Assembly (NCBI GenBank): GCA_019454045.1
Contig: SKCR01035535.1
Location: 124,001-188,000 of the forward strand
Length of the DNA stretch: 64,000 nt
Origin: Zanthoxylum bungeanum
Taxonomy: Eukaryota > Streptophyta > Magnoliopsida > Sapindales > Rutaceae
Direction of reading: 5' to 3'
The stretch's first letter is position 1, and the number at the start of each line of letters is the position of its first letter. Of the stretch, positions 1-64,000 are shown piece by piece. The notes under the pieces are model-generated. The model was not told the origin of the DNA and searched no databases. It worked only from the letters and a program-made list of their open reading frames with translations. The translations under genes and the position numbers were made by a program.

Positions 1-2495
1 TTTAAATCTTTTTCAAAATACCGAATAAATTATTCAATATCTAATATGAATAATTTATTCATATATTACCTAAACCAATTTATTTAATATCATATATTAA
101 CATAAATATAGTTGAAAACTCGCGAAACTTTTACGAAAATCGTTTTTCCGCAAAATTGCCTAAAATGCATTTTTGACCAAACCGACTACCCGACACTTAT
201 GGAAACTGCCCAGGTCAGATCCAATAGTGTCGGGGCAGTTCATGGGCTGCCCGAACAGTGACAGAATCACTGTTTTCACAGCCGTCACCCGGTTGGCTCA
301 AAATCCACCCGGTAACGCCGTTTTTGGCCGTTTTCGCTTATTTCAAGTCGAAAACACTTTCCGGAAATTTTCCCAACTCCCAAAACACATCCATTACATT
401 CGTAGGACATCAAAAATACCCCATAATTTCTAGTTTTGGCAGATCGTATCTGCAGAACCGAATTTACCCATTTTTATGCTTTTAATCCAAAATTCCATGA
501 TTAAACAAACTAATCAATACACCAAATCAAGTCACCACACATATGAATCACTCTAGAACAATTCTAGGCATAAAATGAGTGGATTTTACACTCTAGAATG
601 GCAACTTATTGTCCAACAAAAATTTGAACAAATTGGATGCAAATTACTTTAATTCCACCCAATATCTATTTCACACATGCCTAAACTTCCTTCTCCTTGA
701 ACCACAAATAAAAGCCCCAAATTTTCAGAAATTAAAGAACCCTAGAACACTTCTAGATCATCAAGAAAACAAGAAACAAGTTTCTAAGCTAAGGGATATG
801 TTGAATTACCTCTAATCCACTTAATTCCATAGCTTTTTTTCTTGATTTTCTTTCATTTCTTCATGATTTCTCCAAGAAAAGTTGGAAACCCATTTCTTGA
901 GACATGTTTCAGCCATTGAAGGATTTTAGGAAGATGAAAGAAATAAATTCTCTCTCACCTTATATACAAAAAATGAATTTGACAAGTGGAGGGGCAAAAT
1001 TGTCCTTTTACAAAATCAAATTAAATTCAAATCACACTTTATATTATCCAATCAAAATTGGACAAATAAAATGTAATTAATTCATGCCACAAATGTACCA
1101 ATAATAATTAAACATGTATCATAACATTTATGAAATATGTTATTAATTAATTATTAAAACATTTAACAATTTAATTATTAAAATAATTAATTAATGTAAT
1201 TATTATTATATATGTATTTTATTTACAATAAATAACAAATACATATATTTATGGCATGTGTCAAAATCTCAACTGACAAATAATTAATGTGTATCTAATC
1301 GTATTATGTATCAAATACAAATACACAATAATTATTTGCGGACAAAATCCATTAATTGCATGTGTTGTCGTTTAACGATTAAACGATCCGAATTAACTCA
1401 TTTAATCTGGTGAAGTATTATGAATAATCCGTATTATTCATATAGAGTTGCCCAAGTGCTCAACGAGTACACTTCATATTGTGGGACTCTTTAAGTTTAG
1501 GTTTATCCGTCACGAAATCTGATTTCGTGTCCATAATCCACCCACTCATGGATTATGACGACCACAGATAATCTTGCTAAACTATACAAGTCAAGGTCAC
1601 TGCACACGTTTAATCCCTCCATCACAGGCCATCCGTATTATACCTGGGATATAGATCAGAACGTCAAATCCGTTCGGTATAACACAGTCGACTTTCAATT
1701 TACGATCTCTTAATAAAACTCAGAACTGATTTGCGACGTTATACCACGGCCATGGATTTACTAGATCGTAAACACGTGCTGGATACCTATGCCCTGTACA
1801 CAGGACTGACGGATCCTGTCTTGATACGCACTGGATATCATGAGCATCAGTCCACACCCAACGAACAGGCAGAGGTCTGATCATGACTAGATCGTTGACG
1901 TGACTGTCATCAAAGTGTGGAGGATAGCTCATATATCCACAGTGGTATCTCAAGTCGAATGACCACTATGCTCGCTCAACTCGAGAAGGTTCCTATTGAC
2001 GTTGGTGTACCATCTATTAGGAAACCTTCAGTGAGTCGTTCAGTGTCTTATCAAATAAACACCTACATGTCTATACGAGTCTCCCGAGACTCATGGTTCA
2101 CTGGGATAAACCATCAGACCAACTCACGATATACGACATGTACTGGTCTCAGCGGATTTTACTAACCGACACGTGTTAGCAAATCTTGACCATGAACTTT
2201 ATTTAAGGATATACAACTAATAGTGCGCTTCCCAATGTCAATTACAAACTACGTTATAACTGCGCACTATACTGTAAATCCTAGGGTCTTTGTCTAATAT
2301 ACACGTATCACTGAACCAGATTCAGTTTCGATCTAATCATAATCATATATCTAATCCTTATTAGATCGAATAAGCGTATAAAGACAAGGGTGCAACCGTT
2401 AAAATTAGTAATATTATGGAAAATACAATTGCTCGTATTTATGAACCGGACATAAATACGATCCGGATTGGCACTCGGAGCACCAACTCTAACAC
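1..2495 (-). repeat. LTR of the H/D copia family, minus strand, cut by window edge
   Basis: Read on the minus strand from 2495 leftward, the first kilobase or more matches the starts of the LTRs at 32209 and 47370. The shared start reads TGTTAGAGTTGGTGCTC and is followed by a similar 'GCCAATCCGG...CGTATTTATG' block. The part below about position 1000 has diverged from those copies. A TATA-like TATATAAGG lies on the minus strand near 960. The terminal CCCTACA is not visible, so the LTR probably continues past position 1. It ends inside gypsy reverse-transcriptase sequence that resumes at 2496. No gene is seen here. Confidence 0.7.
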
Positions 2496-2665
2496 ACATA
2501 TCAGACCTAACAAAATTCTTTGAAGTCATTCGTAAACACAAATGGAAGCTCAATCCAAAAAAGTTCCTTTGGAGTTTCTTAAGAGAAATTCTTATGACAT
2601 GTGGTAAGACAACGAACATAATCATATATCTCATATAAAGAACAACAGCTTTCAGAATATTCATC
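2496..2665 (+). pseudogene. gypsy (Tat/Ogre-like) reverse transcriptase fragment
   Basis: The frame starting at 2496 reads HISDLTKFFEVIRKHKWKL then NPKK, the gypsy RT segment just after the catalytic YxDD box (family pattern: HxxDL..VF..LRK..LKLNPxKC). The 5' half of RT is missing to the left, where an H-family LTR was inserted. On the right the frame is cut by copia E and resumes at 9256. The 5 bases 2661-2665 (TCATC) are the left TSD of E. The frame is decayed beyond the conserved block. Assignment to Tat/Ogre rests on the downstream parts of the same element. Confidence 0.75.
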
Positions 2666-3933
2666 TGTTGGACAATTATGACCTATAGCATCACTATTTG
2701 TACAGAACATTGTGTTGTTGTACAAATTAACTATGTGACAAAGGAAATTACTCTTTTATCATTTTTAATTGGATTACCAGGATATATAAATGATAAAAGT
2801 CCTTATGATTAGTTCCGGATTGAGATGATATGAGACAGTATCAACCCACAAAGGTTTAATCATTAAATAATCCCTAGTCCTAGTATTATCGAGATTGGAC
2901 ATCGATAATGCGGAATAGACAAGTATTACACTTGTGCGCATTGTGAGAGCATAAATGCATAGTTCTCATATATTTAAGTATTGGATACTTATGCAAGTGT
3001 AATAGGAGGTTGTGTTTACCGATGGTACGGAAACAGCTTCGCTCTGGATAGACCCCTCGGAATTCCATTGGTAGTATTACTATGTGTCTATGGAAGTTCG
3101 AATCAGGGTAGGTGTATTTTGTCTTAACCTGAGACTTGCACCGCTAATACTTGTGACAATCAATATACTTTGGTTTTGGTCATCCAGGGCTTTAATCGGT
3201 TCTGTGTACGCCTCTTCTGGGTATATTGAGAATCGTAGTGTATTGGGTGTGATGTCAAGATGGAAGTATCACTCCAGTCATAGTGGAGATGATGGTCACG
3301 TAGGATACGAAACTGGTGCTCTTATGTACTGCAGTCATCGGGATATTATGACTAGGTCATGTATATCCGATTATAGAGACTAGTTACCAGAGATCCGACA
3401 TGTGCTTCGTATGGGGCAGACACAATTCCAGCCCCAGACCTAGCACGTGACATCCGATACTGGATCGCAATACGCAATACTATGTATACTACGCCTAATA
3501 ACTCTTCTCTCTCTCCCTTACAACACACGGTTTTGGAACCAATTTTCTCTCCTCTCCCATTCGGCTTTTGAAGCCATTTTTCTCTCTAATTTTGGCTAGG
3601 CCGAGAACAAGAAGAAACTCAAGGAAGAATTTGTGGTAAATTTTTCCAAGTGCTAGCACACTAAAGAGTCATCCAAAGGTGATAGGGAAACAGACCCTTG
3701 AGCATGGAATCCATTTACAAAGCTTGGAGCTTGGAGCACTGAAATGGAGGTTGACCGAAAATTCAAAGGAGCACAAACAAGGGCATTGCCGAGAGCTTCA
3801 TGGAAGGAGCAAAAGTTTTGTGTTTCGTCGCATCGCAAAGCCGATCAAAGTGAGTATTTCCACAACTTAACTTTGTTGTATTCACACGTTCATTCGCTTA
3901 AATTGATCTTGGTTTGAACTAGAAAACCCAACA
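2666..3933 (+). repeat. 5' LTR of E, with about 770 bp deleted
   Basis: Starts TGTTGGACAATTATGACC and ends AAACCCAACA directly before the PBS. Alignment by eye with the 3' LTR (7640-9255) shows that at about 3511 it jumps from 'ACTACGCCTAA' to 'TAACTCTTCTCTC'. It therefore lacks the stretch found at about 8052-8820, which includes the palindrome array. An open frame of about 97 codons (ATG at 3090, stop after 3380) recurs in other copies of this LTR but is probably not a gene. Confidence 0.88.
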
Positions 3934-3934
3934 A

Positions 3935-3950
3935 TGGTATCAGAGCCATG
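3935..3950 (+). other. primer-binding site of E (initiator tRNA-Met type)
   Basis: TGGTATCAGAGCCATG follows the LTR end after one spacer base. It matches the PBS that pairs with the 3' end of initiator tRNA-Met in most plant copia elements. Confidence 0.92.
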
Positions 3951-6319
3951 ATTTAAGCATGAAATTTGATTTAGGGTTCTTAACTTTAAAATTTGGTAAA
4001 ATTGATTTGAGCATGATTTGATGAAATTGATTGTTTGAATATACTTGAATGATGATAACATAGTGTTATGCATGATCAATTTGATGAAAATTGAATTGGA
4101 TCAAATTTTCCCCAAATGTTTGGCTTGGCCGAATCTAGTGATTCCCTAAATGTCATGGTAATTTTGTATTTTGAATCATTGGATGAGTTTGAAAGACTTG
4201 GGAAATGTTGATTTAGGATTTAATTGGATTGAATTCAGAACCGGACAATAAAACCCTAATTGCCGTGAGTTGAAGCATGGAAAATGATTGATTTTTGATT
4301 CAATAATGTTGGACATGTGTTGATGATGATAAGCATAATTAATTGAGTAAATTGGTATTTTGGAAATGTTAATTTGGTTAATTAATTATGGCTATACACT
4401 TTAGTTCATTAAATTATGAAATTTGGAATTTTGGAATTTAATTAGTTGGGCTAAATTTGGAATTGGGCTTGTAAAGTTGTATTTGGGCTTAAATGGGCTT
4501 GGTTGGGCCAAGTTTGGTTTAGGTTAATTGGTTGGATCCAATTGGGCCCAAAACCATATCCATAAAGTCCAAATATGACTAAACGGGCCTTTAATATTTT
4601 AATTGGGCCTAATGGGCCTAAATTGGTTTCTTGGCAAATAAGGGTGATTCCTTAAATGGGCTTTGGTATTTGGGTTTGACCCATATTGACCAAAGTACAT
4701 GCCTTAAGAAATTAATTGAAAGCCCATTGGACTTTAATTAAATTGACATTGGATGTTAATTGGGCTTTGAGACCCGAAAAGATTAGATTTAGAATCTAAG
4801 TCGCAAAAGCTCATTAAAAAATGTAATTATTTAATTTAGAATTAAATAAAGAATTAGTATTAAATACAAATTAAATTGGATTTAATATTGTAGTTTGATA
4901 TAATATTGGGTAGAAGTAATATTTCTGCTAGCGGGAGAGAGGAAATGAAGAGATTTGTTCTAGGAACAAAGTGTTTTAAATATCCATCCGCATATCGTTA
5001 TTAAATTTATTTACGCGCCTTATTATGTTTTTAGAATGCATGTTTAAGGGTTTATGATGATGAGACCTTAACAAAGATAATTAATTGGTTGCCAATTACG
5101 CGAAAAACCCTCACAATATATTAAGCCTTTTTCCTTCCATTGAATGATTCATTCTCAAGATCCAAGATTGGCACTGGTTTGTTGGCCAAAGTCAAGGCCT
5201 TTGTCCATCGCGGATGTGTTTGAATCATGAAGGCTTTGTTCCATATCATATGTCTTGTCCAAGTTGTGATTTGTTGGCCAAAGTCAAGATCACTTCTTGT
5301 CCATCGACATCGATTACGAAGCTTTCCAAGGTCAATGGTTCCGCTTAACTGGGATCATTAAGTTTGTTGTGCCAAATCCAAGGCTTAGTTGATTCAGAGG
5401 AAAAAGGTTAGGAAAATATATTAGATATATTGTCATATATTAGATATATGTTTCGGACTTGGATGTCCACCTACTGGATCTAGGAATTGGATGTGATCCA
5501 ATTGATCTTAGAGATCTACCTAGTTAAGTATCATACAATTTGTTGGCCAAAGTCAAGATTGTATGTTATTTAACGGGATCCTAGCCTACTAGGAAACAAG
5601 GTTTCCCGAGTACTCAACAGAGGGTTAGAGGCTCGCCGAAAAATAGTGGGAGGCAAGTATTAAATTTGCAAATTCGTTTAGATACTTGTCAATACGCGCT
5701 CATTTAAATTTTTCGTCGTTACATTAAATTAATATATTAGTTGGACTAATATTTAATCGTTGTTTTAAATAAAACAGTTAGACTGTATTCAAACTACTTC
5801 AATTAATAGTTGATTTTATAATTGGATTATAGTAATCAATATAATTGAATTTAACCAATTAAATTATAGTTGATTATATAGTTAGACTATAGTAATCATT
5901 ATAATCAATAGTACCTGAAATTGTTGATTTGATAGTTAGACTATTAGAATCAAGATAACTGAAAGATTAGCATTTAAAACATAATCCTGGGAGAAAATAT
6001 TTTTTAAACGGCTTTAATTTTCAGATTGGGAATAACACCACAAGATAGTCCTGGAAACTAAGAAGTTATTCTATTTGATAGAGCAACCTCTTGGGCCTAA
6101 GCCCAGAGTTGAGCAAATAGTAGAACATGATATGTGGAATATTCATGTGATGATAACTTTAGTGCTTAATCTGTTATCCTTGCCGAAAAGACTCCTTAAT
6201 TTCTTAATCAGAACTAAGGATTAGATCCTTATAGTATGATATTGAAATTGAAGGATCTTCATAGATCTATCCTTAGATCTTAGAAGTACAAATTGAAATA
6301 GAAAACTCTTGGAGAGTTA
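3951..6319 (+). other. leader and decayed 5' gag region of E; no intact gene
   Basis: This stretch has no open frame of note. It contains three copies of the 19-mer TTTGTTGGCCAAAGTCAAG at 5178, 5270 and 5539. It also holds several short palindromes with three-base loops, for example ATTAGT-TGG-ACTAAT near 5738 and TAGATT-TAG-AATCTA near 4787. The same features recur in mirror order in element A at 41394-41771 and 41000-41220. An AATGGGCC/TTGGGCTT-rich stretch lies at 4440-4680. Gag was probably encoded in the right-hand part. Confidence 0.6.
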
Positions 6320-7639
6320 ATGGCTATGCTCAAGGAGACAAAGCCAGAGTTTGCAAAAGGGCAAGAAGCACAAAGCGCATCTTACTTCGACATTCTAGGA
6401 GGCCAAGGCTTGGCCGAAGACTTCTGGGTGTGGAAAAGGGCAAAGGCAAAATCATTACAGTCTTCTTGGAAGACAAAGGACATATCCCAAGATGTCTGCC
6501 TAAATTGTGGAAAACGGGGTCACTGATGCGTGACTGCCGTATGGACAAGGCAGATATGAAGGAAGTGAAGACGGGACAAGGCTCCGGCTTCAAGTATGTT
6601 TGTCATAAACATGTTCACTACTAGTATTAAAATTGGATTTTAGATACTAAGTGTGGTACATTTATATGTACTGATGTGCGGAATCTGCTGATTAGCAGGA
6701 GACTGACTTCAGTTGAGATCCATATGTGATTCGGAAAAGGGACAACAGTCTCTGTTTTAACCGTAGAAACCTGAGTTTAAGAACTACCCTTCGGGTGTGT
6801 ACTTAAATTAGGAAACTATTATAATGTACCTAGTTTGACTAGAAATATTATCTCTATATCTGAGTTTAACCCGTTACGGGTGTACCTTTATATTCTAGAA
6901 CACTAAAGTGTTTCATTTTATAAAGAAGATATTGAGATAAACACATTAGATGTGAATAACAGTATTTATATTTTGAATATAAATGAATCTCAAACGTATA
7001 ACATGACAAACAAATAGCTCAAACTGAATTAATCAATTGAGACTTATTTGTGGCATTGTTGTTTGGGACACATTAAATAAGACTCGTATATCCACACTTT
7101 TGAAGAGTGGGTACTAGGACGGATTTGATTCTATTCAAATGATGTCTACGAATCTAGTTTCATAGGCGAAGTGCCTAAAACACTTTTTACTTGGAAAAAG
7201 TACAAGTGCCACCGATCTGTTAGCCCTCGTTCATAGTAACGTAAGTGGGCCCATATCTAGCTAGGCTAGAGGTGGATATGAATACTTCGCAACCTCTACG
7301 GATGTGGTATCGCATTATAGTTATGTGTTTCTTGTGAAACACGGATCGGAAACTTTTGATAAATTCAAAGAGTTTCGACACGAAGTATAAAAACAAATCG
7401 GCAAAAGTATTAAAACATCACGATTGGACTGTGATGGAGATACTTAAGCAATAAGTTTCTCGATTACATGAAATAGTATAGTATTCTTTCATAGTGGACT
7501 CCTCCCGGAACACCTCAATTGACAGTGTGTCCAAACGAAGAAACCGAATTTTGTTAGACATGATAGGGTTAATCATGAGTCGCTCTGAGCTACCATTTTC
7601 CTTCAAGGGATACGCATTAAACAGTGCAAAACTTATTTT
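6320..7639 (+). pseudogene. E: decayed gag zinc knuckle, protease and integrase
   Basis: Pieces in all three frames read as a copia polyprotein. A Gag nucleocapsid knuckle (CLNCGKRGH, with RDCR in a neighbouring frame) lies near 6500-6540. A protease-like start (ILDTKCGTF, normally LDTGC) lies near 6635-6660. A gag-pre-integrase segment with WHCCLGHIK (HHCC zinc finger) lies near 7050. Integrase core remnants follow, with TPPGTPQL near 7500 and ELPFSFKGYALNSAKLILN ending at about 7638. The integrase stops in mid-domain at the junction with LTR sequence. Many stops and frameshifts make it non-coding. Confidence 0.8.
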
Positions 7640-9255
7640 GAATATGTGTCTATGGAAGTCCAAATCAGGGTAGGTGTATTTGGTCTTAACCTGAGACTTG
7701 CACCGCTAATACTTGCGACAATCAATATACTTTGGTTTTGGTCGTCCAGGGCTTTAACCGGTTCTGTGTACGCCTCTTCTGGGTATATTGAGAATCGTAG
7801 TGTATTGGGTGTGATGTCAAGATGGAAGTATCACTTCAGTTATAGTGGAGATGATGGTCACGTAGGATACGGAACTGGTGCTCTTATGTACTGCAGTCAT
7901 CGGGATATTATGACTAGGTCATGTATATCCGATTATAGAGACTAGTTACTAGAGATCCGACATGTGCTTCGTACGGGGCAGACACAATTCCAGCCTCAGG
8001 CCTAGCACGTGACATCCGATACTGGATCGCAATACACAATACTACGTATACTATGCCTGATACAGATTACATATTCCTTTTAGAATATTTCTGGAGAATT
8101 GGGTAGGCACGGTGTTTTGCTAGAAGCCAACCATATCTTGTAAATCGGTAAAAACGTAGTACTAGGTACGTACGTGTTCGGATAGTCCGACAACCGGATT
8201 TACTGCCAACATATTCGGGGATCTCATGGGTCGCTTCCCGAAGATTCACCGATGACGTATGACTCGCACATAATTAATATGTGATTAATTAGAAGAGAGA
8301 GAAAATTAATTTAGGATTAATTACGGAGATATTTTATCTTGGATAAAATATTATTTAAAGAGAGAGAACGATTAATTTGGAATTAATCGATAAAATAATA
8401 TATTCGATATATTATACGAAATTAGATTTCGACGCGGAATTAAAATTAGATTTTAATTCGGACGAACGAGTTAATTTAGAATTAATTCGCAAGCGACGTG
8501 AATAGTAATTTTGCTAGGCATAATTATTTAATTAAATTTGATTTAATTACGTCGCAACGGAAAATTTGTTAATTCGGAATTAGCGAACCCGAGCCCGGGA
8601 GTGTTTACGGGCCTACTCGCATTTCGAATTTAAGTGCGGCCCCTAAGTCACATCACGCGTCACATCATTAGTCATTCTTGTGATGGAAGTCACATCACTT
8701 TGAGTGATGTGATGGTTGTCACTTGTGATTGATGGTGGTGGTTGGAAGACTTTAAAGTCTTGTACCATTTTTAAAAAAAAATGGTGATGAGTATTTGATT
8801 TTAGAAAACAAATACACAAAATAACTCTTCTCTCTCTCCCTTACACACACGGTTTTGGAACCAATTTTCTCTCCTCTCCCATTCGGCTTTTGAAGCCATT
8901 TTTCTCTCTAATTTTGGCTAGGCCGAGAACAATAAGAAACTCAAGGAAGAATTTGTGGCAAATTTTTCCAAGTGCTAGCACACTAAACAGTCATCCAAAG
9001 GTGATAGGGAAACAAACCCTTGAACATGAAATCCTTTAACAAAGCTTGGAGATTGGAGCACTCAAATGGAGGTTGACCGAAAATTCAAAGGAGCACAAAC
9101 AAGGGCATTGCCGAGAGCTTCATGGAAGGAGCAAAAGTTTTGTGTTTCGTCGCATCGCAAAGCCGATCAAAGTGAGTATTTCCGCAATTTAACTTTGTTG
9201 TATTCACACGTTCATTCGCTTAAATTGATCTTGGTTTGGCCTAGAAAACCCAACA
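7640..9255 (+). repeat. 3' LTR of E, 5'-truncated
   Basis: Homology to the 5' LTR starts at 'TATGTGTCTATGGAAG' (position about 3081 in the 5' LTR), so roughly the first 415 bases of this LTR are missing along with pol. The junction shares a few bases (TATGTG) with both parents, consistent with an illegitimate deletion. The rest is complete to CCCAACA and includes the segment deleted from the 5' LTR. The TSD TCATC follows. Confidence 0.88.
8285..8595 (+). repeat. array of short palindromes with three-base loops (LTR family A)
   Basis: At least seven consecutive inverted repeats with a three-base loop: 8329-8351 (10-bp stem, loop TTG), 8369-8389 (9 bp, TGG), 8397-8413 (7 bp, TCG), 8417-8431 (6 bp, TAG), 8437-8459 (10 bp, TAG), 8467-8489 (10 bp with one mismatch, TAG) and 8529-8549 (9 bp, TTG). 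A weaker one follows near 8571. Stems are AT-rich. The array is repeated in both LTRs of element A and is absent from the E 5' LTR and from solo LTR C. Confidence 0.85.
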
Positions 9256-11134
9256 TCATCTCCAAAATTTCGGATAAATTTCAAGGATTCTTTAAAGTAA
9301 TCTGATCTGTAGAAGTCTTGGAACAGTTGAAAAGTTACTTAAGGTGACTCCTTATTCTGTCTGCCCCAAAACCTAATGAAAATTTATTTTTGTATTTAGC
9401 AGTGTCTCATTATTCTATTAGTGCAGTATTGTTCTGAGAAGAAAAAGGGAAACAAAAAAATAATATTTTTTTGCTAGTCGAACATTACTTGATGATGAAA
9501 TCCGATACACAACAGCAAAAAAATTAGTTTTAGCCCTGCATCATGCAAAAGAAAAAGTCCGGCACTAATAGTGAGGACTTCTTACCCAATATGATCAACA
9601 ATTAACAAGCCGGATGTAATGACACGAGTTGGGAAAATAGCTATGAAATTATCTATGTTTGATAATTGATATAGGGTACCAACCGCCAACTGTCAGGAAA
9701 GATCAAATGCCAACCGCAGATTTCTTTTTGGAGTGTGAGCTAACCATTGAAGAAGAAACGCTTCGCTTGACCGAACTGAAAAAAAAGTCTGGAAGCTTTA
9801 TAGTGATTGATCGAGTAACCAATCCAGAGAAAGAATTAGATTGTATCTAGTGAGCCTGGAAGGTTTGGTGATTGAAGAAGCAATTTGGCTATTGTTCCCA
9901 GTCACCAACAATGAAGCCGAATTAGCAGAAATTATAATCACAAAAGGCCTATATATAAAGTAGATACATGTTTACAATGATTCGGCTTTGGTGGTCTTGC
10001 AATGGCAAATGGAATTTTAAACGAAGGATAACTTAATGGAGAGCTACCTAAATCATGCTAAGCATTTAGCTTCATCCTTTGAAAGCCTCCAAATTCATCA
10101 GATTCCCTGTGTACAAAACTTGGAAGTAGACCGTCTGGCAATACTAGCCTCTGGGGCTATTAAAACATCATAGAGAGAAATTAGCTTCACAGCATTGTCG
10201 GTGCCGTTAATTTCTCAGTAAGAGTTAGAAGTTATAAATGTAAATAGAGACAATTCTTGGATGAATCCCAATGGGGGTATACGTATAGAATCAAACACTT
10301 CTTGAAGACCAAAATGAAGCTCGTTGGATAGCGGGATTTAAAGAGATATTGTCTGGTAGATGGAGAATTGTATTGGAGATCATACTCCTGACCACTTCTT
10401 AATTGCTTAACTGAACAGCAAGCACGAGAAGTGCTATCGGAGGTACATGAAAGGAAACCAGGAAACCATTCTAAAAGAATAGCACTATAAAAGAAAGTAC
10501 TCCAAGTATGCTATGATTGACCTACCCTCCAGAATGATTAGTAAGATTTTGCAAGGAAATGCAAGAAATGCCAGAAACATGCCTCAAAAATCCATCTCCT
10601 CAGAGAAGACTTAGCAATAATGGTTAATCCTTGGCCAATTGTTCAATGGTGATGGATATAGTTGGACCACTGTCAGTTCATACCATAGGAGTCATATTTG
10701 TGCTATTGGCAATGGATTATTTCACTAAATTGGTAGAAGCATAGGCATATAAGAATATAACTGGAAATGATGTGTTCTAGTTCTTAAAAATGCAAATCAT
10801 CACTAGATTTGGTCTTCCACGAACTTTGATCATGGACAAAGGAAACCATTCCAAAACACAGTGGTTGAAGACTTTTGTAAAGAGAATGAGATTTAACAAA
10901 TATTTTCATCTTGAGGCTATCCACAATCCAATGGTCAGATAGAGATAACCAATCAAATCATCTTCAATAATTTGAAGAAGAAATTTGAATACTGGAAAGA
11001 AAGATGGCTCAAAGAGCTGTCTTATAGGCATACTGGACTATAGAGAGGAGACCGACAAGTAATTCCTCGTACTCACTTGTATACGGAATGGAAAATATTT
11101 TACACATGGAAAGTATTGAGCCTACATTGAGAAG
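9256..11134 (+). pseudogene. gypsy (Tat/Ogre-like) RT end, RNase H and integrase, decayed
   Basis: Continues the RT at 2496-2665. The frame near 9310-9440 reads EVLEQLKSYL...APKPNENLFLYLAVS, the RT/RNase H connection. RNase H C-terminal motifs (NHAKHLASSFESLQIHQIP, then VDRLAILASGA) lie near 10050-10160. An integrase zinc-finger part (CKKCQKHA) lies near 10560 and core pieces (PWPIVQW, VDYFTK-like, ITRFGLPRTLIMDK-like) near 10630-10850. Stops are frequent. The right end is the TSD (AGAAG, 11130-11134) of copia F, and the integrase resumes at 16334. Confidence 0.8.
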
Positions 11135-11569
11135 TGTTAAGTTTTGTCGCAAAATTCGTCAAACCAATCAACCAAGAATGCACGTTTTTTACCGTGGTTC
11201 GCCGGAAAAAATTCCCAACTACATCCACATTGAACTCCGGAATAGGGAGCTCGCTGCACTAAGCAATTTCAAGATTACACACGGAATCTTGAATCTGTTT
11301 ACAAATTGTAATTCCCCAAATCTCACAAAGAACCCTAATCTCTAAAAGTGTCAATCTCTCAAATTTCCAATTGAAGATTACACTAACTTGGACTAAGGAA
11401 CAAGGCTTAACACTTGCCAAAACAAGGGAATACAAATAATGAAAACCTCTCCTAATTCTCAACCTAAGTGCCCTTTATATAGGATGAGCAAATACATGTA
11501 ATTGGGACAACGACAAGGATTGCTCCACGTGTCCCTTATCCAACGGATGATAAGGCTTCACATTTTACA
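11135..11569 (-). repeat. 3' LTR of F
   Basis: A 435-bp LTR, TGTTAAGTTTTGTCGC to TTCACATTTTACA on the plus strand, nearly identical to 15893-16328. A minus-strand PPT, AAGGTGGAGA (11571-11580), adjoins it. It contains one CCACGTGTCC (G-box-like) site near 11525. Confidence 0.93.
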
Positions 11570-11570
11570 A

Positions 11571-11580
11571 TCTCCACCTT
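11571..11580 (-). other. polypurine tract of F
   Basis: AAGGTGGAGA on the minus strand next to the 3' LTR marks the second-strand primer site. Confidence 0.8.
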
Positions 11581-11687
11581 GAAGCCAAAAAACATCTATC
11601 ACTCCCAATCATACACAACGACACATTAAGGCCAAGACAGCACAGCAAACTCACCTACTCACATCATCGCTCATGTCGGCTGCAAGG

Positions 11688-12320
11688 TCAGCCAACCCCC
11701 ACCTGCAACAGCTTCATGCAGTGGAAGAGTTTGGTTGCAGCCACAATCTTTGTCCCCATGTCAGATGGGTTGTCTTCAGTTGGAATCTTCTTAATCTCAA
11801 TCTTACCGCTTGAGATAATTTCCCGCACAAAATGATACTTCACATCCACATGCTTGGTTCTCTCATGATGTACTGGATTCTTGCTCAGATGTATTACACT
11901 CTGACTGTCAGAATACACAACTGTCTTACCCTGCAGCTGTTGCATTTCGGTTAAGATACCCTGAAGCCAAATGGCTTCCTTGAACACATCAGTTATGGCT
12001 ATATACTCCGCTTCGGTAGTTGACTTTCTTGAGTCCCTGTCACCTGCAAAATCAGAATCAACACACCCTACCAAATCTAAAACGTTAGATTTGTTAAAAC
12101 ATAAGCCATAATCAATAGTAGTATTCAAGTATCTTAACAACCATTGTAAACCACTCAAGTGTGCTCCACCTGGATTAGACATAAACCTACTCAATAAAGA
12201 TACAGCATAAGACAAGTCAGGTCTAGTACTAATCATGGCATACATCACAGAACCTATAGCATTTGCATAAGGTACATTTTCCATTTTTATCACCTCAGGT
12301 CTAGTACTAAGAGAAGACAT
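11688..12320 (-). pseudogene. F: RT C-terminus and RNase H, with internal deletion
   Basis: A 210-codon frame begins at the end of the copia RT with YANAIGSVMYAMISTRPDLSYAVSLLSRFM (residues about 18-47, written here as one motif region) and then RNase H. The first RNase H aspartate is in CVDSDFAGDRDSRKSTT and the E is in EAEYIAI. In intact copia RNase H these two are separated by about 30 residues (GYVF...ALSTT); here STT runs directly into EAEY, so that segment is deleted. The later YSDSQS and RTKHVDVKYHF motifs are present. It follows the upstream frame after a single in-frame TAA. The element needed helper RT and RNase H to move. Confidence 0.88.
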
Positions 12321-12323
12321 CTC

Positions 12324-12728
12324 TTATTCTATAGCCGCTTCCCATTCAAGTTTATGGGTAGACTTTAATGCCTCTCCTAAGCTAGCAGGCTCAACCCCAT
12401 TAATTTCATGACTTGATATTAATGCACAAAAATACAAATCATTAGTTGAGTAATCATACCTGGTAGGAGGCCTTACCTGCCTCCTACTTCTGTCTCTCGC
12501 TAGCCGGTAGTTGGCCAATGTGTCTTGTGGTGTTTCATCATGCTGCTCAGTATGATCCAGTTGATCTACTATGTCATCTTCAATTTGTTCTTGTATATCT
12601 GCTACTTCATTTCTGTTTTCCTCCTGGTTATTTCTCCTAGGCTGGGTGTCCTCAGATGTCTCAGTGCCTGACATGTCACCAACTTGCTCAGCGGTCCTTA
12701 ATGTCCCTGGCTCCACCTGCAAAATCAA
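12324..12728 (-). pseudogene. F: integrase-RT linker and first residues of RT
   Basis: A low-complexity acidic linker of about 80 residues is followed by RQVRPPTRYDY and ALKSTHKLEWEAAIE, the N-terminal edge of copia RT (family pattern: W..AM.EE...L..N.TW.LV). It is one frame off the upstream gag-PR-INT frame (overlap at 12688-12728), so a frameshift separates them. RT stops here: fingers, palm with YVDD, and thumb start are missing before the next block at 12320. Confidence 0.8.
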
Positions 12729-14901
12729 AATCTGCTAGATCCTTTTCTAAGGCACCTGCATTGTTGTTAGTAGATTTACAAGGAAAACAAATTTCATTGA
12801 ATATAACATCCCGACTAACTATGACTTTGACTCCAGGTGATTCCCTTTCCCATAACCTATACCCTTTTGTCCCTTCTTGGTATCCTAGGAAAACACACTT
12901 GATTGACCTCGGTTCAAGTTTACCTACGGACTGGTGAGCATAGGCTTCACAGCCAAATACTCTAAGGTGTGCAAGCTTATCAGCTCTACCAGACCAGATT
13001 TCTTCTGGTGTCTTAAACTGAACTGAACTATTAGGGCTAAGGTTAATCAAATGAGTAGCAGTATTGAGGGCTTCACCCCAAAAGGCCCTCGAAAGTTCGT
13101 AAGAAAATAAAAGACATCTGATCTTTTCTAATAAGGTTCTATTCATTCTTTCCGCAACTCCATTCTGTTGAGGGGTGTTTCTAACAGTCCTATGTCTCAG
13201 GATACCCTCACTCGTACAGTATTGATCAAACTCAGTATTACAAAATTCTAAGCCATTATCAGTTCTCAAGACTTTTACTTTGTTACTAGTTTGATTTTCT
13301 ACCAATATTTTCCATTCTTTAAATTTAGTCAAAGTTTCATCCTTTGATTTTAGTAAGAATGTCCATACCTTCCCACTGTAGTCATCAACAATAGAGAGGA
13401 AATATTTATTACCCCCATGTGTCTGGACCTTTGCTGGTCCCCACAAATCACAATGTAGATACTCCAGACTCGCCTTTGACAAATGAATTCCAGTTGGGAA
13501 GCTCTGTCTGTGCTGTTTGCCCAACACACAGATCTCACAAAACTCAAGTGGCTTCAACTGGTCCTTTCCAAATTGTCCTTGCTTGCTGAGTACCTGCATT
13601 CCTTTCTGGCCTATATGGCCAAGTCTCAAGTGCCATATATTAGTCATATCAACATTAGAAGTTAAAGCAGAAATGGGTTTATCCGAGAATACATGTTGGC
13701 CATTTAGAACATACAATCCATTTCTCTTAATACCAGTTAGGATTAGTTTATTACCCTTAGATATGTGCATGTTTCCTTTGTGTGCTTTATATGTGAAACA
13801 TAATTCATCTAATGTTCCTAATGATATCAGGTTTCGTTTCAGGTCAGGTACATATCTAACGTCAGTAAGAATCCTAACTTTACCATCATGAAGTTGAAGT
13901 GTTATGTCCCCAACTCCCTGTATCCTACAAGTATTGTCATTACCCATATACACAGTCCCTTGGTCAGAATTTCTAAAGTTGACAAACCAGTCCCTATACG
14001 GACTCATGTGAAAGGAACACCCGGAGTCCAGAATCCATTCTCTACTAATGTGATCTCTACACATAGTCAATGCCTCAGATAGGCACATCGACTCCTTTTC
14101 GGCAGCCACAGTAGCACTGCCTTCATTTTCCTGTTTCTTAATGAACTTATAACAATTCCTTTTAAGGTGTCCCATCTTCCCACAATGATAGCACTTCTTG
14201 TCACTATTCTTATTCTTATCCTGTTTATTCTTTTTCTGACCTTTAGGTTCTTTGTTATTAGTCTGATGATTATTCGGACCATTATATTTTTTCTCATTTT
14301 TCCCTTTCACGAATAAGTTCGCTCCTCCTGTCCTACTGGTTCTAAGTTCTAGCTCTCTAGCCCTTATACCAGATATCACCAAGTCTAGCCTAGGTACAAC
14401 TCCTGTGTACTGTAGAGAGTTCTTAACGACACTATATTCATCAGGTAATGCATTTAAAAGTATCATAGCTTCGCTAGAATCTCCTAGGGCTTGGTCAGTT
14501 CCTTTAAGGATTTGAGTCATTTTCGTGAATTCATCCAAATTATCATCAATCGACTTATTAGTATCCATCTTGTAATTAAACAAATTTCCTTTTAAGAACA
14601 CTAAATTTGGTGCAGAAATAACAGAATAAAGAGATTCGAGTTTACCCCAGAGTTGAATGGCGGTTTCCATTCCGTCAACCTTTCTGATGACCGAATCTCC
14701 AAGGTGAAGGAAAATCAGGTTGTAAGCCTCTTCCAGGATTTCGTCCTTCGCTTCCTTTTCCATCTTTGGCCACTTTTCTGGATCCGGTTCCAGTGCCAAA
14801 GCCACCTTATGGTGGGAAAGCAGGACCCTCATTTTCTTCTTCCATGTGGTGAAATCTCTTTTCCCGTCAAATATCCCAATGTCGAGTCTCATGGTCGACA
14901 T
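12688..14901 (-). CDS. F: copia Gag-protease-integrase polyprotein (RT lost)
   Basis: One open frame of about 737 codons from ATG at 14901; the upstream extension to 14988 has no family support. In order: Gag (FDGKRDFTTWKKKMR... through the LSYSVVKN-like region, residues about 1-240); a CCHC knuckle CYHCGKMGHLKRNC; the protease DSG in WILDSGCSFHMSP; a gag-pre-integrase HHCC finger (HLRLGHIG ... CEICVLGKQ); and the integrase core with D in HCDLWGP, D in RTDNG and E in GVAERMNR, so the DDE triad is intact. It ends after the integrase C-terminus, frameshifted from the RT part. Packaging, maturation and integration functions could still be encoded. It resembles Tork/TNT-type copia Gag, though lineage is uncertain. 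Confidence 0.9.
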   Translation of the reverse strand: MSTMRLDIGIFDGKRDFTTWKKKMRVLLSHHKVALALEPDPEKWPKMEKEAKDEILEEAYNLIFLHLGDSVIRKVDGMETAIQLWGKLESLYSVISAPNLVFLKGNLFNYKMDTNKSIDDNLDEFTKMTQILKGTDQALGDSSEAMILLNALPDEYSVVKNSLQYTGVVPRLDLVISGIRARELELRTSRTGGANLFVKGKNEKKYNGPNNHQTNNKEPKGQKKNKQDKNKNSDKKCYHCGKMGHLKRNCYKFIKKQENEGSATVAAEKESMCLSEALTMCRDHISREWILDSGCSFHMSPYRDWFVNFRNSDQGTVYMGNDNTCRIQGVGDITLQLHDGKVRILTDVRYVPDLKRNLISLGTLDELCFTYKAHKGNMHISKGNKLILTGIKRNGLYVLNGQHVFSDKPISALTSNVDMTNIWHLRLGHIGQKGMQVLSKQGQFGKDQLKPLEFCEICVLGKQHRQSFPTGIHLSKASLEYLHCDLWGPAKVQTHGGNKYFLSIVDDYSGKVWTFLLKSKDETLTKFKEWKILVENQTSNKVKVLRTDNGLEFCNTEFDQYCTSEGILRHRTVRNTPQQNGVAERMNRTLLEKIRCLLFSYELSRAFWGEALNTATHLINLSPNSSVQFKTPEEIWSGRADKLAHLRVFGCEAYAHQSVGKLEPRSIKCVFLGYQEGTKGYRLWERESPGVKVIVSRDVIFNEICFPCKSTNNNAGALEKDLADFDFAGGARDIKDR

Positions 14902-15878
14902 TTTATATTCCTTATAACGAAATCGCCCAACAACACTTCCGCAATCACACACGACAATTGTCCTCGGTAATTGCTCACCCAAAGACACAATACGGCTGCT
15001 CCCACTCTTTCAATGTGGCAACACCCACACAGCAATTCGGCAACACAGTGCCTTAATCAACCAAGCAACTAATCTTTAATTTCTCAGCAACCCAATTTGG
15101 CAACACAGTGTCTTAAACACTCAAACTCCCTCAAACAGCAATTCGGCAGTGGCTCTCCCAAACAAAAATTTTTAATTCAATTCAAAAGACCTCAAACCAA
15201 TTAGTCACAAACAGAGACAACAATTAGGCTAAGCCTTCTGATCACCGAGCAACTTAGGCAGTACACTGTTTTGAATACCCAAATCGCAGCTTGCTGAGAG
15301 TGGCACCACAGTACACACACCCTATTTTTTCAATCGGCCACCTAGTGATTTGAGCGTCTTCTTCTGGTCAGTTCTTAGAGTCTTGGTCTGCAACCCAATA
15401 CCCAGATTTGGCAGCCCTTATCTTGGTGACCCTAATCGGCAACCTGAGATCTTCTGTGCAGGGTTGTTCTTTTGAATCTTGTTCTCGAATCGGCACACCT
15501 CTGTTCTGCGATTGAGTTCGTCTTCTGCGTTTTGTAGATCTTGCCTTCGTCTCTGTGTCTCTTGACTATGATCTTCAAAATTGACCAATTTAGGGTTTCT
15601 CTGGTCTAGTTCTTTTACTCAAGAAACTCGGCAACCCAGTAACTTTGGATGCCTTGGTCTGTTCTTCAAGATTGACTCATTTTTAGGTTTCTCCACTTTT
15701 ACCGAATTGATGAAGGAGATTGATTGCTTTTGGGCCTTGATCTTGAGTAGGCAGATCACCCAAAGAATTCGGCCCACTGGATCAATTGTTAAAAAAATGT
15801 TTTTCGATCTTGGGTCCTGCTCGTCTATGGCTTCTTGATCATAGATCTCTTCAATTTCGGCCCACTGGATCCTCCAAC
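14902..15878 (-). other. 5' leader of F; no gene
   Basis: About 980 bases between PBS and gag. It is rich in imperfect repeats of CGGCAACACAGTG / CAATTCGGCA on the plus strand (15000-15420). The small open frames here show no family similarity. Confidence 0.7.
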
Positions 15879-15891
15879 GCTCTGATACCAA
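15879..15891 (-). other. primer-binding site of F
   Basis: On the minus strand TGGTATCAGAGCG lies directly beside the 5' LTR, matching initiator tRNA-Met. Confidence 0.92.
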
Positions 15892-15892
15892 T

Positions 15893-16328
15893 TGTTAAGT
15901 TTTGTCGCAAAATTCGTCAAACCAATCAACCAAGAATGCACATTTTTTACCGTGGTTCGCCGGAAAAAATTCCCGACTACATCCACGTTGAACTCCGGAA
16001 TAGGGAGTTCGCTGCACTAAGCAATTTCAAGATTACACACGGAATCTTGAATCCGTTTACAAATTGTAATTCCCCAAATCTCACAAAGAACCATAATCTC
16101 TAAAAGTGTCAATCTCTCAAATTTCCAATTGAAGATTACACTAACTTGGACTAAGGAACAAGGCTTAACACTTAGCCAAAACAAGGGAATACAAATAATG
16201 AAAACCTCTCCTAATTCTCAACCTAAGTGCCCTTTATATAGGATGAGCAAATACATGTAATTAGGACAACGGCAAGGATTGCGCCACGTGTCCCTTATCC
16301 AACGGATGATAAGGCTTCACATTTTACA
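15893..16328 (-). repeat. 5' LTR of F
   Basis: A 436-bp LTR, about 98 percent identical to the other copy. A minus-strand TATA candidate (CCTATATAAAGGG) lies near 16235-16247. The same CCACGTGTCC site occurs upstream of it in element sense. Confidence 0.93.
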
Positions 16329-16690
16329 AGAAGCAAGCTAGCTCAGATTCTCGAAAAGCAGACAATTCATGAGATAGATCTTGATTTGTTGGATGAAATT
16401 CGGGATATAGCAGCTATTCATTTGTAAGCATATAAGAGATGCTTGGAAAAGCAATACAATAAGGAAGTCCGATATAAGAGGTTTTCCCAGGGGATTTAGT
16501 ACTCCGAGAAGCTTTAGAAATTCAAAGAGAACCAAATACTAGGAAACTTATTGAAACATGGGAAAGCTCTTAAATGATCTCAAAGGTCATCGAAAAAAGA
16601 GCCTTTGTGCTTGAAACAATAGAAGGAAAGCGTATTCCATCCATATGGAATGTCTCAAAGCTCAGGAAATTTTATTTTTAAAATGTAAAA
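16329..16690 (+). pseudogene. gypsy integrase C-terminus, decayed
   Basis: Continues the integrase cut at 11134. Near 16480-16680 a frame reads GDLVLREALEIQ, then KLIETWESS, then AFVLETIEGKRIPSIWNVSKLRKFYF. This matches the Tat/Ogre integrase tail (GDLVLRK...GKLAPNWEGPY...YxLxDxEGRPLPRTWNAEHLRKYY). Stops interrupt it. Confidence 0.82.
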
Positions 16691-18274
16691 TGTAAATGAT
16701 AAAGTCCTTTATGAATTGGCAGAAATGTATTTCAGAAAAGAAACAACTATGTAAAATGTAAACAATGAATGGAAAATGCATAATGATACTCACAGTTATT
16801 GTTATCGAAATTTTTCCGGTACCCTCCACCGAACAAGGGACAAAAGGTTTTTGAAGAAATACAGCTCAAAGAGCAAAACAACACATAAAATCAACTTGCC
16901 TATTCCCATGGAATCTTCAGGTGGTTAAGCCCGAGATGAAATATCTTTTGGTGAGCCTACACCCAACTCAGGAAAATTTTTCGGGTGCTCAAGCCTTGAG
17001 AGGAGCACCCTCCGATGAGCCTATACCTAGTACAATACACTTTTGGGTGCTTAAGGCTCGGAATAAACATCCTACGATGAGCTTATACCAATTATAAGTA
17101 AAAAGTATATGAGTATCAAATGAGGTTTGTACTCGGCGATGAGCTTATACTACGAAGCCTCGGAATAAGTATCTGAAAGATCCTCCGAAGACTTATTAAA
17201 GTCACCAAGCCTCTGATGAAATATAAACTCAACGATGTGTTCACACTTTAAATTACTGGAGGACATTTATTTGAAAATCCTTCTTGATGTAATTCAGAAA
17301 GGTCGATTTTAAAAGATCATCAAGGATCCATGGATTGAACTAAATAGAGTATCCACAAATAGATTACATAGTAACCAATATTCAAATCAGTTGGAGTATC
17401 CATTGGTTAATAATAAAAACCATGGGAGAATGGCATTAAAGATTGAAGATCCAATGGATAAACTACGGATGAAATTCTATTTCACAAAAAGGAAAAGTTT
17501 GATTTATCGATACTACAAATCATACACCGAAAGTTCATAATAAATGACTTAGTCAATTTATTATGAGAAATACGCCACTATCGGGACAAACCAAAATAAG
17601 AAGTACATTTATTCCTCATTGGAAGGAACCATATGACCCTCCTCGCCCACGTCCGAGTCTTGATCAGAGGGGAGACCGAACTTATTATCTAACACCGCCG
17701 GGAAAACAAGTTGTCGTTGAAGTGCACTTTGGACCAACCTCGGGGAAAGATAGCAAGACTCTTCAAAGTCATAAGGGAGATGTCTTATACTTTGACAATG
17801 ACATCAAAAACCGCTCAGATAAGAAATGAAGGAGTAAGTCATGGCCGCTCGAACAAACTACTGCTGTATCTCTGAAATTTGTTTGGAGAAGTTCTCCTCA
17901 ATTGTTTTCTTTGTAGCAGCTTCAGAAGTAAGAGATGATCGACGATAAATAACTTTTTTTCTAAGCTCTTGGCTCGGACTGATAACTGGCCAGCAACCAC
18001 TTCTGAAGTTTCCTTTTGCTTCTTCGATTCTATCAATTGAGCTTCCAATTGAGCTCTATCAACTTAGAAAGATGTCAATTCAAAGTCTCTTATTTGCAAG
18101 GATTCACGAACGGTTGCCTATTATGAATCCCTGAGCTTCAAAGATTCTTGAACCGCCGTCAATTCATGCTCGGCCTTCTCTGTTGTAGCCTTACTCTCTA
18201 GAACTACATTTGATTTCCCCATGGACAAGTCCCTTAACCGCTGCCTCTCATTGGTGAGAGAATCGATTATCTTG
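16691..18274 (+). other. 3' untranslated region of the Tat/Ogre-like element
   Basis: The region lies between integrase and LTR and has no convincing coding sequence. Four degenerate copies of '(C/G)GATGAGC(C/T)TATAC' lie at 16950-17160, each with AAGCCT(C/G)-type neighbours. Long, repeat-bearing 3' UTRs are typical of Tat and Ogre elements. Open frames at 17563-17829 (plus) and 17839-18048 (minus) show no recognised domain. Confidence 0.55.
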
Positions 18275-20468
18275 TCTATAGAAATTGTATTTTTATGCAT
18301 AACCCAATTATGAGTATCTTACGGGGACACCCTCGAAAATTGAGAAAGATACAAGATAAGAGCCAAAAAAGCAAGGAACTCTAAGGAATATAACCAAAAG
18401 CCAGCCGAACATCACTTATGCCTAGTCTACCTTCTCTCAAGCTAGAATATCCGATCAGACTCACCATGAAAATCCGAAATCCGACCGGACAAGTCACAAT
18501 TGTAATTGAATGTTTAGATTGTCAGTCACCAAAGACCAAGATCTGATTGTGGTCCGCCGGATATGAAATTATAATTTAACATCCTACAGAACATGTATTA
18601 AAGTGATCAACGCATGTCTAAATTACTAAGAGTTGAAGTCACAAACTGGTCAATGGTCGGCCGAATTTATATTTCCAATTAAACATCCGGTCGAATATTG
18701 ATCGAATGTTACAGTCTATAGTAATGTCAGACAGAGAGGAGGCCAATGGAGGATTCGGTTCCTTTTCCATTCTCAGATCCTCCTCTTACAATATAAAAAG
18801 AGGGAATTCCCCCACTCAAAATCCATCTAGAATCAATCCTAAAGAATCTTGAAACTTTGAAACAGTAACCTTAGAGAGAGAAAAAGAAACAGAGAAAGAA
18901 CACCTTCTGATTCTTGGAGCATTCTTCCTTTCTGGTGCGAATCCAGAAACATCCTAACACTCAAGAGGACTTCTTGAGCAAAACGATAAAAATATACGAC
19001 TTGAGGGTGCCCTATTTATTATTTCTTTTCCTTGGAGCTTCTATAGTAACACAGTCACGTCCGACCAAATATGCAAACACATTCTGCCTAAGATAGACAT
19101 ATCAGGCCTCATTTTATTACTTTCGTAGGTTATATTAGTTTATGTCATTACCGTTCTATGCATATTTATGTTCTTCAATTTTATACGATCATGCCATATG
19201 AATCTAGTTCATTTATTTCGTTAATGTTAGTATTACATGTTACTATCTTTCTTTTGCTTTTAATATTTTTATTGCATGTTAGTTAATTCTTTACGGATTA
19301 GTTGTTTGTTACCTGTGTGTTCTGATTTTTATCGGGCCAGACCACAGGTCCAACAAAACATCCTTTACATATCCAGCTATAGGACCCCCGTGGTATATAG
19401 GATAGAAACTTGGATGTAAATTTCTTAGTCAATTTTGAATAGACGGTAATATGATCCGCACTTGGGATACAACTCCAAGTACTAATGAGGCGATGCATGT
19501 TTTATTTTATATGTCTAATGTTTCACTCTTTATTGAATTATTTTGAATACTTTATCTGCTCTTTTATTGCTTGTTATCTCTGTATTTCGGATTTACACAG
19601 AATGTTTGGCCACACTCCTAGAAAAGTCTGGCCGGATGTTAATGTTATGATCTATATCCTACCTGTTATATGTAATGTCCGACCTAGCCTTTGTTTAGAT
19701 ATTTACTCTGATATGTTCCTTTATCGCTTCACTAATGCTATAATAATTTATGAATAATTACTAGTTTTATTTACCGATTTTATTATTAGTGCTTACGTAT
19801 TTGTATGTTGTTTCACTATTTTCGTAAATTACTTCGAGTATTTTGATCTGCTCATCTCATGCCTATTATTCCGTTTATTTACTTTCTCCTCGTTTACACT
19901 TATGTGGTTTTTTTATCAGTGTAATGCTTAATGTGGTATCTGTTATTGTAATTATGCATTTCTAGATCGCGTAATACATCTGGCCGAACTTATTTATGAG
20001 CAGAACATCAGACTAACCATGGCGATGTCTGGCCCAGCCTCTCTAAGGCCAAGTCCACTAGATGCATGTTTTAGCCAGTTTAATTATTGTATCATTATTG
20101 TTAAAATAATTTCTACGATTGAACATTATTTATTTATTGCTTTTCTAGTATTTGCGCAATTGTATTTCATATAAATTGGGTCGTATGTTATTGTATTATA
20201 AGATGTAGCGATACCTCTCTTCAAACCTAAATATTATATTGGCATCAATAAGGGATCATTCCGAACCAAAATGGGTTTAAGGTCGTACCTTGCGATGAGT
20301 GTAATACGGCATTAAATCATTCTTGGAGTCTTATACCAAGTGTCGACTCCTTTATTCACCGGTTAGTTCCTCCGTGGGACTATACATACTCTCTACAGGC
20401 TGTGAGCCTAACAGTGTTATGGTCGTCGATGTCATAGACATAAAAGTAAACCTCGCTTCACTCCTACA
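18275..20468 (+). repeat. LTR of the Tat/Ogre-like gypsy (shared by two copies)
   Basis: The right end is fixed by ...CTCCTACA immediately before a PBS at 20471. The left end is placed by similarity to element L (minus), whose LTR begins TGTAGGCACTGCATTTTTGC; here the matching text is GAAATTGTATTTTTATGC at about 18282. A second match to L is the block at 19370-19500 against 60370-60500 reversed. A TATA box (ATATAAAAAG) lies at 18790, about 515 bases in. U5 (20275-20400) matches the L copy at 59850-59960. The exact left base is uncertain. Confidence 0.7.
18788..18799 (+). promoter_or_regulatory. TATA box of the Tat/Ogre-like LTR
   Basis: AATATAAAAAGAGG in the LTR, at the same relative place as CCTATAAAAAG on the minus strand of element L (near 61170). 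Confidence 0.65.
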
Positions 20469-20470
20469 GA

Positions 20471-20488
20471 TGGCGACCTCACTAGGGA
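20471..20488 (+). other. PBS of a Tat/Ogre-like element
   Basis: TGGCGACCTCACTAGGGA follows the LTR end CTACA by two bases. It resembles the TGGCGAC...GGGGA PBS of Tat/Ogre elements (reported as tRNA-Arg type), with a few mismatches. Confidence 0.75.
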
Positions 20489-20970
20489 TAGAGAATTTGC
20501 CCCGTAAAAATACATCGTTGTATTTATGGGAAGATTTTGGTAATCATGTCTTCATCTTTTGCATACCATTTTTAACTCTTTAGATATTGGTGCGTTCATT
20601 TTGTCAATCGAACTCTTGGGTGGGGAGATATAATTATGGACAAGCCATATCATTGGGTATAAAAAAGTACGTTTGTCGATGGTTCGAACCTTTGGGTGGG
20701 GAGACCCTGTTGCAAACAAGCCTTCACTGATGAGAGCCTAAGCCTAAACCCTTGGTAAGCCCACATATTGGCCAGTAGATATTAAGCCTAGGAAAAGCCT
20801 CCTTACTGCTTGTGTTTGGGACCTACCCATTTGAAGTCCTTTGATTCTTTTACCATGAGATGTAAACTTATTGGGCCTTTTAAACTGGAGCAAGTTTGCA
20901 CTTCGTGATAATTGGGTTAAATTACTTTGACATGTTAATGAGCCACCATGTATGAAAACCTTGTTGGGCC
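20489..20970 (+). other. leader of the second Tat/Ogre copy, left part
   Basis: Non-coding. Two imperfect copies of '(A/G)TCGAAC(T/C)(C/T)TTGGGTGGGGAGA' lie near 20607 and 20684, about 75-77 bp apart. It is cut by element A at 20971 (TSD GGGCC, 20966-20970) and resumes at 45410. Confidence 0.6.
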
Positions 20971-23050
20971 TGTTGGAGTTCTACGGTCCCAAGGATTGAA
21001 TCAAAAGCAAGAAAACATGTGCGAATAACAACGACGAAGTTGCAGAATACTTATATCGAGCGGTTGAGCGACGCGAGAGGAAACAAAAATTCTTTTTGCT
21101 CGGCAATGGACTGCTTGGCAGTGATGGTGTGTAGCTCACTGGTTTCGGCCATTTGAGCTCCTTCGTCAAGCTCCAAGCTTCGTCGAACGATTCCCGGCTC
21201 ATGGGTGGACTTCCCTATCACCTTCGCATGACTTCGTAGTGTGCTAGCACTCCCGATTTTGCCACAAAATCGCGACTCTTGCTTCCCATTTCATCCCTGG
21301 TTCACGGCAGTGGACTGCCAAAACAGAAGAGAAATTAGCCCTCTTGGGCGAGAGAGAGAGAGATGAGAGAAGGAGAGAATTGTGTGGTTTGATTCCAAAT
21401 TTGTGTATCTAATACACACATTTGAATTTCAAATTCATTTCATGTGCATTTGGCTTTCAAAAAGTCAAGTAATAATGGCACCAACCACTTCTATCACTCC
21501 ATCAATCCATCAATCAGTGAATAGTGACTTGCGTCAATCACTCAAAGTGAAAGACATCCATCACTTGATTGACAAATGATGTGACGCTAGTTGCGACTAG
21601 CGATTTGACGCTTGATTTGACTTGCATGCCGCACTCGAATTCGAAATGCGAATGCGCTCGCAAATAATCTCGGGCACGGGTTCGCTAATTCCAAATTAAT
21701 GAATTTTCCGTTGCGACGTAATTAAATCTAAATTAATTAAATAATCATGCCTAGCATAATTACTATTCACGTCGCTAACGAATTAATTCTAAATTAATTC
21801 GTTCGCCCGAATTAAAATCTAATTTTAATTCCGCGTCGAAATCCAATTTCGTTTAATATATCGAATATATTAATTCTTCGATTAATTCCAAATTAATCGT
21901 TATCTCTCTTTAAATGATATTTTATCCCAGATAAAATATCTCCGCAATTAATCCCAGATTAATTTTCTCTCTCTTCTAATTAATCCCAGATTAATTAAGA
22001 GTGCGAGTCATACGTCATCGGTGAATCTTTGGGAAGCGACCCATGAGATCCCCGGATATGTTGGTAGTAAATTCGGTTGTCGGACTATTCGAACACGTAA
22101 GTACTAAGTACTACGTTTATACCGATTTACAAGACAATGTTGGCCTCTAGCAAAGCGCCATGCCTACCCAATTCTCCGGAAACATCCTTACAGGAATAAA
22201 GGATCTATATCAGGCGTAGTATACGTAGTATTGCGTATGTCGATCCAGTATCGGATGATCACGTGCTAGGCCTGGGGCTGGAATTGTGTCTGCCCCGTAT
22301 GAAGCACATGTCTGATATCTGGTAACTAGTCTCTATAATCGGATAAACATGACCTAGTCATAATATCCCGATAGCTCGAGCATATAAGAGAACGAGTTCC
22401 GTATCCTATGTGACCATCATCTCCACTATGACTGGAGTGATACTTCCATCTCGACATCACACCCAATACACTACGATTCTCAATATACCCAGCATTGGCG
22501 TACATAGAACCTGTTAAAGTCCTGGACGACCGCAACCAAAGTATATTGATTGTCGCAAGTATTAGCGGTGCAAGTCTCAGGTTAAGACCAAATACACCAA
22601 CCCTGATTTCGGACTTCCATAGACACATAGTCATACTACCAATGGAATTCCGATGGGGTCTATCCAAAGCGAAGCTGTTTCCCGTACCATCGGTAAAACA
22701 CAACCTCCTATTACATTTGCATGAGTATCCTATACCCAAATATATGAGAACTATGATGTTGTGCCCTCACAACACGCACAAGTGTAATACTAGTCTTTTA
22801 CGCATTTATCAATGTCCAATCTCGACAATGTTCTGACTAGGGATATTTAATGATTTATCCTTCGTGGACTGATACTGTCTCATATCATTCTCAGTCCAGG
22901 AACAAATCATAGGGACCTCCTATCATTTATACATCTAGGTGATCTAATCACAAATGATAAGAGTGCAATCTCTTTTGTCACATAGTTAATTTGTACAATA
23001 GTACCATGATCTGTACAAATAATGACGCTATGGGTCATAATTGTCCAAAA
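20971..23050 (-). repeat. 3' LTR of A
   Basis: TGTTGGAGTTCTACGG... to ...TCATAATTGTCCAAAA on the plus strand; the terminal CCAACA is mutated to CCAAAA. It is closely similar to 43343-45404 and to the LTRs of E. It contains the palindrome array (21716-21995). A 99-codon frame (22327-22700, minus) recurs in all family LTRs. Confidence 0.92.
21716..21995 (-). repeat. array of palindromes with three-base loops in the A 3' LTR
   Basis: Equivalent to 8285-8595 in E. Examples: 21779-21801 (two 10-bp arms, loop CTA on the plus strand, TAG in element sense) and 21916-21940 (11-bp arms, loop CCA/TGG). Others are centred near 21817, 21845, 21868, 21889, 21954 and 21982. Loops differ from E (TGG where E has TTG or TAG) while the arms are kept. 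Confidence 0.85.
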
Positions 23051-23556
23051 ATCTCCCACTTGGCCTATAGCCAGTCACTTGAGTGTCTACCACCCGAACT
23101 ATGTACCGATTCGCTCAAACTGCTGAGAAAGGTTTTCGTCAGCGGATTTGCATTATTATCATCTGATGCGATTTATTCGATCATTACATTGCCACGATGT
23201 ATGATCCGAACGAATCAGATGAATATCGAAGTATGTATCTGGATCGTTGATGAGACCATTAATTCTTTCGCCTGTGCTCAAGCCTAGCTCAGCTGCTAAC
23301 AGAATTATATCTAATCTAATTAGATTTATTTATCGACCCAGAAGGCTTCTATTGCCGCCTCAACTGCAGCAATAACCCGCATTTGTTGTTTATTCAGTAA
23401 CAGTATCTTGCTTGGAAGATTTCCAGCTCACTGTTCCGTTATTCAAACTGTATAGTACCGTTTTGTGACTTGTAGTCATCTTTATCGGTTGGGAAACTTG
23501 CAGTAGTGATCCCAGTCACTTCAAGTTCTCCTTCTCCATAGATTAAGATAACATCC
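23051..23556 (-). pseudogene. A: copia RNase H, decayed
   Basis: On the minus strand from 23556: DVILIYGEGELEVTGITTASF then TDKDDYKSQNG, the start of copia RNase H (family pattern LxVTGYSDASFQTDxDDxKSQSG, first catalytic D replaced by T). Further on, VIAAVEAAIEAFWVDK corresponds to AEYIAASEAAKEAVWI. The left end has a PPT-like purine run next to the LTR. Gypsy B separates it from the RT at 38053. Confidence 0.8.
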
Positions 23557-25735
23557 TGACCGGCGTAAACACACACGTATAACGCAAGCGCACATATCGT
23601 TCAAGTAGTATAAAAAAATCGATCCCACGAGGACTTAATATCTAATCTATTAATTTTATGAGGTCAAATGATTACTAGTATCTAACAGGTTGATTGATTG
23701 ATTTGAAATGGTGACGATTCTAAATTTAAGAGCAAGTAAATAAAATTGTCGAAAATAGGTTTTAAAAAAATTCAATATTAAAAACTATCTAGGGTTGTGA
23801 TTTCTTCCAATATCATTTTAAAGATGAAGTGGTTATCTTAAAGTTGGGTAGTATATTGATTTATTAACCTGGAACACTAAATTATGTGTAAGCCTCTGTC
23901 GATGGTCAGACACAAATACCCAGTTTAACCCAATTGAACCATATGTCTATGTCAACCAAATTATCTGGATTCATTAAGTTTAAGTTCTAATTATGGCTAC
24001 CCCCGCCCGACAGGTATATTCCTATCCTGTAAGGAAATCTATTAAAGGGTTATCTATCCTCAAGGAAGATCGTGGGCTATTGAGTCTAAGGCTGAAACCT
24101 AAAATCCCTATGTCTAGTTCATTTTAGATTTACCAGATCAATTTTATTAATGGCCAGTTAATGAAAAAGCATTAAGTTTAAGACTCAATAAATAAATCTT
24201 TATATTACCAAAGCTATAATCTAACCCCTTATAAAACGGTGATATTAAAAGTCATCACAACCCCAGATAACTAATTTAGTTACAACACATAACTAGGGCT
24301 AATAAAAACTTGAAAATAAAATACATAAAGTAAAAATGTGGTAAAGTAAATACTGAAAAGTAAATTACAATAAAATAAAATGCTAAGGTAAAAGGAATTA
24401 CTTTTACTACTACTAATTTAGATATCTCCTATAAAATAATATATAAACTTGTGATTCTTTTTCCAACCAGCCATAAAGGCGGTAACCTGATTAAGTCAAA
24501 TTAAGTCCAACCAGCCTTAAAGGCAGAACCAAAATTAAATTACCAACCGACCAATCTGGCGGTATCCTTGATTAGTCAGGTTTAAACCAGATTAAAATGA
24601 ATTACTAACCGACCAATCTGGCGGTATCCCTTTTAAGTCAATATTTTAAATAGTGAATATATTATTTTTAAGGGAGATTAATCTAAATAGTAACAGTAAA
24701 AGAATTACCTTTCACCCTAGCTGGGGAAGTTACCTCCTCATGGTAAATAGTAAAAACTGTAAAAAGTAAAAAGTAAAAATTAAATTACTATTATTACAAA
24801 ACGTAATTAAAATTAATTACAAAACTAAAAAACTAAAAAAACTAAAAACTAAAAGAAAGTAGAGAGATAAACTCTCTCTTTAGATAGAATATAAGAGAGA
24901 GAGTGATACAATGAATTCTGAAATCTCGAGCTCAATTCATAGGCCTCGGTAGGCTTTCAGCGTCGCGACGCCAGGGCCTTCAGCGTCGCTAAGCAAGATT
25001 TTGTCGACGTGGCACGCTCTGGTTCGTCTGTTTGAAGATTCTGGATAAGCTGATAAGGTGAAACGTAGCAGAGTGGTTGGGCTTCAATTATTGTGACACG
25101 TGGCGGCTTCTGATTGGTCGATGAGATTCTTATTCGCCACGTGTGAGATAAGGATTAGATACTCAATGATTGATGCTGACGTGGCGCTGACGTGGCGGTG
25201 ACGTGGCGACACGTGGGAAAGAGATTGTCGGCACCGTAGGATTGCGACATGTGGCACTTCCTGATTGGCTGATGATGATGTGGCACGACACGTGGCAATG
25301 TTGACTTGTTGACTTCCTGACGTGGCTGATGACATGGAGACACGTAGGTTGCCACGTGGTACACGTGGCGATGATGACTGTCGGCACCGTAGGATGCTGA
25401 CACGTGGCACAGCGTATGTTACCATATCGGCTGTGATGGTGACACGTGGCACGTCGCATTTTAGCAAAGTCAAACTTTTCTCAGATTCTGATTTGTGGAC
25501 CCGGCGCATGTTAGCACTGTTCGACGCATGTTAGACGTCGCGACGCGAGAATTTACTAAAATGCCATTTTTGTCCAATTTTCACTGTTTTGGCCCAAATC
25601 ACCTCCAGAATGTCCTGAAACTTTATTTATCTACAAAATAACACAAAACACATCAAAATATTCACAAAACTCAAGAAACTATACAAAATATTTGGTTAAA
25701 TGAGTGGGAAATAGTGATATAAATACCACTCATCA
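23557..25735 (-). repeat. 3' LTR of B
   Basis: Begins TGACCGGCGTAAAC, ends ACCACTCATCA, and adjoins the PPT at 25736. The TATA-equivalent position (24935-24945) reads CTATGAAT on the minus strand, a mutated form of the CTATAAAT in the 5' LTR. Overlapping frames at 25084-25509 are by-products of repeated GACACGTGGC words. Confidence 0.93.
25005..25455 (-). promoter_or_regulatory. G-box/ABRE cluster in U3 of the B 3' LTR
   Basis: About a dozen ACGTGG cores in 450 bases, most in the form (A/G)CACGTGGC(A/G) or GACGTGGC, with several on the opposite strand (GCCACGTG). They match the core of plant ABRE/G-box sites bound by bZIP and bHLH factors. Two TTGACTT W-box-like words are adjacent at 25302-25316. 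The same cluster occurs at 37305-37745. Confidence 0.75.
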
Positions 25736-25748
25736 CACCCCCAAACCT
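25736..25748 (-). other. polypurine tract of B
   Basis: AGGTTTGGGGGTG on the minus strand directly beside the 3' LTR, the usual gypsy PPT form. Confidence 0.88.
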
Positions 25749-26285
25749 AACATTTTGCTAGTCCTCGAGCAAAACATAAAATAATATAAATAAATTAACT
25801 AAGCCACTTTCGTAGGGATCACTGTTGCATTTAGCGTATGCAACAAGCCTTTAAACCCCTAGGTGTCCCTAGTGGACGAGTTGTAGTCTCGTGAGGGTTT
25901 ACAGCAATGATACCTACAAACATCTTACAAAAGTAAAAAGAAAGTAAAACTAATGCACACAAAAGCAAAAAGACAAGCGAAAATAGAATAAAGAAGTTAG
26001 TGACTAATCAGGTGAAACTTCTACTCCAAGTTAGTAGTTGTTTTGTTTCATTCTAAATTACCGAATAAGTAAATTCTCCGATTATATTTACCATTCTCCA
26101 TATACACAGCCAACATAATATTAAACAACTCATTTTTGCCCACAACAGTCATAAGTGCAGTTAATAAGAGAGTAATATTTTTGTCCTAATGTTTTATCAG
26201 AATTCACACCTTTTTGCAGCAATGGAATAATTTTTCAGATTTTCAGATTTTTTCCTTGATTTTTTTTTTATTTATATACAATACC

Positions 26286-26530
26286 TTCCGTCTATGTAGC
26301 GAGTGTTGGGTCGGTGACTCCCAAACCAGTTGGCTTTAGGGCACCAGGTGTTAAGACACCCCTACGGACTTAATTACTCAGACTTCGGATATATATATTT
26401 TTGCAGCATCTTTGATCCATGTAGCGAGCTTTGGGCCAGTGACTCCCAAACTAGTTGGTTTTAGGGCACTAGGTGTTAAAACACCCTTACAGACTTAATA
26501 ACTCGGATCTCAGATTTTTTTTTTTACTCC
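26286..26530 (-). repeat. 125-bp tandem duplication in the 3' UTR of B
   Basis: Two imperfect copies beginning near 26295 and 26420, each with TGTAGCGAG, GTGACTCCCAAAC, TTAGGGCAC and CAGGTGTTAA-like words. Non-coding. The rest of 25749-27122 is AT-rich with no gene. Confidence 0.8.
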
Positions 26531-26939
26531 ATTGTTTTTTGAGATGCTTCCTCTAATTAAACTAGAGCACTGAATATTACAAACTTTTCAATTTTAGCTC
26601 ATGTCCGTATGTTACTATATATGTTGATAATATCTGTCAACTGAGCATATGAAGATTCCTTTTAGTCCGTTTTAAGGAGAATTCACAAATTAAATAATTC
26701 AAAATGAAATAAACAAAAATTAACTTGTTTCGAAATAGGTTTGAGATACGTCTCAGGAGTGGAAACTCCTTACTCAGCTATCTCTTACCAATTTCACATT
26801 TTTAGTCAAATAAAAACACAAAAACGCAAAATATTTTTGTAATTTTTGAAAAAATTTCAATTTTTTTGTATTTTTCGAAAAATTTTGGACTAAAAGTAAA
26901 ACAACATACAAACTAAAAACAAGGTACTAATCAACTAAT

Positions 26940-26985
26940 TCCCTCCCCCAAACCTAAATGAGACATTGTCCCCAATGTCTTAAAC
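26940..26985 (-). other. second PPT-like motif with hairpin, B
   Basis: The minus strand reads GACATTG-GGGA-CAATGTC (a 7-bp hairpin), then TTTAGGTTTGGGGGAGG. It repeats the AGGTTTGGGGG core of the true PPT at 25736 and may be an internal PPT downstream of the extra genes. Confidence 0.6.
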
Positions 26986-27122
26986 AGTAAAAGGAGAGTT
27001 AAGAAGGTGATACCTGATTAGCTGAAATCTATAGGAAATTAAAGGTTAAGATCCAGATTAATCCGACGCCTCTTACCACGATCGTCCTCAGACCAATTTA
27101 TCTTTGAAAGGATAGGGTCAAC

Positions 27123-27692
27123 TTATGGTTCATAGGCTATGAGTTGGTCTATTAGATCCGGAGCAGTTCTGGCAGTAAAGAGTAGTTCTTTCAAAGGTTT
27201 TGACACGAACCCATTTCTCCGAGCATCATCAAGAAACACACAAATAAAATCATAAAATCCATCAACGTTGAGCAGTCCAAGCGGTTTCTGGTGTATGTGC
27301 AGGTTCGCCCAAGATAATACTATAAAAATTTCCTCTAATGTACCCAAGCCACCTGGCAAAGCGATAAAAGCATCATTACGATTAATCATTTCTACCAGTC
27401 GTTCAGACATACCTGGCATGATCAGTTCCTCTCCGTTTGATGATCCAATAAGATTTGCCTCTGCCAAGGGTTTTGGGATGATTCCCAAAACGTTACTGCC
27501 TCCTTCCTGTACAGCCTTTGAAACGATCCCCATAAGTCCGAGATTGCCTCCGCCATATATTAGGTGTATATTTCTTGCAGCTAAGACTCGACCCAATTCA
27601 TGTGCTGCTTCTACGTATTGTGGCTTAGTTCCAACACTACTACCGCAAAACACACAGATGTTTTCAACTCGTCTTCTTGAAGTGGCTTCCAT
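27123..27692 (-). CDS. LOG: LOG-type cytokinin riboside 5'-monophosphate phosphoribohydrolase, carried by gypsy B
   Basis: A 189-residue intact, intronless protein of the LOG family (lysine decarboxylase-like Rossmann fold). These cytosolic enzymes remove ribose 5-phosphate from cytokinin nucleotides to release active cytokinin. Visible motifs: ICVFCGSS at 12-19, nucleotide-loop YGGGNLGLMG at 46-55, VLGIIPK at 68-74, catalytic R98 in MSERLVEM, and PGGLGTLEE at 113-121, the family signature PGGxGTxxE. R98 and the motif glutamates are kept. It ends at YEP, somewhat short of the roughly 210 residues usual for plant LOG, lacking only the variable tail. ATG context is AAAAAATGG. Plant LOG genes normally have several introns, so this looks like a processed copy. 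It lies between the integrase remnant and the PPT of B in element sense. Whether it is expressed is not shown by sequence. Canonical LOGs have PGGYGTLEE; L in place of Y suggests a divergent subgroup. Confidence 0.92.
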   Translation of the reverse strand: MEATSRRRVENICVFCGSSVGTKPQYVEAAHELGRVLAARNIHLIYGGGNLGLMGIVSKAVQEGGSNVLGIIPKPLAEANLIGSSNGEELIMPGMSERLVEMINRNDAFIALPGGLGTLEEIFIVLSWANLHIHQKPLGLLNVDGFYDFICVFLDDARRNGFVSKPLKELLFTARTAPDLIDQLIAYEP

Positions 27693-27746
27693 TTTTTATG
27701 TATTTCTTTCTCAAATCTAGATGCCTTCAAATGTGCAATGACGGGC

Positions 27747-27760
27747 TGAATTTATAGTAC
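27747..27760 (-). promoter_or_regulatory. possible TATA box upstream of LOG
   Basis: GTACTATAAATTCA on the minus strand, about 55-65 bases before the ATG. A start site 25-30 bases downstream would give a short 5' UTR. It could be chance in AT-rich DNA; no other promoter element is evident. Confidence 0.4.
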
Positions 27761-27950
27761 CTGAAAAGGGTGAGTAAAAATAGCACAAGTATCTTCCAGA
27801 GGACGATTAGTAGCGAAATAATATCGTGATAGACAAAAAGGTCTGGATCCTGTCGGAGAAAATAAAAGAAAACAACAAAACAAATCACAATTATTAAGAA
27901 AAGACAAAGAGATATAATATTTACAAGAAAAGTAACGGCTTGATTGACGT

Positions 27951-28499
27951 CTATGCGTCAGGGACAAGCTTCCCATCTAATTTTCTTATAAACTGGCAAA
28001 CAGGGTCTTTTTGAGTCAGATTCTCGAGACTTAACAGTTGTCTTTCCTTTTGGAATTGTGCATATAACATGCGAATTTCATGATACACACATCCACTGGG
28101 ATGCGTCTCAAGAGTTTTAGATATGTCATCCAAAGACTCCTTACTCAAGCCATCCCTAATGAAGTTAATCTTATCTTCGCGGTTATCGGACACCATTCCT
28201 AAAAAATGACAACGAGTATTACAAAATATGCGAGCACCTTTATAACAAACACACATCCTTTTGGCTCTTCTCTTTTTAGCATATGTGCTCTTTCCTAAGC
28301 CAGGCAGATGTGAAATAAAAGAGTCAGAAAACTCACCTGCCAATCGAACCCGTGCTTCAATTAACCAACGAATGTCAGTAGGAATACCTTTGTTCATCAG
28401 TAGTCTCATCTGTTCTAAGCGAGCTTTGTAAACTTTCATCAGAGATTTTTGAGGGAGAGAAGGAAATTGCTTGTGAAGATTTGCGAGAGCATCTTCCAT
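27951..28499 (-). CDS. 182-residue protein of unknown function in gypsy B (basic, Cys-rich centre)
   Basis: Intact frame from ATG at 28499; an in-frame extension to 28547 lacks an ATG of better context. I do not recognise a named domain. Residues 1-70 look helical (MEDALANLHKQF...). Residues 75-81 are KKRRAKR, a nuclear-signal-like run. C83, C85, C93, C97 and H98 form a CxCx7Cx3CH cluster that could bind zinc. The C-terminus is KLDGKLVPDA. There is no signal peptide or membrane segment, so it is not an envelope-type protein. It sits between the integrase C-terminus (90-140 bases upstream) and LOG (258 bases downstream), where Athila-type elements carry an extra ORF. It may be an element-specific accessory protein. 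Confidence 0.7.
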   Translation of the reverse strand: MEDALANLHKQFPSLPQKSLMKVYKARLEQMRLLMNKGIPTDIRWLIEARVRLAGEFSDSFISHLPGLGKSTYAKKRRAKRMCVCYKGARIFCNTRCHFLGMVSDNREDKINFIRDGLSKESLDDISKTLETHPSGCVYHEIRMLYAQFQKERQLLSLENLTQKDPVCQFIRKLDGKLVPDA

Positions 28500-28516
28500 C
28501 TTGAAATGACTAAACC

Positions 28517-28526
28517 TGCAAAAATT
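28517..28526 (-). promoter_or_regulatory. candidate 3' splice site before the 182-residue frame
   Basis: ATTTTTGCAG/G on the minus strand, 18 bases upstream of the ATG, matches the plant acceptor consensus. A spliced subgenomic RNA is one way LTR elements express a gene downstream of pol. No donor was established. Confidence 0.45.
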
Positions 28527-28637
28527 AAACACACAAAAATAAAACACACCAAATCACAATATATACACAAATTGCATTGGTTGCCTCCCTGCCAGCGTTA
28601 AGTTTAAAGTCGTCAGCCAGACTTGACTTCTCGAATG

Positions 28638-29026
28638 TTAAGCTGGATCTGAAAGTGTAACACTTTCTTTTTGTCGCTCAAATGATTCTCCCCAGTAGTG
28701 CTTGACACGCTTTTTTTTAACCTTGAAGGTTTTGTTAGCGTCAGGATCATGTATCTCAACAGCTCTATTTGGTAAAACTTTGGTGATCACAAATGGACCT
28801 GACCACCGTGATTTTGGCTTCCATGGGAAGAATTTCACCCTTGATTTGTTTAACAGTACCTTCTGTCCTGGTTCAGTTGTATGCGCACTAACTTTTCATC
28901 ATGTCTTTTCTTGCCCTTTTCTTTGTACAATTTGGCATCCTCAAAAGGCTGATTGTGAAATTCCTCCAATTCGTTGAGCTGGTGGAACTTTTTCTCTTCT
29001 GTTGCTTGTAGTGCAAGAATTGGCTC
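28638..29026 (-). pseudogene. B: integrase C-terminal part
   Basis: On the minus strand: KFHQLNELEEFHNQPFEDAK then LYKEKGKKRHD (gypsy integrase tail), a frameshift near 28850, then KFFPWKPKSRWSGPFVITKV, the GPF/GPY-type module, ending with a stop at 28638. The integrase zinc finger and DDE core are absent. The upstream junction is interrupted by solo LTR C; the target duplication CTTCA lies within it. Confidence 0.85.
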
Positions 29027-29031
29027 CTTCA

Positions 29032-30845
29032 TGTTGGTTTTAATCTAGGTCCCAAGATCATACAAGCCATGAAAACATGCGTGAATACACCAACGAAGAT
29101 AGCGGAATACTTACATCGGTCGGTTGAGTCGATTTGGAGACGAATGAAGCCCAAAAACTCACTGCCAAGGACGCCCAAGCTGTGCAGTCCATTGCCTCCA
29201 ATTTTCAGAATTTTGAGATGACAAACGGAGCTCCAAGCCTCGTCCGATGGATCCCGGCTCATGGGTGAACCTCCCCACCACCTTCGCAAGACTCGTAAGT
29301 GTGCTAGCACTTGATTTCTCACCATGAAAAACCACTCTTGCTTCCCCTTAGTGTCACGCCATTTCTGGTTCAAAACCAGTGAAGAAAATGGCTGTTATTG
29401 GCGTGAGAGAGTGAGAGAGAATTGAGAGAGATGAAAGATGTGTATTATATAAAATGTGTAAAGACTTTTACTTATATATTTTCCAAAAATATATAACAAT
29501 TACCATTTATTTTTCTTTTCAAAAAATCAAAATAAAAAGATAATAAAGTCTCCCACCAAACTACATCAACTATTCACATCAACTTTAAGTCATATCAACC
29601 TTAATAAAGTGACATGTCTTTCAATCAATCAATCACATCAATCAATCACATCACTCAAAATGACAAGTGATTTGATGCTTGATGCGACTGATTGATTTGA
29701 CGCTTGATGCGACTTGCGTTGCCGCACTCGAATTCGAAATACGAATGCGCTCGCAATCACACTCGGGCTCGGGTTCGCTAATTCTAAATTAACGATTTTT
29801 CCGTCGCGTCGTAATTTTGATTATCGGGAAGCGACCCATGAGATCCCCGGATAAGTTGGCAGTAAATATGGTCGTCGGAGTATCCGAATCACGTACGTAC
29901 CAAGTACTACGTTCTACCGATTTACGAGATAAGGTCGACTCCTAGCAAAGCACCAAGTCTTCCCAATTCTCCGGACATATCCATCTAAGAATATTTAAGA
30001 TCTATATCAAGCGTAGTATACCAAGTATTGTGTATATCGGTCCAGTATCGGATAGTCACGTGCTAGGCCTGGGGCTGGATAAGTGTCTGCCCCGTACGAA
30101 GCACATGTCGGATGTCTGGTAACTAGTCTCTATAATCGGATATACATGACCTAGTCATAATATCCCGATGGCCGCGCAGCACTTGAGAGCACTAATACCG
30201 TATCCTGCGTGACATCATCTCCACTATGACTGGAGTGATACTTCCGTCTTGACATCACACCCAATGCTCTACGATTCTCAATATACCCAGTATTGGCGTA
30301 CACAGAACCGGTTAGAGTCCTAGACGACCTCAACCAAAGTATATTGATTGTCGTAAGCATTAGCGATGCAAGTCTCAGGTTAAGACCAAACACACCTACC
30401 CTGATGTCGGACTCCCATAGACACATAGTCATAATACCAATGGGATTCCGAGGGGTCTATCCAGAGCGAAGCTATTTCCCGTACCATCGGTGAAACACAA
30501 CCTCCTATCGCACTTGCATAAGTATCCAATACTTATATATATGAGAACTATGCCGTTGTGCCCTCACAACGCGCACAAGTGCAATACTAGCCTATTCCGC
30601 ATTATCGATGTCCAGTCTCGATAATACTCCGGCTAGGGATATTTAATGATTAATCCTTCGTGGACTGATACTGTCTCATATCATTCTCAATCCAGGAACT
30701 AATCATAGGGACCTCTCTTCATTTATATATCTAAGGTGATCTAATCACAAATGATGAGAGTGCAATTTCCTTGTCACATAGTTAATTTGTACAACAACAC
30801 TATGATCTGTACAAATAGTGACGCTATGGGTCATATTATCCAACA
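29032..30845 (-). repeat. solo LTR C (copia family A) in gypsy B, TSD CTTCA
   Basis: TGTTGGTTTTAATC... to ...TATTATCCAACA, flanked by CTTCA at 29027-29031 and 30846-30850. It is the same family as the LTRs of A and E, in minus orientation, and has no internal region: the product of LTR-LTR recombination. It is 1814 bp against about 2070 because the palindrome array is missing: at 29818 it passes from GTCGTAATTTT to ATCGGGAAGCGACCC. Confidence 0.93.
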
Positions 30846-30850
30846 CTTCA

Positions 30851-32203
30851 GTACAAAAGACGCTTTATCTTTAGGCTCTACAGGCAATTGACATGTTTTA
30901 AGTTTGTCAGTAGAACTTTGTATTGCATTGGAGTTCTGAATGGTACTGTGTAACACATCGAGTTTAAAACATTCCTCCTTCTTTTCATCATCTGGGAAAT
31001 TCATGGCCTTGAAAACATTGAATGTTACTTCTTGGTCCTGTACCCTCATGGTTAATTCTCCTTTTTGTACATCAATAATGGTTCGACCTGTAGCCAAGAA
31101 TGGTCTCCTAAGGATGATTGGCACGTCTGCGTCTTCCTCCATATCAAGGACAATAAAATCTGCTGTGAAAATGAATTTGTCAACCTTGACCAGCACATCC
31201 TCAACTACGCCTCTTGGAAATACGACCGTTCTATCAGCAAGTTACAGTGAGACTGAAGTTGGCATTGTTTCTCCAATCTATAATTTCCTGAAAATAGAAA
31301 AAGGCATCAAGTTAACACTCGCACCTAAATCACACAAAGCCTTACCAAAGTTATGTTCTCCTATGACGCAAGGAACAGTGAAACTGCCAGGATCTTTCAA
31401 CTTCGGGGGAAGTTTCCTCTGAATGATGGCACTGCATTCTTCTGTTAATGCTACTGTCTCGTAATCTCCCAATCTCCATTTTCGTGAAAGAATATCTTTC
31501 ATGAATTTGGCATAGGTGGGCATTTGTTCCAACGCTTCTGCAAATGGAATGTTGATATGCAGCTTTTTGAAGATTTCCAGGAACCGAGAAAACTTCTTGT
31601 CCAATTTGTTCTTCTGAAGACGTTGAGGAAAAGGCGGAGGTGGAATGATCTGTTCTTTTTCCTTTACTTCTTTTTCCTCCATCTGTTGCTTTGTTTCTTT
31701 TGGAATTTCCTCAGCAGTTGTTTTGGCTCCAACATCTTTATTGATTTCAGTATCGCTTTTTAACGTGATGGCATGACATTGCTCCTTCCCCATGTTCCTT
31801 GGATTTGGCTCTGTGTTGCTAGGAAGGGTACCTGGCGGTCTGTAACTCTGAGCATTTGCCAGTTGTCCCATTTGATTCTCCAGTGCTTTAATAGAAGCAG
31901 ATTGACTTTGAATTAATGCTGCTTGGGATTGAAACATAGCGTCATATCTTGCTGTTTGAGAGTCATGTTTTGCTTCTATCTTTTTCAAGTGGGTCAACAC
32001 TTCTGTTATTCCTGGTTCATTTGCTTGCTCCTGGCTTTTGTTCTGTTGCTGGAATTGAGGTGGTGGATAGTTCTGCTGTTGGCCTGAATTGTTGCTCCAT
32101 GAAAAATTAGGATGATTCCTCCACCTTGGGTTGTAGGTGTTGGAATATGGATTGTTCCCTTGTCTGTTGAAATTGTTGATAAAATTCACCGTTTCTTCAA
32201 GTT
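30851..32203 (-). pseudogene. B: Gag C-terminus and aspartic protease
   Basis: From 32203 down the minus strand: Gag tail with SNTYNPRWRNHPNFSW (typical Athila/Tat Gag), a Q-rich stretch, a coiled-coil-like segment (ALENQMGQLANAQ), an acidic/Lys-rich linker, then retropepsin with the catalytic DLGAS in LCDLGASVNLMP. Two in-frame stops (TAG, TAA) fall between 31278 and 31200. The frame then continues with FIVLDMEEDADVPIILRRPF and GELTMRVQDQEV, and ends at the CTTCA insertion site. RT should follow but does not. Confidence 0.88.
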
Positions 32204-32208
32204 GGTTC

Positions 32209-34822
32209 TGTTGGGGTTGGTGCTCAGAGCGCCAATCCGGGCCGTATTTATGTCTGATTCATGAATACGAACATCCCCTTATTCCATAATATTACTTATT
32301 TATGGTTGCACCTCTTGTTCTTATATACGTATTCGATCTGATTACGATTAGATTGAAACTAAATGTGGTTTGGTGATATGTATATATTAGACAAAGGCCC
32401 GATAATATATAATGCAGTACACAGTTACAAAGTTAGTTTGTAATTGACATTGGGAAGTGTCACTGCTATATGAATATTATCAAACATAGTTCCTGGTCAA
32501 GATTTGCTAACACGGGTCGGTTAGTCAAATCCGTTTAGACCAGTACATGTTGTATATCGAGACTTGGTCCGATGGTTTATCCCAATGAACCATGAGTCTA
32601 GGGAGACTCGTATAGACGTGTAGGTGTTTATAATGGATAAACACTGAACAGCTTACCGAAGATTCTTAATGGATGGTACACCAACGTCAATAAGAATCTT
32701 CTCGGGTTGAGTAGCATAGTGGTCCTTCGACTTGAGACACCACTGTGGATGTATGAGACATCCTCCATACTTAGATGGCAGTCACGTCACCGATCTATTT
32801 AGATCAGACCTCCGCCTGTTCGTTGGGTGTGGATCGATCCTCAGGATATCCTGTGTGTGTCAAGATAGGATCCGTCAGTTCTGTGTACCGAGCATAGGTA
32901 GTCCATATATAATTAGCAGTCTGTTAAATCTGTGGCCACAGTATACTTCAGAAGTAAGTTCCGATTGTTATTTAGAGATTGTTAATGAATACGTCGACGG
33001 GATAATACCTATAGAGATTTGACGTTTACATCTATATCTCTGGGATTATCCGGATACCTGTGACGGAGAGATTATACGTATGCAATGACCTCGACCTGTA
33101 TGATTCAGCTAGTTTATCCGTGATCGTCATAATCTACGGGTGGATAGATTATGGACACGAAATTGGATTTCGTGACGGATATACCTGAATCTAGAGAGTC
33201 TCAATAATGAAACATACTCGTAGAGCACTAGAGCAACATTTATGAATAATGATGATTATTTATAAATCGTTTAAACGTTAAACGAAAAATACATGCGAAC
33301 GGGCCGAACCGTCATTTCCTAATTAATGTGTATTTGTATTTAATATATGATATTATTAAATACACATCAATAAATATTCAAATAAAGGTATTTGACATAT
33401 ATCATTAATATATGTATTTGAGATATTTAAGGTAAATATAATACATATATTTGATATATTTGTATTTAATTAATTATTTAATTGTTAAATGATTAATATA
33501 ATTAAAATATAAATATATCACCAAATGATAAAGTTAGGAAATGATTATAAGTTGCAATTGTTGACTTATACATTAAAGGAAAAGGTTGTCAAATTGATTT
33601 TGACTTCTTAAGATATTTGTTCAAAATTGTTTGAAAATGAAAATATCTTTTTCCTTTATTTTTCATTAAATTCGGCCATAACACTTAAATATAAGAGTTA
33701 TATTTTTCTTAGTTGCATTTTTTGACTTAATTAAATATCTAATAAAGTGTTATTTGGATATTTATGCAAGTTGACCAAATGTAAAGTGAAATGAAATTGA
33801 AATTGCAAAAACTTGTATTTGGCTAGGTAATTTCGCCCAAGACCATTTTGATACAAATATATATTGTTTTTCATTTCATTCTTCTTAACCTAATACACTT
33901 TAAAGAAAACTCCATTAAAGGAAGCAAAGGATGCTAGAGAGAAAAGAAAGTAAAATCAAGAAAAGCTTGGAAAATAGTAAGTATTTCCAACCTTCCATTA
34001 GAGAGTAATTTGTTCCTCTTGTTGTGGGAAACATCTTGTGATGTTCTTGAGTTTTTCTATTCTTTATTCTTTGTGTTTTTGATGGATAAAATTTTGGTGA
34101 AAGTGTAGAGCATGTATGATGAAGGAAGCTTATGGCTATTGTAGTAATAAGTGTTCTTTTGTGGTTTTGGAAACCTTGTTGCTAATCTAGAGTTGTTGAC
34201 CCACTCTTAAATGACCTAGATTTGATCTTGAGTTGTTTCATTGTGTTGAGACTTTGATTGGATGGAAGAAAGATGATTGAAGTGTTGGATTTAACCAATT
34301 TGGTCTAATTTGTCCAATTTGATGAAATTGAAAAATTAGGGTTCATGACCAATTCCAAATTTGGGGATTTTCATATATGTTGTGTATTTGTGTGTGTATA
34401 TGATGCATATAAAGTTTCATGTTGATTGAATTACATCTTGATGTGTTTTGAAGCATGAAATGACAAAGTGCACAAATGGCACACTTTGGAGGTGCATTCG
34501 GCCTTGATGAAGAAAATGGGATTTTTGGTGCTTTTGGTGTTTTGATGTTTTGAACATGCTAAGTTCATCTTAGAAATGATTTAGAATCATTCAAAATTGA
34601 TTAGATCATTTTCGGACTAAAATGGACAAAATACCAATATAAGGGTAATTTGGTAAATTCACTTAAATATGATTTATTTGAATTTTATTTCATAATTTGA
34701 TTATTGGATAATTAAATAAATATGTTTATTTAATTAATCCGAGAAAAAGTTTTGAAATCGGAAAATTTGATTTTCCACCGCTTCCGCTGCGTTACCGGAT
34801 TTAGCCCCTAAAAAACCCTACA
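32209..34822 (+). repeat. solo LTR D (H family) in the gag of gypsy B, TSD GGTTC
   Basis: TGTTGGGGTTGGTGCTC... to ...AAAAACCCTACA, 2614 bp, flanked by GGTTC at 32204-32208 and 34823-34827. It is related to the LTR at 47370-49763 and to the copy at the left edge. Plus orientation, no internal part. Open frames inside, including one at 32732-33022 that starts at TTG, are judged non-coding. Confidence 0.93.
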
Positions 34823-34827
34823 GGTTC

Positions 34828-35744
34828 GAATCTGGTGCTCCTCCATATGGTGAACTTGTGGATCCAGTGGTAAGAGTCTCCATAAATTTGCATATCTAAT
34901 CTAGCTTTGCGTTGACTGCTGTATTGGCTCCACTTTCATAAATTCCTGCAAATCTTTGAATCATGCTCCTTTCTGTTGGCCACAAAGAATTGTTGTTGGC
35001 CATTTCTTCGATTAGGTCCCAGGCTTGATCTTCTCCTTTTGCCATCAAGGCTTCTCCAGTAGCAGCTTCGATTGTGGTTCTCATTATTCCAGAAAGCCCA
35101 TTATAGAATGTTTGGACTTGAATCCATTTTAGAATCTCATGGTGAGGACATTTCCGGAGCAAATCTTTATACATTTCCCAAGCTTCGCAGAGGGATTCTG
35201 AATCTTGTTGTACAAAGGATGTGATGTCATTCCTCAGCTTTCCGGTTCTGGCTGGTGGAAAGTACTTTGCAAGAAATTTGGTGGCTAAAGTGTTCCAAGT
35301 TGTGATAGAACCTGCTGGTAGTGAATGTAGCCAAGCTTTAGCTCTGTCTTTCAGGGAATATGGAAAAACTCGCAGTCTCATTGCTTCTTCCGCTTCTCAG
35401 TTGTAATTAAAAGTGCCACAAACTTCTAGGAAGTTGCTGATGTGGGCATTAGGATCTTCAGTTGAATTCCCCCCGAACTGAACTGACTGCTGAATCATCT
35501 GAATGCATGTTTTGATGTCACACACATTTGCTGGTAACGGAGGAAGTACAATACAGAAAATGAGTCTGTCAACCACCGGAATGGTTTTGTCTCGAATGGG
35601 AATTGGTTGTGCAACGTTCAAAGGTTCAGGTTTCATGTTGACTAAAGCTTCTTGGCCCTCTCGCCTTTCCCTTCTCAACTGTCTGATGGTTCTTTCAATT
35701 TCCGGGTCAAGCGGTCGGAGTTCAAAGCTTCTAGTTCGTCTCAT
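34828..35744 (-). pseudogene. B: Gag, N-terminal and retrotrans_gag domain
   Basis: ATG at 35744 (MRRTRSFELRPLDPEIER). One in-frame TGA at about 35396 separates it from the retrotrans_gag domain: LRVFPYSLKDRAKAWLHSLP, then KFLAKYFPPARTGKLRNDI, then KCPHHEILKWIQVQTFYNGL. A TAG at about 34896 follows. Sequence and order match Athila-type Gag. Apart from those stops the frame is well kept. It is interrupted by solo LTR D and continues at 32203. Confidence 0.88.
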
Positions 35745-35855
35745 GAAGTTTCTGAGAACCTGAAACACAAGAAAATAAAAAAAAAAAATAAGTAAAAAGA
35801 AATTAGATACAAGTAACGTATCTAACCCCTAAACTAATAGTAAAAGATAAATAAG

Positions 35856-35873
35856 TCCCCGGCAACGGTGCCA
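35856..35873 (-). other. PBS of B (Athila type)
   Basis: TGGCACCGTTGCCGGGGA on the minus strand, six bases from the 5' LTR. It differs by one base from the TGGCGCCGTTGCCGGGGA PBS of Athila elements (tRNA-Asp type). Confidence 0.9.
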
Positions 35874-37234
35874 AAAACTTGACCGGCGTAAACACACACG
35901 TATAACGCAAGCGCACATATCGTTCAAGTAGTATAAAAATATCGATCCCACGAGGACTTAATATCTAGTCTATTAATTTTATGAGGTCAAATGATTACTA
36001 GTATCTAACAGGTTGATTGATTGATTTGAAATGGTGACGATTCTAAATTTAAAAGCAAGTAAATAAAATTGTCGAAAATAGGTTTTAAGAAAATTCAATA
36101 TTAAAAACTATCTAGGGTTGTGATTTCTTCCAATATCATTTTAAAGATGAAGTGGTTATCTTAAAGTTGGGTAATATATTGATTTATTAACCTGGAACAC
36201 TAAATTATGTGTAAGCCTCTGTCGATGGTCAGACAAAAATACCCAGTTTAACCCAATTAAACCATATGTCTATGTCAACCAAATTATATGGATTCATTAT
36301 GTTTAAGTTCCAATTATGGCTACCCCCGCCCGACAGGTATATTCCTATCCTGTAAGGAAATCTATTAAAGGGTTATCTATCCTCAAGGAAGATCGTGGGC
36401 TATTGAGTCTAAGGCTGAAACCTAAAATCCCTATGTCTAGTTCATTTTAGATTTACCATATCAATTTTATTAATGGCCAGTTAATGAAAAAGCATTAAGT
36501 TTAAGACTCAATAAATAAATCTTTATATTACCCAAGCTATAATCTAACCCCTTATAAAACGGTGATATTAAAAGTTATCACAACCCCAGATAACTAATTT
36601 AGTTACAACACATAACTAGGGCTAATAAAAACTTGAAAATAAAAGACATAAACTAAAAATACTGTAAAGTAAATTACAATAAAATAAAATGCTAAGGTAA
36701 AAGGAATTACTTTTACTACTACTAATTTAGATATCTCCCATAAAATAATATATAAACTTGTGATTCTTTTTCCAACCAGCCATAAAGGCGGTAACCTGAT
36801 TAAGTCCAATTAAGTCCAACCAGCCATAAAGGCGGAACCAAAATTAAATTACCAACCGACCAATCTGGCGGTATCCTTGATTAGTCAGGTTTAAACCAGA
36901 TTAAAATGAATTACCAACCGACCAATCTGGCGGTATCCTTTTTAAGTCAATATTTTAAATAGTGAATATATTATTTTTAAGGGAGATTAATCTAAATAGT
37001 AACAGTAAAAGAATTACCTTTCACCCTAGCTGGGGAAGATACCTCCTCATGGTAAATAGTAAAAACTGTAAAAAGTAAAAAGTAAAAATTAAATTACTAT
37101 TATTACAAAACGTAATTAAAATTAATTACAAAACTAAAAAACTAAAAATTAAAAGAAAGTAGAGAGAGAAACTATCTCTTTAGATAGAATATAATAGAGA
37201 GAGTGATACAATGAATTCTGAAATCTCGAGCTCA

Positions 37235-37242
37235 ATTTATAG
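37235..37242 (-). promoter_or_regulatory. TATA box of B 5' LTR
   Basis: CTATAAAT on the minus strand, followed by a CTCTCT-rich region (37150-37205). It lies about 70 bases downstream, in element sense, of the nearest ACGTGGC motif. Confidence 0.65.
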
Positions 37243-37304
37243 GCCTTGGTAGGCTTTCAGCCTCGCGACGCCAGGGCCTTCAGCGTCGCTACGCCAGATT
37301 TTGT

Positions 37305-37745
37305 CGACGTGGCACGCTCTGGTTCGTCTGTTTGAAGATTCTGGATAAGCTGATAAGGTGACACGTGGCAGAGTGGTTGGGCTTCAATTATTGTGACACG
37401 TGGCGGCTTCTGATTGGTCGATGAGATTCTTATCCGCCACGTGTCAGATAAGGATTAGATACTCAATGATTGATGCTGACGTGGTGGTGACGTGGCGACA
37501 CGTGGGAAAGAGACTGTCGGCACCGTAGGATTGCGACACGTGGCACTTCCTAATTGGCTGATGATGATGTGGCACGACACGTGGCAATGTTGACTTGTTG
37601 ACTTCCTGACGTGGCTGATGACATGGAGACACGTAGGTTGCCACGTGGCACACGTGGCGATGATGACTGTCGGCACCGTAGGATGCTGACACGTGGATCG
37701 GCGCATGTTAGTAGATCGGCTGTGATGGTGACACGTGGCACGATG
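37305..37745 (-). promoter_or_regulatory. G-box/ABRE cluster in U3 of the B 5' LTR
   Basis: About a dozen ACGTGG cores, mostly ACACGTGGC(A/G), in 440 bases ending about 70 bases upstream of the TATA box. This spacing fits an enhancer driving the element transcript. Conserved with 25005-25455. Confidence 0.75.
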
Positions 37746-38052
37746 CATTTTAGCAAAGTCAAACTTTTCTCAGATTCTGATTTGTGGACCCGGCGCACGT
37801 TAGCACTGTTCGGCGCATGTTAGACGTCGCGACGCGGAAGGTTTTGGCGTCGCGATGCGGGAATTTACTAAAATGCCCTTTTTGTCCAATTTTCACTGTT
37901 TTGGCCCAAATCACCTCCAGAATGTCCTGAAACTTTATTTATCTACAAAATAACACAAAACACATCAAAATATTCACAAAACTCAAGAAACTATACAAAA
38001 TATTTGGTTAAATGAGTGGGAAATAGTGATATAAATACCACTCATCACATCC

Positions 38053-39005
38053 TTTGTTCTCTAAGACACTAACGGATGTTCTTAACATCAATCCAGTGAC
38101 TATCACTTGGATTGGCCTGTTTGTGAATCCATATGCTCAAAGCGTATGAGACACCAGGTCACGTACATTTCTCAATGTACGAGTTCACGGAGAGTTTCAT
38201 GAAAGCCAAGCTTTCACCGATTGTTTTATGGGAATATCATTTCCAAGAAATGACATATTATCATTATTTATAGGACAGCCACTGTCAGTGTGCTCCCACT
38301 AACCCTCTTTATATACACAAGAATCATGTTTGTTTTTAATTAAATCATAAACTATTATGATTACACCAAAAAGATAATTCCTAGAACCTATGCTTGCTTC
38401 AATCCAAACATAGATCGAACAACCTGCAAACCTTGTTTGCTAGTTTTGGTACGACAAAACCAACAGGATGTTGTAAACATCCTCCAAAAGTTTTCCTTTT
38501 CAGGAAATCGATTTTCCCGTTCAGCTGACATATTTCATAAATGAAACATGCAGCATTAGCAAGCATTATCCAAATGGATTTATCGTGGCAACAGGTAAAA
38601 GGTTCAATTGTAATCAACACAATGTTGATAACGATACCTTTCCGCTAAAAGCCTAGCTTTACACGTTGGTATGTTGCCTTCCATGTATGTATTCCTTGAA
38701 GACTGAATAGTACCAATAGGCACAATGCCTTATGGTAAATCAACTAGTATCTAAACTTGTTGATATACATGGAATCCATTTGGGATTATATGGCACTTTG
38801 CCATAATTAGGGAGTCGATACCTTGTATCACTTCCTCATACGTAGTCAGTTGATATACCTCAATAAGATTGACATCTTTATGAGGTGAGATCAGAAACCC
38901 ATACCCCAGGTTGTTTTCTGACTCTCTCCGACATATGCGGTTCTTATGTATACGAAGATTAATGGTAATAGTTTCATCCTTGATGAAATATTTGTGTTCC
39001 ATTAG
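38053..39005 (-). pseudogene. A: copia reverse transcriptase, decayed
   Basis: Minus-strand pieces in order: LVDLP.GIVPIG near 38740 (TLVDLPEGIKPIG), KSIWIMLANAACFIYEICQL near 38570 (KSIRILLAIAAYYDYEIWQMDVKTAFLNG, altered after the aspartate), a C-terminal LFDLCLD.S where YGLKQAS is expected near 38400, then NPSDSHWIDVKNI near 38090. The polymerase core is broken by many stops and a short N-terminal remnant precedes it (to 39005). It is cut by gypsy B at 38052. Confidence 0.75.
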
Positions 39006-40320
39006 GATTCGGTGCCTTGAACAGTATTACTCTGATTTTCATCGAGTTTTACTATCCTCTCACTTACCACTGTATATCGGTATTCCTCTTAGGAAAACCG
39101 AATGGTGAGCAACAATCTAATTGTTCTCTTGTGAGTTGTATAAGTACAATACTTATGGTATCCCTAGGATAACCTACATTTGGCACTTATCCAATTTGGG
39201 TTTTAGTTTGGTATCATCCAAACATATGCCTAGCATATCCAAATGTTTTAGGAATGAGAAACCCGGTTTCTTTCCCGTTCATATCTAATATGAAATCTGT
39301 CAAACAGATTATTATAGAACCTTATTCAAAATAAGTTCTTGCACTGTTTAAAGCTTATCCGTTGAAGGAAATGGTATCTCAGAGCGACTCATGATTAACC
39401 TTATCATGTCTAACATAATTCGGTTTATCCGTTCGGACACACCGTCAAATTGACGTGTTCCAGGAGGAGTCCTCATTGAAAGAATACTATACTCTTTCAA
39501 GTATATTAGAAACTTATTGCTTAAGTATTTTTCATTACGGTCTTACCGTGACGGTTTAATACTTTAGCCGATCTGTTTGTCTATTTCGTGTCGAAACTAT
39601 AAAAGTTTCCGATTTGTGTTCTAAAAGAAACACACAACCATAACGCGATGCCACATCCGTAAAGGTCACGAAATATTCATATCCACCTCTAGCCTTGCTA
39701 GACATGGGCCCACTTGCTTCACTATGAACTAGGGCTAACAGATTAGTGGCATTTACACTTTTACCAAGTAAATGTGTTTTAGGCACTTTGCCCAATAAAC
39801 TAGATTCGTAGACTTTATTTGATTGGAATCAAAATAGTCTGAGTACCCACTCTTCAAAAGTGTGGATATACGATTCTTGTTTGATTGTGTCCCAGACAAC
39901 AATGCCACAATTAAGTTTCATCTAATCAAATCAGTTTGAGCTATTGTTTGTCATGTTATACGTTTGAGATGTTATTTATATTCAAAATATAAATTCTGTT
40001 ATTCATATCTAATGTGTTTATCTCAATATCATCTTTATATAATAAAACACCTTAGTGTTCTAGAATATAAAGGTTCACCCGCAGTGAGTTAAACACTGAT
40101 ATAAAGATAATGTATCTAGTCAAACTAGTTACATTATAACAGTTTCCAATTTTAGGTACACACCCGAAGGGTAGTTCCTAAAATTAGGTATCTAAGGTTA
40201 AAATAGCGACTTTCGTCCCGTTTCCAATTCACAGATAAATCTCAACTGAAGTCAGTATCCTGCTCACAGCAGATTCTGAACAACATCATATATTTATGTA
40301 TAACACTAAGTATCTAAAAT
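39006..40320 (-). pseudogene. A: copia protease and integrase, decayed
   Basis: From 40320 down: ILDT..C protease-like start, decayed HHCC region near 39910 (CGIVVWDTIK), then GKVPKTHLLGKSVNATNLLA and SEASGPMSSKARGGYEYFVT with TDVASRYG (integrase core, D position occupied by S-E-A-S). Near 39190 VWMIP.NPNWISAKCRLSRGY corresponds to the integrase C-terminus. Many stops. The same order and wording occur in E at 6640-7639. Confidence 0.78.
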
Positions 40321-40640
40321 CCAATTTTAATACTAGTAGTGAATATGTTTATGACAAACATATTTGAAGTCAGAGCCTTACTCGTCTTCAATTCCTTCAT
40401 ATCTGCTTTGTTCAAACGGCAGTCACGCTTCCGCGATCCCGTTTGCCATATTTTAGGCAGACATTTTGGGATATGTCCTTTATCTTCCCAGAAGATTATA
40501 ATGATTTTGCCTTTGCCCTTTTCAACATTCCAGAAGCCTTTGGCCAAGCCTTGGCCTTCTTAGAATATCGAAGTAAGGTACGCCTTGTGCTACTTGCCTA
40601 TTGTAAAGTTTGACTTTATTTCCTTGAGAATAGTCATTAA
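40321..40640 (-). pseudogene. A: gag nucleocapsid end
   Basis: KGKGKIIIIFWEDKGHIPKC, then QTGSRKRDCRLNKADMKELK, a frameshifted CCHC knuckle, then SNMFVINIFTTSIKIGF leading into the protease. Matches 6440-6640 in E. Confidence 0.75.
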
Positions 40641-43325
40641 CTCTCCAAGAGTTTACTATTGCAATTTAGTATTTCTAAAATCTAAGTATAGATTTATGAA
40701 GATCCTTCAATTTCATTATCATACTTTAAGGATCTAATCCTTAGTTCTGATTCAGAAATTAAGGAGTTTACCGCGACAAGCTTAATGGATTAAGCACTTA
40801 AGTTATCATCACATGATCTTCCAAAGATTATGTTCTACTGTTTGCTTAACTCCGGGCTTAGGCCTAATATGTTATTTTATCTAATAAAGTAACTTATTAG
40901 TTTCCAGGACCATCTTGAAATATTATTCCCAATTTGAAAATTAAACCATTTAAATACATTTTCCCTTGGATTATGTTTTAAATGTCAATCTTTCAATTTA
41001 TATCTTGATTTTAATAGTCCAACTATTTAATCAACGATTTTGGTACTATTTATTATAATGATTACAATAGTCCAACTATTTAATCAACTATAATTTAATT
41101 GATTAAAATCAATTATATTGATTACTATAATCCAATTATAAAATCAACTATAAATGAATAGTTTGAATATAGTCCAACTATTTATTAAAACAACAATTTA
41201 AATATTAGTCCAACTAACATTTAATCTTTATGACGATTGATATTTGTTTGAGCGCGTTTGGCAAGTAATTAAACGAATATTGCAAATTCAATTCTTGCCT
41301 CCCACTATTTTTCGGCGAGCCTCTAACCTTCTGTTGAGTACTCGGGAAACCGTGTTTCCTAGTGGGCTAGGATCCCGTTAAATATCACACAATCTTGACT
41401 TTGGCCAACAAATTGTATTGTAATTAACTAGGTAGATCTCTAAGATCGATTGGATCCAATCCAATTCCTAGATCTGGTAGGGGGACATCCAAGTCCGAAG
41501 CATATATCTTATATATGCCAATACATCCAATGTATTGCCTAACCTTTTTCCTCTGAATCAGCTAAGCCTTGGCTTTGGCACAACAAACTTAGTGATCCCA
41601 GTCAAGCGCGACCCATTGACCATGGAAAGCTTCGTAATCAATGTCGATGGACAAGAAGTGGTCTTGACTTTGGCCAACAAACCACAACTTGGACAAGACA
41701 TTGATATAGAACAAAGCCTTTGTGATTCAAACACGTCCTCGATGGACAAAGGCCTTGACTTTGGCCAACAAGCCAATGCCAGTCTCGGATCTTGAGTGAG
41801 AATCACTCAATGGAAGGAAAGACGCTTAATATTTTGCGAGGGTTTTTCGAGTGAAAATTGGCAACCAATTTATTATCTTTGTTAAGGTCTCATCATCATA
41901 CACCCTTAAGCATGCATTCTAAACACATAATAAAGCGCGTATAAGAAAATTAATAATGATATGCGGATGGATACTTTACAAAATGATCCTAGATCAAATC
42001 TCTCCATTTCTCTCTCCCGCTAGCACAAGTATTTACTTCTACCCGTTACACTACACTTCTAAAGAAACCTCACTTACATTGAGGGGAATGGGTGAGAAGA
42101 GAATACAAAGAATTGAGAGGTAATAAGGCTGGACACGCAGGTCCAATTTAATAAATCAAATTTATTACAATAATTTCTAAAATTGCCTCACCCATCTAAT
42201 ATCCATCCGATATACATTATTCATGCATCGCAACCATGTATTCACACAAGCATGCTATCAATCAATCTAATCAAATTAATTAATCTGATAATTAGTGATC
42301 ATCCAATGTTCAAACAACGATTTGATTTTGTTCGAGTCAAACTCGTTTTTACGAATAAGTACTCAAAGTATGAATTCTCGAATTAAATTAAACTACATAA
42401 TTAAATCCAATTTAATATGCATTCAATTCTAATTCGCTATTTAATTCCAAATTAAATATTACACTTTAATAATAAACCTTTTACGACTTAAATTCCAAAT
42501 TTAATCGTTACGGGTCTCAAAGCCCGATTAACGTCCAACGTCAATTTAATTAAAGTCCAATGGGCTGTTAATTAATTTCTTAAGGCGTGGACTTTTGGTC
42601 AACTCGGGTCAAACCGATAACCAAAGTCCAATCCGGGAGTTACCCCATAAGCCTAGAAATCAATTCGGCCCATTAGGCCTAATTAAACTTTAAAGGTCCA
42701 TTAAGTCGCATTTGGGCTTTATGGAAGTGGTTTTGGGCCTAATTGGATCCAAGCAATTTTGCCTAAACCTAACTTTGTACAACAAAGCCCAATAAGCCCA
42801 TTTACAACATTAAAGCCCAAATCCAATTTTAAGGCCCAATTAATTAAATACAAAAAATCCAATTTCATATTTAATTAACCTAAAGTGTATATCATGATTA
42901 ATCACCCAAATTAACATTTCTAAAACATCAATTTATATAATCAATCATGCTCATTTTCATCATCACATGTCCAATACATTTTGATTAAAATCAAACCCAT
43001 AATTACATGCTCAAAGTCTCGGCCAAATGGGATTTTCAAATCAATTCGGTTTCAATCAAATTAAATCCGCAATCAACATTTCCCGATTGTTTCCAACTCA
43101 TCTAATGAATCAAAAAACAAAATTCCAAGACAATATATGGCACTACTCAATTCGGCCAAGCCAAGCATTTTGGGGAAAAATTGTTCCAAACCATTTTCTT
43201 GAAATTGATCAAATCAAACTTCAATTAAACATGTTATAAGCATACTCAAACATCCAATTAATTCAAATCATGCTCAAAAACATTTTACCCAAATTTTAAG
43301 CCCTAAATTCATTTCATGCTTTTAA
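40641..43325 (-). other. leader and decayed gag of A; no intact gene
   Basis: Mirror of the E leader. It carries three copies of TTTGTTGGCCAAAGTCAAG (minus strand; 41754-41771 with the first base changed, 41663-41681, 41394-41412) with almost the same spacing as in E, and a run of palindromes (ATAGT-CCA-ACTAT type) at 41000-41220. The small open frame at 41535-41795 lies on the 19-mers and is not a gene. Confidence 0.65.
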
Positions 43326-43341
43326 CCTTGCTCTAATACCA
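43326..43341 (-). other. PBS of A
   Basis: TGGTATTAGAGCAAGG on the minus strand beside the 5' LTR, one change from TGGTATCAGAGC (tRNA-iMet). Confidence 0.88.
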
Positions 43342-43342
43342 T

Positions 43343-45404
43343 TGTTGGAGTTCTACGGTCCCAAGGATCGAATCAAAAGTAAGAAAACATGTGCGAATAA
43401 CAACAACGAAGTTGCAGAATAGTTACATCGAGCGGTTGAGCGACGCGAGAGGCAACAAAAACTATTTTTGCTCGGCAGTGAGGGTGTGCAGCTCACTGGT
43501 TTCGGCCATTGAGCTCCTTCGTCAAGCTCCAAGCTTCGTCGAACGATTCCCGGCTCATGGGTGGACTTCCCTATCACCTTTGCATGACTTCGTAGTGTGC
43601 TAGCACTCCCGATTTTGCCACAAAATTGCGACTCTTGCTTCCCATTTCATCCTTGGTTCACGGCAGTGGACTGCAAAACAGAGGAGAAATTAGCCCTCTT
43701 GGGCGAGAGAGAGAGAGATGAGAGAATGAGAGAATTGTGTGGTTTGATTCCAAATTTGTGTATCCAATACACACATTTGAATTTCAAATTCATTTCATGT
43801 GCATTTGGCTTTCAAAAAGTCAAGTAATAATGGCACCAACCACTTCTATCACTCCATCAATCCATCAATAAGTGAATAGTGACTTGCGTCACTCACTCAA
43901 AGTGAAAGACATCCATCACTTGATTGACAAATGATGTGACGCTAGTTGCGACTAGCGATTTGACGCTTGATTTGACTTGCGTGCCGCACTCGAATTCGAA
44001 ATACAAATACGCTCGCAAATAATCCCGGGCTCGAGTTCGCTAATTCCAAATTAATAAATTTTCCGTTGCGACGTAATTAAATCTAATTTAATTGAATAAT
44101 CATGCCTATCATAATTACTATTCACGTCGCTAACGAATTAATTCTAAATTAATTCGTTCGCCCGAATTAAAATCTAATTTTAATTCTGCGTCGAAATCCA
44201 ATTTCGTTTAATATATCGAATATATTAATTCTTCGATTAATTCCAAATTAATCGTTATCTCTCTTTAAATGATATTTTATCCCAGATAAAATATCTCCGT
44301 AATTAATCCCAGATTAATTTTCTATCTCTTCTAATTAATCCCAGATTAATTAAGAGTGCGAGTCATACGTCATCGGTGAATCTTTGGAAAGCGACCCATG
44401 AGATCCCTGGATATGTTGGCAGTAAATTCGGTCGTCGGACTATCCGAACACGTAAGTACCAAGTATTATGTTTATACCAATTTACAAGACAAGGTTGGCC
44501 TCTAGCAAAGCGCCATGCCTACCCAATTCTCCGGAAACATCCTTACAGGAATAAAGGATCTATATCAGGCGTAGTATACGTAGTATTGTGTATGTCGATC
44601 CAGCATCGGATGATCACGTGCTTGGCCTGGGGCTGGAATGGTGTCTGCCCTGTATGAAGCACATGTCTGATCTCTGGTAACTAGTCTCTATAATCGGATA
44701 AACATGACCTAATCATAATATCCCAATAGCTCGAGCATATAAGAGAACGAGTTCCGTATCCTATGTGACCATCATCTCCACTATGACTGGAGTGATACTT
44801 CCATCTCGACATCACACCCAATACACTACGATTCTCAATATACCCAGTATTGGCGTACACAGAACCTGTTAAAGTCCTGGACGACCTCAACCAAAGTATA
44901 TTGATTGTCTCAAGTATTAGCGGTGCAAGTCTCAGGTTAAGACCAAATACACCTACCCTAATTTCGGACTTCCATAGACACATAGTCATACTACCAATGG
45001 AATTCTGAGGGGATCTATCCAGAGCGAAGCTGTTTCCCGTACCATCGGTAAAAACAACCTCCTATTACACTTGAATGAGTATCCTATACCCAAATATATG
45101 AGAACTATGCTGTTGTGCCCTCACAACGCGGACAAGTGTAATACTAGTCTTTTACGCATTTATCAATGTCCAATCTCGACAATGCTCTAACTAGGGATAT
45201 TTAATGATTTATCCTTCGTGGACTGATACTGTCTCATATCATTCTCAGTCCAGGAACAAATCATAGGGACCTCCTATCATTTATACATCTAGGTGATCTA
45301 ATCACAAATGATAAGAGTGCAATCTCCTTTGTCACATAGTTAATTTGTACAACAACACCATGATATGTACAAATAGTGACGCTATGGGTCATAATTGTCC
45401 AACA
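43343..45404 (-). repeat. 5' LTR of A
   Basis: TGTTGGAGTTCTACGG... to ...TAATTGTCCAACA, 2062 bp, TSD GGGCC at 45405-45409. Very similar to 20971-23050. The palindrome array is at about 44050-44350. Confidence 0.93.
44050..44350 (-). repeat. array of palindromes with three-base loops in the A 5' LTR
   Basis: Same array as at 21716-21995; for example 44271-44295 has 11-bp arms (GATATTTTATC) around loop CCA (TGG in element sense), and another palindrome near 44084 keeps ATTTAATTA arms around CTA. Confidence 0.85.
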
Positions 45405-45409
45405 GGGCC

Positions 45410-46606
45410 TAGAATGTTTAGTTAAAATCCAAATGTACCAAACACGAGTCTGATACCCGTACTGGCTTTCATCCAGAAATTATGCCTTATTTTGGCCCAT
45501 TTGGATATCCTTAAATGTTTTAAGTCTATCCTAAAAATAACTGTGATTACCGAAGGTCTAATTAATCATTTTTATACAAAGCCACAATCCCCATATTAGG
45601 CTCAGTCACTTTTATAAATAGGCGGCCTTTGGCTTTTAACAATGGAATTGAACCAAATAAGCCAAGGTTTACACCTTTAATATATGAGAGAACGAGTTTA
45701 TGTACCCCCATTTGGTGCATAAGCTAAGCCAAACCTTGAGCAAATATGGGACTTACCGCGTGTGTGAGGGAGATAAGGTTGGAAGAATATATGCTTATGT
45801 GTGAAGCAGGTTTTGCATTTCATGCATCGCTTGCATTATACTAACACTTTTGATTGCATCCATCCTAGTAGCAAGGTAGACTAGTTAAAAAGTAGTTAGA
45901 AAGTGCAGAAATAGCCATTAATGATAGTTCCTGTGTATATCGATTGGAAACAACTGTGAACAAAATAGCAGAGTAGCTGCAAAATATAGCCAATGCTCTT
46001 AGCAACATGATGCAGCACAGACAACATGGGCTGAAACTAGCAAGAAAAGGCGTAGAGAGTCTGAGAATATGACAGCTGAGGAAATCCCTATTTTGAATGA
46101 TGATGAAGATATAGCTGAATATGCTATATGAAAGATGGCCAAATCTCAAACTGAGACCGAGCTCTAGAAACTAAAACAGTAAATAGAGTCTTTTGCCCAG
46201 AAAATAAAGTGAAAACATAAGGATTTGTTATACTATAGTGTTATGACATTCAATGAGCACCTGCCTTCAGAGTTTAGCATATATGAAATGGTGAAGTTCA
46301 ATGGAAATGGAGACTCGAAATTATATCTCGGGCAGTACGTATCATTGATGAGTTCGACTGAACCGTCCTAACACTAATTACATAAGATGTTTGGGATGTC
46401 ACTAGAGGGAGCACCGGTGGTATGATACCACGGCTTGGAGAAGAAAATAAGGGATGATTGTAATGTATTGGCTAAAGCCTTTCTAAACTAGTACGACAAG
46501 ACATGGAGATAGACTTGTTGCTCTGTGACTTAGAGAACACCAAACAAAGGTCTGAATAGAGCATTAAAGAGTACGTCGACCACTGGAGGACCCAGCTTCT
46601 AAAGAT
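45410..46606 (+). pseudogene. Tat/Ogre-like leader and Gag, first part
   Basis: Continues the leader cut at 20970. From about 46270 a frame reads EFSIYEMVKFNGNGDSKLYL then GQYVSLM, then DDCNVLAKAFLN.YDKTW, matching Tat-type Gag (F..YDGTGDPKTHLRQY...; ..LADAFLQQYDFN). It has several stops. The text before it includes the TTTCATGCATCGCTTGCAT motif often seen in such leaders. It is cut by solo LTR I at 46612 (TSD GCAAA, 46607-46611) and resumes at 58085. Confidence 0.75.
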
Positions 46607-46771
46607 GCAAATATTGGGATATACGTCATAGAGATTCATATAATATAAATAGAATTATTTGTTATGAAATAAAAGATGTATTATTCATTTATCAAAATAT
46701 TTGATTTAAATCGCATATTGTAAAATATCATGTTTACCATTGATTACTCATGTGCCTTCAGACTTAGTGTA

Positions 46772-46956
46772 TAAGTGTCATACACAATATGATTTAGGTC
46801 TGAAATTAGTAATCTAAAATAGTCCATAGAGAGCAAACAAAGTGGTACTTTATTTTTGGTTTATGAGTGTCATACACAAGAGGATTTAGGTCTGAAATTA
46901 GTAATCTAAAATAGTCTATAAAGAGCAAACAAAGCGGTACTTTATTTTTGGTTTAT
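46772..46956 (+). repeat. 92-bp tandem duplication in LTR I
   Basis: Two copies of a unit starting AGTGTCATACACAA (46774 and 46866) and ending TTTTTGGTTTAT, differing at a few bases. Confidence 0.85.
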
Positions 46957-47369
46957 CTATAATTATATAGCAATCTTGATCTGAGATCGTCCATGTGGTG
47001 ACATGAGAATGAATGCACCTTATATGATGTGATCATATAATATCTGTTAAATAAAGAAATTAATTTTAATCTACTAAATGGTCATTTATGGATTGATCTG
47101 AATCATTAGTGTACTGCAAACTCTTGTATCACATGTTATGTCATTTGATTTACAAATGTGAGGTTGATGTAGTAATCCCGACCAATAACTATGCACTTTG
47201 GGGACATGATCTGGTGTGTAGCTGGGGACGTTTTACGTAGACATGGAGTTCACTCCTCCTTGCGAAAAGTAGATGAGTATATTCCTTAAGGGTTGATTCG
47301 GTACTTGAATAATTAGAGCACTCAAGTCGTTCTATTGCTAATAGATAGATTAATATTCATAATAGATAT

Positions 47370-49763
47370 TGTTAAGGTTGGAGCTCAAAGCGCCAATTTG
47401 CTGTTGTATTTCCTTATAAATACTCTTGTAAATGTTTTATTATGAATAAATAAACAGTTTCTATAATATAATATATCTCTTTATATGGTAAAGACGTAAT
47501 TGACATTAGAATGATTAGTTATGATACAGTTGCAAAAGCGTCGCAACTGACATTGAGTTGTATCATGACGTTGTCATTCTTAGACAGTTACTGGTCAAGG
47601 TTTACACTACTTGATCAGTAAAGTAAACCTGTTGAGACTGGTACATGTCGTATACTGGAATATTGGATTCCAATGATTTCTTAAAGAACCATCAGTCTTG
47701 GAGACTCATATAGACGTGTAGCTATTTATAGCGGATAGACACTGAATGACTCACCGAAGATTCTTAATGGGTGGTACACCAATGTCAATAAGAATCTTCT
47801 CGGGTTGTGTAGCATAAGTGATTCTTCGACTTGAGATACCACTGTGGGCATATGAGACATCTTCCACGCTTAGATGGCAACCACGCCACCGACCTATTAA
47901 GATTAGACCTCCGTCTGTTCGTTGGGTGTGGACAAATCCTCAGGGTGTCCTCTATGTGTCAAGATAGGATCCGTCAGTTCTCTGTACAGAGCATAGGTAG
48001 TCCATATATTATTAGCAATCAGATAAAAACCATGGGCCCGTGGTACACTTTAGAAGTGAGTTCTAAGTGTTCTTTTAGAGATTGCTAATAGAGACGCGGA
48101 CTAGATTGTCCCTATAGAGATTTGAAGTTTACATCTATATCTCTGGGATATATCCGGGTACATGTGATGGAGGAATTAAACATATACAATGACCTATACC
48201 TATATGATTCAGCGAGTTTATCTGTGGTCGTCATAATTTATGGCTGGGTAAATTATGGACACGAAATTGGATTTTGTGATGGATATGCCTGAATCTAGAG
48301 AGTCTCACTTCTGAACTATACTCAGAGTACTAGGGCAACTTTTATGAATAATATTGATTATTTATAAGTCGTTTAACGGTTAAACGAAAAATACATGCAA
48401 AGGGACCTAATGGTCATTTCTTAATTAATGTGTATTTGTATTTGATGAATCATTTTATTAAATACACATGAATTAAATGTCAAATTATGATATTTGACAT
48501 ATATCATAAATATATGTATTTGAATATTTAAAGTAAATATAATACATATATTTAAAATATTTATATTTAAATAATTATTTAATTATTAATTGTTAAATAA
48601 TTAAAGTAATTAAAATATAAATATCTTAAGTTATGATTACTTTAGGAAATGACTTTATTTGATTAGTTTGACTTGTTGTAAATCATTAAATGTTATAATG
48701 ATCTAATAAAACAAGTGGATTAATTTTAATAAATTGAAACAAAAAAATATTTAGATATTTTATTTTTATTAAACAAAAATTTAGTCAAGGGCTTAATTGG
48801 AGAGTACAAATTATTTTGTTTCATTTTTCATTCATTAGGTTAAGCCACCAAATATTAGAAAGAAAGTTTGAGAGAAAAAGGTTGAAGAACAAAAGAAAAG
48901 CTTGAAAAACTTGGATTTTTGTAAGTTTTTCCTAAACTTTTTCCATTAGAAAATTATTTCTATGGTACTAGGCTTCAACTTGTGTTGTTTAGAATTTTCT
49001 CTACTCTTTAAGTATGTAATTAAATAGTTGGAAAATTGTTTGAAAGGTGCTTGCATGTTTGATGAACAAAGAAAGCATGAAATTTGTTCTTAAGCTCTCT
49101 TTTAATTATTTGATAATCATGTTGCCATTCTAAAGTTGTTAGGCCACTCATTAATGACCTAGAATTATTCTTGTGTTGTTTCATTGTGGTGAGACTTGTT
49201 TGGTGTTGTGAAATTTGAATTAAACTATTGAATTTGATTAATTTGGTGTAATTTGTCAATTTGAAGAAATTGTAAAATTAGGGTTCTTAACCCTTTCCAA
49301 ATTTGGGACTTCATATATGTGTTGTGTATTGATGTATATATGATGTATATTAAATTTGAGACTGATTAGATTTGATCTTGACTTGTTTGAACAAGATTGG
49401 ACTAAATTGCAAATCTTGAAAATTCATGGCCTTCTCGGCAATTTTGTCTTTAAGTGGGGTTTTTGTTGCAATTTATGTTTTCATGTATTGGACATGTTAA
49501 ATACATATTGGTAATGATTTTGAATCACTTACACTTGCATTTGACAATTCAGGACCAAAATGAATTAAATGTAAAGTATTGGAACAATTCGGTAATTAAG
49601 AAGAAATTTGATTTCTTGGATAAAAATTTCAGATCTTAAGTATGGTGTGATTAAAATAAATAAATTTATTTTAATTACCCGAGAAAAATTTTTGAAATCG
49701 GAAAATTTTGATTTTCATCGTTCCGCTGCGTTACCCAATAATACCCCTATAAAAAACCCTACA
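47370..49763 (+). repeat. 5' LTR of H
   Basis: TGTTAAGGTTGGAGCTC... to ...AAACCCTACA, 2394 bp, related to solo LTR D and the left-edge LTR. An ORF-like stretch at 47831-48088 starts at TTG and is shared with the other copies. Confidence 0.9.
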
Positions 49764-49766
49764 AAA

Positions 49767-49783
49767 TTTGTATCAGAGTGAGT
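49767..49783 (+). other. PBS of H
   Basis: TTTGTATCAGAGTGAGT shortly after the LTR, a decayed TGGTATCAGAGC. Confidence 0.75.
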
Positions 49784-50489
49784 CTGATTTTGAACACGTG
49801 ATATGATAATGCCTTTAAATTCAATGTTTAATTTAATCTTTACTGTATGGATGCATGTTTTTATTTAATTTGATTAAATAAAGTAAAAGCATCTTTTGCG
49901 GAAAATCCATAATTAATAAGGTTGTATGTTAATTATGTATTTGATGCATGTTACATGGTCAGTCTTGTCAATACGGTTTATGGATATCTTTTCTATGACT
50001 ACATCTGAGAACGTGCCAAAGCTATGAAGATGTAGACGATAGAAATTTATTTATTCCGGATATATATTAGATACTAGATAAATTCAAGCAAAAGCGGAAT
50101 CTTGAACATGCCAAAGCTGTCAGGGTTACGCAAGTAGCTTGAGTTTATCATTGACGAGTTTAACCTTGGTACGCCTCCTTGTGAACGTACCAAAGCTATC
50201 AATATGAGAAACTACCAGGACCGGAAACTAGGAATCACTAGTGAGTGACTGACAATGAGTTGTCTATCTGGTGAATATACTAGGCGAGAACGTACCAAAG
50301 CTGTGAGCTGAAATATATTCATGGGGTCCACCTTTCACTATTTATGTTAATTTAATTATTAAATCTTTATATTCTGTTTGGGGATTACAATATTACATGA
50401 TTTAGATTAAAAATTCATGATCTAGTTAATATTTTTGATATTTTATGAAACTGTTTAATTCTGCAAACCGTTTTTCGTAATCTATACGA

Positions 50490-51345
50490 TAGATTTGCGA
50501 TGGCGGCATAATCGACTAATCCTCTTATACATATATTAGATACGAACAAACTGAAAGGCACTGAAAACTTTGCCAATTGGGATATGGATTTAAGGATTGT
50601 CCTTGAGACCGAAAAGTTGGGATATGTACTTGAGGGTCCGCTACCCTTGCTGTGTCTGAGAATGCAACACCAGATGAACTAGAAACTTCTCAGTCTTGGA
50701 AAGACGATGATTTAAAAGTTAAATAATACATTCTAAGTTCACTGACATCAGAACTCACGAGGCAGTACTATGGCATGGCAGATGCATATAGTATGATGAT
50801 GCGATTAAGAGAATCGTATATGAACCAAGAACAAGTTGTTGTTCATAAAGTGGTGATGGAACTGTTCCATGCGCGACTCGACTAGGGGCAAGCCGTTAGC
50901 TCACATGTTATTCTTTTGATCGATTTGATCGAACAGCTTAGGCAACATAATCTCCCACTGAATGACATTCTCGGCAGGAGTGTCATTTTTGGTTCGCTCC
51001 CAACATCTTATCATTAATTCGTAATGTACTTCAATATGAATGGGATTATCTGTTCCTACCATGAACTGCATAGGATGCTGATCACAACGGAAGAAGACCT
51101 AAGGAATGGAGTACTGACTCGCCCTCCGAAACCTACTTCATTTTCTGCTTCTTCCCAGGCTAGGCCAAAGGGAAAGAAGACAAAAGCGAAGAAGAAGAAG
51201 GGTTTCGGTCTTCCACCATAAGGAAAGATAGTTAAACCCAAGATGACGTCTGAAGATAAATGCCATCATTGCAGCAAAGTCGGGCACTAGAAAAGGAATT
51301 GTCCTGACTACATTGCCCAGATAAGGGGAGAGAGAGAGCATCTAC
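50490..51345 (+). pseudogene. H: Gag, decayed
   Basis: The frame near 50545 reads NKLKGTENFANWDMDLRIVL then LGYVLEGPLP, the start of a copia Gag (UBN2 type). It ends with KCHHCSKVGH followed by a stop and KRNCPDYI, a CCHC knuckle with W mutated to stop (near 51260-51320). A Lys-rich stretch (KGKKTKAKKKKG) precedes it. The segment 49790-50480 is leader with four copies of a 'GAACGTGCCAAAGCT/ AACGTACCAAAGCT' word. Confidence 0.78.
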
Positions 51346-51389
51346 ATCATGTATATTTATTTTTCCAATTATTGATATCTCACTAGCTT

Positions 51390-52616
51390 GTGAAGCTGTT
51401 ACATCCAGCTGGATTTTAGATTCTTCTTGTCCTGTTCACATTTGCAATTCGTTAGAGATGCTGAAGGAAAGTAAGAAGCTAAAGTTTGGAGAGATGCAGA
51501 TGCGTTTTGGTAGTGGAGACTCTCTGGATACAGTTGCAGTAGGAGCATGCGAGATCCCATTGTCGAGAGGGAGCCTTTTGTTAAATGATTGCTACATTGT
51601 ACCAGGATGTGTAGCAAATATTATATCTCTTTTTATATTAGATACAAAATGTTATCATGTTAATATTAAGAACTATTCTTTATATTTATATAATAGACGT
51701 AATATTCAGATCCTTTGTTGTCCAAATGAGCATGGTCATTACGTATTACATACTTCAATAGATATTTTGAATACTATGATTAATAAACATAGTTTTCCTG
51801 TAGTTAATAATACTGAACTTTGTCATATGAGGTTAGGTCATATAGGCGTGAAACGCCTTACCCAATTAGTTAGAAATGGTTTGATACCAGATCTCACCAT
51901 TGAACCGTACCAACTTGTGAATCATGTATTCATGGTAAGATGACCAAAGCCCCATTTTCTGGTGTTGGACACCGCGCCACTAACTTACTGGAACTCGTAC
52001 ATTCTGATGTGTGGGGTCCACTAAGTCAGACTGTTCATAGTGGTTATTCATATTTTGTTACATTTACCGATGATCTGTCACAGTATGGTTATGTCTATCT
52101 GATGAGACATTAATCGGAAACCTTTGAAAAGATCAAAGAGTTCCGTAATGAAGTAGAAAAACAGACTGGACAATATATTAAATGCCTTCAATATGATCGA
52201 GGCGGCGAATAAATGAGTAGTGAGTTCTTGGATTATATGAAGGAGAATGGGATTCTCGTTCAATATACTCCTTCAGGTACTCCACAACATAATGGAGTGT
52301 CTGGGAGGAGAAATCAGACTTTATTGGATATGGTCCGATCTATGTTGAGTTTTACAGATTTGCCCTATTTTTTATGGGGCTACTCTCTTTTAACAGCTGC
52401 ACATCTTTTGAATAAGATTCCTTCAAAACTTGTTCCTACGACTCCATATGAGATATAGACCAGTACGAAACCAAATATTAATTATGTTAAGGTTTGGGGT
52501 TGTCCTGCCTATGTCAGGATGGCTCAGTAAGATAGGCTTTCACCTCGAGGGCAAAAGTTTAGGTTTGTTGGATATCTTTTGAATACGAAGGGATATATGT
52601 TGTATGATACCAAGCA
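51390..52616 (+). pseudogene. H: protease remnant and integrase, decayed
   Basis: The frame 51458-51943 covers the protease tail and gag-pre-integrase (LNDCYIVPGCVANIISL ... LCHMRLGHIGVKRLTQL). Integrase core pieces follow: LVHSDVWGPLSQTVHSGYSY near 52000 with D kept; DRGGE followed by a stop near 52200; and YTPSGTPQHNGVSGRRNQTL near 52260-52320 (the E position reads G). Then PYFLWGYSLLTAAHLLNKIP and the integrase tail to 52616. Confidence 0.83.
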
Positions 52617-53546
52617 TTGAAATGTGTTCGTAGCTCGCTTCATAAAATTTCTAGAGTATATTTTTTGTCAAAAAGTGGTAATCATAGACAGTTTGAACTT
52701 GATGAAGTCCAACCTGAAAATAATGAACCAACGGAGGAACCTGAAGTTCAAGTAGATGAAGAACCTTCAACACACATACTTCGTAGGTCACAAATGGTAT
52801 CTAGACCTCCTGAACGCTTGTATTTGATACAAGAAAATAGTCTTTATGTTCTCTTAGTTGAAGAGACTGACTCTTTTACCTATAGAGAATCGATGTTGGA
52901 CATCGACTCCGTGAAGTGGCAAGATGCCATGAAATCCGACTTAGACTCAATGCATGAGAATCAAGTTTGGGACTTGGTTCCGCTACCCGAAGGAATTGTT
53001 CCTATTAGTTGTAAATGGGTTTACAAGAGGAAGCGCGAGCCTAATGGAAAGGTTGAAACCTATAAGGCCCGACTGGTAGTAAAAGGTTATACGCATCGAC
53101 CTGACATCGACTACGATGAAACTTTTTCACCAGTAGCAATGCTTAATTCTATTAGGATTTTGCTTTTTTTAGCTACTTATCATGATTACGAGATTTGGCA
53201 AAAGGATGTCAAAATGGCTTTTCTAAATGGATTTCTTGATGAAGAAATCTATATGGAACAACCGGAGTGTTTTGCATCCAACGAGAACTCGGGTATAGTA
53301 TGTAAGCTTAAGAAGTCCATTTATGGACTTAAATAAGCTTCACGAAGTTGGAATCTTTGATTCGACGAGATTATTAGATTGTCTGGTTTTCTCAAGAATT
53401 CGGAAGAATCTTGTGTGTATCAGAAGGCTAGTGGGAGCATGGTGGTATTTTTAGTCCTCTATGTTGACGAAATCCTAATCATTGGGAATGATATAAGGAT
53501 GATGCAAGGCGTCAAAGCTTACCTCTGTAAGAATTTCTCCATGAAG
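52617..53546 (+). pseudogene. H: reverse transcriptase, truncated
   Basis: A 239-codon frame holds the linker, then SVKWQDAMKSDLDSMHENQVW, DLVPLPEGIVPISCKWVYKR, GKVETYKARLVVKGYTHRPD, and the DVKMAFLNG motif with the first catalytic D (near 53205). It stops at YGLK, where the expected Q codon is TAA. After a short gap the second block has LVLYVDEILIIGND: the YVDD catalytic box reads YVDE. It ends at KNFSMK where a family-A LTR is inserted. Residue motifs are given separately; the enzyme is inactive. Confidence 0.87.
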
Positions 53547-53988
53547 TGTTGGAGTTCTACGGCCCCAAGGATCGAATAAAAAGCAAGAAAACACATGTGA
53601 ATACATACGACAAAGTTGCGGAATACTTACATCGATTGGTTGAGCGACGCGTTGGACAACAAAAATCATTCTGTCCTCCTCCATGAAGCTCGGTAGTGGA
53701 CTGGTTTTGATGTCCTCCAAATTCGGCTTTGTCCTCCAATAAATCTTCAAGCTCCAAGCTTACAAAATGGATTCCAAGCTCACGAAATTAATTCCCTATC
53801 ACCTTAGGATAACTCAATGTGTGTGCTAGCACCTTGATTTTGCAACAAAATCACTCTTTGCCTCTCTATAACTCACGGTTTTACTGAAACCAGTGAAGAG
53901 AAAACAGAAGCAGTGGGCGAGAGAGAGAAGAAAAATGGTGAAGAGAGAGTTGTGTGGTTGTTGGCTTAAAAGTGTATCTAATACACTT
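53547..53988 (-). repeat. family-A LTR fragment in H
   Basis: TGTTGGAGTTCTACGG... matches the left end of the LTR at 20971 for about 440 bases, up to 'GTATCTAATACACT', where K begins. The remainder of this LTR is missing. Confidence 0.88.
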
Positions 53989-54803
53989 TGTTGACGGCTG
54001 ATTTTGGTCTCAGGGAAATATGAGAATATTACTCCCGAGTTAATCCTCCCTCAATAGTGAATTTGTTTGGTTATGGGGGACCAAAAGCAAACTTAGCAAA
54101 AGACAGATAAATGTACCAATCAACAAGGAGATTTAACGTGGTTCGGCGGATCTTGGTCCGACCTACGTCCACGGGCGCAAAAAGGATGATACTTTTTATT
54201 ATTGAGATACGCTTCTTTGATATCTCTCGTGTTTACAAGCTTGGTCGTAGTGATCCTGTTCTTAATTCTGATCTCAACCCTCAATGCTCTCAACTTGTCC
54301 CCCTTATGCACATGCTACCCTTCTATTTATAATAGTGTAGAAATCAGATTCCTTCTCCTACAAGAATTTCCTAGTTGAAACTATTGTCTTTTCCCATAAG
54401 GATTCCTAGTCAAAACTATTCCCTTTTCTCATAAGTATTCCTAATCAAAACTACATTTACTTTCTTTATCCTACTAGGACTCTGATTCACCAGTTTTCCC
54501 CATGAAAATAGGATAACTTGTCGTCTTATCCGCAGGAATAGGGTGTCATCTTCTGGAGCATATCTTGCTATCTGGTCGGTCTTCATGAGGTCGGTCATAA
54601 TGGTCATTTGAATCGGGAATGCTGCTACCGATTTGATAATGCTCGGTCATCCGAACCAAAGTGGTCGGTCACCTATCATCAAGTGCTCGGTCTCTACCTG
54701 TTGTGGTCGGGTCGGCATTAATGATCTTAACCGAGAAAGGAATTACCCTGTTACTCATGACGTGCTCCTTAAATATCATATTGCTTAAAAAACACCATCA
54801 ACA
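53989..54803 (-). repeat. 3' LTR of K
   Basis: 815 bp with 6-bp inverted ends TGTTGA...TCAACA. It includes the TTTAACGTGGTTCGGCGGATC word (near 54130) common in plant LTRs, and GGTCGGTC-rich sequence at 54570-54720. Confidence 0.8.
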
Positions 54804-55027
54804 TCTATCCCCTAGTTCTCGGTAACAACGAGTTTGCGAGTTGATGCCGGGAACTATAAAAAAAGATGGTGTGCCGATGAATCCGTCGGTGGTCACTCCA
54901 GGAACCGCAGAGAAAAAATACATTGGCTGCAAATCTGGTCCTTCATGCCACCTTCATGTGCTCAGTCAATGAGGATCCTGATATCTACCCGTGGAGAAAA
55001 TACTTTGCCCTTATGCTGATGACGATC

Positions 55028-55690
55028 GACTCGGTGGGACGTAACCCGACCCCGAGCTGAGAAGAACATTTGGCTCTGGGGGAATGTCACTTCCCCAGAC
55101 CAATAGAGGGCCGACCATGAGGGAGATGCTCCGATCCCATGCCGATGATAAGTCTCTCGGTGGGACGTTTCCCGACCCCGAGCTGAAGAAAGACTTGGCT
55201 CTGGGGGAATGTTACATCCCCAGTCCAAAGAAGCCGACTCGGTGGGACGTAACCCGACCCCGAGCTGAAAGAAAAACTTGGCTCTGGGGGAATGTTACAT
55301 CCCTAGTCCAAAGAAACCGACTCGATGGGACGTAACCCGACCCCGAGCTAAAAGAAAGACTTTGACTTTGGGGGAATGTTACATCCCTCGTCCAAAGAAG
55401 CCGACTCGGTGGGACGTAACCCGACCCTGAGCTGAAAGAAAGACTTGGCTCTGGGGGAATATTACATCCCCAGTCCAAAGAAACCGACTCGGTGGGAGGT
55501 AACCCGACCCCGAGCTGAAAGAAAGACTTGGCTTTGGGGGAATATTACATCCCCAGTCCAAAGAAACCGACTTGGTGGGACGTAACCCGACCCCGAGCTA
55601 AAAGAAAGACTTGGCTCTGGGGGAATATTACATCCCCAGTCCAAAGAAACCGACTCGGTGGGACGTAACCCGACCCCGAGCTGAATAAAC
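55028..55690 (-). repeat. 83-bp tandem array in K
   Basis: Units start (CGACTCGGTGGGACGTAACC) at 55235, 55318, 55402, 55485, 55568 and 55651, spaced 83-84 bp, with diverged units upstream from 55028. Each contains GACCCCGAGCTGAAAGAAAG and GGGGGAATRTTACATCCC. Long open frames on the minus strand here arise only because the unit lacks stops. Confidence 0.93.
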
Positions 55691-56055
55691 CATAAAGCCT
55701 CGACGGAATGAAATGCAGCCCCGAGCCGAATAACCAAGCGGCCTCGACGGAACGAAATCCAGCCCTGAGCCAAATAAACAAGCGGCCTCGGCAGAACGAA
55801 ATCCAGCCCCGAGCCGAATAAATAAGTGGCATCGGCGGAACGAAATCCAGCCCCGAGCCGAATAAATAAGTGGCATCGGCGGAACGAAATCCAGCCCCGA
55901 GTTGAATAAACAAGTGGCCTCGGCGGAACGAAATCCAGCCCCGAGCCGAAACAAACATCGATCTCGGCGGTACAAGAGCAGACCCGAGCCGGAAAGAAAC
56001 ATCGGTCTCGGCGGTACAAGAGCAGACCCGAGTCGGAAAGAAACATCGGTATTTT
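55691..56055 (-). repeat. 44-bp tandem array in K
   Basis: About eight units of 44 bp of the form AATAAATAAGTGGCATCGGC then GGAACGAAATCCAGCCCCGA then GCCG, the last two diverged (CGGTACAAGAGCAGACCCGAG). It directly follows the 83-bp array and shares the CCCCGAGC word with it. Confidence 0.92.
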
Positions 56056-56282
56056 TGGGATTCGTTGTCTTTCTTGCAACTCTACAAGGGTCACTACAAG
56101 TAAGGCTCTTCTTAATACGTCCTCTCTGCATCTCAGCATTCCACGCATCCGACTGGATGACTTCCGCTATCAACTTTGGTCGACCTCAAAAACCGAATGG
56201 TCTATGTACACACTGAGATAGCCTTCTTTCTCCAAGTCTTCCACCTGCTCCCGCAGGTCTCTGCACCCATTCGTGGCATACT

Positions 56283-56742
56283 CATTTGGGGCTTTTCATA
56301 TATGTGTTGTGTATTGATGTATATATGATTTTTATTAAATTTTGGATTGATTGGATTTGATCTTGACTTGTTTTGAACAAGATTGGACTAAATTGTAAAT
56401 CTTGAAAATTTATGGCCTTCTCGACAATTTTGTCTTTTAGTGCGGTTTTTGTTGAAATTTGTGTTTTAATGTATTGGACATATTAAATACATCTTGGTAA
56501 TGATTTTGAATCACTTAAAAATATATTTGACAATTTGAGGTCCAAAATGTAAAGTATTGGGGAAATTCAGTAATTAAGAAAACATTTGATTTCCTGGGTA
56601 AAAATTTCAGAAAATTTAAGTATTATGTGATTAAAATAAATAAGTTTATTTTAATTGTCCGAGAAAATTTTTTGAAATCGGAAAATTTAGATTTTCCGCG
56701 TTCCGCTGCGTTACCAAGTAATACCCCTATAAAACCCCTACA
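56283..56742 (+). repeat. 3' LTR of H, last 460 bases
   Basis: From TTTGGGGCTTTTCATATATG to AACCCCTACA it matches 49303-49763. It abuts K on the left. Confidence 0.88.
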
Positions 56743-57103
56743 GTTATGAATAAATCTTTCATTAAAGAATCAATAGTACTTAAGTTAAAAATAATTCGAG
56801 GGGCATAATGGATATTATGACCGGCTCTAATTATAAGATACTCGTGAAGGGTCAATCCGTATGTAATGACTATATTGACGGACACTGATGTAGTTCGGCA
56901 TATGTTATCCATCTACGGCAAAGAGAGTGAAACTTTAGGTTTTTAGTGAAATAACTCGAAGTTAATAATTCATAATATTTAATTTAAGAGTTTAGTTAAT
57001 ATTCCGAGATTATTAGAACTCGGAACCGTATGTCCATTTTTTCCCCGTGCTAGCTCGATATACTGTAACAAATTAAATATAATTGGATAGTCCAATTATA
57101 TAC

Positions 57104-57115
57104 TCATATATATAT

Positions 57116-57158
<43 letters not shown>
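57104..57158. repeat. (AT)n microsatellite in LTR I
   Basis: About 55 bases of nearly pure AT with one AA interruption. A TAATTGGA-TAG-TCCAATTA palindrome precedes it at about 57080-57098. Confidence 0.95.
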
Positions 57159-57162
<4 letters not shown>

Positions 57163-58084
57163 AATGGGATTAATAACATATTTTGTCACACATGTAACTT
57201 TATGTTATATTTAATATAAAGTTTTCATTAAATAAATGATTATAAGATAATCATTTAATTTAATGTATATATTAAATGATTTAATATATCATTTATGGTA
57301 AAGAAGAATTTTTTAAATATGATTTGAAAAATTCAACATTACATTAATAACATTTACACCTTTTATTTTGACAATTAAATGTTGTCATTATTATGGCAAT
57401 TAATATGTTGGTTGTTACAAAATTAAGTGGAGAAAGTGAAGGGTGGCCGAATTTATTGGTTGAAAAGCTTAGGGTTTTGTTTAATTTTTGACAATATTAA
57501 ACCTTAAGTATAAAAGGATAAAGATGTTATCTTTTACCCTAATTCATTCTTGAATAAATCTAGCCACCATTGTTCTTATTTTCTCTAAATTTTTGAAAGA
57601 AAAAGAAAAAGAACAAAAGAGAAAATAAAAATTCTAGTGTGACAAAAGTTTGTTTCAATCTCTAAAGAGTTTACAGATTTTGTTTTGTGAGTAAAGCCCA
57701 CGCTTCCTTTTGTTGGTAATGAGCTATAGTACTGAAGACTAATCAGAGTTGTTTTTGTCCAGAAAAATTGGGGAATATAAAGGGATATTTCAAGGGTGTT
57801 GTGAGGTTGTTTTTGTGAGAAAAATCAAACTTGAAACATCGCTACATCACACGCAAATAGGGGCTGATTTGGGTGAGATATGCGTTCGTTTTGGGTGCAA
57901 ATGGATCATATCTGAGCTGCTATTCAGAGGTTGTTTCGGGGCTGGAATATTGTTAAAAACAAAAGCAAAATAGAATACCAGGGGCTGGTCAGATTCAATC
58001 ATTAAAGGGAAAGGTAGAAAAAACAATTAAGGCCGATCCCAGTGCCTAAGGTGTTTCCGCTGCGCTAGGGAAGTGGTTCCTACA

Positions 58085-58600
58085 GCAAACACCACCCTCA
58101 GAGACTGACCAAATCAAGATCATCATCAAGGGCATCAAGCCCTCATTTACATTGAACTAAGGAGAATGACCTCCATGATCTCCGAATTTCGACAGCTGAG
58201 AGAGACAAAGATGGACATCATGGAGGAAAATGCTGAGAATCGGAAATTCTACAGCCAGAACATGAAAATTGTTGAAGGACCTTCTGGAACAAAGGCATGT
58301 CCTGCAGAAATAATATCAATCAGAAACATAAGATCTTCAAACCTTGGCAGACCTCAGTCAAAGGTGTTTGAGAAATTGGAAAGACAAGGTCTGTTGAAAC
58401 CCCTAAAACCTTAAACGTTTCCAAACCCAATACCCTACTACCTCAACCTCAATCAATACTGCTACTTCCACCAGCAAAAGAAACATGACACTAATAATTG
58501 CCCCTACCTCAAACATGAGATTCAAGACTTGATCGATGGAGGTGAGATACCTGATCATGAGGGATACCACCCATGGACATGATTATTTATTACATCTTCA
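58085..58600 (+). pseudogene. Tat/Ogre-like Gag, second part
   Basis: Continues from 46606: ETDQIKIIIKGIKPSFTL, then an 82-codon frame (58166-58414, MTSMISEFRQLRETKMDIME...), then YCYFHQQKKHDTNNCPYLKH, the zinc-binding C-x2-HQ-x3-HDTxxC motif of Tat Gag, and IQDLIDGGEIPDH. Two or more stops are present. Protease and later genes do not follow. Confidence 0.8.
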
Positions 58601-59829
58601 TTTTCTTATTATGACTTTTTCAAAAATTTAAATGATAATAAAATTCAGTCTTTCTCAAGAATATTTCATCTCTCAATAAAAATGAGCATGTCTAGGGTAA
58701 TTTTTTAACTTTGGAATCATAGGCATAATATTATCCAAAACATTCACACTAAAACTTGCATTTAGAACTGTGTTGCTTAAAAGCCTGACATTCATTTAAC
58801 TCTCTTCCAAAGTTAAGGCTAATGCGACACTAAGTTAAGAAGATGACACAAATAAAAAATGAAGAGAAAAAGAAAAGGAAATAAAAAAAGAAAGAAAATG
58901 AAAAGAAAAAGAGAGAGAAAAAAAGGTGAATCCCATATATCTACTCCACTGTTTGGATTGTTTCGTAACAAGGAGTATCATGAACCCCACAAGTACTTCT
59001 GCATCAAAAGAAAACTCAAATATTAAGTATGCAAAGCAACTTGAGTTGGTGAAATTATTGAGTAAATAGAGGCTCACATCATAAATATGGATAGCCTGAA
59101 CAAAAAGTGTGAGACATAACATGTTGATATCTCCGTGGAAAGCGTCATGACTCCTGCAATTCCTCAAGTCGAAGAACGGACATGAAACCAAAAAATCATA
59201 TGCACACATGCATACATACAAGTAACATCTCTTTTTCAGGTATACAATAAAATCCTCCAAGACACAGAGCATCCAAAATTAGAAGGTCGATATATGGGGG
59301 AGAAGGCCGTTTAAAATAGAATATGAGGGTGAAGCCCGCTTGGACGTGGTGGCTGGGGACAACTCTCACCAGGCAGCCAAGTTTTGGAAATGCACACAAC
59401 AGAAAGCGAAAAAAAGATCAGATAATGGACCACTCAGGAAATGGGAACAAGTCCTCAAGAATAGATCAACTGAATGGATCGGGAGATCTAAGGAATGAAT
59501 CCTTAGCAATAGAGAATGAATCCTCAAGAATGGAGCAACCGAATGGATCGAGAGACCAGTGTAATGAAGCCTTAGGAATAAAGAATGAATCCATAAGAAT
59601 GGAGCAATCAAATGGATCGGGAGACCTATGGTAAAAGCCTTAGGAATATGCCTCCTCAAAAATAGCCAAATGGATCGGGAGACTTAGGGAATGAAACCTT
59701 AGTAATATGGAATGAATCCTCAAGAATTAAATAACCAAATGGACTAGAGACCTAAGGAATGAAGCCTTAGGAATATGGAATGAATCCTTAAGAAAAACCG
59801 AATGGATCGGTAAACTTAAGGAATGAAAC
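58601..59829. other. non-coding stretch with purine tract and 69-bp array
   Basis: 58857-58925 is almost pure purine on the plus strand (GAAAAAG words). 59440-59830 holds six imperfect units with AATGGATCGGGAGAC at 59473, 59542, 59611, 59669, 59738 and 59801, mostly 69 bp apart. The minus-strand frames here are repeat by-products. The array abuts or overlaps the left end of the L LTR. Confidence 0.7.
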
Positions 59830-61719
59830 TGTAAGACACAGAGTAGCCCACAGGGGACTAAACCGGGGAATAAATGAGTTGCCACCCGGTGTGAACCAGG
59901 AAAATGATTTAAGGCCGTACTCACCCCTCGCAAGGGAAGACCTCAAATTGTTGGGTTCGAAATGGTCTCTTACTTATGCCACTTGTAATGAAAAGATTTG
60001 TGCAATAATCTAACCAAGTCTACGCAACATTCATACGCAAAAATAACCTACTTCTAAGTTCACGTGCATGGAAATAAAACCTATATCTAAGTTTGCATGC
60101 ATAAAAGTAAGTCGTCATAACGGCAAACACATAATAACACACAGTAATCTCATGAACTTATTTAATTATCAAACGCGAAAAATAAATAACAACCTAAACA
60201 TAAACATAAATTAAATTTCTAATGCAAAAGAAATAACTAATCATGCTCGGAAACAACCAACTAAATCATACATAAAAAATAAATAACATACTAAACGACT
60301 ACATCATGCTTAGAAAAATAAATAACATATTAAACGACTAAGTCACGCATAAACATAAGATTGGATGAAACGAAATTTGTGTGTCTCTCAAGTAGTACGT
60401 GGAGTTGTTTCGCAAGTACAAATCACACTACCGTCCATTCGGATTCGGCTACGAAATTTACGTCTGAGTTTCCATCCGATATACCGCAAGAGAGAACGCA
60501 TATTCCATTCATCCAAAGATCATATCATAAACCAATCAACAATACTCATGCGAAGTAAAATAAGAAAATAAATAAAAATAAAAGAGAATGAATAAAAAAG
60601 GGTACCCTTAGGTCTAACCTCTTAAGTCGTCTTTTGGAAGTGTGTTACACGGCCGTCGGAAGGGTTAATGCTCCGCAACTCCTCCGGTTTACTGGTTTGT
60701 TTTTTTCCTTCACTGCCTCACTGTTTTGGGCTGTTGTTTACTGCTATTTTTTGTCACTGTTTTTGCGGTAATTAAGTACAGTTTTCTGGATAGATTTGCG
60801 GTGGTTTATGACAGTTTTGCTGGGTGGATTTTCGGTGGTTAAGATGCAGTTCAGGGTCTAATTTTCGGTGGTTAAGATACAAGTTTTAGGGGCTGTTGTT
60901 TTGGTAGTTTCAGGTGCAGTTTGCGCGGATTAGGAGCTGATTGTGGGCGTGAATTGAAGGCAGTGCAGGGGCTGTTTATGGGCGTGAATTGAAGGTAGTG
61001 CAGGGGCTGTTTGTGGGCGTGAATTGAAGGTAGTGCAGGGGCTATTTGTGGGCGTGAATTAAAGGCAGTGCAGGGGCTGTTTGTGGGCGTGAATTAAAGG
61101 CAGTGCATGGGCTGTTTGTGGGCGTGAATTGCTTAGCCTTGAATGTGTTGGTTTAGGCTTCTTTTTATAGGCAAGGGTTGGGGTTTACCTTATGCGAATA
61201 GGGAAAGAATATTGTGTAATATGGGATATTTAATTTGTGTATCATAAGGAAATGATCTCTTCATTTTAGGAAGGTAAATTGATTTGATTTTATTTTATTT
61301 TATTTAGTTTAGGAATATGATTTAATTGGATTAGGAATGTGATTTATATGATTTGATTTGATTCTTTTAATCCGGGAAGGTGATTTATTTGGATTTCAAC
61401 ATGTGTTTAATGTGTGGATTTATTATTTTGGATGTGTTTTAATGGGCTTGGGCGTGAGCTAAGGGGATTTGGGCGTGGGTTTGGTTCTTTTTGGTGGGCT
61501 TGTTGTGTGTTGCGGGGGGTTTTTTGGGTCAAGGATATGTTTAAAACAGAGGTCCAACGAGCGAACCCACAGCTGAGCAAGCGAATTAAATCCAACAAGG
61601 TATCAATTTCTGACTCTTTCCTTCCGACGTCTGTTTCCCGTGACTTCCACAACTTAAAGAGTAGTGCCTCCATACGAGGCTCATCATCGGGACTTATATG
61701 CAAAAATGCAGTGCCTACA
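59830..61719 (-). repeat. 3' LTR of Tat/Ogre-like element L, minus strand
   Basis: The right end is firm: on the minus strand the PPT AAAGTGGGGGCGAC is followed by TGTAGGCACTGCATTTTTGC. The left end is approximate, placed by matches of 59850-59960 and 60370-60500 (reversed) to the plus-strand LTR at 20275-20400 and 19370-19500. TATA (CCTATAAAAAG) lies near 61170, about 545 bases in. A 35-bp array lies downstream of the TATA. Short frames near 60361 are opposite in sense to the LTR and match the reverse frame at 19298-19498 through LTR homology. Confidence 0.72.
60945..61131 (-). repeat. 35-bp tandem array in the L LTR
   Basis: Units GGGCGTGAATTGAAGGCAGT + GCAGGGGCTGTTTGT start at 60945, 60980, 61015, 61050, 61085 and 61120 (last partial). 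The position after the TATA box places it in the transcribed part of the LTR. Confidence 0.93.
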
Positions 61720-61735
61720 GTCGCCCCCACTTTGA
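61720..61735 (-). other. polypurine tract of L
   Basis: CATCAAAGTGGGGGCGAC on the minus strand abutting the LTR. Confidence 0.85.
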
Positions 61736-61849
61736 TGGGACTTGTGCAGTGTGTAATAGTGACAATCCTATCAAAGTTATGCAATGTATTTTTACTTACC
61801 TGGCTCGCCAGCTTCCACTTGACTTGCATGTTGCTTCGAACTGAGTTGA

Positions 61850-62930
61850 TACTATGGTGATGATGCAGTGGGCCTCGACCCTGGGACGCATCCCCATAAC
61901 TGCAACTGATGTGTGGGCCTCGACCCTATGACGCATCCCAAAAGTGATGATGATTGAATTCCTGGCTTGCCAGCTGCCACCTGACTTGCATGTTGCTTCG
62001 AACTGAGTTGATATGGTAGCGAGGTGCCTTGACCCATGGGCTTTATTCCCGAACCACCGAATGTGGGCTTTATTCCCAAACTGTGCTGATGATATAGTGG
62101 GCCTCGACCCTGGGACACATCCCAGAACTGCAACTGATGTGTGGGCCTCGACCTTGGGACACATCCTAAAACTGATGATGTAGTGGGTCATCGACCCTGA
62201 GACACATCCCGAAACTACAACTGCTGATGCAGTGGGTCCTCGACCTTGGGATGCATCCCAATAACTGCAACTGCCAACGGAGGCCTCGACCTTGGTACGC
62301 ATCCCAATACCACTGACAATGTGGGCCTCGATCCTGGGATGCATCCAAAAACTGATGATGTAGTGGGTGTTCGAATTTGGGACGCATCCCGGAACTACAA
62401 CAGACAACGGGGGCCTCGACCTTGGGACGCATCCCAATACTGCTGACAATGTGGGCCTCGACCCTGGGACGCATCCCAAAACTGATAATGTGGGCCGCGA
62501 CCCTGGGACTTATCCCAAAAAATACTGATGTGGGCCTCGCCCCCAAACTGATACTGATGTGGGCCTCGCCCCCCAAACTGATATTGATGTGGGCCTCGCC
62601 CTCAAACTGATGCTGATGTGGGCCTCGCCCCCAAACTGATATTGATGTGGGCCTCGACCCCAAACTGATACTGATGTGGGTCTCGCCCCCAAACTGATAC
62701 TGATATGGGCCTCGCCCCAAACCGATGCTGATGTGGGCCTCACCCCCAAACCGATACTGATGTGGGCCTCGCCCCCAAACTGATACTGATGTGGGCCTCG
62801 CCCCCAAACTGATGCTGACCCCCAAACTGATACTGATGTGGGCCTCACCCCCAAACTAATATTGATGTGGGCCTCGCCCCCAAACTGATACTGATATGGG
62901 CCTCGCCCCCAAACCGATACTGATGTGAAT
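61850..62930 (-). repeat. tandem array in the 3' UTR of L
   Basis: 61850-62520 has long irregular units around GTGGGCCTCGACCCTGGGAC, GCATCCC and ACTGATGATG. 62520-62930 is a regular 28-29-bp array (ACTGATACTGATGTGGGCCT + CGCCCCCAA), about 13 copies. Two units near 61800 and 61990 share a CTTGCATGTTGCTTCGAACT word. Minus-strand open frames up to 228 codons (61796-62825) are repeat artefacts. Confidence 0.9.
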
Positions 62931-63745
62931 GTTGCATATCAACATGATGTATTTCCTCTCACGAGATAATCCTGATGGCTTAAACATTTTTTCCATCATC
63001 AATGAATGCTTCGTGTTGAAACCAGAGAACCTTCAAAGCATTTAATATACTCAAATCTGATCGTTTGCATGAGTGATCTGAACTAGACTCCTAGTGTGTG
63101 TGTGCCAAGGCTCTTTCGCAGCTTAATCTCAGAGAATTGGATCAGTGGGTCTAACCAACCGAGATGTCTTGATCATACTCTGTGATTACTTCTTCGTACT
63201 CAACATGATATGGTTTTTTTTTCGTCTCTTTCTTTTCTTTCTTTTTATTTTGAACTTCTTTTTTCTCTTTTCTTTTTCTTTTTCTCTTTTCTTTCTTTCT
63301 CTTTTTTTTCGACACACCTACCTTTTAAGGTAGTATTTCTCCTCATGGTGTTCCTAATACTCGCGCATGGGTAGCTTCACGCTAATCGGTTATAGGTGGT
63401 CTATTTTTTTCTTTTTCTTTTCAGAGACTTTTTTCTTTGTTTCCAACCATATCATATGTCGTAGCTTAAGTAAACCAGGATAGACATCTAGGAAAACGGT
63501 CATTCACTGATCCGCCATCTTTTCAACTAGTCATCTCGCCGACTACTCAGGCTTCTACTGCTAAGACCCTGTAATCAAGTGCTCGCGAGTCTATCCGAGA
63601 TCAACCATTCAGAATACCGGACGAGAGCACATCTCACACTTATCGTTTCTAAGGTGTCACCATACATTAAACAATGTCATCACCGGACATATGCCTAACC
63701 ATCAAGGACTTCTCTCTCTCTCTCTTTTTTCACTGACTGAAATTC
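62931..63745. other. spacer in L 3' UTR
   Basis: No gene. 63210-63310 and 63400-63435 are pyrimidine tracts on the plus strand (CTTTTCTTT words). 63707-63726 is a short (CT)n. Confidence 0.6.
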
Positions 63746-63749
63746 TTCC

Positions 63750-63960
63750 TTTCAACTGTTGATAATGTGGGCGTCGCCCCCTGGGATTCATTTCCCGAAA
63801 CTGATACCGATGTGGGCCTAAACCCTGGGATTCCTTCCCAAAACCAATACGGATGTGGGCCTCAACCCTGGGATTATTCCCTGAAATTGATATTGATTCA
63901 TTTCTGAAACTAATGTGGGCCTCAACCCCGTAATTCATTCCTGAAACTGATACTAATATG
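63750..63960 (-). repeat. further diverged copies of the L array
   Basis: Four or five units with ATGTGGGCCTMAACCCTGGG and ATTCMTTCCC AAAC, related to 61850-62520. The element continues past the window end. Confidence 0.8.
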
Positions 63961-64000
63961 TTGCTACTTCTGGTTGGCTTGCCTTTGCCGCTTTCTTAAT

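What the first reader, a model, noticed from the sequence alone, without database searches (positions are those of the whole stretch)
27123..27692. Intact LOG cytokinin-activating gene carried inside an Athila-like retrotransposon
A full-length intronless LOG frame with the PGGxGTxxE signature, R98 and GGGNLGLMG lies between the integrase remnant and the PPT of an element with two LTRs, PBS, PPT and a perfect TSD. Known: LOG frees active cytokinin from its nucleotide, and plant LOG genes normally have introns. Inference: this is a captured processed copy, moved as cargo. The gag and protease of the same element carry stops, yet this frame has none.
Basis: partly seen in the sequence, partly recalled or inferred. 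Interest (0 to 1): 0.9.

Follow-up and report, generated by a model that had tools for sequence, protein, structure and literature searches.

The report
Plant jumping gene carrying hormone activator
A common plant retrotransposon carries a gene of the type that activates the growth hormone cytokinin, beside a gene resembling one of plant RNA viruses; its copies show that selection has conserved the hormone gene's protein, although the copy found here is decaying.

Summary
The LOG frame is real, on the minus strand (27692-27123), in an LTR element (38047-23557) with a perfect 5-bp TSD. It is not full-length: close relatives have 217 residues, this copy stops after 189. Retrotransposon-borne LOG is already in print, so the kind is known.

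New here: an ORF beside it (28499-27951) matches Pfam Viral_NABP, a family of plant flexiviruses. In the host assembly (3.96 Gb) the LOG family is large: 150 scored hits, window included, all at 93% identity or more. Of 29 sister copies picked by non-coding DNA, 27 have LOG at least in part and 24 in full span. Only 6 of 24 keep the 217-codon frame, yet dN/dS is 0.32 against 0.72 in neutral simulation. Against a second lineage it is about 0.10. The one host LOG examined has introns, so an RNA-derived capture fits. Copies without NABP show the same constraint. Of 95 full-length homologs, 79 end in an LxLxL-type tail that this copy has lost.

Best reading: an old captured cytokinin-activating gene, maintained because it helps the element; this copy is non-autonomous and decaying. 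Enzyme activity, expression and benefit are untested.

The parts
23557..38047 (-). Athila-like LTR retrotransposon B, minus strand, flanked by TSD GGATG (38048-38052 and 23552-23556)
   Evidence: TG...CA ends and identical 5-bp flanks; LTR pair
35880..38047 (-). 5' LTR of B
   Evidence: 94.9% identical to the 3' LTR over 2200 columns, 56 mismatches, 57 gap columns
23557..25735 (-). 3' LTR of B
   Evidence: as above
35856..35873 (-). primer-binding-site-like sequence TGGCACCGTTGCCGGGGA, 6 bases after the 5' LTR (that this is the Athila type is recalled, not tested)
   Evidence: sequence read
34896..35768 (-). gag remnants (two ORFs), one with Retrotrans_gag
   Evidence: Pfam PF03732 81 bits on 34896-35381
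32209..34831 (-). stretch with repeats similar to 47586-49763, taken as a foreign insertion in B
   Evidence: self-blastn
30846..32189 (-). gag end and protease-like region (motif recalled; no Pfam match), with stops; ends at the pol deletion junction
   Evidence: ORFs, no Pfam family, three-frame reading; the same junction in sister locus L005
29032..30845 (-). solo LTR related to the outer element's LTRs, inserted with TSD TGAAG at the pol deletion junction
28637..29031 (-). integrase C-terminal remnant; RT, RNase H and integrase core not found between the protease-like region and here
   Evidence: 46% identical to the integrase end of L001
27951..28499 (-). NABP-like ORF, 182 aa, open, but with Gly at family Cys88
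   Evidence: Viral_NABP 25.7 bits, cut-off 23; 56 of 63 aligned members, this one included, match; Cys88 in 58 of 63
27123..27692 (-). LOG frame, 189 aa, ends at codon 190 (close relatives 217 aa)
27042..27125 (-). in-frame remainder of the LOG gene (basic and LxLxL tail), the stop at codon 190 and what follows
   Evidence: tblastn 1-217; tail statistics of homologs
25736..25750 (-). polypurine tract TTAGGTTTGGGGGTG
   Evidence: sequence read
20971..45404 (-). outer LTR element A into which B inserted (TSD GGGCC on the + strand)

Best explanation
The window holds a decayed, non-autonomous copy of an abundant Athila-like Ty3/gypsy retrotransposon family whose 3' accessory region, in the position of env, carries two cargo genes: a virus-type NABP gene and a cytokinin-activating LOG gene. 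LOG was captured long ago, most likely from a spliced host LOG transcript. Selection on the elements has kept it as a protein-coding gene, also among copies that lack NABP. Most likely the element RNA is spliced to express NABP and LOG, and LOG releases active cytokinin in cells where the element is transcribed; that would favour cell division and so element expression or germline entry. Shown: structure, copy family, linkage, constraint on the family, absence of introns. Inferred: splicing, enzyme activity, benefit to the element. This copy is decaying: LOG is cut by 28 residues, NABP has lost a family cysteine, and most of pol is gone.
For: LTRs, TSD, PBS- and PPT-like sequences. LOG family membership. 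Own-genome search: 66,875 first-look candidates, 150 scored (window included), identity 93-100%, 4 of 150 with a stop inside. Sample picked by 3' non-coding DNA: LOG at least in part in 27 of 29 sister copies, full span in 24, open 217-codon frame in 6 of 24. dN/dS 0.318 over all pairs (bootstrap 0.28-0.36) against neutral simulations with mean 0.72 (0.65-0.85, 40 runs). Copies without NABP 0.335 (0.25-0.41, n=9), with NABP 0.309 (0.27-0.35, n=15). Against a second lineage (LOG 74-76% identical to homolog P0002): 0.09-0.10 for LOG and 0.19-0.23 for NABP. Order NABP-LOG in 6 of 6 second-lineage loci, integrase matched upstream in 5 of 6 (L065 and L066 are 99.4% identical). Host LOG with introns, one locus. 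R98 and E121 in 24 of 24. The pol deletion junction is shared by one sister examined, L005/L063; another, L062, has gag, RNase H, integrase and NABP domains.
Against: No expression, enzyme or phenotype data. 18 of 24 full-span sister LOGs are broken; the open six include the near-identical pair L042/L043. Stops on terminal branches (11 changes against 208 missense) look unopposed, and terminal and internal branches give similar ratios (0.32 and 0.29). R98 is Gln in 6 of 71 aligned LOGs, which speaks against enzyme activity there. Cytokinin made by one copy would help all copies in the cell, so constraint in copies reduced to LOG is hard to explain by a trans-acting hormone alone. No RT domain was reported in the ORFs of L062, so a complete LOG-bearing element is not shown. 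A LOG-less relative exists (L001), and the match of its flank on the NABP side of the LOG site is no better than shuffles (69, shuffles up to 73).
Confidence: 0.7

Rival explanations
1. LOG is a passive passenger: once captured, it is copied with the element but does nothing.
For: This copy and 18 of 24 full-span sister copies are broken; the open frame here is expected by chance (0.33 stops expected).
Against: dN/dS 0.318 among sister copies against 0.72 in neutral simulation and about 0.10 against the second lineage; R98 and E121 in 24 of 24.
Confidence: 0.08
2. The LOG protein is kept for a non-enzymatic role: the fold plus a basic, LxLxL (EAR-like, name recalled) tail acts in the nucleus, for example by recruiting a co-repressor or binding element nucleoprotein.
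For: Of 95 full-length homologs among the 120 listed, 93 have a basic cluster and 79 an LxLxL-type end; the tail marks one clade (99/93), 50 of 55 homologs in it; R98 is lost in 6 of 71. A cis-acting role would explain constraint in copies reduced to LOG.
Against: Catalytic E121 in 71 of 71 and R98 in 65 of 71. Among 24 sister copies the tail is no better conserved than the core: aa difference 0.111 against 0.105, although its DNA differs less (0.060 against 0.074). The window's copy lacks the tail.
Confidence: 0.15
3. The reading of the first stage: a processed LOG captured by this copy, still intact and under selection here.
For: No introns; LOG between integrase remnant and PPT.
Against: LOG is at the same place, at least in part, in 27 of 29 sister copies and in a second lineage; this copy is truncated.
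Confidence: 0.02
4. The NABP likeness is convergence of a small basic zinc-finger protein, not kinship with flexivirus NABPs.
For: The window match is weak (25.7 bits, cut-off 23); both AlphaFold models are poor (pLDDT 66 and 70) and no BFVD match has E below 0.3.
Against: 56 of 63 aligned members match Viral_NABP and 55 of 63 Carla_C4, best E 1.1e-8 and 3.7e-8. The six best of 32 BFVD matches are flexivirus NABPs or silencing suppressors, as are four of the best six of 42 for the second model, the other two being unnamed.
Confidence: 0.2

Closest known systems
LTR retrotransposons with LOG/YgdH domains in Citrus and Populus (PMC9289625, section 12 read; Steinbauerova et al. 2011, recalled, as Athila-like elements)
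   Same: LOG-type domain inside plant Ty3/gypsy elements; perhaps the same family (not compared).
   Different: The passage reports domain occurrence only. Here: NABP partner, copy sample, constraint, pol-deleted and NABP-less forms, tail motif.
Plant LONELY GUY phosphoribohydrolases (LOG3 At2g37210, LOG8 At5g11950)
   Same: Fold family, PGGxGTxxE, R98, E121.
   Different: No introns; K99 replaced by L, I or M in 60 of 71 aligned; basic LxLxL-type tail; own clade outside LOG3/LOG8.
Viral_NABP / Carla_C4 cysteine-rich proteins of carla-, viti- and related viruses
   Same: Profile matches above cut-off for Viral_NABP; basic KKRRAK stretch followed by clustered cysteines.
   Different: 182 aa with a conserved C-terminal half; borne by an LTR element; cysteine spacing differs from what I recall for carlaviruses.
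Orchid Gypsy elements with an AlkB RNA demethylase (PMC9289625: abstract, introduction, section 12 and passages read)
   Same: Enzyme gene of host type acquired and kept by a Gypsy lineage.
   Different: RNA-modifying enzyme in 25-kb elements, tested in vitro there; here a hormone-activating enzyme, untested.
Athila env-like 3' ORFs (PMC7264820, part 1 of 3 read; PMC6317226, passages)
   Same: Sense accessory ORFs between pol and the 3' LTR.
   Different: No envelope-like or Athila ORF-1 domain found here. PMC6317226 predicted only extra ORFs of at least 250 codons, so ORFs of 182 and 217 codons fell below its limit.

Membership tests
Athila lineage (Ty3/gypsy) | RT/RH/IN phylogeny within Athila | tested here: inconclusive
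   RT not found in this copy; sister L062 has RNase H and integrase domains, 59.5% identical to L001; no reference tree was built
Athila lineage (Ty3/gypsy) | LTRs, 5-bp TSD, PBS, PPT, gag before pol | tested here: met
   that the PBS is of the Athila type is recalled
Athila lineage (Ty3/gypsy) | Athila ORF-1 3' ORF (in 16% of Athila elements by PMC6317226, so not required) | tested here: not met
   the 3' ORFs match only LOG-type and Viral_NABP/Carla_C4 families
LOG phosphoribohydrolase | family match with PGGxGTxxE, R98, E121 | tested here: met
LOG phosphoribohydrolase | complete length of its clade (217 aa) | tested here: not met
   stop at codon 190; LOG3 and LOG8 align with all of residues 4-189
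LOG phosphoribohydrolase | releases cytokinin from its nucleotide | not testable with these tools
   needs an enzyme assay
Viral_NABP (PF05515) | profile match above the curated cut-off | tested here: met
   25.7 bits against 23; 56 of 63 aligned members match at E up to 0.001
Viral_NABP (PF05515) | clustered zinc-finger cysteines | tested here: not met
   this copy has Gly at position 88 where 58 of 63 have Cys; the family as a whole keeps the cysteines
Viral_NABP (PF05515) | same fold as viral NABPs | tested here: inconclusive
   poor models; best BFVD matches are NABPs but E is 0.34 or more
Viral_NABP (PF05515) | nucleic acid binding, silencing suppression | not testable with these tools
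   needs bench assays

The most novel reading that the evidence does not exclude
A retrotransposon lineage runs a two-gene host-manipulation module. A NABP kin to RNA-virus silencing suppressors damps host silencing, and a LOG enzyme, sent to the nucleus by a basic LxLxL tail, raises cytokinin locally so that the element is expressed in dividing, germline-forming cells. Constraint on LOG even in copies reduced to LOG would mean that the success of a non-autonomous element depends on its hormone gene.
Probability: 0.2. Interest if true: 0.9.

Novelty: new variant of a known kind. Interest (0 to 1): 0.62.

Why it matters
Extra ORFs in plant retrotransposons are frequent, and most have no known function (PMC6317226, passages; PMC7264820, part 1). 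Here one is a recognisable hormone-activating enzyme with a measured signal of constraint, in at least 150 scored copies, beside a virus-type gene. That makes the question 'do transposons manipulate plant hormones?' directly testable. If NABP is a silencing suppressor, it would join the few known transposon anti-silencing proteins (recalled). It also warns that genes annotated 'LOG-like', such as Populus LOGL10, which falls in the same clade as this one, may be transposon genes.

Tried and rejected
Viral contigs: three scans (NABP, LOG, NABP alignment) gave no relative, so no virus record carrying either gene was found there at that sensitivity. Genome contigs (GTDB): one plant-like contig, L001, in a bacterial bin.

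Selection measured on copies picked by LOG similarity (dN/dS 0.086) was set aside as biased; only the sample picked by non-coding DNA is used for the claim. NABP in the 14 sister copies of that first set gives 0.37, with no neutral run of its own. Splice acceptors before NABP and LOG look plausible, but the two AG sites taken rank only 38th and 40th of 824 by pyrimidine content (an AG just upstream of the LOG one scores higher), so splicing stays an inference. Equal contig lengths in the two homolog lists (8723 and 4511) were a first hint of linkage, replaced by the direct loci. A LOG search of L001's bin found nothing, and without a positive control there it says nothing. Own-genome NABP searches did not complete.

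Papers: ten searches. For NABP in retrotransposons, searches showed none that I recognised from the listings or the passages read; subscription papers are mostly not held, and the DOI I recalled for Steinbauerova 2011 was not. PMC13317346 has no hit for cytokinin, LOG, Athila, viral or lonely. PMC3136472, PMC4535378, PMC7145672, PMC11728184 and PMC11963269: passages only.

Full report
What is there. The LOG frame is at 27692-27123 on the minus strand, 189 codons. It matches Pfam Lysine_decarbox (118 bits) and Arabidopsis LOG3 (198 bits). It lies in element B, 38047-23557, with LTRs 94.9% identical, TSD GGATG, a PBS-like sequence and a PPT. B is nested in an outer element A (TSD GGGCC on the + strand), and itself carries another repeat (32209-34831) and a solo LTR (30845-29032, TSD TGAAG). 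LTR divergence is 56 of 2143 ungapped columns, i.e. 2.6%; with a rate of 1.3e-8 per site and year (recalled) that is about one million years.

The element is defective. The gag region has Retrotrans_gag but is broken, and a protease-like stretch (by motif, recalled; no Pfam match) is followed, but for the solo LTR, directly by the integrase end; RT, RNase H and the integrase core were not found. Sister locus L005/L063 has the same junction without the solo LTR, so the deletion is older than this copy: a non-autonomous form was multiplied. It was seen in this one sister; the others were not examined for it. Another sister, L062, has gag, RNase H, integrase and NABP domains in separate open stretches, with no RT domain reported, upstream of the LOG of L025. 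No copy was judged for activity.

The gene is not intact. Close homologs are 217 aa; homology runs in frame past the stop to 27042. Three sister copies (L037, L038, L055) have a stop at the same codon, but they do not group with the window in the LOG tree, so shared inheritance is not shown. The missing end is notable. Of the 120 listed homologs (of 7,822 with E up to 0.001), 95 pass as full-length (length 205-260, Trp or Cys near the end); 93 have a basic cluster there and 79 an LxLxL-type end (I, M, F and a final R or P allowed; 71 strictly). In a tree of 68 rows (63 of the 70 homologs in alignment A3, 7 long or truncated ones left out; the window; two plant and two bacterial LOGs), the window LOG sits in a clade (99/93) in which 50 of 55 homologs bear such an end, beside a group of 8 without it (94/68). 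'EAR motif' is a recalled name; function is not shown.

The neighbour. The ORF at 28499-27951 is the surprise. Of 63 aligned members, the window's included and taken from 120 listed homologs, 56 match Viral_NABP and 55 Carla_C4 (best E 1.1e-8 and 3.7e-8). Of 463 candidates 355 have E up to 0.001; those of the 120 listed that bear an organism name are plants (Xanthoceras, Populus, Acer, Rhamnella). Structure models are weak (pLDDT 66 and 70), and BFVD matches are not significant, though NABPs or silencing suppressors of plant flexiviruses lead both lists. Whether virus gave to element or element to virus is open. This copy has lost a near-invariant cysteine. Window against L001 NABP: dN/dS 0.233 with dS 0.99.

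A LOG-less relative. L001 (3330 bases, in a bacterial bin of GTDB but plant-like) has RNase H, integrase and NABP, then a 3' stretch that matches the window behind LOG (score 71 against shuffles with mean 27, maximum 51), but no LOG. Between NABP and the LOG site the match is not above shuffles (69; mean 48, maximum 73), though both read TTTTCAGGTA there. So LOG joined, or was lost from, an element that had NABP.

The family in the host. The window lies in an assembly of 3,956,113,105 bases. A LOG search gave 66,875 first-look candidates; 150 were scored, the window among them, all at 93-100% identity, 4 with a stop inside. Of 30 loci fetched (window included), 15 have NABP upstream, 14 do not and 1 cannot be judged (contig end). 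In 11 of the 14, sequence just before the NABP site still matches, and in the two that I read (L003, L014) a scrap resembling NABP remains. In one such copy (L064) about 1.9 kb lie between the 5' LTR and LOG, with no integrase or NABP match on that strand. Five of 14 sister NABPs are open. A second lineage (six loci fetched, LOG 74-76% identical to homolog P0002; two loci nearly identical) has NABP and LOG in the same order in 6 of 6, with integrase matched upstream in 5 of 6.

Selection. To avoid picking copies by LOG, I searched with 1191 bases of 3' non-coding DNA: 6570 first-look candidates, 40 scored, 30 fetched. Of the 29 besides the window, LOG was not found in 2, is partial in 3 and full-span in 24; 6 of 24 are open over 217 codons. 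L037/L038 and L042/L043 are near-identical pairs, so copies are not all independent. All-pair dN/dS is 0.318 (pS 0.1435, pN 0.0490), bootstrap over loci 0.28-0.36. Neutral simulation with the mutation spectrum of the same copies' non-coding DNA (CpG apart, other methylation contexts not) gives 0.72 (0.65-0.85; 40 runs). Copies without NABP: 0.335 (0.25-0.41, n=9; 3 open); with NABP: 0.309 (0.27-0.35, n=15; 3 open). Terminal and internal branches: 0.32 and 0.29. Against the second lineage: 0.09-0.10 with dS 1.5-1.9, where saturation makes the figure rough. R98 and E121: 24 of 24; LxLxL-type tail: 22 of 24. For this copy alone, 0.33 stops are expected in 189 codons since insertion, so its open frame proves nothing.

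Origin. The pattern for MHQRKAEM, a stretch of canonical LOGs, occurs 25 times in the assembly (control 0). The one fetched (L071) shows LOG exons separated by non-coding stretches, so the intronless cargo fits reverse transcription of a spliced message. One locus is not a survey, and an origin from a naturally intronless host LOG is not excluded.

Known and new. A LOG-type domain (called YgdH) in LTR retrotransposons of two Citrus species and Populus trichocarpa is in print (PMC9289625, section 12), which cites Steinbauerova 2011; that that paper places LOG-like ORFs in Athila-like elements is recalled. I found no report of the NABP partner, of constraint, or of LOG-only derivatives in the searches; most subscription papers are not covered.

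Mechanism. Most likely a maintained hormone-activating gene that raises local cytokinin for the element's benefit. Shown: linkage, copy number, constraint, catalytic residues. Inferred: splicing, activity, benefit. Constraint in copies reduced to LOG is unexplained and is the best reason to consider a cis-acting or non-enzymatic role.

Noticed in passing
   Followed up: yes
L065-L070: Second LOG+NABP element lineage in the same genome, with matching integrase upstream in five of six loci; LOG about 75% identical to homolog P0002.
   Followed up: yes
homologs P0010, P0012, P0014, P0015: Transposon-type LOGs with Gln at R98 (6 of 71 in alignment A3), so perhaps no longer enzymes.
   Followed up: no
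L001 (DAIEQH010000041.1, 3330 bases): A plant-like Athila fragment filed in a bacterial bin (Candidatus Nomurabacteria): probable contamination in a public genome.
   Followed up: partly
window 11132-16329: Copia element, minus strand, LTRs 97.5% identical, with an open 766-aa gag-integrase frame.
   Followed up: no
window 55027-56048 and 62086-62956: Tandem arrays (44 and 83 bases; 29 bases) that create long spurious ORFs.
   Followed up: no
window 26291-26515: Two copies of a 100-base repeat (84% identical) between LOG and the 3' LTR, also seen in many sister loci.
   Followed up: no
window 26975-26935: A second PPT-like stretch (TTTAGGTTTGGGGGAGGG) just after LOG; L001 has a similar one.
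   Followed up: partly
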